A DNA stretch of 52,100 bases. Origin: Clostridia bacterium. GTDB lineage: Bacteria; Bacillota; Clostridia; Oscillospirales; CAG-272. Below the pieces are notes generated by a model, which was not told the DNA's origin, searched no databases, and worked only from the letters and a program-made list of their open reading frames with translations. Below, one piece after another: positions 1-52,100 of this stretch. The stretch's first letter is position 1, and each line of letters opens with the position of its first letter. The stretch lies in NCBI GenBank assembly GCA_017387685.1, contig JAFOEU010000054.1, positions 1 through 52,100 on the forward strand, in the 5' to 3' direction. The position numbers were made by a program, and so were the translations under genes.

Positions 1-248
1 AGACTTCTACAACAACGAACGTATCCAGCTTAAAACAAAACTGACACCACTCGAAAAGCGATGTCAGTTCGTTGCTTAATTGTTTGTTATACCATTACCG
101 GGGGGCTTTTTGTACTGTCTGTACAATTTGGGGCAGTTTACAAGCGGACGGGGCTTTTTTAGTGGGCGGGAGTTTTAATTTAATGCGAGGCAGACGGAAT
201 GTCGGTTTTGATGCGCGGTTTATCTCTGGTTGCATAATAAAATTATAT
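1..248. other. intergenic, no gene seen
   Basis: I see no credible gene here. The short open frames lack ribosome binding sites and look random. The left edge may hold the end of an element that starts outside the window. Confidence 0.5.
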
Positions 249-391
249 CTGTAGGGACCGACGTCCCCGGCGGTCCGTGGGCACAAAATTATATATGTGT
301 CTGAAACCAAGAAAATAAATGTTATTTTCTTGATTTTGTGCAAAGCAATAATTTTATTGGCTCGGACCGCCGGGGACGTCGGTCCCTACAG
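249..391. repeat. MITE-like element with 29-bp perfect inverted repeats
   Basis: Positions 249-277 and 363-391 are exact reverse complements (29 bp, GC-rich, starting CTGTAGGGACCG). The AT-rich interior holds two nested inverted repeats: GCACAAAAT at 281-289 with ATTTTGTGC at 333-341, and CAAGAAAATAA at 308-318 with TTATTTTCTTG at 322-332. The whole unit therefore folds as one long interrupted palindrome. No open frame is inside it. It resembles a small non-autonomous palindromic element; I saw no second copy in this window. Confidence 0.7.
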
Positions 392-492
392 ATTTTAGTT
401 TTATTTGTGCATATTGATGTTATTTGGCTAATAAATATAATTTATCAAGGGTGAATGAGCGAACACTACCCGCAATCGGAATGTCAAGGAGG

Positions 493-1392
493 TCACTCAA
501 GCACCGTCTTTATCCGCTCCTGCAGTTCAATTCTTAATTCGGTCACGCGCTTCGTCCAACGGTCGCGGGCGGGCATGAGCTTGGCGTTAATTTGCTCGAT
601 CTGCGGTATTATGCAATCGATCTGAATTTTCCATTCGTCTGTATTTGCGCGAGAGCTTTCGTCTGCAATATCTAATTCAAAATTAATACTTAAACCCACT
701 AAATCTGCATCAAGTCTTGCAAGTTGACGGCAAAGCTCGTCAACTATCGGTTTTGCTTGTCTTAATGAAAGCCTTATACGATAGCTAAGCTCGCTTCTGT
801 ATTTCACATTGGCGTATGCCTTCTGTTGCGAATAGTTGTCAGCCTCGGTGATCAATTTCTGCGCATTTATTGCTGTTTTCAGTGCCTCGTGGCTGAGCTC
901 AAGTGCCTCGTCGAGCTTGGCAACCTTTTCTTCTATCCTTGTGAGTGTATTGAAGGTATCAATGACCTCTTTGCACTCGGGTGTGTCTGTTTTTCTGATC
1001 TCATCAAGGATTTGCGGGAGAAGTCTGCTGTATCGCAGATCGCATCCTCGGACGGCTCGGAGCTCGCGCTCGTAATTCCGTATTTCATTTTCGAGATTTG
1101 TAAGCTTGCTTTGAATTTCAGAGTGCTTTTTCTCAGCTTCGGAAGCCTCTGTTTTCTCTTTTTCGAGTTTTTTATTCTTTTGACCGATTATTGTATAAAA
1201 AATAGAAAAAAACGATGTTTTTTCAAGTCGCTCAACGTCCGCTTGCTCCTTTTGCAGAGCTTCATCAAATTCATTCAGCTCGGTTACAAGATCGTCGTGC
1301 TTCAAATACAGCTCGAACAGGGTATGTTCTATCCTGCTTTTTATTGCCAATTCGTCGCAAAGCTTGCAGAATTTATCGTATAAGGGGTTCAT
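493..1392 (-). CDS. coiled-coil protein of unknown function
   Basis: A 299-residue, highly charged protein with no signal peptide or membrane segment. Residues about 30-115 and 150-200 are rich in Glu, Lys and Leu and should form long coiled coils. Between them is a more hydrophobic patch (SFFSIFYTIIGQK, about residues 60-72) followed by a second helix. I recall similar hydrophobic-patch/coiled-coil proteins in other Firmicutes but no assigned function. The start has a GGGAGG ribosome binding site seven bases upstream, and a good promoter lies at 1422-1450. It appears monocistronic. A cytoplasmic scaffold or signalling adaptor is possible, but that is a guess. Confidence 0.75.
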   Translation of the reverse strand: MNPLYDKFCKLCDELAIKSRIEHTLFELYLKHDDLVTELNEFDEALQKEQADVERLEKTSFFSIFYTIIGQKNKKLEKEKTEASEAEKKHSEIQSKLTNLENEIRNYERELRAVRGCDLRYSRLLPQILDEIRKTDTPECKEVIDTFNTLTRIEEKVAKLDEALELSHEALKTAINAQKLITEADNYSQQKAYANVKYRSELSYRIRLSLRQAKPIVDELCRQLARLDADLVGLSINFELDIADESSRANTDEWKIQIDCIIPQIEQINAKLMPARDRWTKRVTELRIELQERIKTVLE

Positions 1393-1421
1393 TTTGTACC
1401 TCCCGGTAAATCGTTAAGTAT

Positions 1422-1450
1422 ATTATATCATAAATTATGTGATTTGTAAA
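1422..1450 (-). promoter_or_regulatory. sigma-A-type promoter for the coiled-coil gene
   Basis: On the minus strand, -35 TTTACA at 1450-1445 and -10 TATAAT at 1427-1422 are separated by 17 bases. The -10 lies about 30 bases upstream of the start codon at 1392. Confidence 0.7.
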
Positions 1451-1458
1451 TAAGTAAC

Positions 1459-1495
1459 AAAAACGATCCCCACCAAAAGGTGAGGATCGCTTTTA
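1459..1495 (-). terminator. rho-independent terminator of the acyl-CoA ligase unit
   Basis: A stem CGATCC(C)CACC with an AAAA loop and GGTGAGGATCG (one mismatch) is followed on the minus strand by a T-rich run. It lies between the ligase stop codon and the next promoter. Confidence 0.65.
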
Positions 1496-1499
1496 TTTA

Positions 1500-1614
1500 A
1501 CCCGCCTGCGGGGCGCCGCCCGTTTGAAGCACGGAGAGAGTTCCGACCTCTGCGGAGCGCGACGTAAGAAACTTTTTGAAAAAAGTTTCTTAAGGATCTT
1601 CAAAAACTTTAAGC
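1500..1614 (-). repeat. partial copy of the modular hairpin element
   Basis: In minus orientation it starts with a GAAGATCCTTAAG-type module around the nested palindrome AACTTTTTTCAAAAAGTTT, then small GC hairpins and the phrase GTGCTTCAAA followed by another GC-rich hairpin. The order matches the fuller copies near 3633, 18911, 40847 and 47836, but the tail is shorter. Confidence 0.55.
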
Positions 1615-1618
1615 TGTT

Positions 1619-3256
1619 TTAGTTCTTGATCTGTTGGAGCACGAGGCTTTCGCCGGCGTACTGCTTACGAAGCACGGGCTTTTCGATCTTACCGGTGGGA
1701 TTACGAGGTACTTTTGCAAACACTACCTTGCGCGGACGTTTGTAGCGGGGCAGCTCAAGGCAGAAGCTTGCAACTTCTTCTTCGGTCATTTCCTCGCCGT
1801 CCTTAAGCTCGATGACGGCAAGTGTGATCTCGCCGAGTCGCTTTTCGGGGATGCCGATAACGGCAACGTCCTTGATCTTTATGTTCGAGCGGAGGAAGTC
1901 CTCGATCTGTACGGGGTAGATGTTCTCGCCGCCCGAGATGATGACGTCCTTTTTTCTGTCAACGAGCCAGATGAAGCCGTCCTCGTCCTCGCGTGCCATA
2001 TCGCCCGTGTAGAGCCAACCGTCCTCGCCGAGGATCTCGTCGGTCGCTTTGGGGTCCTTGTAGTAGCACTTCATAACGCCGGGGCCCTTGACCGCAAGCT
2101 CGCCGACCTCGCCCGCAAGCACGGTGCGGCGGCGTTCGTCTACGATCCTGGTCTCCCAGCCGTAGCCCGCCTTGCCGATCGCGCCGACCTTGTGAATGTT
2201 GTCCACGCCAAGGTGCACGCAGCCGGGGCCGATCGACTCGGAAAGTCCGTAGTTAGTGTCGTATTTATGGTTCGGGAAGATGTCCTTCCAACGCTTGATA
2301 AGGCTCGGTGGTACGGGCTGTGCTCCGATGTGCATCAGCCGCCACTGATCGAGGGAGTATTCGTCAAGATTGATCTCACCGCGGTCGATCGAGTCGAGAA
2401 TGTCCTGCGCCCACGGAACGAGCAGCCACACGATCGTGCAATGCTCGTCCGATGCGGCTTTGATGATCTGCTTGGGTGCAGCACCCTTTAGAAGGACTGC
2501 CTTTGAGCCCGCAAGGAAGGAGCCGAACCAGTGCATCTTTGCGCCGGTGTGGTAGAGGGGCGGGATGCATAGGAAGCAGTCTTCGCGTGTCTGCGAGTGG
2601 TGCGCCTGCTCGACCTCGCAAGCGTGCATGAGTGCCTTGTGATCGTGAAGGATAGCCTTGGGGAAGCCCGTTGTGCCGCTTGAGAAGTAGATGGCGGCGT
2701 AATCGCGGTCGCAAAGCGGAACTGCGGGAGGCTTCGACGAGCAGAAGGTCACGAGTCTGTCGTAGCTCTCGGCAAAAGAGGGACAGTCGCGTCCGACGTA
2801 GTTCCACATCTTGATCTGCGGCAGAGAGGAGCAGATCTCCTCAACTCGTCCCGTAAATTCGGGACCGAAAACGAGAAATTCAGCGTCAGATTTTTCAAGG
2901 CAGTATTTGATCTCGTCCGCGGTGTAGCGGAAATTAAGAGGAACGGCAACACCGCCCGCCTTGAGGATGCCGAAGTAGACGGGGAGCCATTCGAGGCAGT
3001 TCATAAGAAGTATGGCAACCTTCTGACCCTTGGTGATTCCGCGAGTCATCAGGAGGTTGGCGAAACGGTTTGCGCGCTGATCGAAGTCGCTCCAGGTCAT
3101 CTCACGGCGGTAGCTTTCGCCGCCGGTGGACTGCATCAGCGAATATTCCTTCCAAGTGAGCTTTTCTGTGGGTTCAAGAGCCGCGTTGATCTCAACGAGC
3201 GCGACGTCATTGGGGTAAAAAGCCGCGTTGCGGACTAAAATTTCTGTAATAGGCAT
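1619..3256 (-). CDS. acyl-CoA synthetase / acyl-CoA ligase (AMP-forming)
   Basis: This 545-residue ANL-superfamily enzyme should activate a carboxylic acid with ATP to an acyl-adenylate and pass it to CoA. Visible signatures are the AMP-binding loop SGTTGFPK at residues 193-200, the mid-domain YGLSES segment, a WLYTGD/GFIWLVDRKKD hinge region at about 410-435, GGENIYP, and the C-terminal NPTGKIEK motif with the catalytic lysine near 525. The open frame extends 43 codons further upstream, but only the ATG at 3256 has a good ribosome binding site (AAGGAG), and the upstream stretch overlaps the T-box terminator. The gene follows a T-box leader, unusual for this family, whose specifier reads as Leu (UUA) or Ile (AUU). 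That suggests a link to branched-chain amino acid catabolism, for example activation of a branched short-chain acid. The substrate cannot be read from sequence. Confidence 0.9.
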   Translation of the reverse strand: MPITEILVRNAAFYPNDVALVEINAALEPTEKLTWKEYSLMQSTGGESYRREMTWSDFDQRANRFANLLMTRGITKGQKVAILLMNCLEWLPVYFGILKAGGVAVPLNFRYTADEIKYCLEKSDAEFLVFGPEFTGRVEEICSSLPQIKMWNYVGRDCPSFAESYDRLVTFCSSKPPAVPLCDRDYAAIYFSSGTTGFPKAILHDHKALMHACEVEQAHHSQTREDCFLCIPPLYHTGAKMHWFGSFLAGSKAVLLKGAAPKQIIKAASDEHCTIVWLLVPWAQDILDSIDRGEINLDEYSLDQWRLMHIGAQPVPPSLIKRWKDIFPNHKYDTNYGLSESIGPGCVHLGVDNIHKVGAIGKAGYGWETRIVDERRRTVLAGEVGELAVKGPGVMKCYYKDPKATDEILGEDGWLYTGDMAREDEDGFIWLVDRKKDVIISGGENIYPVQIEDFLRSNIKIKDVAVIGIPEKRLGEITLAVIELKDGEEMTEEEVASFCLELPRYKRPRKVVFAKVPRNPTGKIEKPVLRKQYAGESLVLQQIKN

Positions 3257-3284
3257 GGTAATTCTCCTTGATTTTCGGAAGCAA

Positions 3285-3562
3285 AAGAAAAACGCCTCTG
3301 CAACCGTGATGGATGCAAAGACGACTGATATAGCCGTGTTACCACTTTGCTTTACTCGCTCCTTGCGAAGTCGAGCCTTACGCACATCTAATCAATGTGT
3401 CGCCCGATGACGGGGGCAAACCGATGCACCTTTGGAAATAATCGTTCTGTGCACAGCTCCCGAAAGGTAATTCGGAATCCACCACCCTCTGTCTTGCACC
3501 CTCCGACAGCTCTCTGCACGGTGAACCGTGAATTCTTACTGAACTTTCGTTCATAGCTTTAT
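3285..3562 (-). promoter_or_regulatory. T-box leader (tRNA-sensing riboswitch)
   Basis: Read on the minus strand. Stem I has a base helix CGAAAG (3549-3544) with CUUUCG (3466-3461) and an upper helix GAAUUCAC with GUGGAUUC. Between them the 5' side carries AGUA and the 3' side CGAAUUAC, the expected loop-E/specifier arrangement. GAA just before the codon favours UUA (Leu, 3470-3468); the frame shifted by one base gives AUU (Ile) followed by A. An AGAGAG segment typical of stem I is present. The T-box sequence is AAAGTGGTAACACGG at 3348-3334. A GU-containing terminator hairpin (about 3323-3293) ends in TTTTT. The acyl-CoA ligase follows directly. Confidence 0.85.
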
Positions 3563-3568
3563 GCGGAT

Positions 3569-3597
3569 ATTTTACTACAAAATAAAGCATTTGTCAA
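3569..3597 (-). promoter_or_regulatory. promoter of the T-box leader
   Basis: On the minus strand, TTGACA at 3597-3592 and TAAAAT at 3574-3569 are separated by 17 bases. This places the transcription start near 3562, just before stem I of the leader. Confidence 0.8.
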
Positions 3598-3632
3598 GAG
3601 CTTTTTGAATATTTGTTCAAAAAAGCGAGCAG

Positions 3633-3812
3633 GTTTTTGAAGATTCTTAAGGAACTTTTTTCAAAAAGTTCCTTAAGCAGAGCACGAGGCAGAGCCTCGT
3701 ACTAATGCGCGAGCTTCAGCTCGCGCCACCGCGCTTCAAAAATACGAAGCTCTGCTTCGGATTTTTGGACGGAGTCAATACTTTCGCAAGGGCGAAAGTG
3801 TTGCGCTCCGTC
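3633..3812 (+). repeat. modular covarying hairpin element, copy 1
   Basis: Order: GAAGATTCTTAAG with the nested palindrome around CTTTTTTCAAAAAG; hairpin ACGAGGC/GCCTCGT; hairpin GCGAGCT/AGCTCGC; the phrase CCGCGCTTCAAAAA with hairpin GAAGC/GCTTC and ATTTTTGGAC; and a long terminal hairpin GACGGAG/CTCCGTC enclosing AATACTTTCGC/GCGAAAGTGTT. The other copies keep the same order and pairing with different stem bases. Confidence 0.8.
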
Positions 3813-3834
3813 GCCCTGCGCCCGAAGGGCGCAC

Positions 3835-3920
3835 GATGTTGCACTTCGTGCAAATGATGTTGCCTTCGGCAAATGATGTTGTGCTTCGCACAAACGATGT
3901 TGCACCCTGCGGGCGCAAAT
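3835..3920 (+). repeat. array of the constant word GATGTT with variable mini-hairpins
   Basis: Four tandem units each begin (A)ATGATGTT or CGATGTT and continue with a small hairpin of different stem: GCAC-ttc-GTGC, GCC-ttc-GGC, GTGC-ttc-GCAC, and a longer GC-rich one. The word and the TTC loop stay constant while the stem changes with pairing retained. Confidence 0.75.
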
Positions 3921-4056
3921 TAAGGTTAAAATCCGCCGCGGCGGATTTTTTCCATCTTAATTATATTTCGCCTTTGGTTTTCTTTGGGCACAAATTTCTT
4001 CGCAAGGGCGCTGACTGCCCTCCCCAACCCCTCCCGCGCGCGGGAGGGGGGCAAGA
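3921..4056 (+). repeat. AAGGT-hairpin module plus GC-rich palindrome module
   Basis: AAGGTTAAAATCCGCC pairs with GGCGGATTTT, then comes an ATTATATTTCGCC(TTTGG) segment and GGGCACAAA..CTTCGC. The end is GCGCTGACTGCCCTCC and the palindrome CCCCTCCCGCGCGCGGGAGGGG. The same series recurs at 4671-4797, 19104-19236 and 19369-19500. Confidence 0.75.
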
Positions 4057-4071
4057 TTTCAACTGTATATG

Positions 4072-4578
4072 TTATTTTAATTCGCCTCGGATTTGTTTTC
4101 CGGATTTGATTTTTCTCTTTCTCGCAAGTGTTGAGCCGAGGATGGATACGCCGGAGTAGAGAAGCATACATAAAATCGCGCTGACTATGACACCGGTGAA
4201 GACAGGTTTATATTCTTTATTTTCGCCAAACAGCGTTGCAAGATGAAAACCGTATGCTCCAACAAGATAATTGCAACCCGTTATTATCCACACAATACCA
4301 TAAATCGCGGATGACAGGGCTGCACGGACAGCAGATTCTTTAATTTCGGTTTTTTCGGCATCTTCATTGCGGCTGTAGTAAATCAGCAAAAACAGCAAGG
4401 CACCGAGCAAACCAAATACAGTCATTATTATATCTTCAAGATGCTCTTTGGTTGCCATATCGTGGTAAATACCACGAAAAATATAAAGTGGAATGAAAGA
4501 TACCAAAAATCCGATCCACGATGCGCCCCACATAATAACCGCACCGACAAATGAAGATTTGACAGTTTCTTTTTTCAT
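4072..4578 (-). CDS. four-helix membrane protein, unknown function
   Basis: A 168-residue integral membrane protein. Hydrophobic segments lie at about residues 10-35, 50-68, 88-112 and 125-148, separated by charged loops (a KEHLEDI stretch and RNEDAEKTEIKE). The C-terminus is basic (RKRKIKSGK). The start has an AAGGAGG site eight bases upstream, so it is very probably a real gene. I recognise no family. It stands alone between repeat elements, with no clear partner. Confidence 0.75.
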   Translation of the reverse strand: MKKETVKSSFVGAVIMWGASWIGFLVSFIPLYIFRGIYHDMATKEHLEDIIMTVFGLLGALLFLLIYYSRNEDAEKTEIKESAVRAALSSAIYGIVWIITGCNYLVGAYGFHLATLFGENKEYKPVFTGVIVSAILCMLLYSGVSILGSTLARKRKIKSGKQIRGELK

Positions 4579-4670
4579 TACGATGTCCTCCTTAGGAAGT
4601 AGTCTTTATAATATAAACGCAAAAAAACAAAAAATTTTTCTCAAAATACGTTTGTTTACAATAATTTTTT

Positions 4671-4797
4671 GGTAAAAATCCGCCTTACGTATTGTTTCAT
4701 TTAATTATATTTCGCCTTGGGGGGGTGAGTGCGGAAGATTTCGCGCGGGCGCTGACTGCCCTCCCCAACCCCTCCCGCGCGCGGGAGGGGAGTAAGA
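4671..4797 (+). repeat. degenerate AAGGT-hairpin plus GC palindrome module
   Basis: GGTAAAAATCCGCC is followed by a decayed second arm, then AATTATATTTCGCC, GGGCGCTGACTGCCCTCC and CCCCTCCCGCGCGCGGGAGGGG. This is the same module series as at 3921-4056, but the first hairpin has lost its pairing arm. Confidence 0.7.
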
Positions 4798-4887
4798 TAG
4801 CGCAAGTTAGATCGTTCAGCTTTCTGAACATTGATTGAGGCACACGGTCTATAGCGCGGCGCAAAGTATTCGTATGGGCGGCAATAG

Positions 4888-6444
4888 TTATTTGACAAGG
4901 GTTTCAAAAGACAAACCGTATTTCGCGGCGATCCCCGCGGCATAGCTTTTTCCCTCGGGTTTACCGCGCGTGATCTTGTAGGTGCGGCGTTTCCCCTCCT
5001 CAATGCCGGCGTTCAGAAAGTCAAATCCGTCGCATTCGCCGTCTGACTTTGCCTCGTCGATGCGGCGGCCAAGCTGGTGAAAATGTGTGCCGAAGATGGC
5101 GTGTGCGCCGTAGCTTCTGATCGCGCGAAGTATCTCAAAGGCAAGTCCGCAGCCCTCCTCCGAGTCTGTCGAGGAAAAGGTTTCGTCAAAGAGGCAGAGG
5201 CTGTGCGTGTTGATCGTGGCGAAGATCTCTTTGATTCGGGCACATTCTTCCTCAAGCCGACCCATATTTTCCTTGGTTGAATATTTGGGAAAATGAACGT
5301 AGATGCGGTCGACGGGACTTATATCAATACTTTTCGCGGGAATGAGCATTCCGAGCTGTGCGAGTATCTGCGCCATACCGACCGAAACGAGAAATACCGT
5401 CTTGCCGCCGTTGTTGGGGCCGGTGAGAATGTAGATCTGACCTTTTTCGTCAAATTCGATGTCGTTTGAAACGATCGAATTGATAGTTCCCGCCTCGCTC
5501 ATTCTGATGGCAAGCGCGGGATTGTAGAGCTGTTTTGCGCGGAAAATGCGTTCTGCCTTGGCGTGGTATTTGGGGATGCACAGCGGAACGCCTGATTCGA
5601 CCAGCTTTTTGTGAATTTTGGTGACAACGAGAATAAATTGAAGATCGGGGAGGAGATCAAGCAGAAACGCGAGATTCTCGGCGATGTATTTCGTGAATTC
5701 GCGCGGCCAGTTCTTCACGGCACGGACAAATATTTTATCGACCGAGCGGAGAATTGAATCCTGCAGAAGCTCAAACTCGTCGTGCTTGAGAGATTTGTCT
5801 ACCGCAATGATCGGTTCAATGGCTTGCAAACCGTTCGGAGCAAAATCCATTCGCAAAATTTTGTCAACAAGCTTGCCCGATTCGATATATTGATCGTTGA
5901 CGGAAATAATGCCCATCTCGACGGGCGAGAGCTTGGCGTCAAAATTGAAGCCGACAGAAATGCTCTTGATGTGCGTGATCTTTTCGATGAGCTTGCGCGT
6001 GCCTTGTTTCAGATCGTGATATTCGCGGCTCGTTGCAATGCCGTGAATGCGATCGAAAAGCTGTGAAAACTCCTCGGATGCGAAATGCTCTGCTTTGGGC
6101 AGCGAGGTGTAATAGCTTTCGGCTTCGTCGATGATCTCAAAATAGAGTTCGAGCTGCTTTGCGCTGAAGATCGAGCGTTCCCTATCGCCGATTTCGGTTT
6201 CACTTCGGAGCACGTCCGAGATTGCCGAAAGCTTTTGACTGATGCTGACGAGCAGCTCGTAGAGTCCACGCACGTTCAGCGCGTCGCCAAAAACGATGCT
6301 CCGCCTTTTCAGTACGTCTATATCATCGCTGAAATAATCGGCAATGTTGATCTTGGAATTATAAAGCAGATCATCCGCTCCGAGGCTTCTGAGGACTTCG
6401 ACGTCGCAGATCGGTAAATATTTTTTCTCAAAGAAAGTATTCAT
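4888..6444 (-). CDS. MutS-family ATPase lacking mismatch-recognition domains
   Basis: A 518-residue protein with the MutS lever/clamp helices (about residues 60-330) and the C-terminal ABC-type ATPase. Walker A is GPNNGGKT at 342-349, Walker B LCLFDET at 416-422, followed by FSSTDSEEG and the switch segment FGTHFHQLG. The N-terminal mismatch-binding and connector domains of classical MutS are absent, so it is not the canonical repair MutS and is probably a DNA-structure-binding or recombination-linked MutS-like protein. The ATG at 6444 overlaps the stop codon of the membrane-protein gene upstream (TGATG), implying translational coupling. The longer frame reaching 6576 would run into that gene and has no matching start signal. 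Confidence 0.88.
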   Translation of the reverse strand: MNTFFEKKYLPICDVEVLRSLGADDLLYNSKINIADYFSDDIDVLKRRSIVFGDALNVRGLYELLVSISQKLSAISDVLRSETEIGDRERSIFSAKQLELYFEIIDEAESYYTSLPKAEHFASEEFSQLFDRIHGIATSREYHDLKQGTRKLIEKITHIKSISVGFNFDAKLSPVEMGIISVNDQYIESGKLVDKILRMDFAPNGLQAIEPIIAVDKSLKHDEFELLQDSILRSVDKIFVRAVKNWPREFTKYIAENLAFLLDLLPDLQFILVVTKIHKKLVESGVPLCIPKYHAKAERIFRAKQLYNPALAIRMSEAGTINSIVSNDIEFDEKGQIYILTGPNNGGKTVFLVSVGMAQILAQLGMLIPAKSIDISPVDRIYVHFPKYSTKENMGRLEEECARIKEIFATINTHSLCLFDETFSSTDSEEGCGLAFEILRAIRSYGAHAIFGTHFHQLGRRIDEAKSDGECDGFDFLNAGIEEGKRRTYKITRGKPEGKSYAAGIAAKYGLSFETLVK

Positions 6445-6809
6445 CAGAAAAACCTCGCTTTCAAGTAGATTGCCGCGACAAGTGCCGCCAAGTGGATGAA
6501 AATGGGCCAAAAGAGGGAATAGTACCGCCGCCAGACGCGGCAGTATTGGCGGAAGAGCAGAAACAGAAGCATCCATACCAGTCCGGCAATTTGCAGAAAG
6601 ATTTCAAGGGAGGCAAGCACCGCGAGAGTCTGCAGAACCAGTATCATTAATCCCCAACTGAAAAGAATGACGCGCGGGATAGTAATATGCTCGATGTTTT
6701 GATCTGCTACGACCAAGTTCCATTTATCGGTGTATTTTTTAAATATTTTGCCATGTTCCTGATTGAGAGATTTTTTTAATAGGTGTAGGTTCAGCTCAAT
6801 TTTAGCCAT
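6444..6809 (-). CDS. small membrane protein coupled to the MutS-like ATPase
   Basis: A 121-residue protein with a basic amphipathic N-terminus (residues 1-45) and two to three membrane segments (about 47-70, 72-88 and 98-118). The start has a GGGAGG site. Its stop codon shares a base with the start of the MutS-like gene, so the two are co-translated. I recognise no family. The coupling suggests it anchors or partners the ATPase at the membrane, which is inference. Confidence 0.75.
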   Translation of the reverse strand: MAKIELNLHLLKKSLNQEHGKIFKKYTDKWNLVVADQNIEHITIPRVILFSWGLMILVLQTLAVLASLEIFLQIAGLVWMLLFLLFRQYCRVWRRYYSLFWPIFIHLAALVAAIYLKARFF

Positions 6810-7057
6810 ATTAACCTCCCGAGATTACAGATTTCCCATTTTTCTTTCAGCGCATATTATCCAATTTATTATATCATATTTTAGGCAAAAAACGAAATCT
6901 GGGATAATTGATATACTTTTTGGGATAATTAGTTTGTTTTCTTTTTGTTTTCTATTCCTCAATAATAAAAAGTGCGCCTCATTGTACCAAAAACACGGTG
7001 GTCGTTCTTACAAAGCAGGGGTGAAGGGGCAAAGCCCTTACACCCCCGTGAAATGTA

Positions 7058-7543
7058 TTAAGAAACCAACTGCGCTAATCCAAATCCGATAAGGAAGCAG
7101 ATCGCATATGCGCCGAGCTGGCACAGCCAGAATATATAGCGTTTGGAGCGTTCCCAAAATAGATCAAGCAGAATAGAGATACTCATAATGCTGATGAGGA
7201 TTATCGGCAAACTGATAGCCATCCATGCGCCTGACAGATCCTGCGCAACCAAAGCCGTAAGAATCCAGATGAAATAGATTGGGAATAGTGAAAGATGCGT
7301 GAAGATAAGTCTTCTCTTCATATTAAGAGTACCCGCTCGCTCGCATTTGATCAGTTTGATCCGTCCGTAACGGTTGGCTGTCATAGCTGAACTGTAAGAT
7401 ATGAAGAATACGATGATTGTGGCAGCAGTAGAAAAATTGCACAGCGAGATATAAAACATGAAAAGTATGCCGTAAAAAACGAATACGGTCAGATTCTTTT
7501 TCATATATGCTTTGATTTTTTCAATAACAACTTCCTTATTCAT
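7058..7543 (-). CDS. integral membrane protein, unknown function
   Basis: A 161-residue protein with a short cytoplasmic basic N-terminus and about four hydrophobic segments (residues 17-36, 38-56, 85-108 and 112-160, the last probably two helices). It lies 16 bases downstream of the stop codon of the giant sigma-factor gene on the same strand. It is probably co-transcribed with it and may be its membrane target or partner. No recognisable motif. Confidence 0.7.
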   Translation of the reverse strand: MNKEVVIEKIKAYMKKNLTVFVFYGILFMFYISLCNFSTAATIIVFFISYSSAMTANRYGRIKLIKCERAGTLNMKRRLIFTHLSLFPIYFIWILTALVAQDLSGAWMAISLPIILISIMSISILLDLFWERSKRYIFWLCQLGAYAICFLIGFGLAQLVS

Positions 7544-7559
7544 ATCTATAAACTCTTTT

Positions 7560-10157
7560 TTACTCGATATGTGCCGCTTTAGCTATCTCGTATGCCTCTC
7601 GCTTCATCCTTCCCGTTGCACAGCGGAAGATGTTGATCTCGCCGCTATTGTGGGAATAGGTGTATTCGACTGAGGCGGAATAGTCGGGGTGCATATTGAC
7701 AGCTTCGTAACGGCGGAAAAGTCCGTCGCCGACGGGGAAATATTCATCCTCGGAGCCTTCTCCTCGATATTCGGTCAGTTCCCAAATTGACGTGCAAGTC
7801 TTTTTGTGGTGAAGAGCCGTCATCTTGACGATTCCGATGCCGGGCGCGAACCAATATGTTTTGTGCCCGCCGCGGTAGTAGTATCCTTGCGGGAATTTTG
7901 AGGCGTTGACGAAGACCTTGCGACAATTCTTGAATGTTCCGAGATTGGTTTCGCAATCCTCGACACTTACCTCAATGCGGTAATCGTGACCTTGGAAACG
8001 TCCCCACTCGATCTTCCCTTTTTCATAATAACCGTCTACCCATTTGTCACTCCAAAGCATGCCGGCGGTTTCATTGAGTATCGAATAGATCGTGTTATAC
8101 ATAACCGGGTAACTTTCTTTGGTAAGCTCAAATGGCAGATAAGAAGAGAATTCGTATTCGTGCTGCTTGTTCGGCATTCGGGTGAAGTATGTTTTGCCGT
8201 CACTCACATCAACAAGCTCGGCTTCAAAGCAGTCGCGAATGCTTTGCTCTTTGTAATCGGGATTTGTGTCGCTATTTTCGCAGATGTTGAGAGCGACCTT
8301 TTCTGCAATTTCGGCAAAAACACGATCTGCCTTGGTTTCTGAGCAAGCATAGGCGCGCCTAAAAGCATCTGCCGACTTACCGGAAGGAATGGCACGGTGT
8401 TTTTTGGCAATATAGAGGGAGTGAACCGCCTCGAGAATATTTCCGCGGAAACTTGCGCGGTTGTAAAGAAGCTCGGAACGGCAATAATTGTGCGCGATAA
8501 CCGCGGAAGTGCCGTCAAAGGAGGTGACACGGTAGAGTGATTCGACCACGGCGGTGAAGTCTCCGTTTCCGATGCAAGTGTATTTCCATTCGTTGCCTGC
8601 GGTGAAAGGCAGAAGTCCTGATCCTTCTGCTTTATATTCCGAAAGCTTCCATTCATGTGTGTGACCGTCTTTTGTCAATTTCTGGCTGACGATGCCCACA
8701 CCCTCGCAAAATGCGGTTTCCGTTATGCGGATAGGTCCTTCAAGGCGGAACACTCGACAGTTTTCAAAAAGTCCTGCGGGAGTGCTGACGTTTTCGGTTT
8801 CCGAAACGCACGAGAGGATATATCTTCCGTCGCTTGAGGTGATTGAATCGCCGAGGTGAATGCTTTCGTCAAGTATCATCGAATCGCATTGAGATGCATA
8901 GAAGAACAGTGCGCTTTCGAGTCCGGCGAGCTCTCTTCCGAATCCGGGTTGGAGCCAGAAGTAGAGCTTGCCGTCAACGTATCGGTATTCCTCGCCTGTC
9001 ACCTGAATATTCATTTCGGGGGTGTATCCGTGGCGGTTTATGAGGTCGATCACGGCACTTGACAGCGCAAAGTATGGCTCGGAGGGCGGCAGAATACTGA
9101 GCACCTCTCTGAAATCAGCAAGACTATCTTCGCTTGCTTTTTTATCACGCAAAAGCTTTAGTCTGCCGAGCCAGAAAAGCAAGTAAGCTTCCACGTATCG
9201 GAACTTTTTTTCTCGGCAAAACGGAAGGAGGTTTTCTTCAATATCCTTGATTTGATTTACAATTCCGCTGATTCGTGAGTTTTCAATGAAAAACACCGTA
9301 GAAAGCACTTCTTCGTTTCGTCCGTTAATTGCATTTTCTTTAATTTCGGCTAATATTTCTTTGCTTTTTTGACCGTGATGCCACCAATATCCTTGCATAA
9401 GAACGTCTGCAAGTGCATGGCTTTTTTCTGCCGAATCGGAAAGATCGGTGACAATGTTCAGCATAGTTTCATAATACTCGGGAAACCACGAGTGATCGTT
9501 CTGGCGGGTAAGAAATCTGAATTCTTTGACCTTTCGCATAACGCGGGCAACGATATCTTCGTGTTCGATATAATCCTTTTCCATAATTCCGTATTCCTTT
9601 CTCAGTTGACGTCTTCCCTCGCAGAGGCGCCATTTGACCGTTCCCGCCGGCAGGGAAAGTCGCAGGGCAATCTCGGCGATCGAAAGTCCTTCGAAGTAAT
9701 GCAGATCGATCGTCTCGCGGATCTTTTCCGAGAGAGTATCGAGTGCTTCGTGTAGCCGCGAATCACGCTCTGCCTCGCCGATAGAGACAGAGGAAAGAAG
9801 TTCAAGGAGTCCGCTTTCGTCGCTGCCGGTCAGGTCGACCTCTTCAAGGAGAGTCAGGCTGATATCTGCGGCGGCGTTTTGGTACTTGCGGACGAGATTG
9901 CGGGCGTGATTCTTGGCAATGGAACACACCCACGAGCCGAATTTGTCGCGGTCGGAGAGGCTGTCAAGATTAAGCCACGCCGAAACGAAGGCATCCTGCG
10001 CCGCATCCTCTGCGGAAAAGGAGTTGCCCGTAGTTTTGTAGGCGGTGCCCTTGACGTTCTTTTCGTGGCGTTTGACAAGCTCCTCGAAGGCGCGCTCATC
10101 CCCGAGAAGGGTCATATCGACCAGAATCGAATCCCTGTGTTCCTTGTAGTTTTTCAT
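7560..10157 (-). CDS. ECF sigma factor with a ~670-residue C-terminal extension
   Basis: An 865-residue protein. Residues about 15-90 are sigma-70 region 2 (DERAFEELVKRHE, AEDAAQDAFVSAW, FGSWVCSIAKNHARN) and about 135-190 are region 4 (ALDTLSEKIRETIDLHYFEGLSIAEIA, helix-turn-helix TVKWRL). The other ~670 residues are not sigma. After a helical stretch (about 200-370), two related beta-rich blocks follow. Each has a (G)xFxNCRxF strand and a later GxGIVxxK strand ending in WxLxEYxxEGS, at about residues 475-545 and 750-825. No membrane segment is seen. C-terminal extensions in ECF factors often control activity in place of a separate anti-sigma factor, and I infer that here. The ATG at 10157 is preferred over the in-frame ATG at 10163 because the GAGGT site lies directly against the latter but seven bases from the former. 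Confidence 0.88.
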   Translation of the reverse strand: MKNYKEHRDSILVDMTLLGDERAFEELVKRHEKNVKGTAYKTTGNSFSAEDAAQDAFVSAWLNLDSLSDRDKFGSWVCSIAKNHARNLVRKYQNAAADISLTLLEEVDLTGSDESGLLELLSSVSIGEAERDSRLHEALDTLSEKIRETIDLHYFEGLSIAEIALRLSLPAGTVKWRLCEGRRQLRKEYGIMEKDYIEHEDIVARVMRKVKEFRFLTRQNDHSWFPEYYETMLNIVTDLSDSAEKSHALADVLMQGYWWHHGQKSKEILAEIKENAINGRNEEVLSTVFFIENSRISGIVNQIKDIEENLLPFCREKKFRYVEAYLLFWLGRLKLLRDKKASEDSLADFREVLSILPPSEPYFALSSAVIDLINRHGYTPEMNIQVTGEEYRYVDGKLYFWLQPGFGRELAGLESALFFYASQCDSMILDESIHLGDSITSSDGRYILSCVSETENVSTPAGLFENCRVFRLEGPIRITETAFCEGVGIVSQKLTKDGHTHEWKLSEYKAEGSGLLPFTAGNEWKYTCIGNGDFTAVVESLYRVTSFDGTSAVIAHNYCRSELLYNRASFRGNILEAVHSLYIAKKHRAIPSGKSADAFRRAYACSETKADRVFAEIAEKVALNICENSDTNPDYKEQSIRDCFEAELVDVSDGKTYFTRMPNKQHEYEFSSYLPFELTKESYPVMYNTIYSILNETAGMLWSDKWVDGYYEKGKIEWGRFQGHDYRIEVSVEDCETNLGTFKNCRKVFVNASKFPQGYYYRGGHKTYWFAPGIGIVKMTALHHKKTCTSIWELTEYRGEGSEDEYFPVGDGLFRRYEAVNMHPDYSASVEYTYSHNSGEINIFRCATGRMKREAYEIAKAAHIE

Positions 10158-10175
10158 TTGCATTACCTCGATTTA

Positions 10176-10215
10176 TGTCTTACACCAATAAGACACGGAA
10201 TTTGCGGAAAAGGTT
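10176..10215 (-). promoter_or_regulatory. possible ECF-type autoregulatory promoter and inverted repeat
   Basis: On the minus strand, AACCTTTT (10215-10208) and GTCTTA (10194-10189) are 13 bases apart. This resembles ECF promoters with an AAC core and a CGTC-like -10. The -10 lies in the inverted repeat TGTCTTA/TAAGACA at 10176-10195. Position, just upstream of the sigma gene, fits autoregulation. Confidence 0.4.
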
Positions 10216-10248
10216 GGGTGAGGGGATAATTTTTTCTGCGAAAAATTT

Positions 10249-10302
10249 TAGTTGTTAGTTGCTAGTTACTAGTGAATAGGAAATTTTTGCTGTCGCAAAA
10301 AT
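10249..10302 (+). repeat. period-7 array (TAGTTRY) plus hairpin
   Basis: Heptads TAGTTGT, TAGTTGC, TAGTTAC and TAGTGAA run from 10249 to 10276. They are followed by AGGAA and the hairpin ATTTTTGC-tgtc-GCAAAAAT. The layout matches the heptad arrays at 41069, 44593, 49430, 51801 and 52068. Confidence 0.75.
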
Positions 10303-10319
10303 ATTATTATTAAAAAATA

Positions 10320-10630
10320 GCGGAAAAGTTTTCGTCCACCTTTTTTAGAAAAGGATGTTTGCCTTCGGCAAACGGCAGATTCTTAAGGCGGAGCCGTCCC
10401 TCTTTTTACATTTTATATTATAGCATATTTTATATCATTTGTCGATTATATTATAAATATTATAAACTAAAAAGATCTCCCTCGAGGGGAGATCTTTTTA
10501 GTTCCGAACCGCCTGCGGGGCGCAGTCGGTTCGAAGCACAAGGGGGATTTCGACCGCTGCGGCGGTCGACTTAAGGCGCTGCCTTAAGAAACCGCAAACT
10601 TTTGAAAAAGTTTGATCAAAACTTTTGTGC
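10320..10630. repeat. intergenic hairpin modules and bidirectional terminator
   Basis: No gene seen. Contents are GAAAAGTTTTCGTCCACC and a TTTGCC-ttc-GGCAAA mini-hairpin; a terminator at 10469-10500; and, in minus orientation, a partial element with AAACTTTTTCAAAAGTTT, CTTAAGGC/GCCTTAAG, CGACCGC/GCGGTCG and CGAACCG/CGGTTCG stems. Confidence 0.6.
10469..10500. terminator. bidirectional terminator hairpin
   Basis: AAAAAGATCTCCC, a TCGA loop and GGGGAGATCTTTTT form a strong stem flanked by A and T runs. On the minus strand it can end the DUF4091 gene transcript. Confidence 0.7.
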
Positions 10631-10633
10631 TTT

Positions 10634-12313
10634 TTAGTTGAGTGCGTTAATTACGAGTTCGTCGATTGCGGTGCGGAGCTTCATCATATCGCTCGAGCGG
10701 TCGATGCAGCGGGAGAAGACGATATTTTCATCGGTCATTTCCTTAACAATAGGTTCGATGGTTTCGAGAACCTTTTCACGTCCGACGAGGGATTCAGCAA
10801 GGTAGAGTGCGCGCATATCGTCAAGTCCCTCACGGAAGTGGAGGATTCTCATTGATTCAAGTGCGGTGCCGTCCTGTGCGGGGTAGACGGAGTACGTGTC
10901 GCCCGAGGGGACGAAATAGTTGCCCGTCGAGTCAACGTAGGGGTTGATCGGATCGTGCGAGCCCTGATTGAAGTAGAAATTATATCCCCACTGCAGGAAT
11001 CCGCTGATCTTATAGCGATAGAACTGCACGCCGATGTATCTCGTTCTCGCGCCGGGGCTTCCGAAGAAGCGGTTGCTGACACTCTTATTCTGGCTGCAGC
11101 AGTAGTAGGTCCAAAGATCCTCGCGTCCTTCCTCTGCGTAAGCCTCGAGGAAGGGCTCGATGTGGTTATTGCAAGGAATAGGATTCTTGATGATTCCCTC
11201 GCGGTAGAAGTCTATTTTTGAAAGCGCGTCCATAATAACGTAGCCGTCAAGCAGATCGACAACCGAATTTTTGGACTTCATATACTGCTCAAGATGATCG
11301 CCGTTCGGCTCGTCTGAAATGTGGAAGAAGCATCTCTTATCGTCGCCGCGTGCCTTGAGGAAGTCAAGGAGCTCTGTGATGAACTGACGGATAAATGTGG
11401 TGTATTCTTCGCCCGTTGCATCGGTATCCCAGCCGAAAATGCGCTCGTAGCCGTTCGGGGTCGATGCCATAACCTTGGGTGCGTGCGCCGCGCCCCACTG
11501 TGTGAAGAAGTGCGCGATCTCGAAATACTTGATTCCGAGGCGGTTCGCCATATCCATAAATCTTGTCAGGAGCGAGAAATCGAAGGTGTATTTGCCCTCC
11601 GCGTCGCGTGCAACGCCGACAAGCTGAACCGTGGGACGCTCGCCGCCGACGTAAGTGTCAAGCGCGGGAGTGAAAACGGGAGTCAAAAGCGTGTTGTTGC
11701 CGCATTTTACGAATGTTTTGATGAAGTTTTCAACGATCTCCCAATGGCGCTCCGAGAATACGGGTACGTTATAATAGGACGCAAGGCAATCGTAGTGGAA
11801 CCACTGTGTTACGGGGAAGTCGACCTCGGGGAGTGCGGCGGGGATGACGTTGAGTTTAAGGGTGAGGGGAAGTATCTTCTCGCCGTCGATGACGTTTATA
11901 ACGATCTCGTGCTTGCCGTCTGTGAGTGCAGATACGTCTAGATCGACCCAAACCGTGCGTGTCTGACCCATTACGCAGGGCACTCTGCCCTCCATCTGGA
12001 GCGGCTGGAGCAGATCGGGATAAAGTCCCGGAGTAGTGCGGACGTATTCGGTATCGTAGCGGGTGGGGTATACGGGCATATAGGAGGGGATGAGCTCTAC
12101 TGTGCGGAATTCGACGGCACTCTGCTCGATGCCTTCAACCGAAAGTCCGACAAAGCGGCGGTGGGGAGCATCACAGAAGGACTCCGTCATCGCGATCTGG
12201 AAGGAAAATACCGAGCCGCGGTAGACGTTTGCAGAGCGCAGAGGCTCGAGGGTGTTCAGCTTTGTGTCAAGGAAAACCTTGTCAAGGGAGGAAATAAGGA
12301 TAGCTTTTAACAT
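10634..12313 (-). CDS. DUF4091 / GH123-like glycosidase-fold protein
   Basis: A 559-residue protein with an N-terminal beta-sandwich (about residues 1-165) and a TIM-barrel-like region (about 170-480) ending in the DUF4091 hallmark: LQWGYNFYF, an SGDTYSVYP stretch and a REGLDDMRAL helix at about 430-510. HISDEP at about 330 gives an acidic pair placed like the catalytic residues of the related GH123 hexosaminidases. No signal peptide is visible, so it is probably cytosolic and acts on imported oligosaccharides. It starts 12 bases after the upstream HAD gene with an AAGGAG site and is the last gene of a leftward string. The substrate is unknown; N-acetylhexosamine-containing glycans are a reasonable guess from the GH123 relationship. 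Confidence 0.85.
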   Translation of the reverse strand: MLKAILISSLDKVFLDTKLNTLEPLRSANVYRGSVFSFQIAMTESFCDAPHRRFVGLSVEGIEQSAVEFRTVELIPSYMPVYPTRYDTEYVRTTPGLYPDLLQPLQMEGRVPCVMGQTRTVWVDLDVSALTDGKHEIVINVIDGEKILPLTLKLNVIPAALPEVDFPVTQWFHYDCLASYYNVPVFSERHWEIVENFIKTFVKCGNNTLLTPVFTPALDTYVGGERPTVQLVGVARDAEGKYTFDFSLLTRFMDMANRLGIKYFEIAHFFTQWGAAHAPKVMASTPNGYERIFGWDTDATGEEYTTFIRQFITELLDFLKARGDDKRCFFHISDEPNGDHLEQYMKSKNSVVDLLDGYVIMDALSKIDFYREGIIKNPIPCNNHIEPFLEAYAEEGREDLWTYYCCSQNKSVSNRFFGSPGARTRYIGVQFYRYKISGFLQWGYNFYFNQGSHDPINPYVDSTGNYFVPSGDTYSVYPAQDGTALESMRILHFREGLDDMRALYLAESLVGREKVLETIEPIVKEMTDENIVFSRCIDRSSDMMKLRTAIDELVINALN

Positions 12314-12325
12314 AGTCTTGCTCCT

Positions 12326-12979
12326 TTATTTAAGAATTTCAAGTAGTTCACAGGGTTTGTCGATGATCATTTTTGCCCCCGCCGCCTCGAGCTGTTCGCG
12401 CGTGCGGTAGCCCCAGGTTACGGCGATGCAGTTCGCTCCCGCGTTGTTTGCAACGTTGATATCGGGCTCGCTGTCGCCGATCATGATAGTATTTTCTGCG
12501 GTAAAGCCGAGATTTGATGCAATATCGAGGAAGGACGTGGGATCGGGCTTGGTGGGAATGCCCTCGATCATACCGCGAATGTCGGCGAATGTACCCTTTC
12601 CGAAGAGCTTTTCCACAATGTCAACGGTATAGCGGTGCGGCTTGTTTGAAAGTGACGCGACGGCATATCCGCGCGCCTTCAGCTCGGCGATCGCGTCGGC
12701 AAGACCTGCATATGGCTCGTCGATATTGAGATAATTCTTCGCATATTCCTCCTTGTAACGCGCAAGGAAGGGACGGTAGATCTCCGCGTTGTTATAATGC
12801 TCTGCGGGGATGCAACGACGGCACATCAGCTCCATACCGTTGCCGATCGCGCGGCAGATGTGCGCATCGTCGACGAGGGGATATGAGAATTCGGAGAGCA
12901 CCGAATTCATCGATTCGGTGAGAGTGGGAAGGGTATCGCCAAGCGTACCGTCAAGGTCGAATATGAGTAGCTTTTTCAA
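12326..12979 (-). CDS. HAD-family phosphatase (phosphoglycolate-phosphatase type), paralog 1
   Basis: A 217-residue haloacid-dehalogenase phosphatase. Motif I is FDLDGTLGDT at the N-terminus with nucleophile and acid/base aspartates. Motif II is SLSNKPHR, motif III the lysine of TKPDPTS and motif IV IGDSEPDIN. The insert after motif I matches the alpha-helical cap of the PGP/beta-phosphoglucomutase group. The frame is open 34 codons further up, but the likely start is the TTG at 12979, seven bases after AAGGAAC. This gives the same N-terminus (MKKLLIFDLDG) as the two neighbouring paralogs. It probably dephosphorylates a small phosphate ester. It ends 12 bases before the DUF4091 gene, so sugar-phosphate substrates are plausible. 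Confidence 0.88.
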   Translation of the reverse strand: MKKLLIFDLDGTLGDTLPTLTESMNSVLSEFSYPLVDDAHICRAIGNGMELMCRRCIPAEHYNNAEIYRPFLARYKEEYAKNYLNIDEPYAGLADAIAELKARGYAVASLSNKPHRYTVDIVEKLFGKGTFADIRGMIEGIPTKPDPTSFLDIASNLGFTAENTIMIGDSEPDINVANNAGANCIAVTWGYRTREQLEAAGAKMIIDKPCELLEILK

Positions 12980-12993
12980 TTTTTTGTTCCTTT

Positions 12994-13644
12994 TTATATA
13001 ATAGTGAGTATGTCGATAGGCTTTTCGGCGAAAAGGGTCGCGCCCTTTTCGGCGAGCTTTTCGCGTGTGGAGTAACCCCAAAGTGCACCGATGTAGTTGG
13101 CGTTTGCAGATACTGCTGAAGCTGCATCTGCGGGCAGGTCGCCGATCATATATGTGTCGGCAGGAGCTATTCCGAGCATTTTGCAGATATAAAGAATGCC
13201 CGTGGGGGCGGGTTTGGGTGCGATTTCGGGTGTGCCGCCAAGGATAAAATCAAAATATCCCTCGCCGAAAGCCTTATCGATTATGGGCTTTGTGAATCGG
13301 TGTGGCTTGTTTGAGAATACCGCGATCTTGTGTCCGCGCACTTTGAGCTCCGCAAGAGTCTCGCGGATGCCGTCGAAGAGACGGTCAGCGGCTTTCATAT
13401 AATAATTTTCGTAATTGCTCCAGAAATAGATGCCGAAATCGTCGGGGACTCGGTCGAGATACGCGACAGGCGCGTGTCCGCCGTCCTTTGTTGAGCGGAA
13501 TCCGTACTCTTTAACGAGCGCGCGGATATGCTCTTCCGTTTCGGGTAAGCCGCATTCGGTCAGTGCGTCGGCAAAAATGAAGTTAAGAAGCGGCTGGGTG
13601 TCGGCAAGAGTGCCGTCAAGGTCAAAAATGATCAGTTTTTTCAT
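12994..13644 (-). CDS. HAD-family phosphatase, paralog 2
   Basis: A 216-residue paralog of its two neighbours with all four HAD motifs: FDLDGTLADT, VFSNKPHRF, the lysine of APKPAPTG and IGDLPAD. The C-terminal WGYSTREKLAEKGATLFAEKP segment aligns with the neighbours. Its ATG overlaps the stop codon of paralog 3 by four bases (ATGA), so it is translationally coupled. Cap residues differ from paralogs 1 and 3, suggesting different substrates. No genomic evidence identifies them. Confidence 0.88.
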   Translation of the reverse strand: MKKLIIFDLDGTLADTQPLLNFIFADALTECGLPETEEHIRALVKEYGFRSTKDGGHAPVAYLDRVPDDFGIYFWSNYENYYMKAADRLFDGIRETLAELKVRGHKIAVFSNKPHRFTKPIIDKAFGEGYFDFILGGTPEIAPKPAPTGILYICKMLGIAPADTYMIGDLPADAASAVSANANYIGALWGYSTREKLAEKGATLFAEKPIDILTII

Positions 13645-14303
13645 TTAAATATATCCAACAGGTCGCACGGCTTTTTGGCAAAGACGGTTGCTCCGAGTGC
13701 GAGAAATTTTTTCTTTTTGCCGTAGCCCCAATCGGCTATGACGTGGTTTATGCCCGCGTTTACCGAAACCTTGTAGTCGGCGGGGAGGTCGCCGATCATC
13801 CACGCGTTCTCTTTTTCAATACCGAGCGCGGCAAGCATATCGAGCAGCGAGGTCGGATCGGGCTTTTTCGGGCGAATTTCATCCCAACCGTAAACGTAAT
13901 CAAAGGTGTCTGCACCGAAGGCTGTCGAGATTATCGGCTGTACGAATCTGTTTTTCTTGTTGGAGAGCACGCCGAGGAGATATCCGCGGCGCTTAAGCTC
14001 GCAAATCGTTTCGGGAATTCCCTCAAAGACTCGGTCAACGCTCATCATATGGTACTTTTGGTAATTATCCCAAAAATCAACGGCGTATTTGTTGCGATCA
14101 ACTAAGGGGAGAAATTCGGAGGGAATCGGCGAATTCAGCTCGATGATCTCTTTTCCGTTCTCTTCCATAGAGCGCACGACGTCTTCTACGGAGACTACGT
14201 CCACCCCCGAGTCGCGCAAGGTTGCGTATATCATTGTGTCGAGCACAAGCTGCGTGTCGCAAAGTGTTCCGTCAAGATCGAAGATAAGAAGTTTTTTTGA
14301 CAT
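13641..14303 (-). CDS. HAD-family phosphatase, paralog 3
   Basis: A 220-residue HAD phosphatase with FDLDGTLCDT, VLSNKKNRF, RPKKPDPTS and IGDLPADYK motifs. It differs from the other two in a longer cap and in WGYGKKKKF instead of the WGY(R/S)TRE signature. It is first of the three tandem genes, 17 bases after a membrane-protein gene. Three in-line copies point to local duplication followed by divergence of the cap. Confidence 0.88.
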   Translation of the reverse strand: MSKKLLIFDLDGTLCDTQLVLDTMIYATLRDSGVDVVSVEDVVRSMEENGKEIIELNSPIPSEFLPLVDRNKYAVDFWDNYQKYHMMSVDRVFEGIPETICELKRRGYLLGVLSNKKNRFVQPIISTAFGADTFDYVYGWDEIRPKKPDPTSLLDMLAALGIEKENAWMIGDLPADYKVSVNAGINHVIADWGYGKKKKFLALGATVFAKKPCDLLDIFK

Positions 14304-14320
14304 TTTGTTTCCTTAATATA

Positions 14321-14737
14321 TCAATTGAATGCAAATATTGCCATAAATAATAGCAAGGTGAGAAGCGCGGCGGCTCCCGACAGTATCATTTCAAAAACCG
14401 AGAATGCGCGCAGAAATTTGGGTAGCCCGAGCGAACCGCCTGTTTCGCTTATTTCCGCAATTGCCTCAAGTGCTTTTTCGTGCGCAAAGTAGGCGAACAT
14501 ATAGACGATCATCGAGGTGAATATCAGATCGACGACTGCAACGATAAAAAGGGTGAGCATTCCCGCTAAAGCAGCTATCAGGCTGCCGAACGCCGCGCCC
14601 GGGTCGTCGTTATCGGGCGAAGCCGCCAAGTGATCGTTAATAGATTCACCTGCAATACAGAATACGATAATTCCAACCGCAATTGCAACTATCGCGAGGA
14701 TCGAGAAAATCAGAGATTTTTTCGTGTGTTTGTTCAT
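14321..14737 (-). CDS. membrane protein, unknown function
   Basis: A 138-residue protein with three hydrophobic segments (about residues 9-31, 50-80 and 110-136). An acidic loop (SPDNDDPG) follows the first. It starts one base after the stop codon of the 142-residue membrane protein (TAAAATG), so the pair is almost certainly co-translated. No known family recognised. Confidence 0.7.
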   Translation of the reverse strand: MNKHTKKSLIFSILAIVAIAVGIIVFCIAGESINDHLAASPDNDDPGAAFGSLIAALAGMLTLFIVAVVDLIFTSMIVYMFAYFAHEKALEAIAEISETGGSLGLPKFLRAFSVFEMILSGAAALLTLLLFMAIFAFN

Positions 14738-14738
14738 T

Positions 14739-15167
14739 TTACACCCCTAGGAAGAAGGAGAGCAGGACGTACGTGGGTAGAGTCAGGAGTAAAGCGAGGA
14801 TCGAAACGATCAGTAGAATTATGGAGAGCGGCTTAAGATTGCTTGCATCCCTGCAAGGAGGGGTGTGACAGCAGGCACGGGCGGCTTTCGATGAAAAGGA
14901 GATAGAGAAAGAGGAAAAAAGGATCGAAAGCGCATCCCCGATGCCCGCTGTCAGGGTGCATCCGACCACCCCGGCAAGCATTGAGCCGAGGTATGCCAGG
15001 GATGCGATGGGATTTTTTTGAATTATTTCTGCATTATATGATGGAAGCTCGGAGCGAAAAGCGTAATAGATGAATAAAGCAAATGCATTGCCAATGACAA
15101 AGGAAGCAAGAGCAAGTATAAGAAAAATTTTCGCCAAACGAGTAAATTTACGTTCGTTTTCGGACAT
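14739..15167 (-). CDS. membrane protein, unknown function
   Basis: A 142-residue protein with a charged N-terminus and hydrophobic segments at about residues 12-35, 53-92 and 112-140. A cysteine-rich stretch (ACCHTPPC) at about 96-104 lies in a loop and could bind metal or be redox-active. The short distance to the next gene suggests the two proteins act together. Function unknown. Confidence 0.65.
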   Translation of the reverse strand: MSENERKFTRLAKIFLILALASFVIGNAFALFIYYAFRSELPSYNAEIIQKNPIASLAYLGSMLAGVVGCTLTAGIGDALSILFSSFSISFSSKAARACCHTPPCRDASNLKPLSIILLIVSILALLLTLPTYVLLSFFLGV

Positions 15168-15224
15168 TGTACCTCACCACCTTTAATTTTGCCGCAGGCA
15201 AATTATCACTCTCGCGAAGCGAGA
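15168..15224 (-). repeat. AGTGATAAT mini-hairpin units
   Basis: On the minus strand, AATCTCGC-ttc-GCGAG is followed by AGTGATAATTTGCC-tgc-GGCAAA. The word AGTGATAAT and the three-base loops are those of the larger array at 18779-18846. Confidence 0.65.
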
Positions 15225-16322
15225 TTAACCGAGCAAAGCCTCCGACAATTCATCCAAGAAGTCGCGTATTTTCTTCTTATTAGGGATATAATAAATTCGG
15301 TTGGACTCGCGCTTGATATCAACAAATCCCGCTTCGATCAGCATCGACATATGATGCGATACCGTTGCTGTCGAAATGTCGATCAGAGAAGCTATCTGCT
15401 GTCCGTAACGGGGGGATTCCGCGAGAAGCTTGAGAATCTCATACTTTCGGTTGTCACCTATAGTGCGCAAAGTGCGGCAGATCTTGTCGTCAACCGTCGA
15501 AACGTCGGTTATCTCGCGCAAAGGCTCAAAGAGAACGCCGACGTAGAGAAAATCGGTGATACGTTCGGATGTATAGCTCATAAGATAGCGCGTGGTGTTA
15601 CACATAGCAATGGATGGCTGCAAAAAGATCGCATCGGCAGAATCGGAGATCTCAACACCGTAATTCTGCTCAATAAACCTCGCACCGCCGTTTGAAAGCG
15701 GTTCCGCCGCTGCGGCTATAAACCATCCGATATAGTGCTTTATCGTATCGTATTTTCTCATATAGAGTTCTCCCGCAAGTGCGAGAATGTCAGCCAATTT
15801 CTCTCGATACGTCTCAAAATTGTTATAAAGCTTAATAAGAGCCCATTTTTCGTCGTCGGGCACCGGCATCTGCTCTATAAAGGCAAAAAGCTCAATAAAG
15901 TTAGTAACAACCCCACCGAAGTCGGACGGAGCAAATTCTGCCAGAAGCAGGGAGGAGAAGTTAACAAAGAAGATTGCGGGCGATTGACGGCGCAGGTCAG
16001 CAAGATCTGTTTTGAAATCGTTTTTCGTGCGTCTGCAGAGATCGTGGATGAGGTAGAAGGCAAACGGACCCCTCATAGAGGAATGTCTTCCGAAAAGGAA
16101 ATTCAGCAACTCCTCATCGGTCTGCGCTTCGACACCGTCACACACGTATTCACTTGCTTCGATGATGGCGTCGAAGCAGGAATTGAGAACGTTTTCGTCG
16201 ATCGCGAATTTTTTGTGTATCGCATTTTTCAGCTCTCGGCAGGATTGGTTGGATCTGCTGCTCCAGAGCAGAGTCGCGGTTTCGAAAATCAGGTTGGGTT
16301 CGCGAAGCAAAATGGCTTCCAT
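15225..16322 (-). CDS. ArsR-type winged-helix regulator with long N-terminal domain
   Basis: A 365-residue protein. Residues about 285-362 form an ArsR winged helix: DNRKYEILKLLAE, GQQIASLIDISTATVSHHMSMLIEAGFV as the helix-turn-helix, and KRESNRIYYIPN as the wing. The first 270 residues are a helical domain with no recognised motif that probably senses a ligand or partner; typical ArsR proteins are only about 100 residues. No cysteine pair of the metal-sensing kind is seen in the winged helix. It has its own promoter (16385-16413) and an AAGGAG site. It may regulate the membrane-protein and HAD genes that follow it on the same strand. Confidence 0.82.
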   Translation of the reverse strand: MEAILLREPNLIFETATLLWSSRSNQSCRELKNAIHKKFAIDENVLNSCFDAIIEASEYVCDGVEAQTDEELLNFLFGRHSSMRGPFAFYLIHDLCRRTKNDFKTDLADLRRQSPAIFFVNFSSLLLAEFAPSDFGGVVTNFIELFAFIEQMPVPDDEKWALIKLYNNFETYREKLADILALAGELYMRKYDTIKHYIGWFIAAAAEPLSNGGARFIEQNYGVEISDSADAIFLQPSIAMCNTTRYLMSYTSERITDFLYVGVLFEPLREITDVSTVDDKICRTLRTIGDNRKYEILKLLAESPRYGQQIASLIDISTATVSHHMSMLIEAGFVDIKRESNRIYYIPNKKKIRDFLDELSEALLG

Positions 16323-16384
16323 TGCTTGAACTCCTTCGTTTTACTAAATACTTGTTTTATATAGGTCACACTATTTCATTTAGA

Positions 16385-16413
16385 AATATATCATATAAAT
16401 CTAATTTTGTCAA
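16385..16413 (-). promoter_or_regulatory. promoter of the ArsR-type gene
   Basis: On the minus strand, TTGACA (16413-16408), 17 bases and TATATT (16390-16385). The AT-rich segment downstream, about 60 bases before the start codon, could hold an autoregulatory site, but I see no clear dyad. Confidence 0.75.
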
Positions 16414-16806
16414 GTGTTTTTTGAAAAATATTATCTAACATTCGATATATTAATAAGTAAAACATTAGAAGAAAGTCAAAATTCAACAAATATCGATCAA
16501 ACAAAATAGACAAAAATCTAATAAAATCGACCTTGAATTTGAAGTACTTCTTAATAAAAAGTACGAATAAAATCGAACTGAAACGTTTGACGCCGATTGG
16601 AATCGGATTTTGCTACCCGTCTTATGTTTGGCGCAAAAGGTCGGTAAATGCGTACGAAGAATGTGTTATTGGATGGCGTGAGGCGTGTAATATGACGGTC
16701 GGGTATTACCGTTCTCTGTCGATTTAAGTGTCCGATGCCCTGAATTATGCAGTATGCACAAAACAAACTGTGAATTTTTTGTAATATTGACTAATTGACT
16801 CTTTTC
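16414..16806. other. AT-rich intergenic region, no gene seen
   Basis: About 390 bases between divergent promoters. Short frames on both strands lack ribosome binding sites and family resemblance. I see no repeat module or hairpin. Confidence 0.5.
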
Positions 16807-16835
16807 TTGAGGCTGATTTTGTGTTATAATATAAT
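16807..16835 (+). promoter_or_regulatory. promoter of typA
   Basis: TTGAGG at 16807-16812 and TATAAT at 16830-16835, spacing 17, about 60 bases upstream of the typA start. Confidence 0.65.
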
Positions 16836-16896
16836 GTAATTTTTGCGCGAATACATACGAAAAATTTGATTTGACGAGAAAGAGACGGGAAATTAA

Positions 16897-18738
16897 ATGA
16901 GAATCAAAAGAAACGATCTGCGAAACATAGCGATCATTGCACACGTTGACCACGGAAAGACCACTCTGGTTGATGAAATGCTCAAGCAGGGCGGCATTTA
17001 CAGACAGAATCAGGAAACCGTAACCTGCGTTATGGACTCGGGCGATATCGAGCGCGAGAGAGGTATCACCATTCTTGCGAAGAACACCGCGGTTCATTAC
17101 GAGGACGTAAAGATCAATATCGTTGACACCCCCGGCCACGCTGACTTCGGCGGCGAGGTTGAGCGTGTACTTAAAATGGTAAACGGCGTTATTCTGCTTG
17201 TTGACTCGGCGGAAGGCCCGATGCCCCAGACGAGATTCGTGCTTCAGCGCGCGCTGTCGCTCAATCATCCCGTTATCGTAGTAATTAATAAGATAGATAA
17301 GCCCGACGCGCGTATCGCCGAGGTTGAGGACGAGGTTCTTGAACTCCTTATCGACCTTGATGCGACCGACGAGCAGCTTGACAGCCCCGTGCTTTACTGT
17401 TCGGGCAGAGCGGGCACCGCATCCCGCAACCCGAACGAGCAGGGAACAGACCTCAAGCCTCTCTTTGAGACCATTCTTGACTACATCCCCGCACCCGAGG
17501 GCGATCCCGACGACGAGCTTCAGCTCCTTGTTTCTTCCATTGACTATAACGATTACGTCGGACGTATCGGTATCGGACGCATCGAGCGCGGAACGCTCAA
17601 GCTCAATCAGGACGTTGCGATCTGCAACTTCCACTCCGATGAAAAGCCGAAGCGTGTTCGTATCGCATCGCTTTTCCAGATCGACGGTCTCCGCCGCGTA
17701 CCTGTTGAGGAGGCGAAGATGGGCGATATCGTTTGCTTCTCGGGCGCAGGTGACATCAACATCGGTGATACCGTTGCGTCTCTCACAAATCCCGAGCCCC
17801 TTGAATTCGTTAAGGTAAGCGAGCCCACCATCGAAATGACCTTCTCGGTCAACGATTCTCCCTTCGCGGGCAGAGAGGGTAAGTTCGTTACCTCCCGTCA
17901 GATCCGCGACAGACTCTACCGCGAGCTTCTCAAGGACGTTTCCCTCCGCGTAAACGACGGTGACACCACCGAGGAATTCCTCGTTGCGGGCAGAGGTGAA
18001 ATGCATCTTTCCATCCTCCTTGAAACTATGCGCCGCGAGGGCTATGAGATCTGCTGTTCGACTCCCCGTGTTCTCTTCAGAGAGATCGACGGCGAGCGTT
18101 GCGAGCCCATCGAGCGTCTTACCGTTGACGTGCCCGAGCAGTATATGGGCGCGGTCATCGAGAAGCTCGGTCAGAGAAAGGGCGAGCTCCTTGAGATGCA
18201 TCAGGTCGGTTCGAGAATGCGACTTGAATACCTCATTCCCACCCGTTGCCTCTTTGGTTACAGAACCAAGTTTATGACCGATACACACGGCGAGGGTATC
18301 CTTAATACCATTTTCGACAGCTACGCACCCTATAAGGGCGAGATACCGATGAGATTCACCGGCTCGCTTGTTGCAAGCGAGACCAACGAGACCACTACCT
18401 ACGGTATTTACAACTGTCAGGACAGAGGCAGAATGTTCGTTGTACCCGGTCAGCCCGTTTATGAGGGTATGGTCGTTGGAGAGTGCCCCAAGATGGAGGA
18501 TATCACGCTCAACCCCTGTAAGAGAAAGCAGCTTACCGCGATCCGTTCCTCGGGCGCGGACGAAAAGCTCCTTCTCACTCCTCCCGTACTCTTCAGCCTT
18601 GAGGAGGCGATCGAGTTCATCGGCGACGACGAGCTTATTGAGGCGACACCCAAGTCGATCAGAATCAGAAAGAGAATCCTTAATACCGAGACCAGACTTA
18701 AGGCGCAGAGCCGTATTAAGAGAGGTCTGGATAAATAA
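16897..18738 (+). CDS. typA: ribosome-associated GTPase TypA/BipA
   Basis: A 613-residue translational GTPase of normal family length. It binds ribosomes near the elongation-factor site and assists 50S assembly and stress or cold adaptation. G-motifs are G1 AHVDHGKTT (residues 14-22), G2 RGIT, G3 DTPGH and G4 NKID. The EF-G-like domains II, III and V follow, then the TypA-specific C-terminal domain. The start is an ATG just after a purine-rich stretch and a promoter at 16807-16835. A strong terminator follows 8 bases after the stop, so it is monocistronic. Confidence 0.97.
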
Positions 18739-18745
18739 TTCTATC

Positions 18746-18777
18746 AAAAAAGCAGGACGCGGGCGTCCTGCTTTTTT
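18746..18777 (+). terminator. terminator of typA
   Basis: AAAAAAGCAGGACGC, a GGG loop and its complement CGTCCTGCTTTTTT. Confidence 0.85.
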
Positions 18778-18778
18778 G

Positions 18779-18846
18779 AGTGATAATCTGCCTTCGGCAG
18801 AGTGATAATCTCGCTTCGCGAGAGTGATAATTTGCCTTCGGCAAAA
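18779..18846 (+). repeat. AGTGATAAT mini-hairpin array
   Basis: Three tandem units of AGTGATAAT each carry a different 13-base hairpin with a TTC loop: CTGCC/GGCAG, CTCGC/GCGAG and TTGCC/GGCAA. The word and loop are constant; the stems change in both arms. Confidence 0.8.
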
Positions 18847-18910
18847 TGAAGGTGAATTTCCTCGCGGTGCTCGGAAATTTTCGATTATTAAAAATAACAG
18901 CAGCGAGAAA
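18847..18910 (+). repeat. AAGGTGAATTT hairpin module
   Basis: GAAGGTGAATTTCC with a complementary GGAAATTTTC arm, then AAAATAACAGCAGCGAGAAAG, which leads into the next module. The same module follows the heptad arrays at 41069, 44593, 49430 and 51801. Confidence 0.7.
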
Positions 18911-19089
18911 GTTTTTGAAGATTCTTAAGGAACTTTTTTTAAAAAGTTCCTTAAGCAGAGCTCGAGACGGAGTCTCGAACCAATGCGAGACCTTAAGGTC
19001 TCGCTACCCCGCTTCAAAAATACGAAGCTTGCTTCGGATTTTTGGACTTAATAACCACTTCCCGATTGTAGGGAAGTAGTTGTTAAGTC
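18911..19089 (+). repeat. modular covarying hairpin element, copy 2
   Basis: Same module order as copy 1 with different stems: TCGAGAC/GTCTCGA; the palindrome GCGAGACCTT/AAGGTCTCGC; the CCCGCTTCAAAAA phrase with GAAGC/GCTTC; and the terminal hairpin GACTTAA/TTAAGTC enclosing ACTTCCC/GGGAAGT. Pairing is kept at positions where the bases differ from copy 1. Confidence 0.8.
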
Positions 19090-19103
19090 ATTCCTTTGCC
19101 CAT

Positions 19104-19285
19104 AGAAAAGGTAAAAATCCGCCTTGCGGATTTTCTCAATTATATTATATTTCGCCCTTGGTTTCGTTTGGGCGCAAACTCCTTCGTTCAGGCGCTGACT
19201 ACCTTCCCCAACCCCTTCCGCAAGCGGACGGGGCTTTTGGGGAGTGCGAACTTATTATTTTGTGTTCTGAATACCGCTTTTTTGG
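19104..19285 (+). repeat. AAGGT-hairpin plus palindrome module
   Basis: AAAAGGTAAAAATCCGCC with GGCGGATTTT-like pairing, ATTATATTTCGCC, TTTGGGCGCAAA, GGCGCTGACTACC and the GC palindrome region CCCCTTCCGCAAGCGGACGGGGC. It ends in about 50 bases of AT-rich linker. Confidence 0.65.
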
Positions 19286-19364
19286 TGCCTTCGGCACGCG
19301 ATATGCCTTCGGCGCGATATGTTTCACACGATATATCTTTGATACGATATGTTCCGCGTTGCGG
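19286..19364 (+). repeat. CGATAT mini-hairpin array
   Basis: The word (G/A)CGATAT alternates with small hairpins: GTGCC-ttc-GGCAC, GCC-ttc-GGC, GT-ttc-AC, ATC-ttt-GAT, GTTCCGC-gtt-GCGGAAC. The stem sequence and length vary freely while each remains self-complementary. Confidence 0.8.
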
Positions 19365-19500
19365 AACGTTAAGGAAAAAATCCGCCGCGGCGGATTTTTT
19401 CGATCTTATTAAATTTTGCACTTGATTTCGTTTTGGCACGAACTCCTTCGCGTGGGTGCTGACTACCCACCCCAACCCCTCCCGCAAGCGGGAGGGGATT
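19365..19500 (+). repeat. AAGG-hairpin plus GC palindrome module
   Basis: GTTAAGGAAAAAATCCGCC/GGCGGATTTTTT, AAATTTTGCACTTGATTTCG, GGTGCTGACTACCCACC and CCCCTCCCGCAAGCGGGAGGGG. It is a third full copy of the series at 3921-4056. Confidence 0.75.
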
Positions 19501-20063
19501 TGTTCGCAATGTCACTAATTTGCAATAAAATGCGCCGGAAATCGTCAAATTATCCCCAAAAACTATCGAATTATCCCAAATTTCGTTTTATGCTGAAAAA
19601 ATATGGTATAATATTGATAGAGAAAAGTGCTGAAGGTGGATTTCGGCAAAGGAGTCTGATTTTATAAAAAGTGAAGGCTCTGTTCTATCAAATGACTGAT
19701 AATTTTGTTTTTTTAGGGGAACCCCCACTTGTGTGTTCCCCTCTTTGCAAAGCTGCGCTTTGCAAATTCACCCCTCGTGGCGCTTATAGGGCTTGGAGTG
19801 TTTCGACCTCTGAGGAGGTCGACCAACGCCACGCGGCGTTGGATCCGCGGTCGCTTTTTGAAAAAGCGACGCAAAAACTTTCAAATATCAGTCATTTTGC
19901 GTGACATAGCCAAAATGAAAATCGGCTCTTGCATCCGGTTCAAAATAGCTTCAACCGGATGTGCAGAATGATGAAATTAAAATTTTTCTCAAAAAACTGT
20001 TACCGATGAGAAAAAAACGCAACTTATTTATTAAGGCGCATTATAACGAAAGGAGGCGTGGAT
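19501..20063. repeat. serial hairpins, no gene seen
   Basis: A chain of unrelated stems: AGGGGAAC/GTTCCCCT (19717-19743), TTTGCAAAGC/GCTTTGCAAA (about 19746-19768), CGACCTC/GAGGTCG, CCAACGCC/GGCGTTGG, GTCGCTTTTT/AAAAAGCGAC and CATCCGGTT/AACCGGATG (about 19934-19964). Segment 19849-19909 recurs at 23029-23088. A TATAAT at 19607 has no convincing -35. Confidence 0.55.
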
Positions 20064-20621
20064 TTGAAGGACGAAATTATAATAGAAATGTTCAACCGCC
20101 GCGACGAGCGCGCAATTGCCGAGGTACAGCGGAGATACGGCGAGATCTGCGACGGTATTGCGAAAAACTATCTTCCGAGCCGCGAGGACAGGGAAGAATG
20201 TATAAATGACGCGCTTCTGGCGCTTTGGAATTCCATTCCGCCCGAGCAGCCGAAAAGCCTTTTCGGCTATCTTGCGGGGATCGTGCGAAATCTTGCCAAG
20301 GTCCGTGTCCGCACCGCGACAACTCAAAAGCGCGGCGGTGACGTCCAAACGGTCGGGGAGGAATTCCTCTCTATGCTTGATGACGGAAGCAACCTTGCCG
20401 ACGAATTCGAGGCACGCCGCGCGGGCGAGATTATCAATAAGTTCCTCGCAACCTGTAAGGAAACCGAACGCAGTATGTTCGTTATGCGTTTTTATATGAA
20501 CGAGAACAATAAGCGCATCTGCGAGCTGACGGGATTTTCCGAGGGAAAGGTCAAGATGACGCTCTCGCGAATGCGCCAAAGGCTGAAAGAATATCTGAGA
20601 AAGGAAGGTTTTATCGTATGA
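20064..20621 (+). CDS. ECF-type RNA polymerase sigma factor
   Basis: A 185-residue sigma factor. Region 2 is at about residues 8-75 (MFNRRDERAIAEVQRRYGE, REDREECINDALLALWNSIP, LFGYLAGIVRNLA) and region 4 at about 122-180 (KETERSMFVMRFYMNENNKRICELTGFSEGKVKMTLSRMRQRLKEYL). It should direct RNA polymerase to a small regulon, probably including its own operon. The AGGAGG site at 20051-20056 lies seven bases before the TTG at 20064, so I use that start; the GTG at 20058 is too close. The next gene overlaps its stop by four bases and encodes a membrane protein, the usual sigma/anti-sigma arrangement. Confidence 0.9.
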   Translation: MKDEIIIEMFNRRDERAIAEVQRRYGEICDGIAKNYLPSREDREECINDALLALWNSIPPEQPKSLFGYLAGIVRNLAKVRVRTATTQKRGGDVQTVGEEFLSMLDDGSNLADEFEARRAGEIINKFLATCKETERSMFVMRFYMNENNKRICELTGFSEGKVKMTLSRMRQRLKEYLRKEGFIV

Positions 20622-21937
20622 GTAATAAAAAAGACGAGCGACTGCTCGATGCCCTTGACTATATAGACGAGTCGTACGTCGGCGAGCTCGAGAAATATTA
20701 CAGCAAAAAGCCTGCCTCCTCGGGTAGCGGATTTTCGGGACGGGGTCGATGGATCGGCGCCCTCGTCGCGATAGCGGCGTGCGCTCTGCTCATTGCGCTT
20801 GCGATCCCCACAACGACGATAATAACCAACAACCCCGATCTCTTCCCCCTCGTCGGTGCTCCTAACGGAAGCGGACTTTCCGAAATAACGGTAGAGCGCG
20901 CCGGAAGCCCGGGTCTGCTTTATGAGGTCAATAGGGACGGGGAGAGTGCGTCCTTCATTGGCTACGGCGACTGCACCGACGAGACCGTTTATATAGCGGC
21001 AACCTATGCCGATCTGCCCGTTACGGCAATGTATAACAGAAAATTCGAAAACACGACGTTTGTGCCCTACAATCAGACCGGGCTCGAGCATATCAAGCGC
21101 GTGGTGGTTCCCGATTCGGTCAAATACGTTGACGGCATCTGCTTCCAATGGTGCCCGAACCTCGAGAGCGTTTACTACGGCGCGGGCGTCGAATATATCG
21201 GTACGTTCTCTTTTACCACCGGCTTCGGAGTGAAGTTCTCGGAGGTCTGGGTGTCACCGAAGAATCCCTATTATTCGGATAAGGGCAACTGCATCGTTGA
21301 TCTTAGGACGAATGCCCTCATCCTCGGAACCTGCAAGACGGAAATTCCCGATGACGGAAGCGTCAAGATCATCGGCAAAGCCGCATTCGGACCCGCAAGA
21401 CAGCGCCTCTACTCGATCGTAATTCCCGAGGGTGTTAAGCTCATCGACACGAGGGCTTTTCAGGGGTGTAATAAGCTTGAAAGGGTAATCCTCCCCGATA
21501 GCCTTGAGGTCATTGAATCGAATGCCTTCAGGGATTGTGAAAAGCTTAAAAGGCTTGAAATGGGAGCGAATCTGAAAGCCCTGTTTTTGCCGATTCTTAC
21601 CGTAACTCAGAATACCGAAGTATACTACAATGGCACGGTCGCGCAGTGGAAGGCTGTTATCAAGTCATGTCACAGCTTTGCTGTCTACACGGTCGTTGAC
21701 GGAGAACGTAAAAAGATATACAGCGCCGCGGATGACGTAGCGATCAACACCTTTATCGTTAACTGTACCGATGGCACTGTGCTTTCAAACGAGGGAGCAA
21801 CCGGCTCGTATAAGTGGGAATCCTTCTCCGAATATAGGAAATACGCGGGATCACAGCTATCTGACGATAAATACTGGTTATACGGCCCCGACGGTCTCTT
21901 GACGGATCTCATGCCGTGGGAGGAAGACGGCGAATAA
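20618..21937 (+). CDS. membrane-anchored LRR protein, probable anti-sigma partner
   Basis: A 439-residue protein with three parts. Residues 1-45 are a charged cytoplasmic tail (DERLLDALDYIDESYVGELE), the short motif often seen at the N-terminus of Firmicute membrane proteins paired with sigma factors. Residues about 46-68 form one transmembrane helix. The outer part contains BspA-type leucine-rich repeats (LRR_5) at about 155-330, for example IKRVVVPDSVKYVDG, LYSIVIPEGVKLIDTRAF and LERVILPDSLEVIESNAF. The start overlaps the sigma gene (ATGA). I infer a sensor whose LRR domain meets an outside protein or surface ligand and whose tail holds the sigma factor. Confidence 0.85.
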   Translation: MSNKKDERLLDALDYIDESYVGELEKYYSKKPASSGSGFSGRGRWIGALVAIAACALLIALAIPTTTIITNNPDLFPLVGAPNGSGLSEITVERAGSPGLLYEVNRDGESASFIGYGDCTDETVYIAATYADLPVTAMYNRKFENTTFVPYNQTGLEHIKRVVVPDSVKYVDGICFQWCPNLESVYYGAGVEYIGTFSFTTGFGVKFSEVWVSPKNPYYSDKGNCIVDLRTNALILGTCKTEIPDDGSVKIIGKAAFGPARQRLYSIVIPEGVKLIDTRAFQGCNKLERVILPDSLEVIESNAFRDCEKLKRLEMGANLKALFLPILTVTQNTEVYYNGTVAQWKAVIKSCHSFAVYTVVDGERKKIYSAADDVAINTFIVNCTDGTVLSNEGATGSYKWESFSEYRKYAGSQLSDDKYWLYGPDGLLTDLMPWEEDGE

Positions 21938-21977
21938 ATTTCAATTCAACAGTTCAATTGAAGAATCGAGGTAAAAG

Positions 21978-22973
21978 ATGAAAAATAAACACAGAGGATT
22001 TACAATAGTTGAGCTTGTTATCGTGATCGCGGTCGTTGCCGTCCTTGCGGCGGTGACGATAACGACCTTCTCGGCAATAGTTAAGCGTGCGAATATCTCT
22101 ACGGACACTCAGATCGTGCGTAATATGAATGTTTTTCTGACTTCGGAGAGTGCCGAATCCGCGCCGCTGAGCCAAGAGGACGTGAAGCAGCTGCTTAAAG
22201 AAAACGGTATCAGCGATTTAAGCGCGAAGACGAAGTTCTATAATTATTTCTGGATCAAGAATAAAAACGTGATCATCCTTGCGGACGAGGGCGACCGCCC
22301 TGTTTATCCCGAGGAATATCTCGATGAAACTCGCAAGTCGGATTGGTACGTTCTTGACGCATCATATTCAATAGAGCTTCCCGATCGTCAGAAGCCCGAT
22401 GACGGAAGAGAGCACCGTACCTTTACCGTAACCGTCACCCAATCGGGATCGTCCGTTATCATTCCGTTTGAAGGTATTCCCACGTATGCGACAGAGTACC
22501 GCGATTTTGAGGTCCGCATAACAATTCCCTTGGAATATCAAAGCGAAAAGCGGTACGCTATAAAAAAGGTTACTGCAATAATGCACGACGGCGATAAGAA
22601 GTACAAGAGAGACGTCGTTGCTAAAAACTTGGCCTTTGCCTATAATGAAACTGCCGTGCTCCGAATTCCCGACGTGACGGGAAATATCGAAATTAACATC
22701 GACGTAGCGGAGTTTTGCTTTGTTGACATTAAGCTTCTTCCGGCGGAAGAGTACTACATGAGGAGAATGCCTTTCGAAAAAGGCACCGGCGGTGGTCTTC
22801 GACTGTCGTCATTACTTGAGGAGGGAAATAAGATCCTCTCCGTAGAAGCATATCGTGACGGCGTTTTTCTGTGCAAGCTTGATTGTAGAGAAGATAATCA
22901 AATTATACATATTCGAAAAGAATTAACGACCGACGACTTTGAGATGAGATTAGTGATTGAACCGACGCAGTAA
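21978..22973 (+). CDS. type IV prepilin-like protein with large C-terminal domain
   Basis: A 331-residue protein with a class III prepilin leader: MKNKHRG then FTIVELVIVIAVVAVLAAV, with cleavage expected after the glycine and the conserved glutamate at +5. The hydrophobic helix is followed by about 300 residues with two beta-rich parts (about 125-230 and 235-330). It is longer than most major pilins, closer to a minor pilin or pseudopilin carrying a functional tip domain. No pilus assembly genes are nearby. It follows the sigma/LRR pair with a GAGGTAAAAG site, is probably in their operon, and could be a target of the sigma factor. Confidence 0.85.
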   Translation: MKNKHRGFTIVELVIVIAVVAVLAAVTITTFSAIVKRANISTDTQIVRNMNVFLTSESAESAPLSQEDVKQLLKENGISDLSAKTKFYNYFWIKNKNVIILADEGDRPVYPEEYLDETRKSDWYVLDASYSIELPDRQKPDDGREHRTFTVTVTQSGSSVIIPFEGIPTYATEYRDFEVRITIPLEYQSEKRYAIKKVTAIMHDGDKKYKRDVVAKNLAFAYNETAVLRIPDVTGNIEINIDVAEFCFVDIKLLPAEEYYMRRMPFEKGTGGGLRLSSLLEEGNKILSVEAYRDGVFLCKLDCREDNQIIHIRKELTTDDFEMRLVIEPTQ

Positions 22974-23028
22974 ACGAAAGCAAGGTATAAAATGAAGACT
23001 ATGCCACCCATCGAGGTGCCGGACCCAT

Positions 23029-23088
23029 GGTCGCTTTTTGAAAAACTATGCAAAAGCTTTTGAATATTTGTCATTTTTCGTGACGTAG
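23029..23088 (+). repeat. second copy of the segment at 19849-19909
   Basis: Both copies begin GGTCGCTTTTTGAAAAA and end with a TCATTTT..CGTGAC(A/G)TAG segment, in the same orientation. They flank the sigma/LRR/prepilin block on both sides. Confidence 0.7.
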
Positions 23089-23095
23089 ACAAACA

Positions 23096-23133
23096 TAAAA
23101 AGGAGCCGAGTTGTTTAACTCAGCTCCTTTTTG
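23096..23133. terminator. bidirectional terminator between convergent genes
   Basis: AAAAAGGAGC-c-GAGTT, a GTTT loop and AACTC-a-GCTCCTTTTT (one mismatch). Confidence 0.75.
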
Positions 23134-23146
23134 ATTGAAGCAAGAA

Positions 23147-23554
23147 TTATTCCGCTGAGGGTGTATCACCGTTTCCGTGAATCGAGATGACCGCCGTCAC
23201 GGCGATCAGGCAAAGCGAGATCAGCGCGCCGACTATCGAATAATCGTCAAGTCCGTACAGCATCGGGCAGAGCGAGATGAGCGACGCTATCCCCGCGAGA
23301 ATGGCGGTCTTTTTGCCGATCGCTTTTTTGAATATGATCGAAATCAGGACGATCAGCAGCAGAACGCAGGTCAGGATCGCGGTGATGAGCGGTGCGAAAT
23401 TTGCGTATCCGTAGGGTGTCAGGCTGAAATAGGAATAGGTTACACGCCGCGGCGCGCCCTCGGGGTTGGCAAAATTACAAACCGCGCCGTATGGCAGTAT
23501 TTCGAGCACGAGAGTGCAGAGAAGAATGCATAGTGTGATTAATTTCTTTTTCAT
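23147..23554 (-). CDS. small membrane protein of the second sigma operon
   Basis: A 135-residue protein with four hydrophobic segments (about residues 4-24, 53-76, 82-102 and 104-126). The first could be an uncleaved signal anchor, as it is followed by an extracytoplasmic loop of about 25 residues. It starts 12 bases after the neighbouring gene's stop with a GGAGAT site overlapping that stop. Being last in a sigma-factor operon, it may be an auxiliary regulator or a target. No family recognised. Confidence 0.7.
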   Translation of the reverse strand: MKKKLITLCILLCTLVLEILPYGAVCNFANPEGAPRRVTYSYFSLTPYGYANFAPLITAILTCVLLLIVLISIIFKKAIGKKTAILAGIASLISLCPMLYGLDDYSIVGALISLCLIAVTAVISIHGNGDTPSAE

Positions 23555-23566
23555 AATAAATCTCCG

Positions 23567-24199
23567 TTAGCCGAGGATGCTTTCGATATAGTCATGTATA
23601 TCGTGTATATCCTCGCTTGAAGTGACGTCGATGACGTAAAGGTCACCGTCGTAGACGAATTTTGCCTGACTGTGGTAGAATCCGTCGTATATCTTTGAGT
23701 AGTGAACGGTCACGCCGCCGATCTCGCGGCGGAGCTTTTGCTCCTCGTAGCCGCCGATATAGCTCTTTTTTACGTTATCCCTGCCGAAAAGGATGTAGTA
23801 GCTGACACGGATTGAGCCGTCGCTGACGGTGGCTTTGAGCTGATTCGGTTCGCGTAAGTTGACTTCTCCGTTCTCGTCCTCAAAGCAGGATATGCTTATG
23901 CTGACTATCTCACTTTGCGCAAAAGCGGTATTTTCATCGTTATAAAGAGTGTCTTTTCCTATCGCGGCGTTCATTTCGGCGAAGGTGGCGTAGTCGAAGA
24001 TCACGGGGCCTGTTGCGTTCGCGCCTCTGAGGACGACGTTATAGTATCCGACGGCGATAAAGGCGATCAGGCAAAAGCACGCGGCGAGAGTTGCCCATTT
24101 CTGCCAAGTCATACGGCGCAGACGGCGTTCGGGTGCGGCTTCGGTGATGAGGGCGGCGTCGATGCCGCCAATTGCGCGGAGAATGTCTTTTTCCGTCAT
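23567..24199 (-). CDS. single-pass membrane protein, probable anti-sigma factor
   Basis: A 210-residue protein. Residues 1-33 are cytoplasmic (DILRAIGGIDAALITEAAPE), about 34-57 form one membrane helix, and the rest is an outside domain of mixed alpha/beta character ending IHDYIESILG. It overlaps the sigma gene upstream by four bases (ATGA), the classic sigma/anti-sigma coupling. The C-terminal region resembles domains of unknown function seen in Clostridia anti-sigma-like proteins, but I cannot name the family. Confidence 0.75.
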   Translation of the reverse strand: MTEKDILRAIGGIDAALITEAAPERRLRRMTWQKWATLAACFCLIAFIAVGYYNVVLRGANATGPVIFDYATFAEMNAAIGKDTLYNDENTAFAQSEIVSISISCFEDENGEVNLREPNQLKATVSDGSIRVSYYILFGRDNVKKSYIGGYEEQKLRREIGGVTVHYSKIYDGFYHSQAKFVYDGDLYVIDVTSSEDIHDIHDYIESILG

Positions 24200-24747
24200 A
24201 GCGCAAATCCCTCCTTTACGAGAAATTTACGCAGTTTTTCGCGTGTGCGGGAGAGAGTCATTGCCGTGGTGCTTTCCTTGAGCGCGAGTGATCCCGCGAT
24301 CTCCGCGATCGGGCAGAGATAGAAATAACGGCGCACGAAAATTACGCGCTCGCGTTCGGGAAGAGATGAAATGAAGCGCGAGATGGCGTCGGTCAGCGCG
24401 GCGGATTCGCCGAGCTCGCGCCCGTCCTCGGCGGGCAGGCATTCGGCAAGCTCCTCGAGGGCGAGGGTAACGCCGCGGCGCTTCCCCGCGTGCTTGAAGT
24501 CATAGACGTCGAGTGCGAGATTTCGGCTGACCCGCCCGACGTAGGGCTTGAGAGGATCGGGCTTTTGCGGTGGGATGCTGTTCCAAAGGCGAAGGTAGGT
24601 GTCGTTTGCAACCTCCTCGGAGTCGAGTCGGTCCTCGAGGATGCGGTATGCGATCGCGCGGCAATACGCGCCGTATTTACGGTCGGTCTCCGCGATCGCC
24701 TGTTCGTTTCGGGCAAAATAGAGTTCGATTATCTTTCTGTCTTCCAT
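24196..24747 (-). CDS. ECF-type RNA polymerase sigma factor
   Basis: A 183-residue sigma factor. Region 2 spans about residues 5-78 (YFARNEQAIAETDRKYG, DSEEVANDTYLRLWNSIPPQ, YVGRVSRNLALD) and region 4 about 125-178 (SLPERERVIFVRRYFYLCPIAEIAGSLALKESTTAMTLSRTREKLRKFL). It heads a three-gene operon with two membrane proteins. It is a distant paralog of the sigma factor at 20064: both share LWNSIPP and the end KEGF. Its promoter (24804-24832) is of housekeeping type and faces the promoter of the secreted-protein gene through a shared inverted repeat. A link between this sigma factor and the surface proteins is plausible, not shown. Confidence 0.9.
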   Translation of the reverse strand: MEDRKIIELYFARNEQAIAETDRKYGAYCRAIAYRILEDRLDSEEVANDTYLRLWNSIPPQKPDPLKPYVGRVSRNLALDVYDFKHAGKRRGVTLALEELAECLPAEDGRELGESAALTDAISRFISSLPERERVIFVRRYFYLCPIAEIAGSLALKESTTAMTLSRTREKLRKFLVKEGFAL

Positions 24748-24803
24748 AGCTTTTTTCTCCTTTCACCCTTAATAACGGAATTTCGCGGTAAAATATCACA
24801 TAA

Positions 24804-24832
24804 ATATTATCACAACGACACAAATTTGTCAA
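24804..24832 (-). promoter_or_regulatory. promoter of the second sigma operon
   Basis: On the minus strand, TTGACA (24832-24827), 17 bases and TAATAT (24809-24804). Confidence 0.75.
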
Positions 24833-24863
24833 GAAAATTTATATTTTACTTGACAAATTTGTG
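24819..24863. promoter_or_regulatory. inverted repeat spanning divergent -35 boxes
   Basis: CACAAATTTGTCAAG (24819-24833) and its exact complement CTTGACAAATTTGTG (24849-24863). Each arm contains a -35 TTGACA and the 10-bp palindrome ACAAATTTGT. It looks like a pair of operators for one dimeric regulator controlling both directions. Confidence 0.6.
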
Positions 24864-24878
24864 CAAAAGTGGTATCAT
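24850..24878 (+). promoter_or_regulatory. promoter of surface protein gene 1
   Basis: TTGACA at 24850-24855, 17 bases, TATCAT at 24873-24878. The segment from about 24866 through the -10 into the leader is nearly identical to that of the paralog at 26763. Confidence 0.8.
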
Positions 24879-24928
24879 TATTATGTATCAATTCGGCTCT
24901 GTCCGAAAATTTAGAAAGGACGAAAATT

Positions 24929-26653
24929 ATGAAAAGAATTTTCAGCGCGCTTCTCTCGCTTGTTATGATTCTCTCGCTCGTTGCGGCAATGGGAATCAAC
25001 ACTTCCGCCAAGGAAGGCGACGTTCTTCGTAAGATCAATTTCAAGAACGACGACAAGTATTCGTTCAACATGTTTGCCACCAACGGCAAGGCAGACGGTG
25101 TTACAGCAGAGGTTTCCGAAGACGGCTCTGCGGCAACTGTTACCGTTATCACTAAGAGCAAGAGATACTTCTACGGTGACATTATCGACGGTCTCAAGCT
25201 CGGCGAAGGCAAGAAGTACACTGTTGAGGTTCTTGCTGACAACTCCGTTGCAGGTAAGGATGCAATGCAGAACTTCGGCGTATACATCAACGGTAACAAG
25301 GACGTTATTGAGGGCGACTGGGCAACCATTACCCCCAACAACTCTAAGTACACCGATACTATGAACGCTTTCAGAGGCTACTACGGAACTCCCGAGGGCT
25401 GGAACGGCACTCCCAAGAACACCCTTTCCCGCGGCGCGGGCAGCAAGGACTACGGTCTTTATGTAAGTGACGGCTCCAACTACGTTGGCGACGTTTACAC
25501 TCCTGATGCAGAAGGCTTCTGCAAGGTTTCCATCGAAGTAGACGGCTACATTTACCGTGTATTCATCAACGGCGAGTTCTTTGACGAGGGCTATATCCCC
25601 TTCGCAAACAACTATGATGATCTCGCTCTCGTTTTCTACGTTTACAACGCAGGCTCTGTAACCTTCAAGGATGCTGTTGTATACGAGGGTAACATCTACT
25701 CCGCAAAGGGCTTCACTTATCCCGCACTCCGCGAGGGCGCAGTTAAGGAAGATTGGTCCGATGCTATGATGCTCAACGCAAAGGAACTCACTATGGACGC
25801 TTACGCAAAGGCAGGCCTTGGCGCTAAGCTTACCGATATCCTCTTCAAGAACGGCACCGATTACGCTCCTAAGATGTTCAATCTTACCGGTACCGATCCC
25901 ATCATCACCGTCTCCGACGACGGTAAGCAGATCGACTTTGATAAGCCCACCGATGCAGGTATGAAGGACGCAGGCCAGGGTGCTACCTGGTGGGGCGGCG
26001 CTATCGGTTCTCTCGAGTACACCGCTGACACCGTTTACACCTTCACATACAAGGTGAAGACCAACGATCTCCGCGGCGGTATCTTCTTCAACCTCGACGA
26101 GACCAATATGAAGTATAACTGGGGACAGCTCTATAACTTCTACGGCAATCTTGACGGCAGCGAGAACTCTGATATGGTTGTCTGCATCAGCGGCACCAAG
26201 CTCAAGGGTCACGAGACCGTAAAGACCACCTCTTATACCAAGTTCGCTGCTCTCGAGAAGAACATCGCGTTCGACGCAGAGGGATATGCTGATATGGCTG
26301 TAACCGTTGACGGTTATTCCTGGAGCCTCTACTACAAGGATGCTGCAGGCGAGTGGGTACTCTTCGAGACCTACCACGGCACTGCTGCCGAGTTCGCAGG
26401 CGCACCTCAGGTTGCATGCGGCGTATATCTCTACCACGATATGTGCACCCTCGGTATCAAGGATGCTGCTCTTTACAAGGGCACCCTTACCGACGTTGCT
26501 AACTACGTTCCTCCCGTAGAGACCGAGCCCGCTCCCGAGACCACCGAGCCCGAAACTCCTCCTACCACCGGTGACTCCACTCTCGTCTTCGCAGTTATCG
26601 CAGTTATTGCTGTTGCAGGCGTTGCAGTTGTTGCAAAGAGAAGAGAAGACTGA
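24929..26653 (+). CDS. secreted surface protein with two beta-sandwich modules and sortase-type tail
   Basis: A 574-residue protein. Residues 1-27 are a signal peptide (MKRIFSALLSLVMILSLVAA, cleavage near NTSA-KEG). Two related modules of about 240 residues follow (about 28-260 and 290-525). Each starts with a DxLxKxxFK-like strand and ends in an IKDAAxYxG-like strand, suggesting concanavalin-like carbohydrate-binding sandwiches. The C-terminus has a Pro/Thr/Glu linker, the motif PPTTGDS, a hydrophobic helix and KRRED, the architecture of a sortase-anchored protein, although PPTTG departs from LPXTG. Uniform codon choice suggests high expression. The frame extends 20 codons further up, but only the ATG at 24929 has a GAAAGGA site and fits a signal peptide. 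The ligand is unknown. Confidence 0.85.
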   Translation: MKRIFSALLSLVMILSLVAAMGINTSAKEGDVLRKINFKNDDKYSFNMFATNGKADGVTAEVSEDGSAATVTVITKSKRYFYGDIIDGLKLGEGKKYTVEVLADNSVAGKDAMQNFGVYINGNKDVIEGDWATITPNNSKYTDTMNAFRGYYGTPEGWNGTPKNTLSRGAGSKDYGLYVSDGSNYVGDVYTPDAEGFCKVSIEVDGYIYRVFINGEFFDEGYIPFANNYDDLALVFYVYNAGSVTFKDAVVYEGNIYSAKGFTYPALREGAVKEDWSDAMMLNAKELTMDAYAKAGLGAKLTDILFKNGTDYAPKMFNLTGTDPIITVSDDGKQIDFDKPTDAGMKDAGQGATWWGGAIGSLEYTADTVYTFTYKVKTNDLRGGIFFNLDETNMKYNWGQLYNFYGNLDGSENSDMVVCISGTKLKGHETVKTTSYTKFAALEKNIAFDAEGYADMAVTVDGYSWSLYYKDAAGEWVLFETYHGTAAEFAGAPQVACGVYLYHDMCTLGIKDAALYKGTLTDVANYVPPVETEPAPETTEPETPPTTGDSTLVFAVIAVIAVAGVAVVAKRRED

Positions 26654-26681
26654 TTCTTCAATCGTACAAATCGTAAATAAA

Positions 26682-26731
26682 TAAAAAACTCGGATATTTC
26701 AAGACGAAAGCTTTGAAATATCCGAGTTTTT
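26682..26731 (+). terminator. terminator of surface protein gene 1
   Basis: ACTCGGATATTTCAA pairs with TTGAAATATCCGAGT and is followed by TTTTT. Confidence 0.85.
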
Positions 26732-26762
26732 GCATTAATATTGTACAAAATTCGATTTTGTC

Positions 26763-26791
26763 TTGACAAATGTGCATAAAAGTGGTATCAT
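26763..26791 (+). promoter_or_regulatory. promoter of surface protein gene 2
   Basis: TTGACA at 26763-26768, 17 bases, TATCAT at 26786-26791. It shares the downstream leader ATTATGTATCAATTCGG with gene 1, so promoter and gene were duplicated together. The full palindrome ACAAATTTGT of gene 1 is altered here. Confidence 0.8.
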
Positions 26792-26840
26792 TATTATGTA
26801 TCAATTCGGCATAGCCGAAATTTATGAAAGGAAGATCATT

Positions 26841-28487
26841 ATGAAAAAGATCCTCAGCGCAATTCTTTCTCTTACAATGATCCTCGCTCTTGTTGCAGCT
26901 ATGGGAATTTCCGCGTCCGCTAAGGACGGCGACGTTCTCTATGAAGTAAACTTCAAGGGCGACGACAAGTACGCTCCCGCAGATTTCTGTGTGCTCAAGG
27001 GCGACGGAACTCTTGCAACCACCGTATCCGATGATGGCAAGTCTGCTACCATTACCTACGTAGGTACTGCGGCAGGCCGTGCATTCTGGGGCGGCGCGAT
27101 CAAGGGCTTTACCTATGGCGAAGGCAAGCAGTACACCATCGCAATGAAGATGGCTATTGCTACCTATGACAACAACGGTACTCTTGCTTCCAATAACGCA
27201 GGTGTATTCATCAATATGCCCGAAAACACCGAGGCTCAGTACCTCCTCGATCTCGGCTACAAGTCTCTTGTTGGATACTATGGCTGTCCCAACGTCCGTC
27301 ACGTAATGAGCTACGGCGCAGGCGGTAAGGCTATCGGTACTCTCTACTATGGCGACGCATACGTTACCGACGCAAAGTACCTCTCCACCGTTGATGCAGA
27401 GGGCTTCGTTGACATCGCATTCGTAGTTGACGGCGCAAACGTTAAGGTATTCATCAACAACGTTTACATCGATGAGTACGATGCATTCAATACCGGTCTT
27501 CTTGACGTTGCAGGTAACCTCGGTCTTTCCGTTTACCTTTATAACCCCAATGCAGCTATCACCCTCAAGGATGCTGTAGTTTACGAGGGCAACACCGTTA
27601 AGAACCCCACCTACCCCGACTACTACGTTGAGGGTGCATCTGTAACCAACTACGAAACCGCGAAGACCGGCGATCTTCTTTTCACCGCAGATTTCTCGAG
27701 AAATGACACCGGCTTCTCCGCTCGTCCCGTTTCCTCCAATGCAAACAAATATACCATCACCGAGGATAAGGGCTACGTTAAGTTCGAAAACATCGGCGGC
27801 GACGCTGCTCTCTACTACGGCGGTATCGTTGAAGGCCTCGAGATCACCCCTGAGACCAGATACACCACCGAGTGGAAGGTAAAGACCGGCGCGAAGAACT
27901 CCGGCCTCTGCTTCGCAGTTCCCACTCTCCATCCCTTAAACAACAGTATTAACGTTTACGGTCAGTTTATTGCAGGCAAGAAGTTCGCTTCTCAGCATGG
28001 CGCTAACAAAATCACCAATGATATCGTATCCGAAATCGGCTCCGACGGTTATGTTCTCGTTTCTGATATCGCAAATGACGCAGACGGATACGCATCCTTC
28101 CGCGTTGAAATGCACGGCTACACCGCTACTGTATACTACCTCAACACCGAGGGACAGTGGGTTAAGTACAATGTGATCGATATGACCAACACCACCAAGA
28201 TCGACGGCTCCGTTACTTATCCTCACGAGACCGGCTTCCAGGTTTGCGTAGGCTTCTACCTCTATAACAAGGGTATGTCCGCTGAATACAAGGACATCAA
28301 CATCTACAAGGGTCTCATTATCTCCGATCCCGAGGGCAAGCTTGATCCCGTAGTGACCGAGCCCGCTCCCGAGACCACCGAGCCCGAAACTCCTCCCACC
28401 ACCGGTGACTCCGCTCTCGTATTTGCAGTTATCGCTGCTATCTCCGTCCTCGGCGTTGCAGTTGTTGCAAAGAGAAAAGAGAACTGA
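26841..28487 (+). CDS. paralogous secreted surface protein with sortase-type tail
   Basis: A 548-residue paralog of the protein at 24929. It has a signal peptide (MKKILSAILSLTMILALVAA, cleavage near SASA-KDG), two repeats of the same module (about residues 28-255 and 275-500), and an almost identical tail: a PAPETTEPETPPTTGDS linker and motif, then a hydrophobic helix and KRKEN. The modules have diverged far more than the signal and tail. Shared turns such as WWGGAIG/FWGGAIKG and ALYYGGIVEG mark the same core in all modules. It has its own promoter and terminator. The start is the ATG at 26841 with a GAAAGGAAG site. Confidence 0.85.
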   Translation: MKKILSAILSLTMILALVAAMGISASAKDGDVLYEVNFKGDDKYAPADFCVLKGDGTLATTVSDDGKSATITYVGTAAGRAFWGGAIKGFTYGEGKQYTIAMKMAIATYDNNGTLASNNAGVFINMPENTEAQYLLDLGYKSLVGYYGCPNVRHVMSYGAGGKAIGTLYYGDAYVTDAKYLSTVDAEGFVDIAFVVDGANVKVFINNVYIDEYDAFNTGLLDVAGNLGLSVYLYNPNAAITLKDAVVYEGNTVKNPTYPDYYVEGASVTNYETAKTGDLLFTADFSRNDTGFSARPVSSNANKYTITEDKGYVKFENIGGDAALYYGGIVEGLEITPETRYTTEWKVKTGAKNSGLCFAVPTLHPLNNSINVYGQFIAGKKFASQHGANKITNDIVSEIGSDGYVLVSDIANDADGYASFRVEMHGYTATVYYLNTEGQWVKYNVIDMTNTTKIDGSVTYPHETGFQVCVGFYLYNKGMSAEYKDINIYKGLIISDPEGKLDPVVTEPAPETTEPETPPTTGDSALVFAVIAAISVLGVAVVAKRKEN

Positions 28488-28509
28488 TTAAAGACTTAAT
28501 TCAATAATT

Positions 28510-28543
28510 ACTCGGATGCTCCACTGAGCATCCGAGTTTTTTT
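28510..28543 (+). terminator. terminator of surface protein gene 2
   Basis: ACTCGGATGCTC, a CACT loop, GAGCATCCGAGT and a T run. Confidence 0.85.
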
Positions 28544-28632
28544 ATGACACTTTTCTGTCAGTCACGCCCTTTTTATTTATGTTAAAATCTTTAATCGGAT
28601 GGCGCATATAATGAAAATAAGGAGGATTTTTA

Positions 28633-29079
28633 ATGAAAACCGTAAAAATACGTGCGGATCTTTGGCGGCTGACGCCTTTGTGGGCGGTGGCGGGGACTCG
28701 TGGGAGTTTTGGTTCGTGTTGGCTTTCGCTCGATCTTTCGCCGCAATGGAAAGTGCTTTCAAAGCGCGTGACATTCTTTCCCGCCGACGGCTCGAATGCC
28801 GTTTGCGTTGTCGCTCACTCGGACGATGTGCGCGTTCCCGATGAGGTTATGGCGTGCGCGGGGACGGCTTCATACGTTATTGACGGCATATCGGAGTCGG
28901 GTGAGGTGCTTGTCAGCGCAAGGGGAGAATTGAGGATAATCGATACTGCCGATCCGGGCGGAGTGGAGGCTTTGGAGCGCACTCCCACCGAGGCGGAGCA
29001 GATACGCGCCGAGCTTGCGGCGTTGCGCCGTGAGCTCAGAGAACTGAAGGAGGCACAGAATGGGATCAAGGTTCTTTAA
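28633..29079 (+). CDS. phage-type structural protein, likely tail-associated
   Basis: A 148-residue protein with no signal peptide. The N-terminal ~100 residues are beta-rich (GSNAVCVVAHSDDVRVPDEVM, then a DGISESGEVLVSARGELRI stretch). The C-terminal ~35 residues are a charged helix (TPTEAEQIRAELAALRRELRELKEA) likely to form a coiled coil. I recall this layout in small proteins near tail or lysis genes of Clostridia phages; the assignment is by resemblance only. An AAGGAGG site precedes the ATG. The lysin gene starts inside its last 20 bases, so the two form a coupled pair. Confidence 0.6.
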   Translation: MKTVKIRADLWRLTPLWAVAGTRGSFGSCWLSLDLSPQWKVLSKRVTFFPADGSNAVCVVAHSDDVRVPDEVMACAGTASYVIDGISESGEVLVSARGELRIIDTADPGGVEALERTPTEAEQIRAELAALRRELRELKEAQNGIKVL

Positions 29080-29725
29080 AAATTACGCGGGGTATAAGAT
29101 AACGTACCCCTTCGGCAAGCGCGAAATATTAGGGCAGACGGAGCACCACACGGGTGTCGATCTCGTTGCTGTTGCCGAAAACGGCGGCGCACTCTCGGAT
29201 TGGGTCTGCGCTTTTGACGCAGGCGAGGTCATCGAGGCGGGATTTAACTCGCGCTCGGGGTATTATTGCAAAATAAAGCACGATGAAACGCTCTCCACGC
29301 TCTATTGCCATTTCAAAAAGGATACCTTAAAGGTCAAAAAGGGTGACCGTGTCGAGCGCGGCGACGTCCTCGGTTTTATGGGCAGTACGGGGCGGAGCAC
29401 GGGCGCGCATCTGCACCTCGGAATTTCGCTTTTCGGTGAGTGGGTCGATCCCGAAAAATATTTCGATAAAGATTTAAGTGAGGTGAATAAATTGACTTTG
29501 ACACACGAAAGACGTGTACTTCGCCGAGGCGCGGTCGGCGACGAGGTAAGATTGCTCCAGACCTTGCTTGCCTTCCACGGCGCGGAGATATCGACCGATT
29601 CAAGCTTCGGTCCCGCGACCGAAAAGGCTCTCGTAACTTTTCAAAAGAGCCGTGAAATTGAGGCGGACGGCATCGCAGGTCCCGCTACCTGGCAGGAATT
29701 GATGAAAATTACGAAAAGGTCTTGA
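29060..29725 (+). CDS. M23 peptidase with peptidoglycan-binding domain (endolysin-like)
   Basis: A 221-residue enzyme. The peptidase M23 domain (about residues 10-135) shows the zinc ligands HTGVD (His30/Asp34 area) and HLHLG (about 117). It should cut the peptide cross-bridges of peptidoglycan. Residues about 150-215 are a PG_binding_1 repeat (LRRGAVGDEVRLLQTLL, DSSFGPATEKALVTFQ, GIAGPATWQEL). There is no signal peptide, as in phage endolysins that leave through a holin; I see no holin nearby. An AAGGAGG site inside the upstream gene sets the start. Confidence 0.85.
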   Translation: MGSRFFKNYAGYKITYPFGKREILGQTEHHTGVDLVAVAENGGALSDWVCAFDAGEVIEAGFNSRSGYYCKIKHDETLSTLYCHFKKDTLKVKKGDRVERGDVLGFMGSTGRSTGAHLHLGISLFGEWVDPEKYFDKDLSEVNKLTLTHERRVLRRGAVGDEVRLLQTLLAFHGAEISTDSSFGPATEKALVTFQKSREIEADGIAGPATWQELMKITKRS

Positions 29726-29750
29726 CAAACTGTATAAAATAAGATATTAT
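29722..29750 (+). promoter_or_regulatory. promoter of the SGNH-hydrolase operon
   Basis: TTGACA at 29722-29727 overlaps the stop codon of the lysin gene, then 17 bases and TATTAT at 29745-29750. Confidence 0.75.
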
Positions 29751-29785
29751 TATATTATCTTATTAAAGAGAAAGGATCAAGACCT

Positions 29786-31474
29786 ATGAAAAAACTGACC
29801 GCTGCGCTTTTGCTTCTCTCTATGCTTCTCGCAGGCGTTGCCTGCACGGGCGAGGGCGAAACCACTACACTTGCTGATGAAACCACCAAAGCTCCCGTAG
29901 TTGACGTGACCGAAGCTCCCGCTACCGAGAGCGCGGAAACTACCGCCGTTATCGAGGACACCACCGCCGCACCTGCGGACGAAAACGTGCTCGATAAGAG
30001 CAAGACTTATAATATCCTTTTTGTCGGTAACAGCTATACTCACTACAACGATATGCCCGAGCAGATCTTTGCGAAGATCATAAAGGCGGCGGGCTACAAG
30101 GCAAACGTCGTCCGCGCTACCAAGGGCAGCCATTACCTTATAGATGCGGCAAAATCCGACGATGAGGTCGGCGCAAAGGTTGAATCCTATTTCGCGGCGC
30201 GCAATTACGATTTCGTAATCCTTCAGGAGCAGAGCACCTGTCCCGCGCTCCTTCCCGATAAGTTCTATACGGGCGTGCGCAATCTCACAGCAAAGATCAA
30301 GGCGGAGGGCGCAACTCCCATCCTCTACGGTACTTGGGGCAGAAAGACGGGTCACAGCGTTCTCACCGAACACGGCTGGACTAATGAATCAATGACCTGG
30401 CTGATCAGCGCGGCTTACGAGGCTATCGGCGCCGAGCTCGGCATCGACGTTGCTTACGCGGGTCTTGCATTCTACGACGTTTTCACCAACAACAAAAATA
30501 TCGAGATCTACAATGAGGATAAGACTCACCCGAACGCTACGGGAAGCTATCTTGCGGCTATGACCATCTTCGCGAAGATGACGGGTATCGATCCCACAAC
30601 GGTAGATTATAACGCAAATCTGACCGACGATACTGCATCGATCCTCAAAGAGGCGGCTCGCAAGGCTGTTTTTGAGACACCCGCGATCCCCGAAAAGTAT
30701 AAGACCTCCTCCGTCGGCGTTGAGTATGTCGAAAAGACTTACGGCGTTGATGCATCCGCAATGAAGAATCTGACCTCGATTCCGAAATCAGAACTCATTT
30801 CCGTCCTCAAGGGCGGCACCTACCCGAACGGCAAATCCTTCTCGGGCATTCTCGGAACAAAGGGCGCTGTTGCTTCGCTTGAGTATTCGACCACGGGCCT
30901 CACCGATGCGCAGAAGGCTGATATCGCCGACATCGGATACGGTGTTTCCGTAATTGGCATTGAAAAGATGGATTCTGCTTCAAAGGGCTACGCCACCGCT
31001 ATCGAAAACCTTGTCAACGGACATTGGGGCTCGAGCTTTATGGCTTGCTTCCAGTTTGACGACAAGACCTACAATATCAAGGGCGAGGTTGATGCAAATT
31101 CAAATTATTCCTGCCTCATCACTCTTAATTTCGGCTCGAAGCATAAGTTTGACGCTTTCGGATTCTCCTCGGGAAGCCTTGAGGGATTCCCCGGAGTTGC
31201 AGAGGTATTCGTCAGCGATGACGGTGTAAATTGGACCCGCGTCCCCTCCGCTTGCTGGGATAACGTGACCGGAACCAAGCTCGTCAATGCCGGTACGACC
31301 CCCGGAGACCCTTGGAACAGCAACACCTCCAAGGTCACCTGCCTGTTTGATATGGAGGGCGTGAGCGGACAGTATATCCGCGTTGGTATTGTTGTCGGAC
31401 GAAACGATGCGGAAAACAAATATAACACCATCAATACCCGTGAGATCCTCGTCTACGGTGAAAAGGTAAATTAA
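29786..31474 (+). CDS. secreted SGNH/GDSL hydrolase (DUF4886-like) with F5/8-type C domain
   Basis: A 562-residue exported protein. A hydrophobic signal ends at LLAGVAC, probably a lipoprotein cleavage site although the lipobox is imperfect. A Thr/Glu/Ala-rich linker runs to about residue 70. The SGNH domain (about 75-290) shows GNSYTHYND (block I, nucleophilic serine) and THPNATGSYLAA (block V, catalytic Asp/His region). This suggests removal of acetyl or other acyl groups from polysaccharide. The C-terminal ~150 residues (about 410-560) look like a discoidin/F5-8 type C carbohydrate-binding sandwich (VFVSDDGVNWTRVPS, GQYIRVGIVV). It is first in an operon; the next gene starts directly after its stop. 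Confidence 0.82.
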   Translation: MKKLTAALLLLSMLLAGVACTGEGETTTLADETTKAPVVDVTEAPATESAETTAVIEDTTAAPADENVLDKSKTYNILFVGNSYTHYNDMPEQIFAKIIKAAGYKANVVRATKGSHYLIDAAKSDDEVGAKVESYFAARNYDFVILQEQSTCPALLPDKFYTGVRNLTAKIKAEGATPILYGTWGRKTGHSVLTEHGWTNESMTWLISAAYEAIGAELGIDVAYAGLAFYDVFTNNKNIEIYNEDKTHPNATGSYLAAMTIFAKMTGIDPTTVDYNANLTDDTASILKEAARKAVFETPAIPEKYKTSSVGVEYVEKTYGVDASAMKNLTSIPKSELISVLKGGTYPNGKSFSGILGTKGAVASLEYSTTGLTDAQKADIADIGYGVSVIGIEKMDSASKGYATAIENLVNGHWGSSFMACFQFDDKTYNIKGEVDANSNYSCLITLNFGSKHKFDAFGFSSGSLEGFPGVAEVFVSDDGVNWTRVPSACWDNVTGTKLVNAGTTPGDPWNSNTSKVTCLFDMEGVSGQYIRVGIVVGRNDAENKYNTINTREILVYGEKVN

Positions 31475-32947
31475 ATGAAGTATATCAAGAAGATTTTCGG
31501 GGCAACCTTTTGCCCCGAAAAGCTCATACCGAATATTCTCTTCGCGCTCGTCATTTTGCTCCTTATAAACGCTCTGTTCCCGGCTCGTCTCAAGAACGAG
31601 GATGGAACTCCCGTCAAGGAAGGAAAGCTTATTGAGTACGAGGTCGGAGGCGCGGTGCCTGCTGATATTTATATCAGACAGTTCGACGCGTGGAAAAAGG
31701 GACAGATCGAGCTTGATCTTGAGGTCGACCGACGCCTTGCCGCGCTTGAAAATCCCTATGATCCCACCGAGAGAAAAAATTCGCACGCGAGATATAATTG
31801 GGATTACGCATTCTTCGACGGAAAATACTATTCCTATTTCGGCATTGCGCCGATTCTGACTGTCCACGCGCCGATCTACGCTGTGACGGGTAAGCTTCCC
31901 GATATCCCGATGACCTGCTTTATTCTCGCGCTTGCGGCTATTATCGCAACCGCGTTTGCCTACCGCGAGATCGTTCTGCGCTTTATCAAGAAGCCGAATC
32001 TTTGGCTCTTCCTGCTCGGACTTGCGGGCAGCGTCTGTGCAAGCGGAGTTTATCTCGGCGTGCTTTGCTCGGATATGTATTACGTTGCCGTGCTCTCGGC
32101 ACAGGTATTCTCGATGGCGTTCGTCGCGCTTGCGGTGCGTTCGATGAGAGAAGAGAAGCTCTGGGCGAGGATGATAATGCTCGTTCTTGCCGCGATCGCG
32201 CTGACCCTCACTGTCTGGTCGCGCCCGACAGTCGCGCTGATGTGCGTTGCCGTATTCCCGCTCTTTATCGAATTTATCTTCAAGATTCGCAAGGACACTC
32301 TCAAAGACGGAATCCTGACGGTTGCATCCTTCGCTCTTCCGCTGATGGCGGGGGCGATTGCAGTAATGTGGTATAACAACGCGCGATTCGGCTCGCCCCT
32401 TGACTTCGGCGCAAATTATCAGCTCACGGTCAGCGACGTTTCGCTTAACACCATCGACTTCAAGTATCTGTTCTCATCCTTCTTCTCCTATTTCCTCTGC
32501 CCGATGTGGCAGACTGAGGCAAAGCCTTTCGTTGAGATGCAGAGAATTATGGTGCTCCCGAGCGGTGCGCGCTACTTCTATTATGACCGATATTGCGGAG
32601 CTTTTGCATACGGTCTGCCGCTCGGTATTCTTGCATATCCACGTCTTGCTATGATCGAAAAGCACCGCGGAGAAAAAGACGTTTGGAAAACAGCAGTTGT
32701 ATGTATCACCGCTATCCTCGCGCTTGTCATCGCGTTCTCTGATTTCTGCATCGGAGGCGTCAATATGAGATATATTTACGATATTTCCGTAATGCTCGCG
32801 CTGATCTCGGCGGCAGTTCTCATCAACCTGACCGAAAAGAGCGATGGAATCGCGAAGCCCATCACCGGAATCGTTACAGCAGTCCTTTCGCTCGTTTCAA
32901 TATGGACTAATATGGGCGTTGTTGAAACGATCAGATTGGTTTTGTGA
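31475..32947 (+). CDS. polytopic membrane protein, GT-C glycosyltransferase-like
   Basis: A 490-residue protein with an N-terminal helix (about 18-37), a large outside loop (about 40-120) with PYDPTERKN and the aromatic stretch NWDYAFFDGKYYSYFGIAP, then about nine to ten hydrophobic helices. This layout matches lipid-sugar-dependent GT-C glycosyltransferase-like proteins, which add sugars on the outer face of the membrane. The first loop holds several Asp/Glu that could be catalytic. It starts immediately after the SGNH gene stop. The donor and acceptor are unknown. Confidence 0.7.
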   Translation: MKYIKKIFGATFCPEKLIPNILFALVILLLINALFPARLKNEDGTPVKEGKLIEYEVGGAVPADIYIRQFDAWKKGQIELDLEVDRRLAALENPYDPTERKNSHARYNWDYAFFDGKYYSYFGIAPILTVHAPIYAVTGKLPDIPMTCFILALAAIIATAFAYREIVLRFIKKPNLWLFLLGLAGSVCASGVYLGVLCSDMYYVAVLSAQVFSMAFVALAVRSMREEKLWARMIMLVLAAIALTLTVWSRPTVALMCVAVFPLFIEFIFKIRKDTLKDGILTVASFALPLMAGAIAVMWYNNARFGSPLDFGANYQLTVSDVSLNTIDFKYLFSSFFSYFLCPMWQTEAKPFVEMQRIMVLPSGARYFYYDRYCGAFAYGLPLGILAYPRLAMIEKHRGEKDVWKTAVVCITAILALVIAFSDFCIGGVNMRYIYDISVMLALISAAVLINLTEKSDGIAKPITGIVTAVLSLVSIWTNMGVVETIRLVL

Positions 32948-32955
32948 GAATAAAT

Positions 32956-35262
32956 ATGAAAAGATTTGTCAGTTTAATATTATCTATCCTGATGCTCGCG
33001 CCCGCATTTATCGGGTGCGCGGGCGACACACCCGATGCCGAAACCTCGGCAATCACGGATGCTGTTGAAACAGAACCTACGGTGCCGCCGATCGACATTG
33101 TAAAGGACGGTGCGTGTCTTTATACCCTCGTTCGTCCCGAAAAGCATAGCGCACTTCTTTACCAAGGCTGTAAGGATATCGTTGAGGCATTCAAGGATTC
33201 CTTGGGGGCTGAAATAAAGAGCGTTGACGACTGGGTTCAGGGCAAGGTCAATGCGGGCGAATACGAAAGTGCTGAGGCGGAGATCCTGATCGGAGAAACC
33301 AACCGCCGCGAGAGCCTTGAGGTCTATCTGACGCTTTCTGTGGGCGAATACGCTATACGCGCCGTTGGCAACAAGATAGTTATTCTCGGCTATAACGATG
33401 ATTGCACTCTTATGGCGGTAGAACGCTTTATCTCCGACTACGTTTTGAATGCGAAGAACGGCACGCTTGAAATTCCCGCCGATCTTTCGATACTTTCGTC
33501 GATAAACTCAAAAAAGGAAGAAGCTCAGAAGGTGCAAATTGAAAAAATAACTCCCGTCGGCGAGCAGATAAAGCTCGACACCGAGGTATGGGTAGCTTGC
33601 GAGATTGAGTTCACAAGCGACAAGACTTATGATAATCCCGTCTACACCGTCGATATGGATGCCGTTTTCTACAACGAAAAGACGGGTACCGCCCTCACCG
33701 TCCCCGCTTTCTGGGACGGCGGCAAGAGCTGGAAGGTTCGCTTTGCGCCCACGGAGGTTGGCGAGTGGAGCTTCTATACCGTCTGCACCGATACCGCAAA
33801 CAGCGGTCTTCATCATCGCGGCGGCAAGGTGACCTGCAAGGAATACTCGGGCGATCTTGATATCTACAAGCATGGCTTTATCAAGACCGAAACGGGTAAA
33901 AACTATTTTATGTATGCCGACGGCACTCCCTTTTTCTATCTCGGAGATACACATTGGACCCTTGCGATAGAGGAGATCGACGGATACGGTTCTGTCGAGA
34001 CTCAAAAGGTCGCGGGCATCACCAAGGAGCTTGCTGATCAATACGGTATTACGTCGCAGTTTGATTACATTATGAACTACCGCGCCGAGCAAGGCTATAC
34101 CGTTATTCAATCACAACCCCTTTATTGGTGGGATGTCAACGATCAGATATGGTTTCAGGACGGTGCCAAGAATATCTTCACCCTCGGTGTGAATGAATTT
34201 ATGGTGGATAAGTTCCGGGAATACGATCGCTATTTTAAAATAATAGCAGAGTACGGATTTGTCCATTCAAATACACAGTTCGGATATCCGACAACTTTAA
34301 TGACTGCCTACTTCGGCGGCAGGATCACGGATGCGGAGCTTGAAAAGCTCTGCCGCTATTGGGTAGCAAGATACGGCGCGTATCCCGTTATGTGGGCTAC
34401 CACGCAGGAGGGCGACAACGACTACTACGGCGTTGACCGCGGTGACTGTGAGGCAACACCCGAAACAAATCCGTGGCTGAAGGTCATTGAGTACGTTCAC
34501 AAATACGATGCATACAGCCATCCCTCCACCTGTCATCAGGAGCATTGGTCGTTTACCTCTGTTAAAAACTCAAACTTCGGCAAGCTTGATTGTCATACAT
34601 TCTATGCTTCGCAGTACAATACACCACTTAATTCTTCGATCAACTGGGATCTTATGCGCGAGTATTGGAACAATGAGGGGATGAAGCCCGTTGTTAATTA
34701 CGAGGGCAGATACGATCATTTCTGGACAGGCACGGAAGGTTCCCGTGCGCAAGGATGGATTGCGTATATGAACGGTCAGGTTGGCTATGGATACGGTGTT
34801 CAGCCTATCTGGAGCATCTTTTGGGCGCAGAACGGTATCACCGATTTCACCGGCAAGGATGAATCGGGTGAATTTAAAATGGATGCCAACTGGGTAGAGG
34901 GACTTTACGCTGATGCGGGCAGACAGGTAAGCTATATCAGAAGCTTCCTTTCCGAATACGAATGGTGGGAGCTCGTTCCTTGCTTTAACGGCTCGTATTT
35001 CTATACTCCGGGCACGTGTAAATACTCAGTCAGCCATATAGGAAACGAGATATATCTCGGATACTTCTATGGCAAGGGCAACAATGATAAGCTCGGCTCG
35101 CTCAAATCAATGGCAAACGGCGAGTACGAGGTACAGTGGTTCAACTGCATCACGGGCGAATACGGAGATGCCTTCACCGTGACGGTTACCGACGGAACCT
35201 ACAATCTTCCCGCCAAGCCCGACGCGGGAGATTGGGTGATTTATGTTAAGCTCAAAAAATAA
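32956..35262 (+). CDS. lipoprotein glycoside hydrolase with DUF5060 and DUF4038 (apiosidase-like)
   Basis: A 768-residue exported lipoprotein: signal peptide with lipobox FIGC (cysteine near residue 21). An N-terminal alpha/beta domain (about 35-165, ILIGETNRRES, LGYNDDCTLMAVERF) resembles the accessory domain of GH67-type enzymes. An Ig-like DUF5060 (about 190-285, TVPAFWDGGKSWKVRFAPTEVGEWSF) is followed by a TIM barrel of the DUF4038/GH140-like type (about 300-660, FYLGDTHWTL, AYPVMWATTQEGDND, VVNYEGRYDHFW) and a C-terminal beta domain (about 680-768). It should cleave plant-type or other polysaccharide outside the cell. The GTG at 32944 is possible but the ATG at 32956 gives a normal signal peptide; the ribosome binding site is weak, suggesting coupling to the gene before it. 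Confidence 0.83.
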   Translation: MKRFVSLILSILMLAPAFIGCAGDTPDAETSAITDAVETEPTVPPIDIVKDGACLYTLVRPEKHSALLYQGCKDIVEAFKDSLGAEIKSVDDWVQGKVNAGEYESAEAEILIGETNRRESLEVYLTLSVGEYAIRAVGNKIVILGYNDDCTLMAVERFISDYVLNAKNGTLEIPADLSILSSINSKKEEAQKVQIEKITPVGEQIKLDTEVWVACEIEFTSDKTYDNPVYTVDMDAVFYNEKTGTALTVPAFWDGGKSWKVRFAPTEVGEWSFYTVCTDTANSGLHHRGGKVTCKEYSGDLDIYKHGFIKTETGKNYFMYADGTPFFYLGDTHWTLAIEEIDGYGSVETQKVAGITKELADQYGITSQFDYIMNYRAEQGYTVIQSQPLYWWDVNDQIWFQDGAKNIFTLGVNEFMVDKFREYDRYFKIIAEYGFVHSNTQFGYPTTLMTAYFGGRITDAELEKLCRYWVARYGAYPVMWATTQEGDNDYYGVDRGDCEATPETNPWLKVIEYVHKYDAYSHPSTCHQEHWSFTSVKNSNFGKLDCHTFYASQYNTPLNSSINWDLMREYWNNEGMKPVVNYEGRYDHFWTGTEGSRAQGWIAYMNGQVGYGYGVQPIWSIFWAQNGITDFTGKDESGEFKMDANWVEGLYADAGRQVSYIRSFLSEYEWWELVPCFNGSYFYTPGTCKYSVSHIGNEIYLGYFYGKGNNDKLGSLKSMANGEYEVQWFNCITGEYGDAFTVTVTDGTYNLPAKPDAGDWVIYVKLKK

Positions 35263-35263
35263 T

Positions 35264-35303
35264 ACAAAAACGGATACAGCCGCGGCTGTATCCGTTCTTT
35301 TTG
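35264..35303. terminator. bidirectional terminator between convergent operons
   Basis: ACGGATACAGC, a CGCG loop and GCTGTATCCGT, with A and T runs on the two sides. Confidence 0.85.
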
Positions 35304-36392
35304 TTATTCAAACTCCTCAATTCTCCACTTTACGCCGAGGATAGAGGTGAATTTATCGTCCTTGTATCTTTCGTAATAGACGGTTACGAGCGAGCCGTCC
35401 TCGAGCTCGACGGTTGCGGGGTAGCCGAGGTCGTTGCAGTAGGCTTCGGTGAGGATGTGCTCCTCGCCCCAGGTCTTGCCTCCGTCGCGGCTGATCATTA
35501 TGCGCTCGCCAAAGGGAGCTTCGCGGCGACCGTATGTGAGAATGAGTGCACCCGACGAGTGGAGCATAAGGTGAGGAGGCGAGCCGCTGATTCCGAGGCA
35601 TTCGGGATGCGAGAAGCTCTTACCGCCGTCGGTTGACGTGCAGGTGAAGATCGAGAATTTATGCGGTACGCCCTCGCCCTGCGCGCGGATAGCGCCGAGG
35701 ATAGTGCCATCGGGCAGCTCGATCGCGTGGGGCTCGTGCATATTTTCCTTGCCAAGTCCTTCGGGAAAGTCGATTCCGCAAAGCTTCTGCCAGGTCTTGC
35801 CGTCATCGGAACTCTCAAAGGCGTAGATCGCGCCCTGCTCAAGCGTTTCGTCGCCCGAATGGAATTCCTTGCCGAGGAAGAAAAGCTTGCCGTTTTTCAG
35901 CTTGATCGGACCGTGAGGTGCAGTAACGGGAACTTTGACAGCCTCATCCCAAGTGTTGCCGTAATCCTGCGAGAGACGGACAAAGGAGCCGTATTTATTG
36001 AGCTCGTCGGGGAGATTTGCATATCCGTCAAGCAGACCCGATGCCATAGGGTGCGAGACCTTATCGGCATAACCGTCCACCCAACCGCGTCTTTCGGCGT
36101 AGAACTGCCAAGGATGGCAGAAATAGGTCAAAAGCATCTTTCCGCCGCCGAGATAGGTGATGCCCGCGTCGCGGTCGTCGAGATAGGTGTCGTTGATGAT
36201 CATTGGCGGAGTCCAGCTTTCGCCGCCGTCCGAGCTCTTGTAAAGGAAGTTTTTGCCGAAAACGCAGAGGTGTCCGAGTCTGTTGCCCGAGCAGACGGTG
36301 TAAAGCACGCCCTGCTCATCAATGCAAACCGTAGGCCAACCCTGATAGCGGTAAAATCCGTTTTCGGTGCGTCCGATGATAAAATGCTTCAT
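35304..36392 (-). CDS. sialidase-superfamily beta-propeller (Asp-box) hydrolase
   Basis: A 362-residue protein with five Asp-box repeats SxDxGxxW/F: SSDGGESW (about residue 53), SQDYGNTW, SSDDGKTW, STDGGKSF and SRDGGKTW. This is the hallmark of the six-bladed sialidase propeller. An arginine-rich set suited to a carboxylate (GRREAPFG, RDAG, IRAQGEG) is present, but I cannot confirm the arginine triad. No signal peptide, so it probably acts inside the cell on imported material, or is a propeller with another specificity. Its start overlaps the stop of the DUF4838 gene (TAATG). It is last of a four-gene leftward operon. Confidence 0.82.
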   Translation of the reverse strand: MKHFIIGRTENGFYRYQGWPTVCIDEQGVLYTVCSGNRLGHLCVFGKNFLYKSSDGGESWTPPMIINDTYLDDRDAGITYLGGGKMLLTYFCHPWQFYAERRGWVDGYADKVSHPMASGLLDGYANLPDELNKYGSFVRLSQDYGNTWDEAVKVPVTAPHGPIKLKNGKLFFLGKEFHSGDETLEQGAIYAFESSDDGKTWQKLCGIDFPEGLGKENMHEPHAIELPDGTILGAIRAQGEGVPHKFSIFTCTSTDGGKSFSHPECLGISGSPPHLMLHSSGALILTYGRREAPFGERIMISRDGGKTWGEEHILTEAYCNDLGYPATVELEDGSLVTVYYERYKDDKFTSILGVKWRIEEFE

Positions 36393-38353
36393 TATCCAAT
36401 TTCCTCCGTGATAATTCTGTTTTTGCCGGGATGTAAGCTGCGCTTGAGCGCGGAGTAGGCGAGATGGTGGTCAAAATAGCGTTCGATCTCAAATTCGTGT
36501 GCGCCGAAGGAGTCAAAGTGGGAGTTGAAGGCATCGAAAGCCTCGTCAGCCTTGCCCTCGGCGGTGAGAATTATCGACTCGGCGAGTCCCGTGCAATACT
36601 CTGAGTGAAGCTCAAGAAGACGGAGCGAGAGACTGAAAATGCGCTTTTGAGGAATTCTTCTCCACGCGCGGAGCTTTTTCGCCATCTCTGCGCAGAGCGG
36701 AGCGATCTGCTTGAGCGCCTCGGCACGCTCGGGAGAAACAAGCTTGCGCTCTCCCGTTGCGCGGTGAGCAACCTCGAGGTAGTTTACGTCGAAAATATCG
36801 GATATTTTTTCAAGATATTCCGAGATCTCGCGCCAATTCTCGCCGTATGCGTGGCTGAAATAGTCCTCGCGGAGCCGGTCAAGCGTGATATCCTTATCAT
36901 ACATCGCGCGCGAGTAGACGTAGAAGGGGAAGCCGTTTGGGAAGAAGGAACGCTGTGAGCCATCTTGAATGATTCCGAAGAATCCCGAATCGCGGTAGGC
37001 GCGGACGTCTTTGTATAGCCGTTCGGCAAGGCGGATGCCGCCGAAATCGTAGTACTGATGTATCCAAAAATGGTATTCGTAGCAGAACTTCGGCGTGAAG
37101 CAGGTCTTCTGCCATCCTTCTGAATACTGAATGTAGTCACCAAGATCGGTGGGGAAGACGTTCTTGTTGAGCGCAAATTTCGGGAGCTCACGCTTTCGCG
37201 CCGTCATATCGGGCGTTTCGGTGTAGCTTCTCGTTATTGCCGCAAGAAGAAGCACGAAACGGTCGGGATTTTTCAGCTTTTCGGTCACGGGCGGGAAGGC
37301 GGTGTCGTAATACGCGATATACGCGATACGAGTGGCAAGTTCGCGCTCGGTCAACCGCTCGTCGATCTCGTTTAGGAGCATAACGTACCAATCCGAAACC
37401 GTCTTCTTGCGGCATTCGTCGCATTTGCAATGGTTGTTGCGGTTGTCCGCCATCCAGATGTGCAGATAGTTTACCTGAGGACTCTTTTCGGCGTAGTCGG
37501 CAACGGCATTTGCCACGATCGAGCGGGCTTTTGGATTGGACATACAGAAATTCGTGTTCAGCGCAACGCCGTGATAGAGCGAGCGCGAGCCCTCGCAAAG
37601 CGCCACGAAATCGCGGCTTCCCTCGGGGATGGGATTTTCCGCATCCTTCGTCCATCCCTCGGTGGTGTCGATGCCGAAGGGCTCGGCAGTCCAGCCGTGG
37701 CCCATATCCTGAAAGATGAGCGATCGCTTGGAGATCTCCGCCTCGCACGCGCGCTTCCATTGAAGCACCTGCTCGGAGGTGATCGGCTCGGGGTCGCGGT
37801 TTGCGAGATTACTTTTGTGGTCGTAATAGGAATTATAGTAGGCTTTGGGGTTATCGAACTCAAGCATATAGGAGTTGAGCCCGATCTTGGGCGTGAAATC
37901 AATCGTTTCGATCATCGACGCCTGATATTCCGCGCCCTCGTTGCATTGTGCGCGAACGCGCATATCAGCCATTTTGCGGTAATTTACGGCAGAGAGGGAG
38001 TCGACCACGGGAACGTACTCGCCGTCAACGCCGGGATAAAGCCATTCGCATCCGTTTTGGCGCAGATATTCGTAGACCGCGATCAGAAGCGCGCGCGGAT
38101 TGCTCGCGGCAATGATGCCGCCGCGCTCGTTGGTGTTTATAACAACGACGTCGTCAAGCTCGGGGGAGTCGGTTTCGGGCAGATCGATGCCGATGTCGGA
38201 GCAGAGCGCAAGCACGAAGCCGTCGCCGTCGCGTTCATCGGTCGTGATCCCGATCTCACCGCAGCGAGGCATCATCATTCTGATATATTTTTTCAGCTCC
38301 TCTGCCGCAAAATCGACGGTGGGGTGATTTGAATATTTGAATATCTTATACAT
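36392..38353 (-). CDS. DUF4838 glycoside-hydrolase-like protein
   Basis: A 653-residue protein. Residues about 1-115 resemble the accessory domain of alpha-glucuronidase-type enzymes (AAEELKKYIRMMM, LLIAVYEYLRQNGCEWLYPG). The central DUF4838 region (about 130-480) includes GHGWTAEPFG, YLHIWMADNRNNHCKCDEC and RIAYIAYYDT. A helical C-terminal part follows (about 490-640). The CKCDEC cysteines suggest a small metal site. No signal peptide. It shares coding bases with both neighbours (8 bases with the ceramidase-like gene, 1 with the propeller gene), so the three are tightly coupled. Substrate unknown; sugar-acid-containing glycans are a guess. Confidence 0.82.
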   Translation of the reverse strand: MYKIFKYSNHPTVDFAAEELKKYIRMMMPRCGEIGITTDERDGDGFVLALCSDIGIDLPETDSPELDDVVVINTNERGGIIAASNPRALLIAVYEYLRQNGCEWLYPGVDGEYVPVVDSLSAVNYRKMADMRVRAQCNEGAEYQASMIETIDFTPKIGLNSYMLEFDNPKAYYNSYYDHKSNLANRDPEPITSEQVLQWKRACEAEISKRSLIFQDMGHGWTAEPFGIDTTEGWTKDAENPIPEGSRDFVALCEGSRSLYHGVALNTNFCMSNPKARSIVANAVADYAEKSPQVNYLHIWMADNRNNHCKCDECRKKTVSDWYVMLLNEIDERLTERELATRIAYIAYYDTAFPPVTEKLKNPDRFVLLLAAITRSYTETPDMTARKRELPKFALNKNVFPTDLGDYIQYSEGWQKTCFTPKFCYEYHFWIHQYYDFGGIRLAERLYKDVRAYRDSGFFGIIQDGSQRSFFPNGFPFYVYSRAMYDKDITLDRLREDYFSHAYGENWREISEYLEKISDIFDVNYLEVAHRATGERKLVSPERAEALKQIAPLCAEMAKKLRAWRRIPQKRIFSLSLRLLELHSEYCTGLAESIILTAEGKADEAFDAFNSHFDSFGAHEFEIERYFDHHLAYSALKRSLHPGKNRIITEEIG

Positions 38354-39671
38354 TTTTCAGTTCCTCAAGCTGACACAGCGCTGCTTCGACGATGCGGTCT
38401 GCGCTGTCCTTTGCGGTGCAGGCGTTGTATTTGCTGACCTGTGCCTCGTAAGCGGTGCTTTCCTGAATGATCTTGGTGGAGATATATCCGTGAGTGCCCC
38501 CCACAAGCTCGAAAACCACGGTGTTTTTGAAGGGAGAACCCTCCTTGATGCGCCTGCCGACGTCGGTGAAGATCTCGGAGGGCAGAGCTACGATCACCCA
38601 ATCGCCGAGGCGAACGGTGTGGATCTCAAACGGGATCTCGGGGCTGACGTCGCCGTCATCCTCAAGATACTCGGTCGCAAAGGCGCGTTCCTTCGCGCCG
38701 TAAGATTCCATATTTTTTGCGATCTCCTGCGCCCACGCAAAATCCTCGGCGGTCTTATAGCGACGCGCAAGGATAATCTCCTTTGAGATCGCTCGGATCT
38801 CGGGCGCAGAATTATCAGCCTTGATATCAGCATTGATCTCGACAACGGTCGAGGTAAGACCCGCGCCGATAGCCTCGGGTGCGTTTTTCGTGCCTCCGTA
38901 GTAGGAATCGGAGGTCGTTCCGAGCCAGTCAATGCAGTTTACGTCACCGCAGGGACCGTTGAAGAAGAGAACAAAGACGCCCTCACCGTAGACTCGCTTG
39001 AGTCCTCGGCGAAGCGCGGCGGGAAAATCTCCGCTGAAGCTCTTTTTGTTCTTCTGGTGGCAGTCGGGGTGGTTTGCGTAGTTTACGATAAAGCCGCGCA
39101 CGTCGCCCTCTGCGGAGTCGATGCGCATTACGCTTACTGTGTAGTCGGGCGTGGAGATGGGAGCAACCATAAGCTCGCGGTGCGCGCGGTTCGGATTCAT
39201 CTTGATCGAGCCGTCGGTCATACGAATGTCGCGGCAGAAGCTGTAACGGCGTTCTTCGCCCTTGCCCGTGCCGATTGAGGCTTCCGAAAGCTTGCCGTAA
39301 GCATCAATAGCTGCACGGACGATGCCCTCTTCTGTGAGCGAAGCCACTTCAAGGTCGGGAGGGCAGAGCCAGAGCTGATAATCGGTCTGACCGCCCGTGT
39401 GAGTGTGAGTTGCACCGATGAGGATTCTGTCGAAGGGAACGCCGGTTGCCTCGGAAATACGGTTGCGAATACGGTCGCAGGTGCTGATCTGAATGGATAG
39501 CGTGTCTGCGGAAACGAGGATCAACGGGTTCCCGTCAACCTCGAATGCCGCGGCGGTGACGAGAAGCTTGCCGCGCGCGGGCTCGGTGGTCAGGCATCCG
39601 GTGAAGCCGCCGGGCATCAGCGTGCCGATGGGAGGCGTTATATCAAATTCTGAAAATCCAACTTTAAGCAT
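38346..39671 (-). CDS. neutral/alkaline ceramidase-like amidohydrolase
   Basis: A 441-residue protein similar to the catalytic part of neutral ceramidases: N-terminal FSEFDITPPIG, GATHTHTGG (compare the family's GTHTHSG zinc motif), NYANHPDCHQ, FNGPCGDVNC (compare the NCGDVSP motif with the nucleophilic serine, here not a serine) and ALPSEIFTDVG. True ceramidases are longer and secreted, with an Ig-like C-terminal domain; this one lacks the signal and the C-terminal domain. Members of this short bacterial subfamily occur in sugar catabolism clusters, so the substrate may be an acylated sugar and not ceramide. An AAAGGA site precedes the ATG. Confidence 0.82.
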   Translation of the reverse strand: MLKVGFSEFDITPPIGTLMPGGFTGCLTTEPARGKLLVTAAAFEVDGNPLILVSADTLSIQISTCDRIRNRISEATGVPFDRILIGATHTHTGGQTDYQLWLCPPDLEVASLTEEGIVRAAIDAYGKLSEASIGTGKGEERRYSFCRDIRMTDGSIKMNPNRAHRELMVAPISTPDYTVSVMRIDSAEGDVRGFIVNYANHPDCHQKNKKSFSGDFPAALRRGLKRVYGEGVFVLFFNGPCGDVNCIDWLGTTSDSYYGGTKNAPEAIGAGLTSTVVEINADIKADNSAPEIRAISKEIILARRYKTAEDFAWAQEIAKNMESYGAKERAFATEYLEDDGDVSPEIPFEIHTVRLGDWVIVALPSEIFTDVGRRIKEGSPFKNTVVFELVGGTHGYISTKIIQESTAYEAQVSKYNACTAKDSADRIVEAALCQLEELKNV

Positions 39672-39686
39672 AATGTTTACCGTCCT

Positions 39687-40712
39687 TTAACTGAAATAGT
39701 GAGGCTTAACGGGCAGTCCGGTTGCCGCGGATTCAACTGCCGCAAGGCAGACGGCAACCGTGTTCGAGCCCTCGATGACGTCGATCTCGAGCGGCTTTTT
39801 GCCGAGAATGACGTCGCACATATCCGCGATCTCAGCCGCCATATTGTGATGATTGATGTCGATCGGGATTTGCTCCTCCTTGAAGGAGTGCTTGCCCTTT
39901 TCGTCAATGCAGGGCGTGAAAAGAGTAATAAAGGGCGATTTGTTGTCGCCGAGAATAGTTCCCTTCGAGCCGAAAAGCTGTGTGCGCATCGTGTAGGGAC
40001 GCTTGCATCCGATCGAGGTTAAAACCTTGCCGATGACGCCGTTCGGATATTTCAAAATGGATATCGTGCAGTCGTCAACGGGCCAATCGGGGAGCATTTT
40101 GTGGTTTGCGTAGGCAAAGACCTCTGTCGGGTCACCCGCGATCCAACGGAGAAGATCCATCGCGTGGCAACCGCCGCCGACAACGGGATGGCGGATGTAG
40201 GAGGGATCCTTGCGCCATTCGCCGCGTCCGAGGATCGAGTAGTCGTGCGCGTATTCGGACTCAACGTAGAAAAGCTCACCGATGTCGCCGCGATCGACCA
40301 TTTCCTTCATAAGCGCGAAAGCGGGAGTTTTGCGGCAGACCTGACCGACCATGAATTTCTTGCCCGAAGCGCGGGCGGCGTTGATGATAGCCTCGCATTC
40401 GTCAAGACGCATGGCGAGCGGCTTTTCGCAGAGAACGTGATAACCCGCGGCGAGCGAATCGACGCACTGATCCTTGTGGAAGGAGTCGGGAGAGCAAACG
40501 ACAACGCAGTCGAAACCGCCCGCATGGAGCATATCGCGGTAATCGGTGTAATAAGTATCAAGACCGAGCTTCCCGGCGCGCTCCTTGACGGCGGGCTCGT
40601 CAACGTCGCAAATAGCGGCGAGCGAGGCACTTTCGGTTTTTAGAATTCCATCTATATGACTGCGTCCGATACCCTCGGTACCGATGACGGCGAAACGAAC
40701 CTGTGTTTCCAT
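39687..40712 (-). CDS. Gfo/Idh/MocA-family NAD(P)-dependent oxidoreductase
   Basis: A 341-residue sugar dehydrogenase-type enzyme. The N-terminal Rossmann fold begins with FAVIGTEGIGRSHI, a variant of GxGxxG, and AAICDVDE. CEKPLAMRLDECE (about residue 90) carries the conserved lysine of the EKP motif. The C-terminal alpha/beta domain includes GGGCHAMDLLRWIAGD with the usual catalytic histidine/aspartate area. It oxidises or reduces a sugar or inositol hydroxyl. The frame is open 21 codons further up, but the ATG at 40712 has a GGAGG site and the promoter (40747-40775) overlaps the upstream part. It is the first gene of the four-gene operon and would process the released monosaccharide. Confidence 0.9.
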   Translation of the reverse strand: METQVRFAVIGTEGIGRSHIDGILKTESASLAAICDVDEPAVKERAGKLGLDTYYTDYRDMLHAGGFDCVVVCSPDSFHKDQCVDSLAAGYHVLCEKPLAMRLDECEAIINAARASGKKFMVGQVCRKTPAFALMKEMVDRGDIGELFYVESEYAHDYSILGRGEWRKDPSYIRHPVVGGGCHAMDLLRWIAGDPTEVFAYANHKMLPDWPVDDCTISILKYPNGVIGKVLTSIGCKRPYTMRTQLFGSKGTILGDNKSPFITLFTPCIDEKGKHSFKEEQIPIDINHHNMAAEIADMCDVILGKKPLEIDVIEGSNTVAVCLAAVESAATGLPVKPHYFS

Positions 40713-40746
40713 AAAGACCTCCGAAGATGAAGATTTTGTTAACATA

Positions 40747-40775
40747 ATTTTACCACGCGAAAACCACGATGTCAA
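40747..40775 (-). promoter_or_regulatory. promoter of the four-gene glycan operon
   Basis: On the minus strand, TTGACA (40775-40770), 17 bases and TAAAAT (40752-40747). Confidence 0.8.
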
Positions 40776-40795
40776 GGCTTATTTCAAAAAGCGAT

Positions 40796-41066
40796 AAAGT
40801 TTTCGTCCACCTTTTTCAAAAGGTGGCGCAGTCAAGGGCGCGGGGTGACAGAGCGCAACCCTTCCCTACATTCGGAAAGGATTGACTCTGTCCAAAATTC
40901 AGAAGCGGAGCTTCAGAATTTTGAAGCGCGGTGGCGCGAGCTGAAGCTCGCGCATTGAAATGAGGCTCCGCCTCAAACTCCGCAAACTTTTGAAAAAGTT
41001 TGATCAAAACTTCAAGCTTTTTAATTAAAATGAAAATTTCCGCCCGATGAGGGCGGAAATTAACCT
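40796..41066 (-). repeat. modular covarying hairpin element, copy 3, with AAGGT hairpin
   Basis: Minus orientation. A GGGCGGAAA/TTTCCGCCC hairpin (41041-41060 area), AAACTTTTTCAAAAGTTT, TGAGGC/GCCTCA, GCGAGCTTCAGCTCGC, CCGCGCTTCAAAA with AAAATTC-tGAAGC/GCTTCt-GAATTTT, then terminal GACAGAG/CTCTGTC (40892-40847) enclosing AACCCTTCCC/GGAAAGGATT-type pairing. No gene seen here. Confidence 0.78.
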
Positions 41067-41068
41067 TT

Positions 41069-41100
41069 AACTAGCAACTAGCGCCTAGTAACTAGCAACT
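41069..41100 (-). repeat. period-7 array starting at a stop codon
   Basis: On the minus strand the TAA of the SCIFF maturase gene runs directly into heptads GTTGCTA, GTTACTA, GGCGCTA, GTTGCTA and then GTTAAAGGTTAATTT, which starts the AAGGT hairpin module. Confidence 0.8.
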
Positions 41101-42479
41101 TATTCTTCTTCCTCGCACGCTTCTGCCACTTTCAGCATAATCGCGCACTCGATTCTCTTCTTGAACAGCTTACATCCGTACTCGTAAACGCCGTTTACGC
41201 TGCCGGTTGCGTGGTAGGAGTTCGCGGCGCAGCCGCCCGAGCAGTAGAGTCTTGCCCAGCAGTCGCGGCATTCCACTCTGGAATATGCCGAGCAGGAGCG
41301 GAATTCGTCGCGGATGGCTTCATTCTTTACGCCGTCAAAAATGTTGCCGAGGAGATATTTCTCGTCGCCGACGAACTGATGGCAGGGGTAAAGGTCGCCC
41401 CAAGGGGTGACAGCCATATACTCGGTTCCCGAGCCGCAGCCCGAAATTCTCTTGTAGATGCAGGGGCCGCCCTCAAGGTCGAGCATGTAGTGATAGAATG
41501 TAATCGGCTTGCCGCGCTTCTTGCGGTCCATCATCTCGTATGCGAGCTGTTCATACTGCTCGTAAAGCACGGGAAGATCCTCCTCGCCGAGTGCGTAGGG
41601 GTCGCCGGGAGGGCAGACTACGGGCTCCATCGAAAGCTCGGTAAAGCCTTCGTCAGCCATATGTATGATGTCCTTGCAGAAATCTGTGTTGAACTTTGTG
41701 AACGTGCCGCGCATATAGTAACCCTTGTCACCGCGGCGGGTGACGAACTCCTTGAATTTCGGAAGGATCAGGTCATAAGATCCCTGACCGTTTACGGTCT
41801 TGCGGAGGTTATCGTGCACGTGGCGTCTGCCGTCGAGCGAGAGGACGACGTTGTCCATCTCACGGTTGGCAAAATCGATGACGTCATCGTCGATCAGCAC
41901 GCCGTTTGTGGTCAGCGTGAAGCGGAAATGCTTGCCTGCGGCTTCCTCGATTGAGCGCGCGTATGCGACGAGGTCCTTGACGACCTGCCAGTTCATCAGC
42001 GGCTCGCCGCCGAAGAAGTCGACCTCGAGATTGTGGCGTGTGCCCGAGTTTTCAACGAGGAAATCGAGTGCGCGCTTACCGACCTCGAAGGACATCAGTG
42101 CGCGTTCGCCGTGGAATCGACCTTGCGCCGCGAAGCAATATTCGCAGTTGAGGTTACAGGTGTGCGCAACGTGCAGGCAGAGTGCCTTGACGGTGTTGGA
42201 ATTATTCTTAAGCTTGCCGACGAGGGGGGCGTAGATATCCTCGGCGTAGAGCTTGCCCGACTCCTTAAGCTCCTCGACGTCAGAGATCGTGTCACGAACG
42301 TCCTGCTCGGTGATGCCCTCGGAGGCGAATTTTTCAAGGCAGAGAGAGACGATCTCGTCCGCCGACTTGGTTTCGTAAAGGTTGATCACGTCATAGGCGA
42401 GATCGTCGACCGCGTGAACCGCACCCGATCCGACGTCAAGGACGATATTGTAACCGTTCAGTTTATAGGAATGGATCAT
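41100..42479 (-). CDS. scfB: radical-SAM SCIFF (ranthipeptide) maturase
   Basis: A 459-residue radical S-adenosylmethionine enzyme. The N-terminal ~90 residues are a PqqD/RRE-like peptide-recognition domain. The radical-SAM cluster motif is CNLNCEYC (cysteines 108, 112 and 115). FFGGEPLMNW follows, and the C-terminal SPASM region has many cysteines (GGPC, SGCGSG, YPCHQF, CRDCWARLYCSGGCAANSY) for auxiliary 4Fe-4S clusters. The family forms thioether bonds from the cysteines of the SCIFF precursor to neighbouring residues. It follows the precursor gene with a hairpin between. The start has a GAGGT site. Length and motifs are complete. Confidence 0.95.
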   Translation of the reverse strand: MIHSYKLNGYNIVLDVGSGAVHAVDDLAYDVINLYETKSADEIVSLCLEKFASEGITEQDVRDTISDVEELKESGKLYAEDIYAPLVGKLKNNSNTVKALCLHVAHTCNLNCEYCFAAQGRFHGERALMSFEVGKRALDFLVENSGTRHNLEVDFFGGEPLMNWQVVKDLVAYARSIEEAAGKHFRFTLTTNGVLIDDDVIDFANREMDNVVLSLDGRRHVHDNLRKTVNGQGSYDLILPKFKEFVTRRGDKGYYMRGTFTKFNTDFCKDIIHMADEGFTELSMEPVVCPPGDPYALGEEDLPVLYEQYEQLAYEMMDRKKRGKPITFYHYMLDLEGGPCIYKRISGCGSGTEYMAVTPWGDLYPCHQFVGDEKYLLGNIFDGVKNEAIRDEFRSCSAYSRVECRDCWARLYCSGGCAANSYHATGSVNGVYEYGCKLFKKRIECAIMLKVAEACEEEE

Positions 42480-42496
42480 TTTTTACCTCATCAGAA

Positions 42497-42529
42497 TAAA
42501 AGCCGCCGCTTTATGCGGCGGCTTTTTTT
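42497..42529 (-). terminator. intercistronic hairpin between SCIFF peptide and maturase genes
   Basis: On the minus strand GCCGCCGC, an ATAAA loop and GCGGCGGC are followed by TTTTATT. It lies 5 bases after the peptide stop codon. It probably acts as a partial terminator or as RNA protection, so that precursor exceeds enzyme. Confidence 0.75.
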
Positions 42530-42533
42530 ACAA

Positions 42534-42680
42534 TTACTTAGACTTCTTTTCGCAAGCCTGGTTAGCAACGCCGCAAGAGGTCTTGCAAGCGGACTGGCAG
42601 GAAGTCTGGCACTCGCCGCATCCGCCGTTCTTAACGGAAGCCTTGAGGTCACGGGTATTGATAGTACGAATTCTCTTCAT
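42534..42680 (-). CDS. scfA: SCIFF six-cysteine ranthipeptide precursor
   Basis: A 48-residue peptide with a conserved leader MKRIRTINTRDLKASVKNGG and a core containing six cysteines spaced CxxC, then SC, AC, SC and a last AC before EKKSK. This matches the family name, six cysteines in forty-five residues. It is the substrate of the adjacent radical-SAM maturase, which cross-links cysteines by thioether bonds. In Clostridia the family is nearly universal; a quorum-sensing or regulatory role has been proposed. The start follows an AAAGGTGG site by eight bases. The promoter at 42722-42750 is near consensus. Confidence 0.95.
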   Translation of the reverse strand: MKRIRTINTRDLKASVKNGGCGECQTSCQSACKTSCGVANQACEKKSK

Positions 42681-42721
42681 TGTAAAATTCCACCTTTCGG
42701 ATATAATTTAATTCACCATAT

Positions 42722-42750
42722 AGTATATATGATTTTTGATGATTTGTCAA
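42722..42750 (-). promoter_or_regulatory. promoter of the SCIFF gene
   Basis: On the minus strand, TTGACA (42750-42745), 17 bases and TATACT (42727-42722). The -35 lies across the stop codon of the upstream decarboxylase gene. Confidence 0.82.
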
Positions 42751-44081
42751 GAGGTTTTGATGATTTTTGGCGAAATCCCCGAAATTTTCAGTATTTCGAG
42801 GTGATTTTTTATCTCCTCGGTAACTCTTTCGCCGGGCAGGAGAAGCGGTATTCCGGGGGGATAGACCCAAACGTAGGCGTTTGAAATCTCGCCGCCGTCG
42901 GGAATGTCGCGCAGGACCGCATCGGCAAGCGGAATCTCTGCGGGGGGCAATTCGGTGATAAAGGATGGATATATTCTGCCTTCCGAATATTCAGCCTCCG
43001 CATCAAGCTCCGTGATCGCGCGCGAGAGGGCTGCGAGATTTTCGCGAGTGTCGCAGATCGAGGTCATACAGAGCAGATAGTCGGAATGCACCATTTCGGG
43101 CTCGATATGGAATCGGTTTCGCAGAGCCTTTGCGAGCGAAGAACCCGTAAAGTTTGTTCCGCGCGTGGAGATCGATATCTTGCCGATGTCATCGGTTTTG
43201 ATAAGCTTCAGCTTTTCGGGATTCGTCGATGCGTAAAATTCATCGAGCATCGCGCGGTAGCTGTCAAAAAGCTCCCCCCTGTCAGCGAGAATATCGGCGC
43301 ATCTTGCAATCGAGTTCATTAATATATAGGAAGGACTGCTTGTTTCAAATATGCCGAGATTGCGGGCGAAACGGGAGGAATATTTTTCATTGAAAACAAG
43401 CCCGAGTGCGGTCTGCGTGAGTGCGGGGAGCGTTTTGTGCAGACTTGTGACGGCGATGTCGGCACCTCTCGGAAAGCCGGGAAAATGCTCCGAAAAACCG
43501 AGGTGTGCGCCGTGTGCAGCATCGACGAAAAGCGCGGCGGAGTGCTTTTTGCAGACCTCCGCTATCGCGTCAACATCCGATATCACGCCCTCGTATGTGG
43601 GGGAGGTGAGGATCACGCAGGTTGCGCCGTGTGAGCGCGAAAATGCATCCTCGACCGCCGCCGATTTGATAGTACCGCAGATGCCGTATTCCTCGATGAT
43701 GGGCGGAAGAATACAGGTCGGGCGGAGTCTGCAGAGCTCGATCGCGTGCCAGACCGATTTGTGGCAGTTTCGCGCAACGATGACGGCATCACCCGGCTTT
43801 GTCAGCGTGCGGATGCCCGCGAGGATTCCGCAGGTAGAGCCGCCTATGAGAGGATGCGCGGATTTTGCCTTATATAAATCGGCGTATTTATGGCAAAGTG
43901 AGCCGATGATGCCGCCGTCCTCGGGATCGTGCAGATCGTCCGCGCCGTCGATCTCGGTGACGTCGACGGAGTAGGGAAGATCGTCGCCGAGCATAGCGAC
44001 ATTCCGCTTGTGCCCCGGCATATGCATTGGGATCGTGGCGGCGGTGATGGTTTCTATTGTGGATTGGAATTTTGTTTTCAT
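42747..44081 (-). CDS. Orn/Lys/Arg decarboxylase-family PLP enzyme
   Basis: A 444-residue fold-type I PLP enzyme of the short Firmicute amino-acid decarboxylase group. Motifs are MPGHKRN near residue 21, LIGGSTCGILAGI (cofactor phosphate), FVDAAHGAH (Asp to the pyridine nitrogen) and TSLHKTLPALTQTA with the Schiff-base lysine at about residue 220. The C-terminal domain ends YVWVYPPGIPLLLPGERV. It should make a polyamine precursor by decarboxylating lysine, arginine or ornithine; which one cannot be read. It has no clear ribosome binding site or promoter, and the DNA upstream is a repeat element, so expression may depend on transcription from further upstream. Confidence 0.9.
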   Translation of the reverse strand: MKTKFQSTIETITAATIPMHMPGHKRNVAMLGDDLPYSVDVTEIDGADDLHDPEDGGIIGSLCHKYADLYKAKSAHPLIGGSTCGILAGIRTLTKPGDAVIVARNCHKSVWHAIELCRLRPTCILPPIIEEYGICGTIKSAAVEDAFSRSHGATCVILTSPTYEGVISDVDAIAEVCKKHSAALFVDAAHGAHLGFSEHFPGFPRGADIAVTSLHKTLPALTQTALGLVFNEKYSSRFARNLGIFETSSPSYILMNSIARCADILADRGELFDSYRAMLDEFYASTNPEKLKLIKTDDIGKISISTRGTNFTGSSLAKALRNRFHIEPEMVHSDYLLCMTSICDTRENLAALSRAITELDAEAEYSEGRIYPSFITELPPAEIPLADAVLRDIPDGGEISNAYVWVYPPGIPLLLPGERVTEEIKNHLEILKISGISPKIIKTS

Positions 44082-44095
44082 TTCACATACTAAAA

Positions 44096-44185
44096 AAGAT
44101 TAAAGTTTTGGTCAACCTTTTTCAAAAGGTTGCGGTTTCTTAAGGCAGAGCCTTAAGTCGACCTCCGCAGAGGTCGAAACATCCT
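44096..44185 (+). repeat. partial modular hairpin element
   Basis: AGTTTTGGTCAACC/GGTTG around a CTTTTTCAAAAG centre, TTAAGGC/GCCTTAA, and TCGACCTC/GAGGTCGA. It ends at the stop codon of the small membrane-protein gene. Confidence 0.65.
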
Positions 44186-44395
44186 TCACTTTTTTACAAT
44201 TCTGCCGACGACCGAAATCGCGATCGCGAACGCGCCGGCAAGGTATGTAGGCCAAAAAATGTACGAATACATAACGAGCCAATCGAACATCGTCCAGCTT
44301 TCGATCGAGATCTTGTATATGCCGAAAGCGAATGGTAGTATGAAAGGAACGATGCCGATGATTAAGATAATGTTCAGGATAAGGTTCTTTTTCAT
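44186..44395 (-). CDS. small two-helix membrane protein
   Basis: A 69-residue protein with two hydrophobic helices (about residues 5-27 and 40-65) and basic ends (MKKN, RIVKK). A GGAGAA site lies seven bases upstream of the ATG. Its TAG/TAA-proximal end touches a repeat element. No family recognised; the coding potential rests on the start signal and regular hydrophobicity. Confidence 0.55.
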   Translation of the reverse strand: MKKNLILNIILIIGIVPFILPFAFGIYKISIESWTMFDWLVMYSYIFWPTYLAGAFAIAISVVGRIVKK

Positions 44396-44449
44396 GGGGA
44401 TTCTCCATAGTAGAGAGGTGTAAAGCTGATTTGCTAAATAATTTTATTC

Positions 44450-44592
44450 AGCAAAGGATGCCAGAGGCTCAAGTACTTGCCGAAGGCAAGTGTTCGAGCT
44501 CTGCCACCTTTTGAAAAAGGTGGACGAAAACTTTCCGCTGCTGTTGTCTTTTGTTTTAATGAAAATTTTCGAGCAACGCGAGAAAATTTACC
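44450..44592 (-). repeat. hairpin modules downstream of murQ
   Basis: On the minus strand: AAATTTTCTCGCG/GCTCGAAAATTTT, AACAGCAGCGGAAAGTTTTCG, TCCACCTTTTTCAAAAGGTGG and the mini-hairpin CTTGCC-ttc-GGCAAG. It repeats the composition of 10320-10400 and 18847-18910. Confidence 0.6.
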
Positions 44593-44626
44593 TTAACTCT
44601 GCACTCTGCACTCTTAACTCTGCATT
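44593..44626 (-). repeat. period-7 array containing the murQ stop codon
   Basis: On the minus strand, heptads GCAGAGT and TAAGAGT in the order A-B-A-A, then TAAGG. The TAA at 44616-44614 is the murQ stop, so the last codons of murQ are part of the array. Confidence 0.8.
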
Positions 44627-45444
44627 TTTATCGCATCGAGCGCCGCAGGCACCTCGCCGTATTCTGCAAGCAGTCGTTCGGCGGTTTCTCTGTCCGCGTC
44701 CGACAGCTGCATTATGATTCGCGTTGCACGCTCGACGAGCTTTTCATTCGTCGGGCGGACGTTGACCATAAGGTTTGAGCGCACCTTGCCCGTCTTTATC
44801 ATCGCGCAGGTGGAGAACATATTAAGTATCAGCTTCTGCGCCGTGCCGGCTTTGAGTCTGGTTGAGCCCGAAATGACCTCGGGGCCGACGTAGACCGAAA
44901 CCGCTATGTCGCAGTGGTTTTCCATAAGTGATCCGGGATTGCAGGTGACGGATATCGTCTTGCATCCGAGCTCGCGCGCTTTTTTGAGTGCGCCGATGAC
45001 GAAGGGGGCGCGTCCCGATGCCGAAAGTCCGACGACGACGTCGCCTGCCTTTGCTCCGTCAGCGTCGATTGCGGCGATACCCTTTTCCTCGCTGTCCTCG
45101 GCGTTCTCGGTTGCGCGGAAAACGGCTTCCTTGCCGCCCGCGATAACTCCGCGGAAAAGATCATAATCAACGCCGAAGGTGGGCGGGCATTCGGAGGCGT
45201 CGATGATTCCGAGTCTGCCCGAGGTGCCGCAACCGACGTAGATGACGTGTCCGCCGCCCTCGATTGCTTCGCTTATCATATCGATAGCCGCCGCGATCTC
45301 GGGAAGTGCCTCGTCGATGCCGTCCTCGACGGCGCGGTTTTCCCGGTTGATCAGGCGCACCATTTCGAGCGAGGAAAGCTTATCTATGTCCATTGTCCGA
45401 GGATTTCTGCCCTCGGTTTTCAGAACGTCATAATTGTCTCTCAT
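44614..45444 (-). CDS. murQ: N-acetylmuramic acid 6-phosphate etherase
   Basis: A 276-residue lyase that converts MurNAc-6-phosphate to GlcNAc-6-phosphate and lactate in cell-wall recycling. The N-terminal TEGRNPRT motif, the SIS fold with YVGCGTSGRLGIIDASECPPTF, GLSASGRAPF and the GSTRLKAGTAQKLILNM stretch are all present. The usual length is about 300 residues; the C-terminal helices are cut short and the last residues (MQS) lie in a heptad array that also supplies the stop. Catalytic parts are intact. It is 2 bases after the GDPD gene, third in an operon with MFS and GDPD genes. No MurNAc-specific PTS is seen here. Confidence 0.92.
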   Translation of the reverse strand: MRDNYDVLKTEGRNPRTMDIDKLSSLEMVRLINRENRAVEDGIDEALPEIAAAIDMISEAIEGGGHVIYVGCGTSGRLGIIDASECPPTFGVDYDLFRGVIAGGKEAVFRATENAEDSEEKGIAAIDADGAKAGDVVVGLSASGRAPFVIGALKKARELGCKTISVTCNPGSLMENHCDIAVSVYVGPEVISGSTRLKAGTAQKLILNMFSTCAMIKTGKVRSNLMVNVRPTNEKLVERATRIIMQLSDADRETAERLLAEYGEVPAALDAIKMQS

Positions 45445-45446
45445 AA

Positions 45447-46259
45447 TTAATATCTCTTGGGTTCGAATTTTTCAAATACGGGGATGTCGCCCTTGGCTTT
45501 GGCTTCGCCGTAAAGCTCGGGGGTGTTGACCGTCCAGGTGAATGTCAGGACGTTATAAAGCTTCTTGCAGATAACGAGGGGGAGAAGCTTCGGATGCTTG
45601 CAGTCGTAGGAGATGTAGTCGGGCTTTGCAACACAGTTGAGGATCATAGTGGTTGCGAGGAGTCGGGTGAAAATGTTGCCCTTATGTCCTTTGGCAAGGA
45701 AATTGGAAACGAGCACGCCGCGCACCACGCGGGGACGGTTGATGCGGAACCAGTTGATCAGCATCGGGTTAAAGGATTTGACCGAATAGAATCTGTCTTC
45801 TTTGTCGAGAAGCTTCATAAGCTCAACGCAAAGACGGGTATCGTTGCCCTTGAGCTCGATGCAGAGGGGAGTGGTGGGGTCGATGCCCGCGAGGACGTCC
45901 TCAAAAAGCGGGATCTTTTCGTAAGTGCCCTTGATCTCCATCCAGGAAAGCTCGGATGCGGTCTTGGAATCAACGCGCTCGGTGCGGTCGCACATACGCT
46001 GGAGGGTGTCGTCGTGGAAGACGACTACCTGATTGTCCTTGGAGAGGCGAACGTCAAGCTCGATGCCGTATCCCTCACGCTCTGCGGCGTAGAAAGCCTG
46101 CATCGTGTTTTCCACAGCGAAATCACCGTGGAGACCGCGGTGGGCGTAGTCTACCTTGAGGGGTTCGACCGAGGTCTTGGGTTCGGGACGGGGACGGAGG
46201 AGAAAGACGTAGAGCGCGGAAAGCGCGATAAGCGCGAGAAGAATATAAACGATAATCAT
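45447..46259 (-). CDS. membrane-anchored glycerophosphodiester phosphodiesterase
   Basis: A 270-residue enzyme with one N-terminal membrane helix (about residues 2-22) and a GDPD TIM barrel. Catalytic motif AHRGLHGDFAVENT (His/Arg, then Glu) is followed by GIELDVRLSKDNQVVVFHDDTL (metal Glu/Asp and general acid His) and CIELKG. It hydrolyses glycerophosphodiesters to glycerol-3-phosphate and an alcohol, acting on deacylated lipids or teichoic acid fragments. The start has a GAGGT site overlapping the MFS stop. Together with murQ it suggests salvage of envelope turnover products. Confidence 0.9.
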   Translation of the reverse strand: MIIVYILLALIALSALYVFLLRPRPEPKTSVEPLKVDYAHRGLHGDFAVENTMQAFYAAEREGYGIELDVRLSKDNQVVVFHDDTLQRMCDRTERVDSKTASELSWMEIKGTYEKIPLFEDVLAGIDPTTPLCIELKGNDTRLCVELMKLLDKEDRFYSVKSFNPMLINWFRINRPRVVRGVLVSNFLAKGHKGNIFTRLLATTMILNCVAKPDYISYDCKHPKLLPLVICKKLYNVLTFTWTVNTPELYGEAKAKGDIPVFEKFEPKRY

Positions 46260-46270
46260 TTTAGTTTACC

Positions 46271-47782
46271 TCATTTCGTGGGTTTGGAGTCGCCGTGGCG
46301 TACAAAGAGCATCGTTACGAATGCGCCCGCCGCGAAGATTGCGGCGTAGGGGAAGAGGGTCTTCATTCCGAGGGTGTCCATAAGGAAGCCGGAGACGAGG
46401 GGAGTGATGGTCTGTGCCGCCATACTTGCGGTATAGTAGAATCCCGTGTACTTTCCGACGTTGCCGCCGCGTGCAAGCTCGACGACCATGGGGAAGGAGT
46501 TTACGTTGATGGTTGCCCATCCGATACCCGCGATGGCAAAGAGGATCATCATAACGGGCAGGGGAGTTCCCGCGTCAAGGAAGGATGCGGTGAGGAACGC
46601 GCCCGAGAGCATAACGATGCCCGCGAGGATCGTCTTTTTTCTGCCAACCTTGGTTGCGATCATACCTACGGGGAGATATGCGATAAGCGCGGCGATATTA
46701 GCGACGAGGAGGGTGGAGTTGTAGTCAAGCTGGAGAACTCTGCCCGCATAGACCGAGTACTTGCTCGTTACGGCGTTGTAGCCGAAGAACCAGAGAACGA
46801 CGGATGCAAGCAGGAGAATGAGCGAGAGCTTTTCGCCCGCGGAAAGCTTGCGGTCGCCCGCGGCTTCATCCTCATCATTACCTTCTTTAATAGCGTTTTC
46901 ACGGCTGATCTCCTCCATTTCCGCAACGAATTTGCGTTCGCGGACGGTGGAAAGGAAGACAACAAGGCTGACGAGCATAATTCCCGCAACGATGAAGAAA
47001 TAGCCCGTGTAGGGCATATAAGTGTTCTTGGTTGCGCCCGTGGAGAGAAGCATACCGAGACCGAGAATAAGGCTTCCTCCGATGGTACCCATCAAATTGA
47101 TGACGGCGTTAGCCTTCGAACGCAGAGGACGGGGCGTAACGTCGGGCATCAGCGCAACTGCGGGCGTGCGGAAGGTCGCCATTGAAAGGAGCAGGACAAA
47201 GAGCACGGCAATGAAGGTTATGAGTGCCGAGGGATCTTTTCCGACGATCTCTTGCGCGATATAAGCCGAGCGCGCGGGAACGACGTAGTTGGTGTAGTCG
47301 GGGTTAGCCTTGCCGTTCTCGAGGGTAGCGGGGATCTTCATAAAGTCCTCGCGGGCAAATTCGGCAAGATCGTATTCAACACCGTCGGGAGTTGCGAGGG
47401 GGGAGGAGTAGTCGTAATCGTAAAGGACTGCGCGAGCCTCTTCGGAGTTGATGTCAGCTATATTACCGAGACGGTCAAGCTGCATCGAATCAACGAAGGA
47501 GAGGGAGATAAGAGCGGTTGCCGCGATCAGAGTGCCGACGATGATGAAGGGCGTACGGCGTCCGAGCTTGGATTTGGTCTTGTCGGAAAGGATTCCGAAG
47601 AGGGGGAGGAGGAAGAGCGCGAGGATGTTGTCGACCGCCATAATGGCGCCCGACCAGAATTGAGACATACCGAAGCGGTCGGTGAGGATTTTAGGAACGA
47701 TGGTGTCATAAGCCTGCCAGAAGGCACAGATCAGGAAAAATGCGAATCCCACGCAAAGCGTGCGTTTGTAATTGAGTTTCAT
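46271..47782 (-). CDS. MFS transporter (sugar/glycoside type)
   Basis: A 503-residue twelve-helix transporter of the GPH/SLC45-like branch. The first helices contain FWQAYDTIVPKIL, and loop 2-3 has the MFS signature SDKTKSKLGRRTPFI. A long loop of about 70 residues after helix 3 (about 105-180) contains many acidic residues and is outside; a charged loop after helix 6 (about 290-315) is cytoplasmic. The start has an AAGGAG site. It is the first gene of the operon with GDPD and murQ, so I infer import of a muropeptide-derived sugar, glycoside or glycerophosphodiester. Confidence 0.85.
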   Translation of the reverse strand: MKLNYKRTLCVGFAFFLICAFWQAYDTIVPKILTDRFGMSQFWSGAIMAVDNILALFLLPLFGILSDKTKSKLGRRTPFIIVGTLIAATALISLSFVDSMQLDRLGNIADINSEEARAVLYDYDYSSPLATPDGVEYDLAEFAREDFMKIPATLENGKANPDYTNYVVPARSAYIAQEIVGKDPSALITFIAVLFVLLLSMATFRTPAVALMPDVTPRPLRSKANAVINLMGTIGGSLILGLGMLLSTGATKNTYMPYTGYFFIVAGIMLVSLVVFLSTVRERKFVAEMEEISRENAIKEGNDEDEAAGDRKLSAGEKLSLILLLASVVLWFFGYNAVTSKYSVYAGRVLQLDYNSTLLVANIAALIAYLPVGMIATKVGRKKTILAGIVMLSGAFLTASFLDAGTPLPVMMILFAIAGIGWATINVNSFPMVVELARGGNVGKYTGFYYTASMAAQTITPLVSGFLMDTLGMKTLFPYAAIFAAGAFVTMLFVRHGDSKPTK

Positions 47783-47817
47783 TTTGAGCTCCTTATATCA
47801 TTTTAATAAAAAACTAA

Positions 47818-47995
47818 AGACAACAGCAGCGGCAAAGTTTTTGAAGATTCTTAAGAAACTTTTTTCAAAAAGTTTCTTAAGTCGCGCTCCGCAGAGCGCG
47901 AAACTTCCCCCGCGCTTCAAAATGACGGCGCCCCGCCGGCATTTTGGAAGGAGTAAAACCTGCCGCTACGCGGTAGGTTTTTGCTCCTTCATTCC
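47818..47995 (+). repeat. modular covarying hairpin element, copy 4
   Basis: AACAGCAGCGGCAAAGTTTTTGAAG module, CTTAAG with nested AACTTTTTTCAAAAAGTT, CGCGCTC/GAGCGCG, CCGCGCTTCAAAATG with GGC/GCC and CATTTTGGA, then terminal GAAGGAG/CTCCTTC (to 47990) enclosing AAAACCTGCCGC/GCGGTAGGTTTT. Confidence 0.78.
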
Positions 47996-48002
47996 CCTAA
48001 AT

Positions 48003-48557
48003 TTACTTTCTTCTATCAATAATGTACTTCGCCTTCAAAATCGCCGCAATCGTCTTGCCGTCTGCGATCTCGCCCGAGACGCACGCCTCGGCAAGCTTAT
48101 CAAGCGGAATAGCTTCAATGTCGATGAATTCATCGTCATCGGGGTCGGTCTCACCCATCGAAAGCCCCTCGGCAATATACATCGAGATCACCTCGCCGAG
48201 GATCGCGGGGGAGGGAATGAAGTCGCCGATGTAGGTAAGCGTTTCACAGCGCGCACCCGTTTCCTCGCGAAGCTCGCGCAAAGCCGCCGCAGGTCGGTCG
48301 GTCTCTCCGGGCTCAAGCTTGCCCGCGGGGATCTCGAGGAATACGCGACCGTGGGTGTAACGGTACTGACGAACACAGAGCACCTCGCCCTTTTCATTTA
48401 TCGGAACAACGCAGACAGCACCGGGATGACCGACGTATTCGCGCGTTGCCTCTGCTCCGTTCGGGAGCTCGACACGGTCTACCATAACGTGCAGGATCTT
48501 GCCCGAGTAGACCTCGCGCCCGTCAATCCGCCGCTCGGTCATATCAATATTTTGCAT
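48003..48557 (-). CDS. nudF: NUDIX hydrolase, ADP-ribose pyrophosphatase type
   Basis: A 184-residue enzyme of normal length. The Nudix box is GKLEPGETDRPAAALRELREETGA (about residues 78-101) with the REL-EE core that binds magnesium. EYVGHPGAVCVVPI before it and the GDFIPSPAILGE stretch after it match the ADP-ribose pyrophosphatase group, which hydrolyses ADP-ribose to AMP and ribose-5-phosphate. The start has GAGGT nine bases upstream, and the promoter is at 48600-48628. The symbol follows the family; the substrate is not proven. Confidence 0.88.
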   Translation of the reverse strand: MQNIDMTERRIDGREVYSGKILHVMVDRVELPNGAEATREYVGHPGAVCVVPINEKGEVLCVRQYRYTHGRVFLEIPAGKLEPGETDRPAAALRELREETGARCETLTYIGDFIPSPAILGEVISMYIAEGLSMGETDPDDDEFIDIEAIPLDKLAEACVSGEIADGKTIAAILKAKYIIDRRK

Positions 48558-48599
48558 AATTAGTCACCTCAAAATATTATTTTATATTTATACAGAATA

Positions 48600-48628
48600 A
48601 TTATACACTATTTTTTTCCACTTGTAAA
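48600..48628 (-). promoter_or_regulatory. promoter of the NUDIX gene
   Basis: On the minus strand, TTTACA (48628-48623), 17 bases and TATAAT (48605-48600). Confidence 0.75.
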
Positions 48629-48668
48629 GATTTTTTTGCAGATTGCCGCGCTCTTTTGGATTTTTCTA

Positions 48669-48697
48669 TTGCATATTTTGGGGAATTGTGATAAAAT
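48669..48697 (+). promoter_or_regulatory. promoter of tcdA
   Basis: TTGCAT at 48669-48674, 17 bases, TAAAAT at 48692-48697. Confidence 0.6.
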
Positions 48698-48734
48698 TAT
48701 AAAAACAAATGCAAAAGAGAGGCGGTGGAAGTAA

Positions 48735-49439
48735 ATGCAACTTGACGATACACGCACGCGGGCTTTGCTTGGCGAGGACGGCGTGAACAGACTGAACTCG
48801 GCGCACGTTGCGGTCTTCGGACTTGGCGGAGTCGGCGGACATCTCTGCGAGGCACTTGCACGCGCGGGAGTGGGTGAGCTGACCGTCATTGACGGCGATA
48901 CGGTTTCGGCATCGAACGTAAACCGCCAGATCATAGCGACTCAGGTTACTGTCGGCAGACCGAAAGCCGAGGTCATGGCGGAACGCATCCTTTCTATCAA
49001 TCCCGAATGCAAGGTGCACGCGGTCAACCTCTTTTATCTGCCCGAGAATGCCGATGAGATCGACCTTTCACAGTTTGATTTCATCGCCGATGCGGTCGAT
49101 ACCGTTGCGGCAAAGGTCGAGCTGATATGCCGCGCCGATGCGGCGGGAGTGCCCGTCATTGCCTCGATGGGAGCGGGAAACAAGCTCTATCCCGAAAGAT
49201 TCCGCATTTCCGATATCAGTAAAACGAGTGTTTGCCCGCTTGCCAAAATTATGCGCAAGAAGATGAAGGAAAAGGGCATCAAAAAGCTAGACGTGGTTTG
49301 GTCGGACGAAGAACCGATCAAGGCGCAGGGCCTCGGCGCGGAAAACGGCAGAAATGTCCCGGGAAGCCTTTCGTTTGTGCCGGGAGCGGTGGGGCTGATA
49401 ATGGCGGGACACATTATTAGAAAGATAGTGCAGAGTTAA
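48735..49439 (+). CDS. tcdA: tRNA threonylcarbamoyladenosine dehydratase
   Basis: A 234-residue E1-like enzyme that cyclises t6A37 of tRNA to ct6A using ATP. It has the nucleotide loop VFGLGGVGGHLCEAL (about residues 27-41), the DxxxxSxxNRQI arginine/asparagine motif (TVIDGDTVSASNVNRQI), and ADAVDTVAAKVEL. KTSVCPLAKIMRKKMKE (about 160-176) holds a family cysteine. The C-terminus VPGAVGLIMAGHIIRKIVQS ends in a stop that is the second heptad of a repeat array. It has its own promoter. Confidence 0.92.
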   Translation: MQLDDTRTRALLGEDGVNRLNSAHVAVFGLGGVGGHLCEALARAGVGELTVIDGDTVSASNVNRQIIATQVTVGRPKAEVMAERILSINPECKVHAVNLFYLPENADEIDLSQFDFIADAVDTVAAKVELICRADAAGVPVIASMGAGNKLYPERFRISDISKTSVCPLAKIMRKKMKEKGIKKLDVVWSDEEPIKAQGLGAENGRNVPGSLSFVPGAVGLIMAGHIIRKIVQS

Positions 49440-49486
49440 GAGTGCAGAGTGCAGAGTTAAGGTGAATTTTCGCCGAGGCGAAAATT
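49430..49486 (+). repeat. period-7 array containing the tcdA stop codon, plus hairpin
   Basis: Heptads GCAGAGT (49430), TAAGAGT (49437, the stop), GCAGAGT, GCAGAGT, TAAGGT up to 49463. The hairpin AATTTTCGCC-ga-GGCGAAAATT follows to 49486. Confidence 0.85.
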
Positions 49487-49532
49487 TACGATTTGAATAA
49501 TATTTCACTTTTCCAAAAGAAAGGAACATAAA

Positions 49533-50576
49533 ATGAAATTCGACAGAGAAAAATATTTATCTTATTGTTTTGACACCGTAAAGCGTCTTATGGACGTCCC
49601 CTCGCCGAGCGGATATTCGCGCGAGATCGCTTCGCTGCTTGCGGATATTGCACAGGAGCAGGAGCTCGGATTTGAGGCTACCAAGAAGAGCTGCTTCTTT
49701 ATGACCTACGAGGGCAAGAGCCACGAAAGCTCGCTCGGCGTTGCGGCGCATTGCGATACTCTCGGCGCGATGGTTCGTTCGATCGACGGAAACGGCGATC
49801 TTAATTTCGCGCCCGTCGGCGGAGTTCTTTGCAACTCGCTTGACGGCGAATACTGCTTCGTCATCACACGCGAGGGCAAGAGATACACGGGAACTATCCT
49901 CTCCCGTTCCCCCTCGGTTCACGTTTATTCGGATGCGAGAAGCCGTGCGCGCGATGCGGACAATATGTACGTTCGTCTCGACGAGAACGTAAAGAGTGCG
50001 GCTGACACCCGCGCCCTCGGCATCGAAAACGGCGACTATATCTGCTTTGATCCCAAGACCGTCGTTACCGAAAGCGGATACCTTAAGTCCCGTTTCATCG
50101 ACGACAAGGCAAGCGTTGCTTGCATTCTCACCGCGTTTAAAATTATGAAGGACGCGGGTATCGTTCCCGAAAAGGATATCAAGTTCCTCATTTCGATGTA
50201 TGAGGAGGTCGGTCACGGTGCGGCGTACGTTCCCGCGGGACTCGAATCAATGCTCGCCGTTGATATGGGATGCATCGGCAAGGATCTGAGGTGCGACGAG
50301 CACACCCTTTCGATCTGCGCAAAGGATGCGGGCGGCCCTTATGATTACGAATTGACATCCAAGCTGATCGATATGGCGAAGTCGGCGGAGCTTAATTACT
50401 GCGTCGATCTCTACCCCTATTACGGCTCCGATGTCGGAGCTATGTGGCGCGCGGGAAATGACGTTCCCGGTGCGCTGATCGGTCCCGGCGTTCACGCCTC
50501 CCACGGAATGGAACGCACCCACGCCGATGCGCTCGTTGCAACCGTTGAGCTTATTTTGATGTATTTTGGAGTGTAA
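49533..50576 (+). CDS. M42-family metallopeptidase (aminopeptidase)
   Basis: A 347-residue cytosolic zinc aminopeptidase of the M42 family (glutamyl aminopeptidase group, also called endoglucanase-like). Metal and catalytic residues are visible: His73 in AAHCDT, bridging Asp190 in RFIDDK, Glu224/Glu225 in YEEVG, Asp244 in AVDMG and the last histidine in GVHASHGMER (about 326). It would trim peptides in the cytosol. The AGAAAGGAAC site fits the ATG. The next gene starts 4 bases after its stop, so the two are an operon; the functional link is not obvious. Confidence 0.9.
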   Translation: MKFDREKYLSYCFDTVKRLMDVPSPSGYSREIASLLADIAQEQELGFEATKKSCFFMTYEGKSHESSLGVAAHCDTLGAMVRSIDGNGDLNFAPVGGVLCNSLDGEYCFVITREGKRYTGTILSRSPSVHVYSDARSRARDADNMYVRLDENVKSAADTRALGIENGDYICFDPKTVVTESGYLKSRFIDDKASVACILTAFKIMKDAGIVPEKDIKFLISMYEEVGHGAAYVPAGLESMLAVDMGCIGKDLRCDEHTLSICAKDAGGPYDYELTSKLIDMAKSAELNYCVDLYPYYGSDVGAMWRAGNDVPGALIGPGVHASHGMERTHADALVATVELILMYFGV

Positions 50577-50580
50577 GACT

Positions 50581-51798
50581 ATGGAAAAATTTAAGGTTGG
50601 TATAATCGGTCTCGGATGCCGAGGCAACACGATGGGAATGCTCGTTGCCGAGCACGAAAACTGCGCGATCACCGCGATCTGCGACGAATATCAGGACAGA
50701 TGCGACGCGATGAAGGAAAAGCTCGCGCCCAAGGGACACGATCCAAAAATCTTTTTGAACTACGAGGAGCTTATCGCCTCGCCCGACGTCGAGATGGTAT
50801 TCGTTTTCTCGGCGTGGGAAAACCACGTTCCCGCGGCGGTTGCGGCTATGAGAGCCAAGAAGCCCGTTGCCTTTGAGGTAGGCGGCGCTTACACCATCGA
50901 CGAGTGCATCGAGCTTTGCGAGGCACACCGCGAGACGGGCACACCCGCAATGATGCTTGAAAACTGCTGCTACGGCAGAGTGGAGCAGACTCTTTATTCG
51001 ATGAACGCCGACGGATTCTTCGGCGAGCTCGTTCAGCTTTGCGGCGGATATTGCCATGATCTTCGCGAGGAGATCTCTATGGGACTCGTCAACCGTCATT
51101 ACCGTCACCGCAACTACCGCAGCCGCAACTGCGAAAACTACCCTACCCACGAGCTCGGCCCGCTCAACGTCCTGCTCGGCATCGGTCACGGCAACAAATT
51201 CACAAGTCTTTCGTCTTTTTCGTCCAAAGCTGCGGGAATCGATACATATATTAAAAATCACCCCGATCGCGATCAGACCTACGCCGACGGCAAGTGGGCT
51301 CAGGGTGACATCATCACCACTATTCTGACCACCGAATTCGGACAGATCGTTCGTCTGACTCTTGATACCACGCTCCCCCGTCCCTATTCGCGCGGACTCG
51401 AGATCCACGGCACAAAGGGCTGGTTCTCGCAGGATAATATGTCGGTCTACAGCGATGACGACCACAAGGAAAGCGACCACTTCAAGTGGAAGAATTTCTG
51501 GGGCAATTATTCTCAGTATGAGGAAAAGTATATGCCGAAGCTCTGGCGCGACTACCTCGAGGCGGGCATCAAGACCGGTCACGGCGGTATGGACTTCCTC
51601 GTTATCGACTCCTTTGTTCAGGCAGTCCGCGAGGGCACACCGATGCCGATTGATATCTACGACTCCGCAATAATGATGGCGGTCACGCCTCTCTCTGAGC
51701 AGTCGATCAAGCAGAACGGCGCACCCGTCGAGTTCCCCGATTTCACCAAGGGAATGGAGAAGAGGGCGGTTGCAGAGGGCAAGTACAAGCTGTTTTAA
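50581..51798 (+). CDS. Gfo/Idh/MocA-family protein, GH109-like
   Basis: A 405-residue NAD-dependent enzyme. The Rossmann motif is GIIGLGCRGNTMG at the N-terminus, with AICDEYQDR. The EKP motif is replaced by FEVGG. The stretch GGYCHDLREEI, NYRSRNCENYPTHELGPLN and FTSLSSFSSKAAG recalls the GH109 family (NAD-dependent alpha-N-acetylgalactosaminidase), in which a similar YPTHGLGP segment lies in the active site. I judge GH109-like glycosidase activity possible, ordinary sugar dehydrogenase also possible. Use of a bound NAD is expected either way. The TTG at 50566 is rejected; the ATG at 50581 follows TTTGGAG. No signal peptide. Confidence 0.85.
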   Translation: MEKFKVGIIGLGCRGNTMGMLVAEHENCAITAICDEYQDRCDAMKEKLAPKGHDPKIFLNYEELIASPDVEMVFVFSAWENHVPAAVAAMRAKKPVAFEVGGAYTIDECIELCEAHRETGTPAMMLENCCYGRVEQTLYSMNADGFFGELVQLCGGYCHDLREEISMGLVNRHYRHRNYRSRNCENYPTHELGPLNVLLGIGHGNKFTSLSSFSSKAAGIDTYIKNHPDRDQTYADGKWAQGDIITTILTTEFGQIVRLTLDTTLPRPYSRGLEIHGTKGWFSQDNMSVYSDDDHKESDHFKWKNFWGNYSQYEEKYMPKLWRDYLEAGIKTGHGGMDFLVIDSFVQAVREGTPMPIDIYDSAIMMAVTPLSEQSIKQNGAPVEFPDFTKGMEKRAVAEGKYKLF

Positions 51799-51862
51799 GG
51801 GCAGAGGTAAGAGGGCAGAGGGCAGAGGTAAGGTGGATTTCCTCGCTTTGCTCGGAAATCGG
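51799..51862 (+). repeat. period-7 array after the GH109-like gene, plus hairpin
   Basis: Directly after the TAA at 51796-51798: heptads GCAGAGG, TAAGAGG, GCAGAGG, GCAGAGG, TAAGGTGG, the same A-B-A-A order as at 49430 with the last base of each unit changed from T to G. Then GATTTCC..GGAAATC. Confidence 0.85.
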
Positions 51863-51930
51863 ATTATGCAATAATTTAATTCGGCGTTGATGATCCGTTG
51901 CTTAGCGGTATAATTTAATGCCTAAATAAA

Positions 51931-51978
51931 AATTCTCGGATATTGAGAAGCGTTGCTTCAAAATATCCGAGATATTTT
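51931..51978 (+). terminator. hairpin with T-rich tail
   Basis: CTCGGATATT (51935-51944) pairs with AATATCCGAG (51962-51971), with an inner GAAGC/GCTTC, and is followed by ATATTTTATTT. It resembles the terminator at 26682-26731. Confidence 0.6.
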
Positions 51979-52043
51979 ATTTGAATGTTTCAGATTTTCA
52001 CCCAACTAAATATTGTCAGCACAGCACAAAATTATTGATGAAA

Positions 52044-52100
52044 GATTTTTGCTTGCAAAAATCCACCTCACCTCTGCCCTCTACCCTCTGCCCTCTGCCC
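52044..52100 (-). repeat. period-7 array at the window edge, plus hairpin
   Basis: On the minus strand, heptads GGCAGAG, GGCAGAG, GGTAGAG, GGCAGAG, then GTGAGGTGGATTTTTGC-tt-GCAAAAATC. Orientation suggests a leftward gene whose stop codon lies just beyond 52100. Confidence 0.75.

Follow-up and report, generated by a model that had tools for sequence, protein, structure and literature searches.

Dispersed, hairpin-forming repeats have been described in several kinds of genome. In excerpts of the work on REPs and BIMEs with their RAYT transposases (PMC2817692, PMC3733652), these repeats are extragenic, palindromic, of high copy number, arranged in inverted pairs and located largely downstream of coding regions, and a REP is one palindrome of 20-40 bp. 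The relevant parts of PMC3049150 portray BOX, RUP and SPRITE of Streptococcus pneumoniae as dispersed repeats with extensive secondary structure, thought to be parasitic and slow to transpose, and limited to a few streptococci. The repetitive hairpin-forming elements of sponge mitochondria appear in PMC2800124 as scattered intergenic hairpins of divergent sequence and patchy distribution, while an excerpt of PMC8794818 attributes multi-base paired changes in stems to template switching.

The element reported here shares something with each of these systems. The stretch of DNA analysed, which we call the window, comprises 52,100 nucleotides, forming contig C47 in the 2.58-Mb draft genome (G000) of a Clostridia bacterium. 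This genome carries about 50-60 copies of a non-coding element of 150-190 nt (60 merged places, truncated copies counted, were hand-picked among the hits of searches with three window copies, antisense self-matches and some head-only hits being excluded). Its plan is a head hairpin, H1, followed by hairpins H2-H5 with constant phrases between them. From head to tail the order is a head beginning AAAG-TTTT, H1, H2, H3, a short unpaired phrase that mostly ends in GCTTC, H4, GGA, H5 and finally the tail, for example ACCCC or ATTCC. H1 differs between genomes, with few variants inside any one of them; in G000 it is either enclosed by CTTAAG or of the kind GTTTTGATC(R)AAC-TTTTTCAAAA-GTT(Y)GCGG. Two body types can be told apart, type A (copies at 3633, 18911 and 40841), with an H3 of GCG...CTTCA...CGC, and type B (1450, 10458 and 47836), in which H3 is TCGNNNNCCGCAGNNNNCGA followed by AAAC. 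Each of the two heads is found with each of the two bodies among the copies of G000, and a separate H2 is missing from type B copies with the CTTAAG head. The window contains the following features:

3633-3818, plus strand: type A element with H1-H5, the subject of this report (covariance model 144.3 bits at 3678-3818)
3646-3677, plus strand: H1 of this copy, CTTAAG-GAAC-(TTTTTTCAAAAA)-GTTC-CTTAAG (sequence and fold)
3685-3699, plus strand: H2 of this copy, CGAGGC-AGA-GCCTCG (sequence, fold and covariation test)
3707-3726, plus strand: H3 of this copy, GCGCGAGC-TTCA-GCTCGCGC (sequence, fold and covariation test)
3738-3766, plus strand: H4 of this copy, with an A.G mismatch at 3744/3760 (sequence, fold and mismatch count)
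3768-3812, plus strand: H5 of this copy, GACGGAG...CTCCGTC (sequence)
1450-1610, minus strand: type B element with degenerate H5 (68.2 bits at 1450-1562)
10315-10400, plus strand: truncated element, head with some of the CTTAAG hairpin, in convergent orientation to the copy at 10458-10624 (limits by eye)
10458-10624, minus strand: type B element, same site in G012, two fused heads instead in G009 (106.9 bits)
18911-19095, plus strand: type A element, with type B at the same gene end in G004, G009 and G012 by one-sided synteny (145.8 bits)
19780-19885, minus strand: divergent 5' domain alone, with its own H1 stem, H2 and H3 (limits by eye)
40786-40835, plus strand: truncated head, convergent with the copy at 40841-41020 (limits by eye)
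40841-41020, minus strand: type A element, site occupied in G009 and empty in G004 (155.5 bits)
44095-44179, plus strand: truncated type B element with head, H2 and H3 (92.6 bits at 44105-44179)
44480-44535, minus strand: truncated head at the opposite end of the 44095 site (limits by eye)
47836-47996, plus strand: type B element, site also occupied in G012, lacking it in G004 and with different sequence in G009 (121.1 bits at 47882-47996)

A first-pass annotation of the window had named four copies, those at 3633, 18911, 40841 and 47836, and all of them are present; the terminal-helix arms that it quoted are exact. The partial copies that it reported are also real, those at 1450-1610 and 10458-10624 being type B elements and that at 44095-44179 a truncated one. 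Its statement that CTTAAG flanks are common to all four copies needs correction for the copy at 40841, which has the other kind of head, GTTTTGATC..., instead.

The annotation had known of no named family with this layout, and none was found in Rfam. Nothing in the whole window reached the gathering score in Rfam 15, and selected related loci gave sub-threshold matches only, at permissive thresholds. Near the 3633 element the best of these by E-value was Gut-1 at 3831-3905 (21.9 bits against a gathering score of 50), outside the element. At this site of weak similarity there are short tandem hairpins (3812-3915, and again at 18778-18849) with a constant phrase ATGATGTTG or GAGTGATAAT, whose stems vary yet pair around TTCG, which repeats the paired variation of the element on a smaller scale. 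Text searches of open-licence papers brought up no description of the element, and a search for four of its sequence strings found no match. Like REPs, the element has many extragenic copies, often in inverted pairs, but the unit is a fixed order of four or five different hairpins over 150-190 nt rather than one short palindrome, and several copy-rich genomes lack a Y1 match. BOX elements consist of boxA, boxB and boxC sequences, and we set them beside our element by published description only. BOX, RUP and SPRITE differ in their restriction, within the excerpted account, to a few streptococci, whereas the 5' domain described here occurs in several Clostridia families with stems differing between genomes. 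The sponge elements, likened by description only, belong to organelle genomes, and the template-switched stems, as excerpted, differ from ours, which have a conserved mismatch and variants common to several copies. The element works like the REP/BIME, BOX-type and organellar hairpin repeats but falls outside the definition of a REP, and we place it with the dispersed palindromic repeats, among which it would be new.

The annotation had also held that the stems differ with both arms changed together, and this covariation proved to lie far above controls in which columns were shuffled or partners slid. Among 25 type B copies, in a plain MAFFT alignment, 97.8% of cells were paired, compared with 80.1% after shuffling and 40-48% with slid partners; a double change occurred in 27 of 38 pairs (14.0 on average after shuffling), and 147 cells were doubly changed, as against 38.7 in shuffles and 15-20 with partners slid by 1-3 columns. 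None of 500 shuffles matched the values for paired cells, pair counts or double changes. In 18 type A copies (MAFFT), 99.2% of cells were paired (86.8% shuffled), 19 of 44 pairs had a double change (shuffled mean 13.5) and 101 cells were doubly changed (32.2 shuffled). The count of further pair types showed no excess over shuffles in type A (114 of 500), nor did two of the five measures in the class-wide alignment A5 (52 and 278 of 500). The structures tested were the RNAalifold consensus of these same MAFFT alignments, themselves not fitted to structure (for type A minus four long-range pairs), and this derivation by itself gives them an advantage over the slid versions.

Comparison of related genomes gave a similar picture. 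In 23 comparisons of the same type at the same site, hand-chosen by synteny, with some sharing one site and sites of differing type excluded, 132 of 175 changed pairs had changed on both sides and still paired; 719 pairs were equal, 28 had changed on one side to a wobble and 15 were broken. The copy at 47836 differs from its counterpart in G012 in H1, H3, H4 and H5, and 7 of its 7 changed model pairs were kept. The reasoning that pairing kept beyond what decay would leave points to selection on structure, or to a process that rewrites both arms, thus gains support in both halves: orthologous paired changes, the conserved mismatch in H4 and the wobble asymmetry of H4 and H5 argue for selection on one folded strand, while the near-independent assortment of variants and the type swaps at one site argue for exchange of whole hairpins. 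Nor are the copies unrelated terminators, since one covariance model per type finds them and their 5' domain recurs in other Clostridia families. Covariation alone, it should be stressed, is no proof of a host-functional RNA.

Four genomes (G000, G004, G009 and G012) are nearer each other than the rest of their genus; longer matches to the window have mostly 80-90% identity, some 68-78%, within this clade and mostly 64-81% in other genus members. At E<=0.001 the type B model matched 9 of 59 relatives, G000 included; the four clade genomes alone had 26 hits or more, and each of the five other matched relatives had 1-6; the other 9 genus members had 0-1 hits. Within the genus, the 5' domain (H1-H3) has 51 copies in G000, 66 in G009, 52 in G012, 26 in G004 and 2 in G002, and none in G008 and G010. 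Across the class, its model matched 11 of 291 genomes at E<=1e-6, G000 included. In other Clostridia families the domain is patchy, with 27-120 copies in six genomes. Individual counts are 68 in G336, 85 in G230, 105 in G211, 120 in G197, 27 in G057, 10 in G261 and 2 in G047, and no copies were found in G240 and G282, of the family of G336, or in G300 and G319, of the family of G197. The 21 genomes searched more fully comprised ten with 26-120 copies, five with 1-10 and six with none; these copy numbers may be low because the candidates scored were limited to 16 per genome class-wide and 150 in the fuller search. Named genomes carry the exact 31-nt head in at least 114 stretches and include Oscillospiraceae, Ruminococcus, Anaeromassilibacillus, Caccousia and a Defluviitaleaceae; the record of Anaeromassilibacillus sp. 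An200 contains a match to the head. In many of these stretches there is an H2 and an H3 of similar design, built from different stems. The class-wide set of 5' domains contained 51 distinct sequences with H3 recognised by pattern, out of 116 matches in 114 loci, and 50 were aligned. Fifteen stretches read in G197 run on into more variable hairpins, in which both arms have again changed. Several copies in this genome (L337-L351) also have an extra module, NNNAAAACAGTCC-GGTG-GGACTGTTTTNNN plus a GAGGCTCTGCAAGAGAGAGCCTC hairpin, with paired changes, and similar modules occur at Oscillospiraceae or Ruminococcus loci (L250, L260).

We consider it somewhat probable that the copies are mobile repeats, non-coding, non-autonomous and dependent on structure, between which whole hairpins are exchanged, movement being what we infer from their distribution. 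This reading draws on the dispersed, multi-copy state of the element, its patchy presence, the covariation, the differing occupancy of orthologous sites, the pairs of convergent copies and the near-independent assortment of variants. Each copy would be a chain of hairpin modules, with a head (H1) drawn from the few variants of its genome and then H2-H5, whose stems vary but remain paired. Machinery acting in trans would have moved the element, copies that fold badly would not have been propagated, and copies would recombine by swapping whole hairpins, so that both arms of a stem change at once. The strand that folds would be the one running from head to tail, as RNA or single-stranded DNA. A bolder form of this idea, for which our expectation is tentative and well below even, is that of a Clostridia-wide, protein-less selfish element that moves as one folded strand (RNA or single-stranded DNA), is recognised by its shape and not by the sequence of its stems, and evolves as copies trade whole hairpins, such that compensatory change would arise by recombination.

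The alternative that survives best, although we hold it to be unlikely, is that the copies serve the host as terminators or insulators at the 3' ends of genes, held in place by selection on RNA structure. Among 112 copies in the four-genome clade, the head lies towards a gene 3' end in the sense direction in 68 and towards a 5' end in 40, with four ambiguous as to side, according to a simple gene caller that misses some genes. Eighty-six of the 92 clade copies with both neighbours called are beside at least one gene 3' end and six are in divergent gaps, a rarity that leaves room for a terminator role or for a landing preference. In 24 of the 68 sense copies the model, which starts some 45-60 nt inside the element, begins within 75 nt of a called stop. 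H4 of the 3633 copy has a terminator-like score on both strands, 44 of the 83 inner arms of type B H5 begin with AAAA, giving an A-run/T-run hairpin, and element sites are kept across species. Against this, orientation is mixed: co-directional gaps hold 38 sense and 31 antisense copies in the clade and 16 of each class-wide, and such near-even orientation argues against a cis-acting RNA tied to the upstream gene. Of 59 class-wide copies, 14 are in divergent and 13 in convergent gaps (a cruder caller was used, and 33 of 116 matches that overlap a long ORF were excluded). Moreover, just 8 of the 83 right arms of type B H4 contain TTTT, no such T-run occurs in the 18 type A H5 stems, and the element is missing from close relatives. 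A terminator-like role of the element is possible. A weak terminator candidate was found on the minus strand at 47926-47938. Immediately beyond the element head there is often a hairpin GGTNAATTTYC...GRAAATTTTC, as at about 41025-41075 and similar spots beside other heads; it also occurs at the empty G004 site and is perhaps a native terminator that adjoins the element.

Which strand folds can be approached through mismatches and wobble pairs. At a 1x1 position of H4, 82 distinct copies have A.G in 37, G.A in 31, A.A in one and Watson-Crick pairs in 13 (these copies come from the 83 best of 126 rows). The mismatch type travels with the inner-hairpin variant, so that the flips are partly block replacement and the 68 A.G or G.A copies are not independent cases. 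In type B, with a conserved T.G column excluded, wobbles outnumber A.C mismatches by 29:1 in H4 and 28:5 in H5, with no such strand asymmetry in H3 (5 against 4). Counted by column the asymmetry is 16 versus 5 (p 0.027), and one column of 16 wobble cells supplies much of that in H4; the consensus structure behind these counts was predicted with wobble pairs permitted. In 26 distinct type A copies (from the 27 best of 118 rows), doubtful long-range pairs excluded, the ratio is 16:1 over all helices and 8:0 by column. The class-wide alignment has no wobble excess (H3 3:5; H2 11:11, where the alignment slipped). These counts are moderate evidence that the head-to-tail strand folds, at least in H4 and H5, as RNA or single-stranded DNA. 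They also bear on the proposal that template switching in replication rewrites one arm from the other under little or no selection, a mechanism published for RNA genes in the part of PMC8794818 that concerns us. Double changes do far exceed intermediates in same-site comparisons, as this proposal would have it, but template switching perfects stems, and the 1x1 position of H4 has remained A.G or G.A in the 68 non-independent copies just mentioned. Hairpin variants, too, are drawn from a small shared repertoire, and a one-strand wobble excess in H4 and H5 would not be expected from template switching alone. The last argument is weakened because template switching, by the same excerpt, also explains asymmetric pair frequencies (PMC8794818). 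As a full explanation we regard it as improbable, though it may contribute to stem change.

Hairpin variants assort almost independently of each other. The left arms of 83 type B rows fall into 17 variants for H3, 20 for H4-outer, 14 for H4-inner, 15 for H5-outer and 51 for H5-inner. Mutual information between modules exceeded that of shuffles by -0.12 to 0.21 of its maximum, the exception being the outer and inner parts of H5 (0.62). Several small excesses, to which orthologous copies in the set contribute, lie 3-5 standard deviations above shuffles. The two arms within a hairpin are therefore tightly coupled and adjacent hairpins almost unlinked. At one shared site G000 has type A and G009 type B, and head swaps were also seen. 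After the gene ending at 18738, which is the sole anchor, the element is of type A in G000 and of type B in G004, G009 and G012. These patterns fit exchange of hairpin blocks between copies, and recurrent substitution inside a restricted set of states may be an alternative to it. The type and head swaps and the low linkage between modules would also suit gene conversion, with no selection on structure, among old copies that no longer move. Conversion along random tracts, however, would often split hairpins and break their pairing, which is difficult to reconcile with the paired fraction in type B (97.8% of cells), and we regard this explanation as very unlikely.

The presence of the element varies between close relatives. 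G004 lacks it at three window sites, with intergenic lengths of 75, 64 and 12 nt. At the 10163 site G009 keeps just the two fused heads, which matches the expectation of deletion between inverted copies. Four window sites were compared on both sides (10163, 40775, 44081 and 47782), and at all of them the element is common to at least one other species, so that no recent movement is demonstrable there, which counts against the mobile reading. The 112 listed clade copies (from 244 model rows, each place taken once with the better model, weak antisense overlaps and duplicate locus L167 excluded) include 12 convergent tail-to-tail pairs with gaps of at most 80 nt, a finding favoured by the choice of many fetched loci for closely spaced copies. 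In convergent pairs the heads face outward like the terminal inverted repeats of a MITE, yet single copies occur. Target-site duplication gave no signal, with a mean longest flank repeat of 3.79 as compared with 3.71 in shuffles (34 of the 60 copies could be used, and their exact ends are uncertain).

Also counted against mobility is that no mobilising gene was found with the element, whether Y1, RVT_1 or among ORFs between copies. In 13 stretches, chosen because they separate convergent or adjacent copies, the ORFs look ordinary by eye, with no transposase recognised, and the 83-nt core of locus L183 (not a window copy) had no match in phage and plasmid records. RVT_1 reverse transcriptase was not found in the carriers G000, G004, G012, G197, G211, G066 and G261; it is present in the carriers G009, G057, G336, G215 and G230 and in the copy-free G010 and G300. 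Being absent from seven carriers, present in five and present without copies, it was rejected as the mobiliser, although a reverse transcriptase may act from outside the carrying genome. Y1 transposase had no match in eight carriers, G000, G012, G336, G057, G197, G211, G261 and G047 (51, 52, 68, 27, 120, 105, 10 and 2 copies, respectively; the assemblies of G000, G012 and G211 are incomplete). It matched in six carriers (one match each in G004 and G009; also G066, G215, G230 and G068), as well as in copy-free G300 and G240 and in G011, where the type B model had no hit. That the copies are REP/BIME-type repeats mobilised by a Y1 (RAYT, IS200/IS605-like) transposase is the least probable alternative, given that, although they are extragenic, palindromic and frequently in inverted pairs like the REPs of the excerpts cited (PMC2817692, PMC3733652), Y1 does not track their copies and is missing even from the copy-rich G197 and G211.

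If the preferred reading of structure-dependent mobile repeats is right, it adds a widespread structured repeat to the Clostridia, a class common in animal guts. Dozens of natural variants of one fold per genome would then provide a test bed for stem change with few visible intermediates. In addition, strong covariation could stem from module exchange among mobile copies, besides slow compensatory mutation.

Other repeats and rearrangements were observed in the window. A second dispersed repeat family is present at 3942-4053, 4740-4798, 19126-19237 and 19390-19501, with a GGTAAAAATCCGCC..GGCGGATTTTT hairpin followed by TTATATTTCGCC...GCGCTGACTGCCCTCCCCAACCCCTCCCG and a GC-rich hairpin; the copy at 4740-4798 is the latter part alone. 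Gene blocks at 1629-9009 run a-d-c-b-e in the window and a-b-c-d-e in contig C62 of G009, in one orientation throughout, and block b is unmatched in contig C72 of G012. One of the altered block junctions is occupied by the 3633 element. Adjacent repeated stretches at 24834-28489 (24834/26747, 84%; 26512/28346, 88%) point to paralogous genes in tandem whose upstream regions resemble each other, and three adjacent minus-strand ORFs with common repeated segments at 12326-14303 are tandem paralogues by their look.
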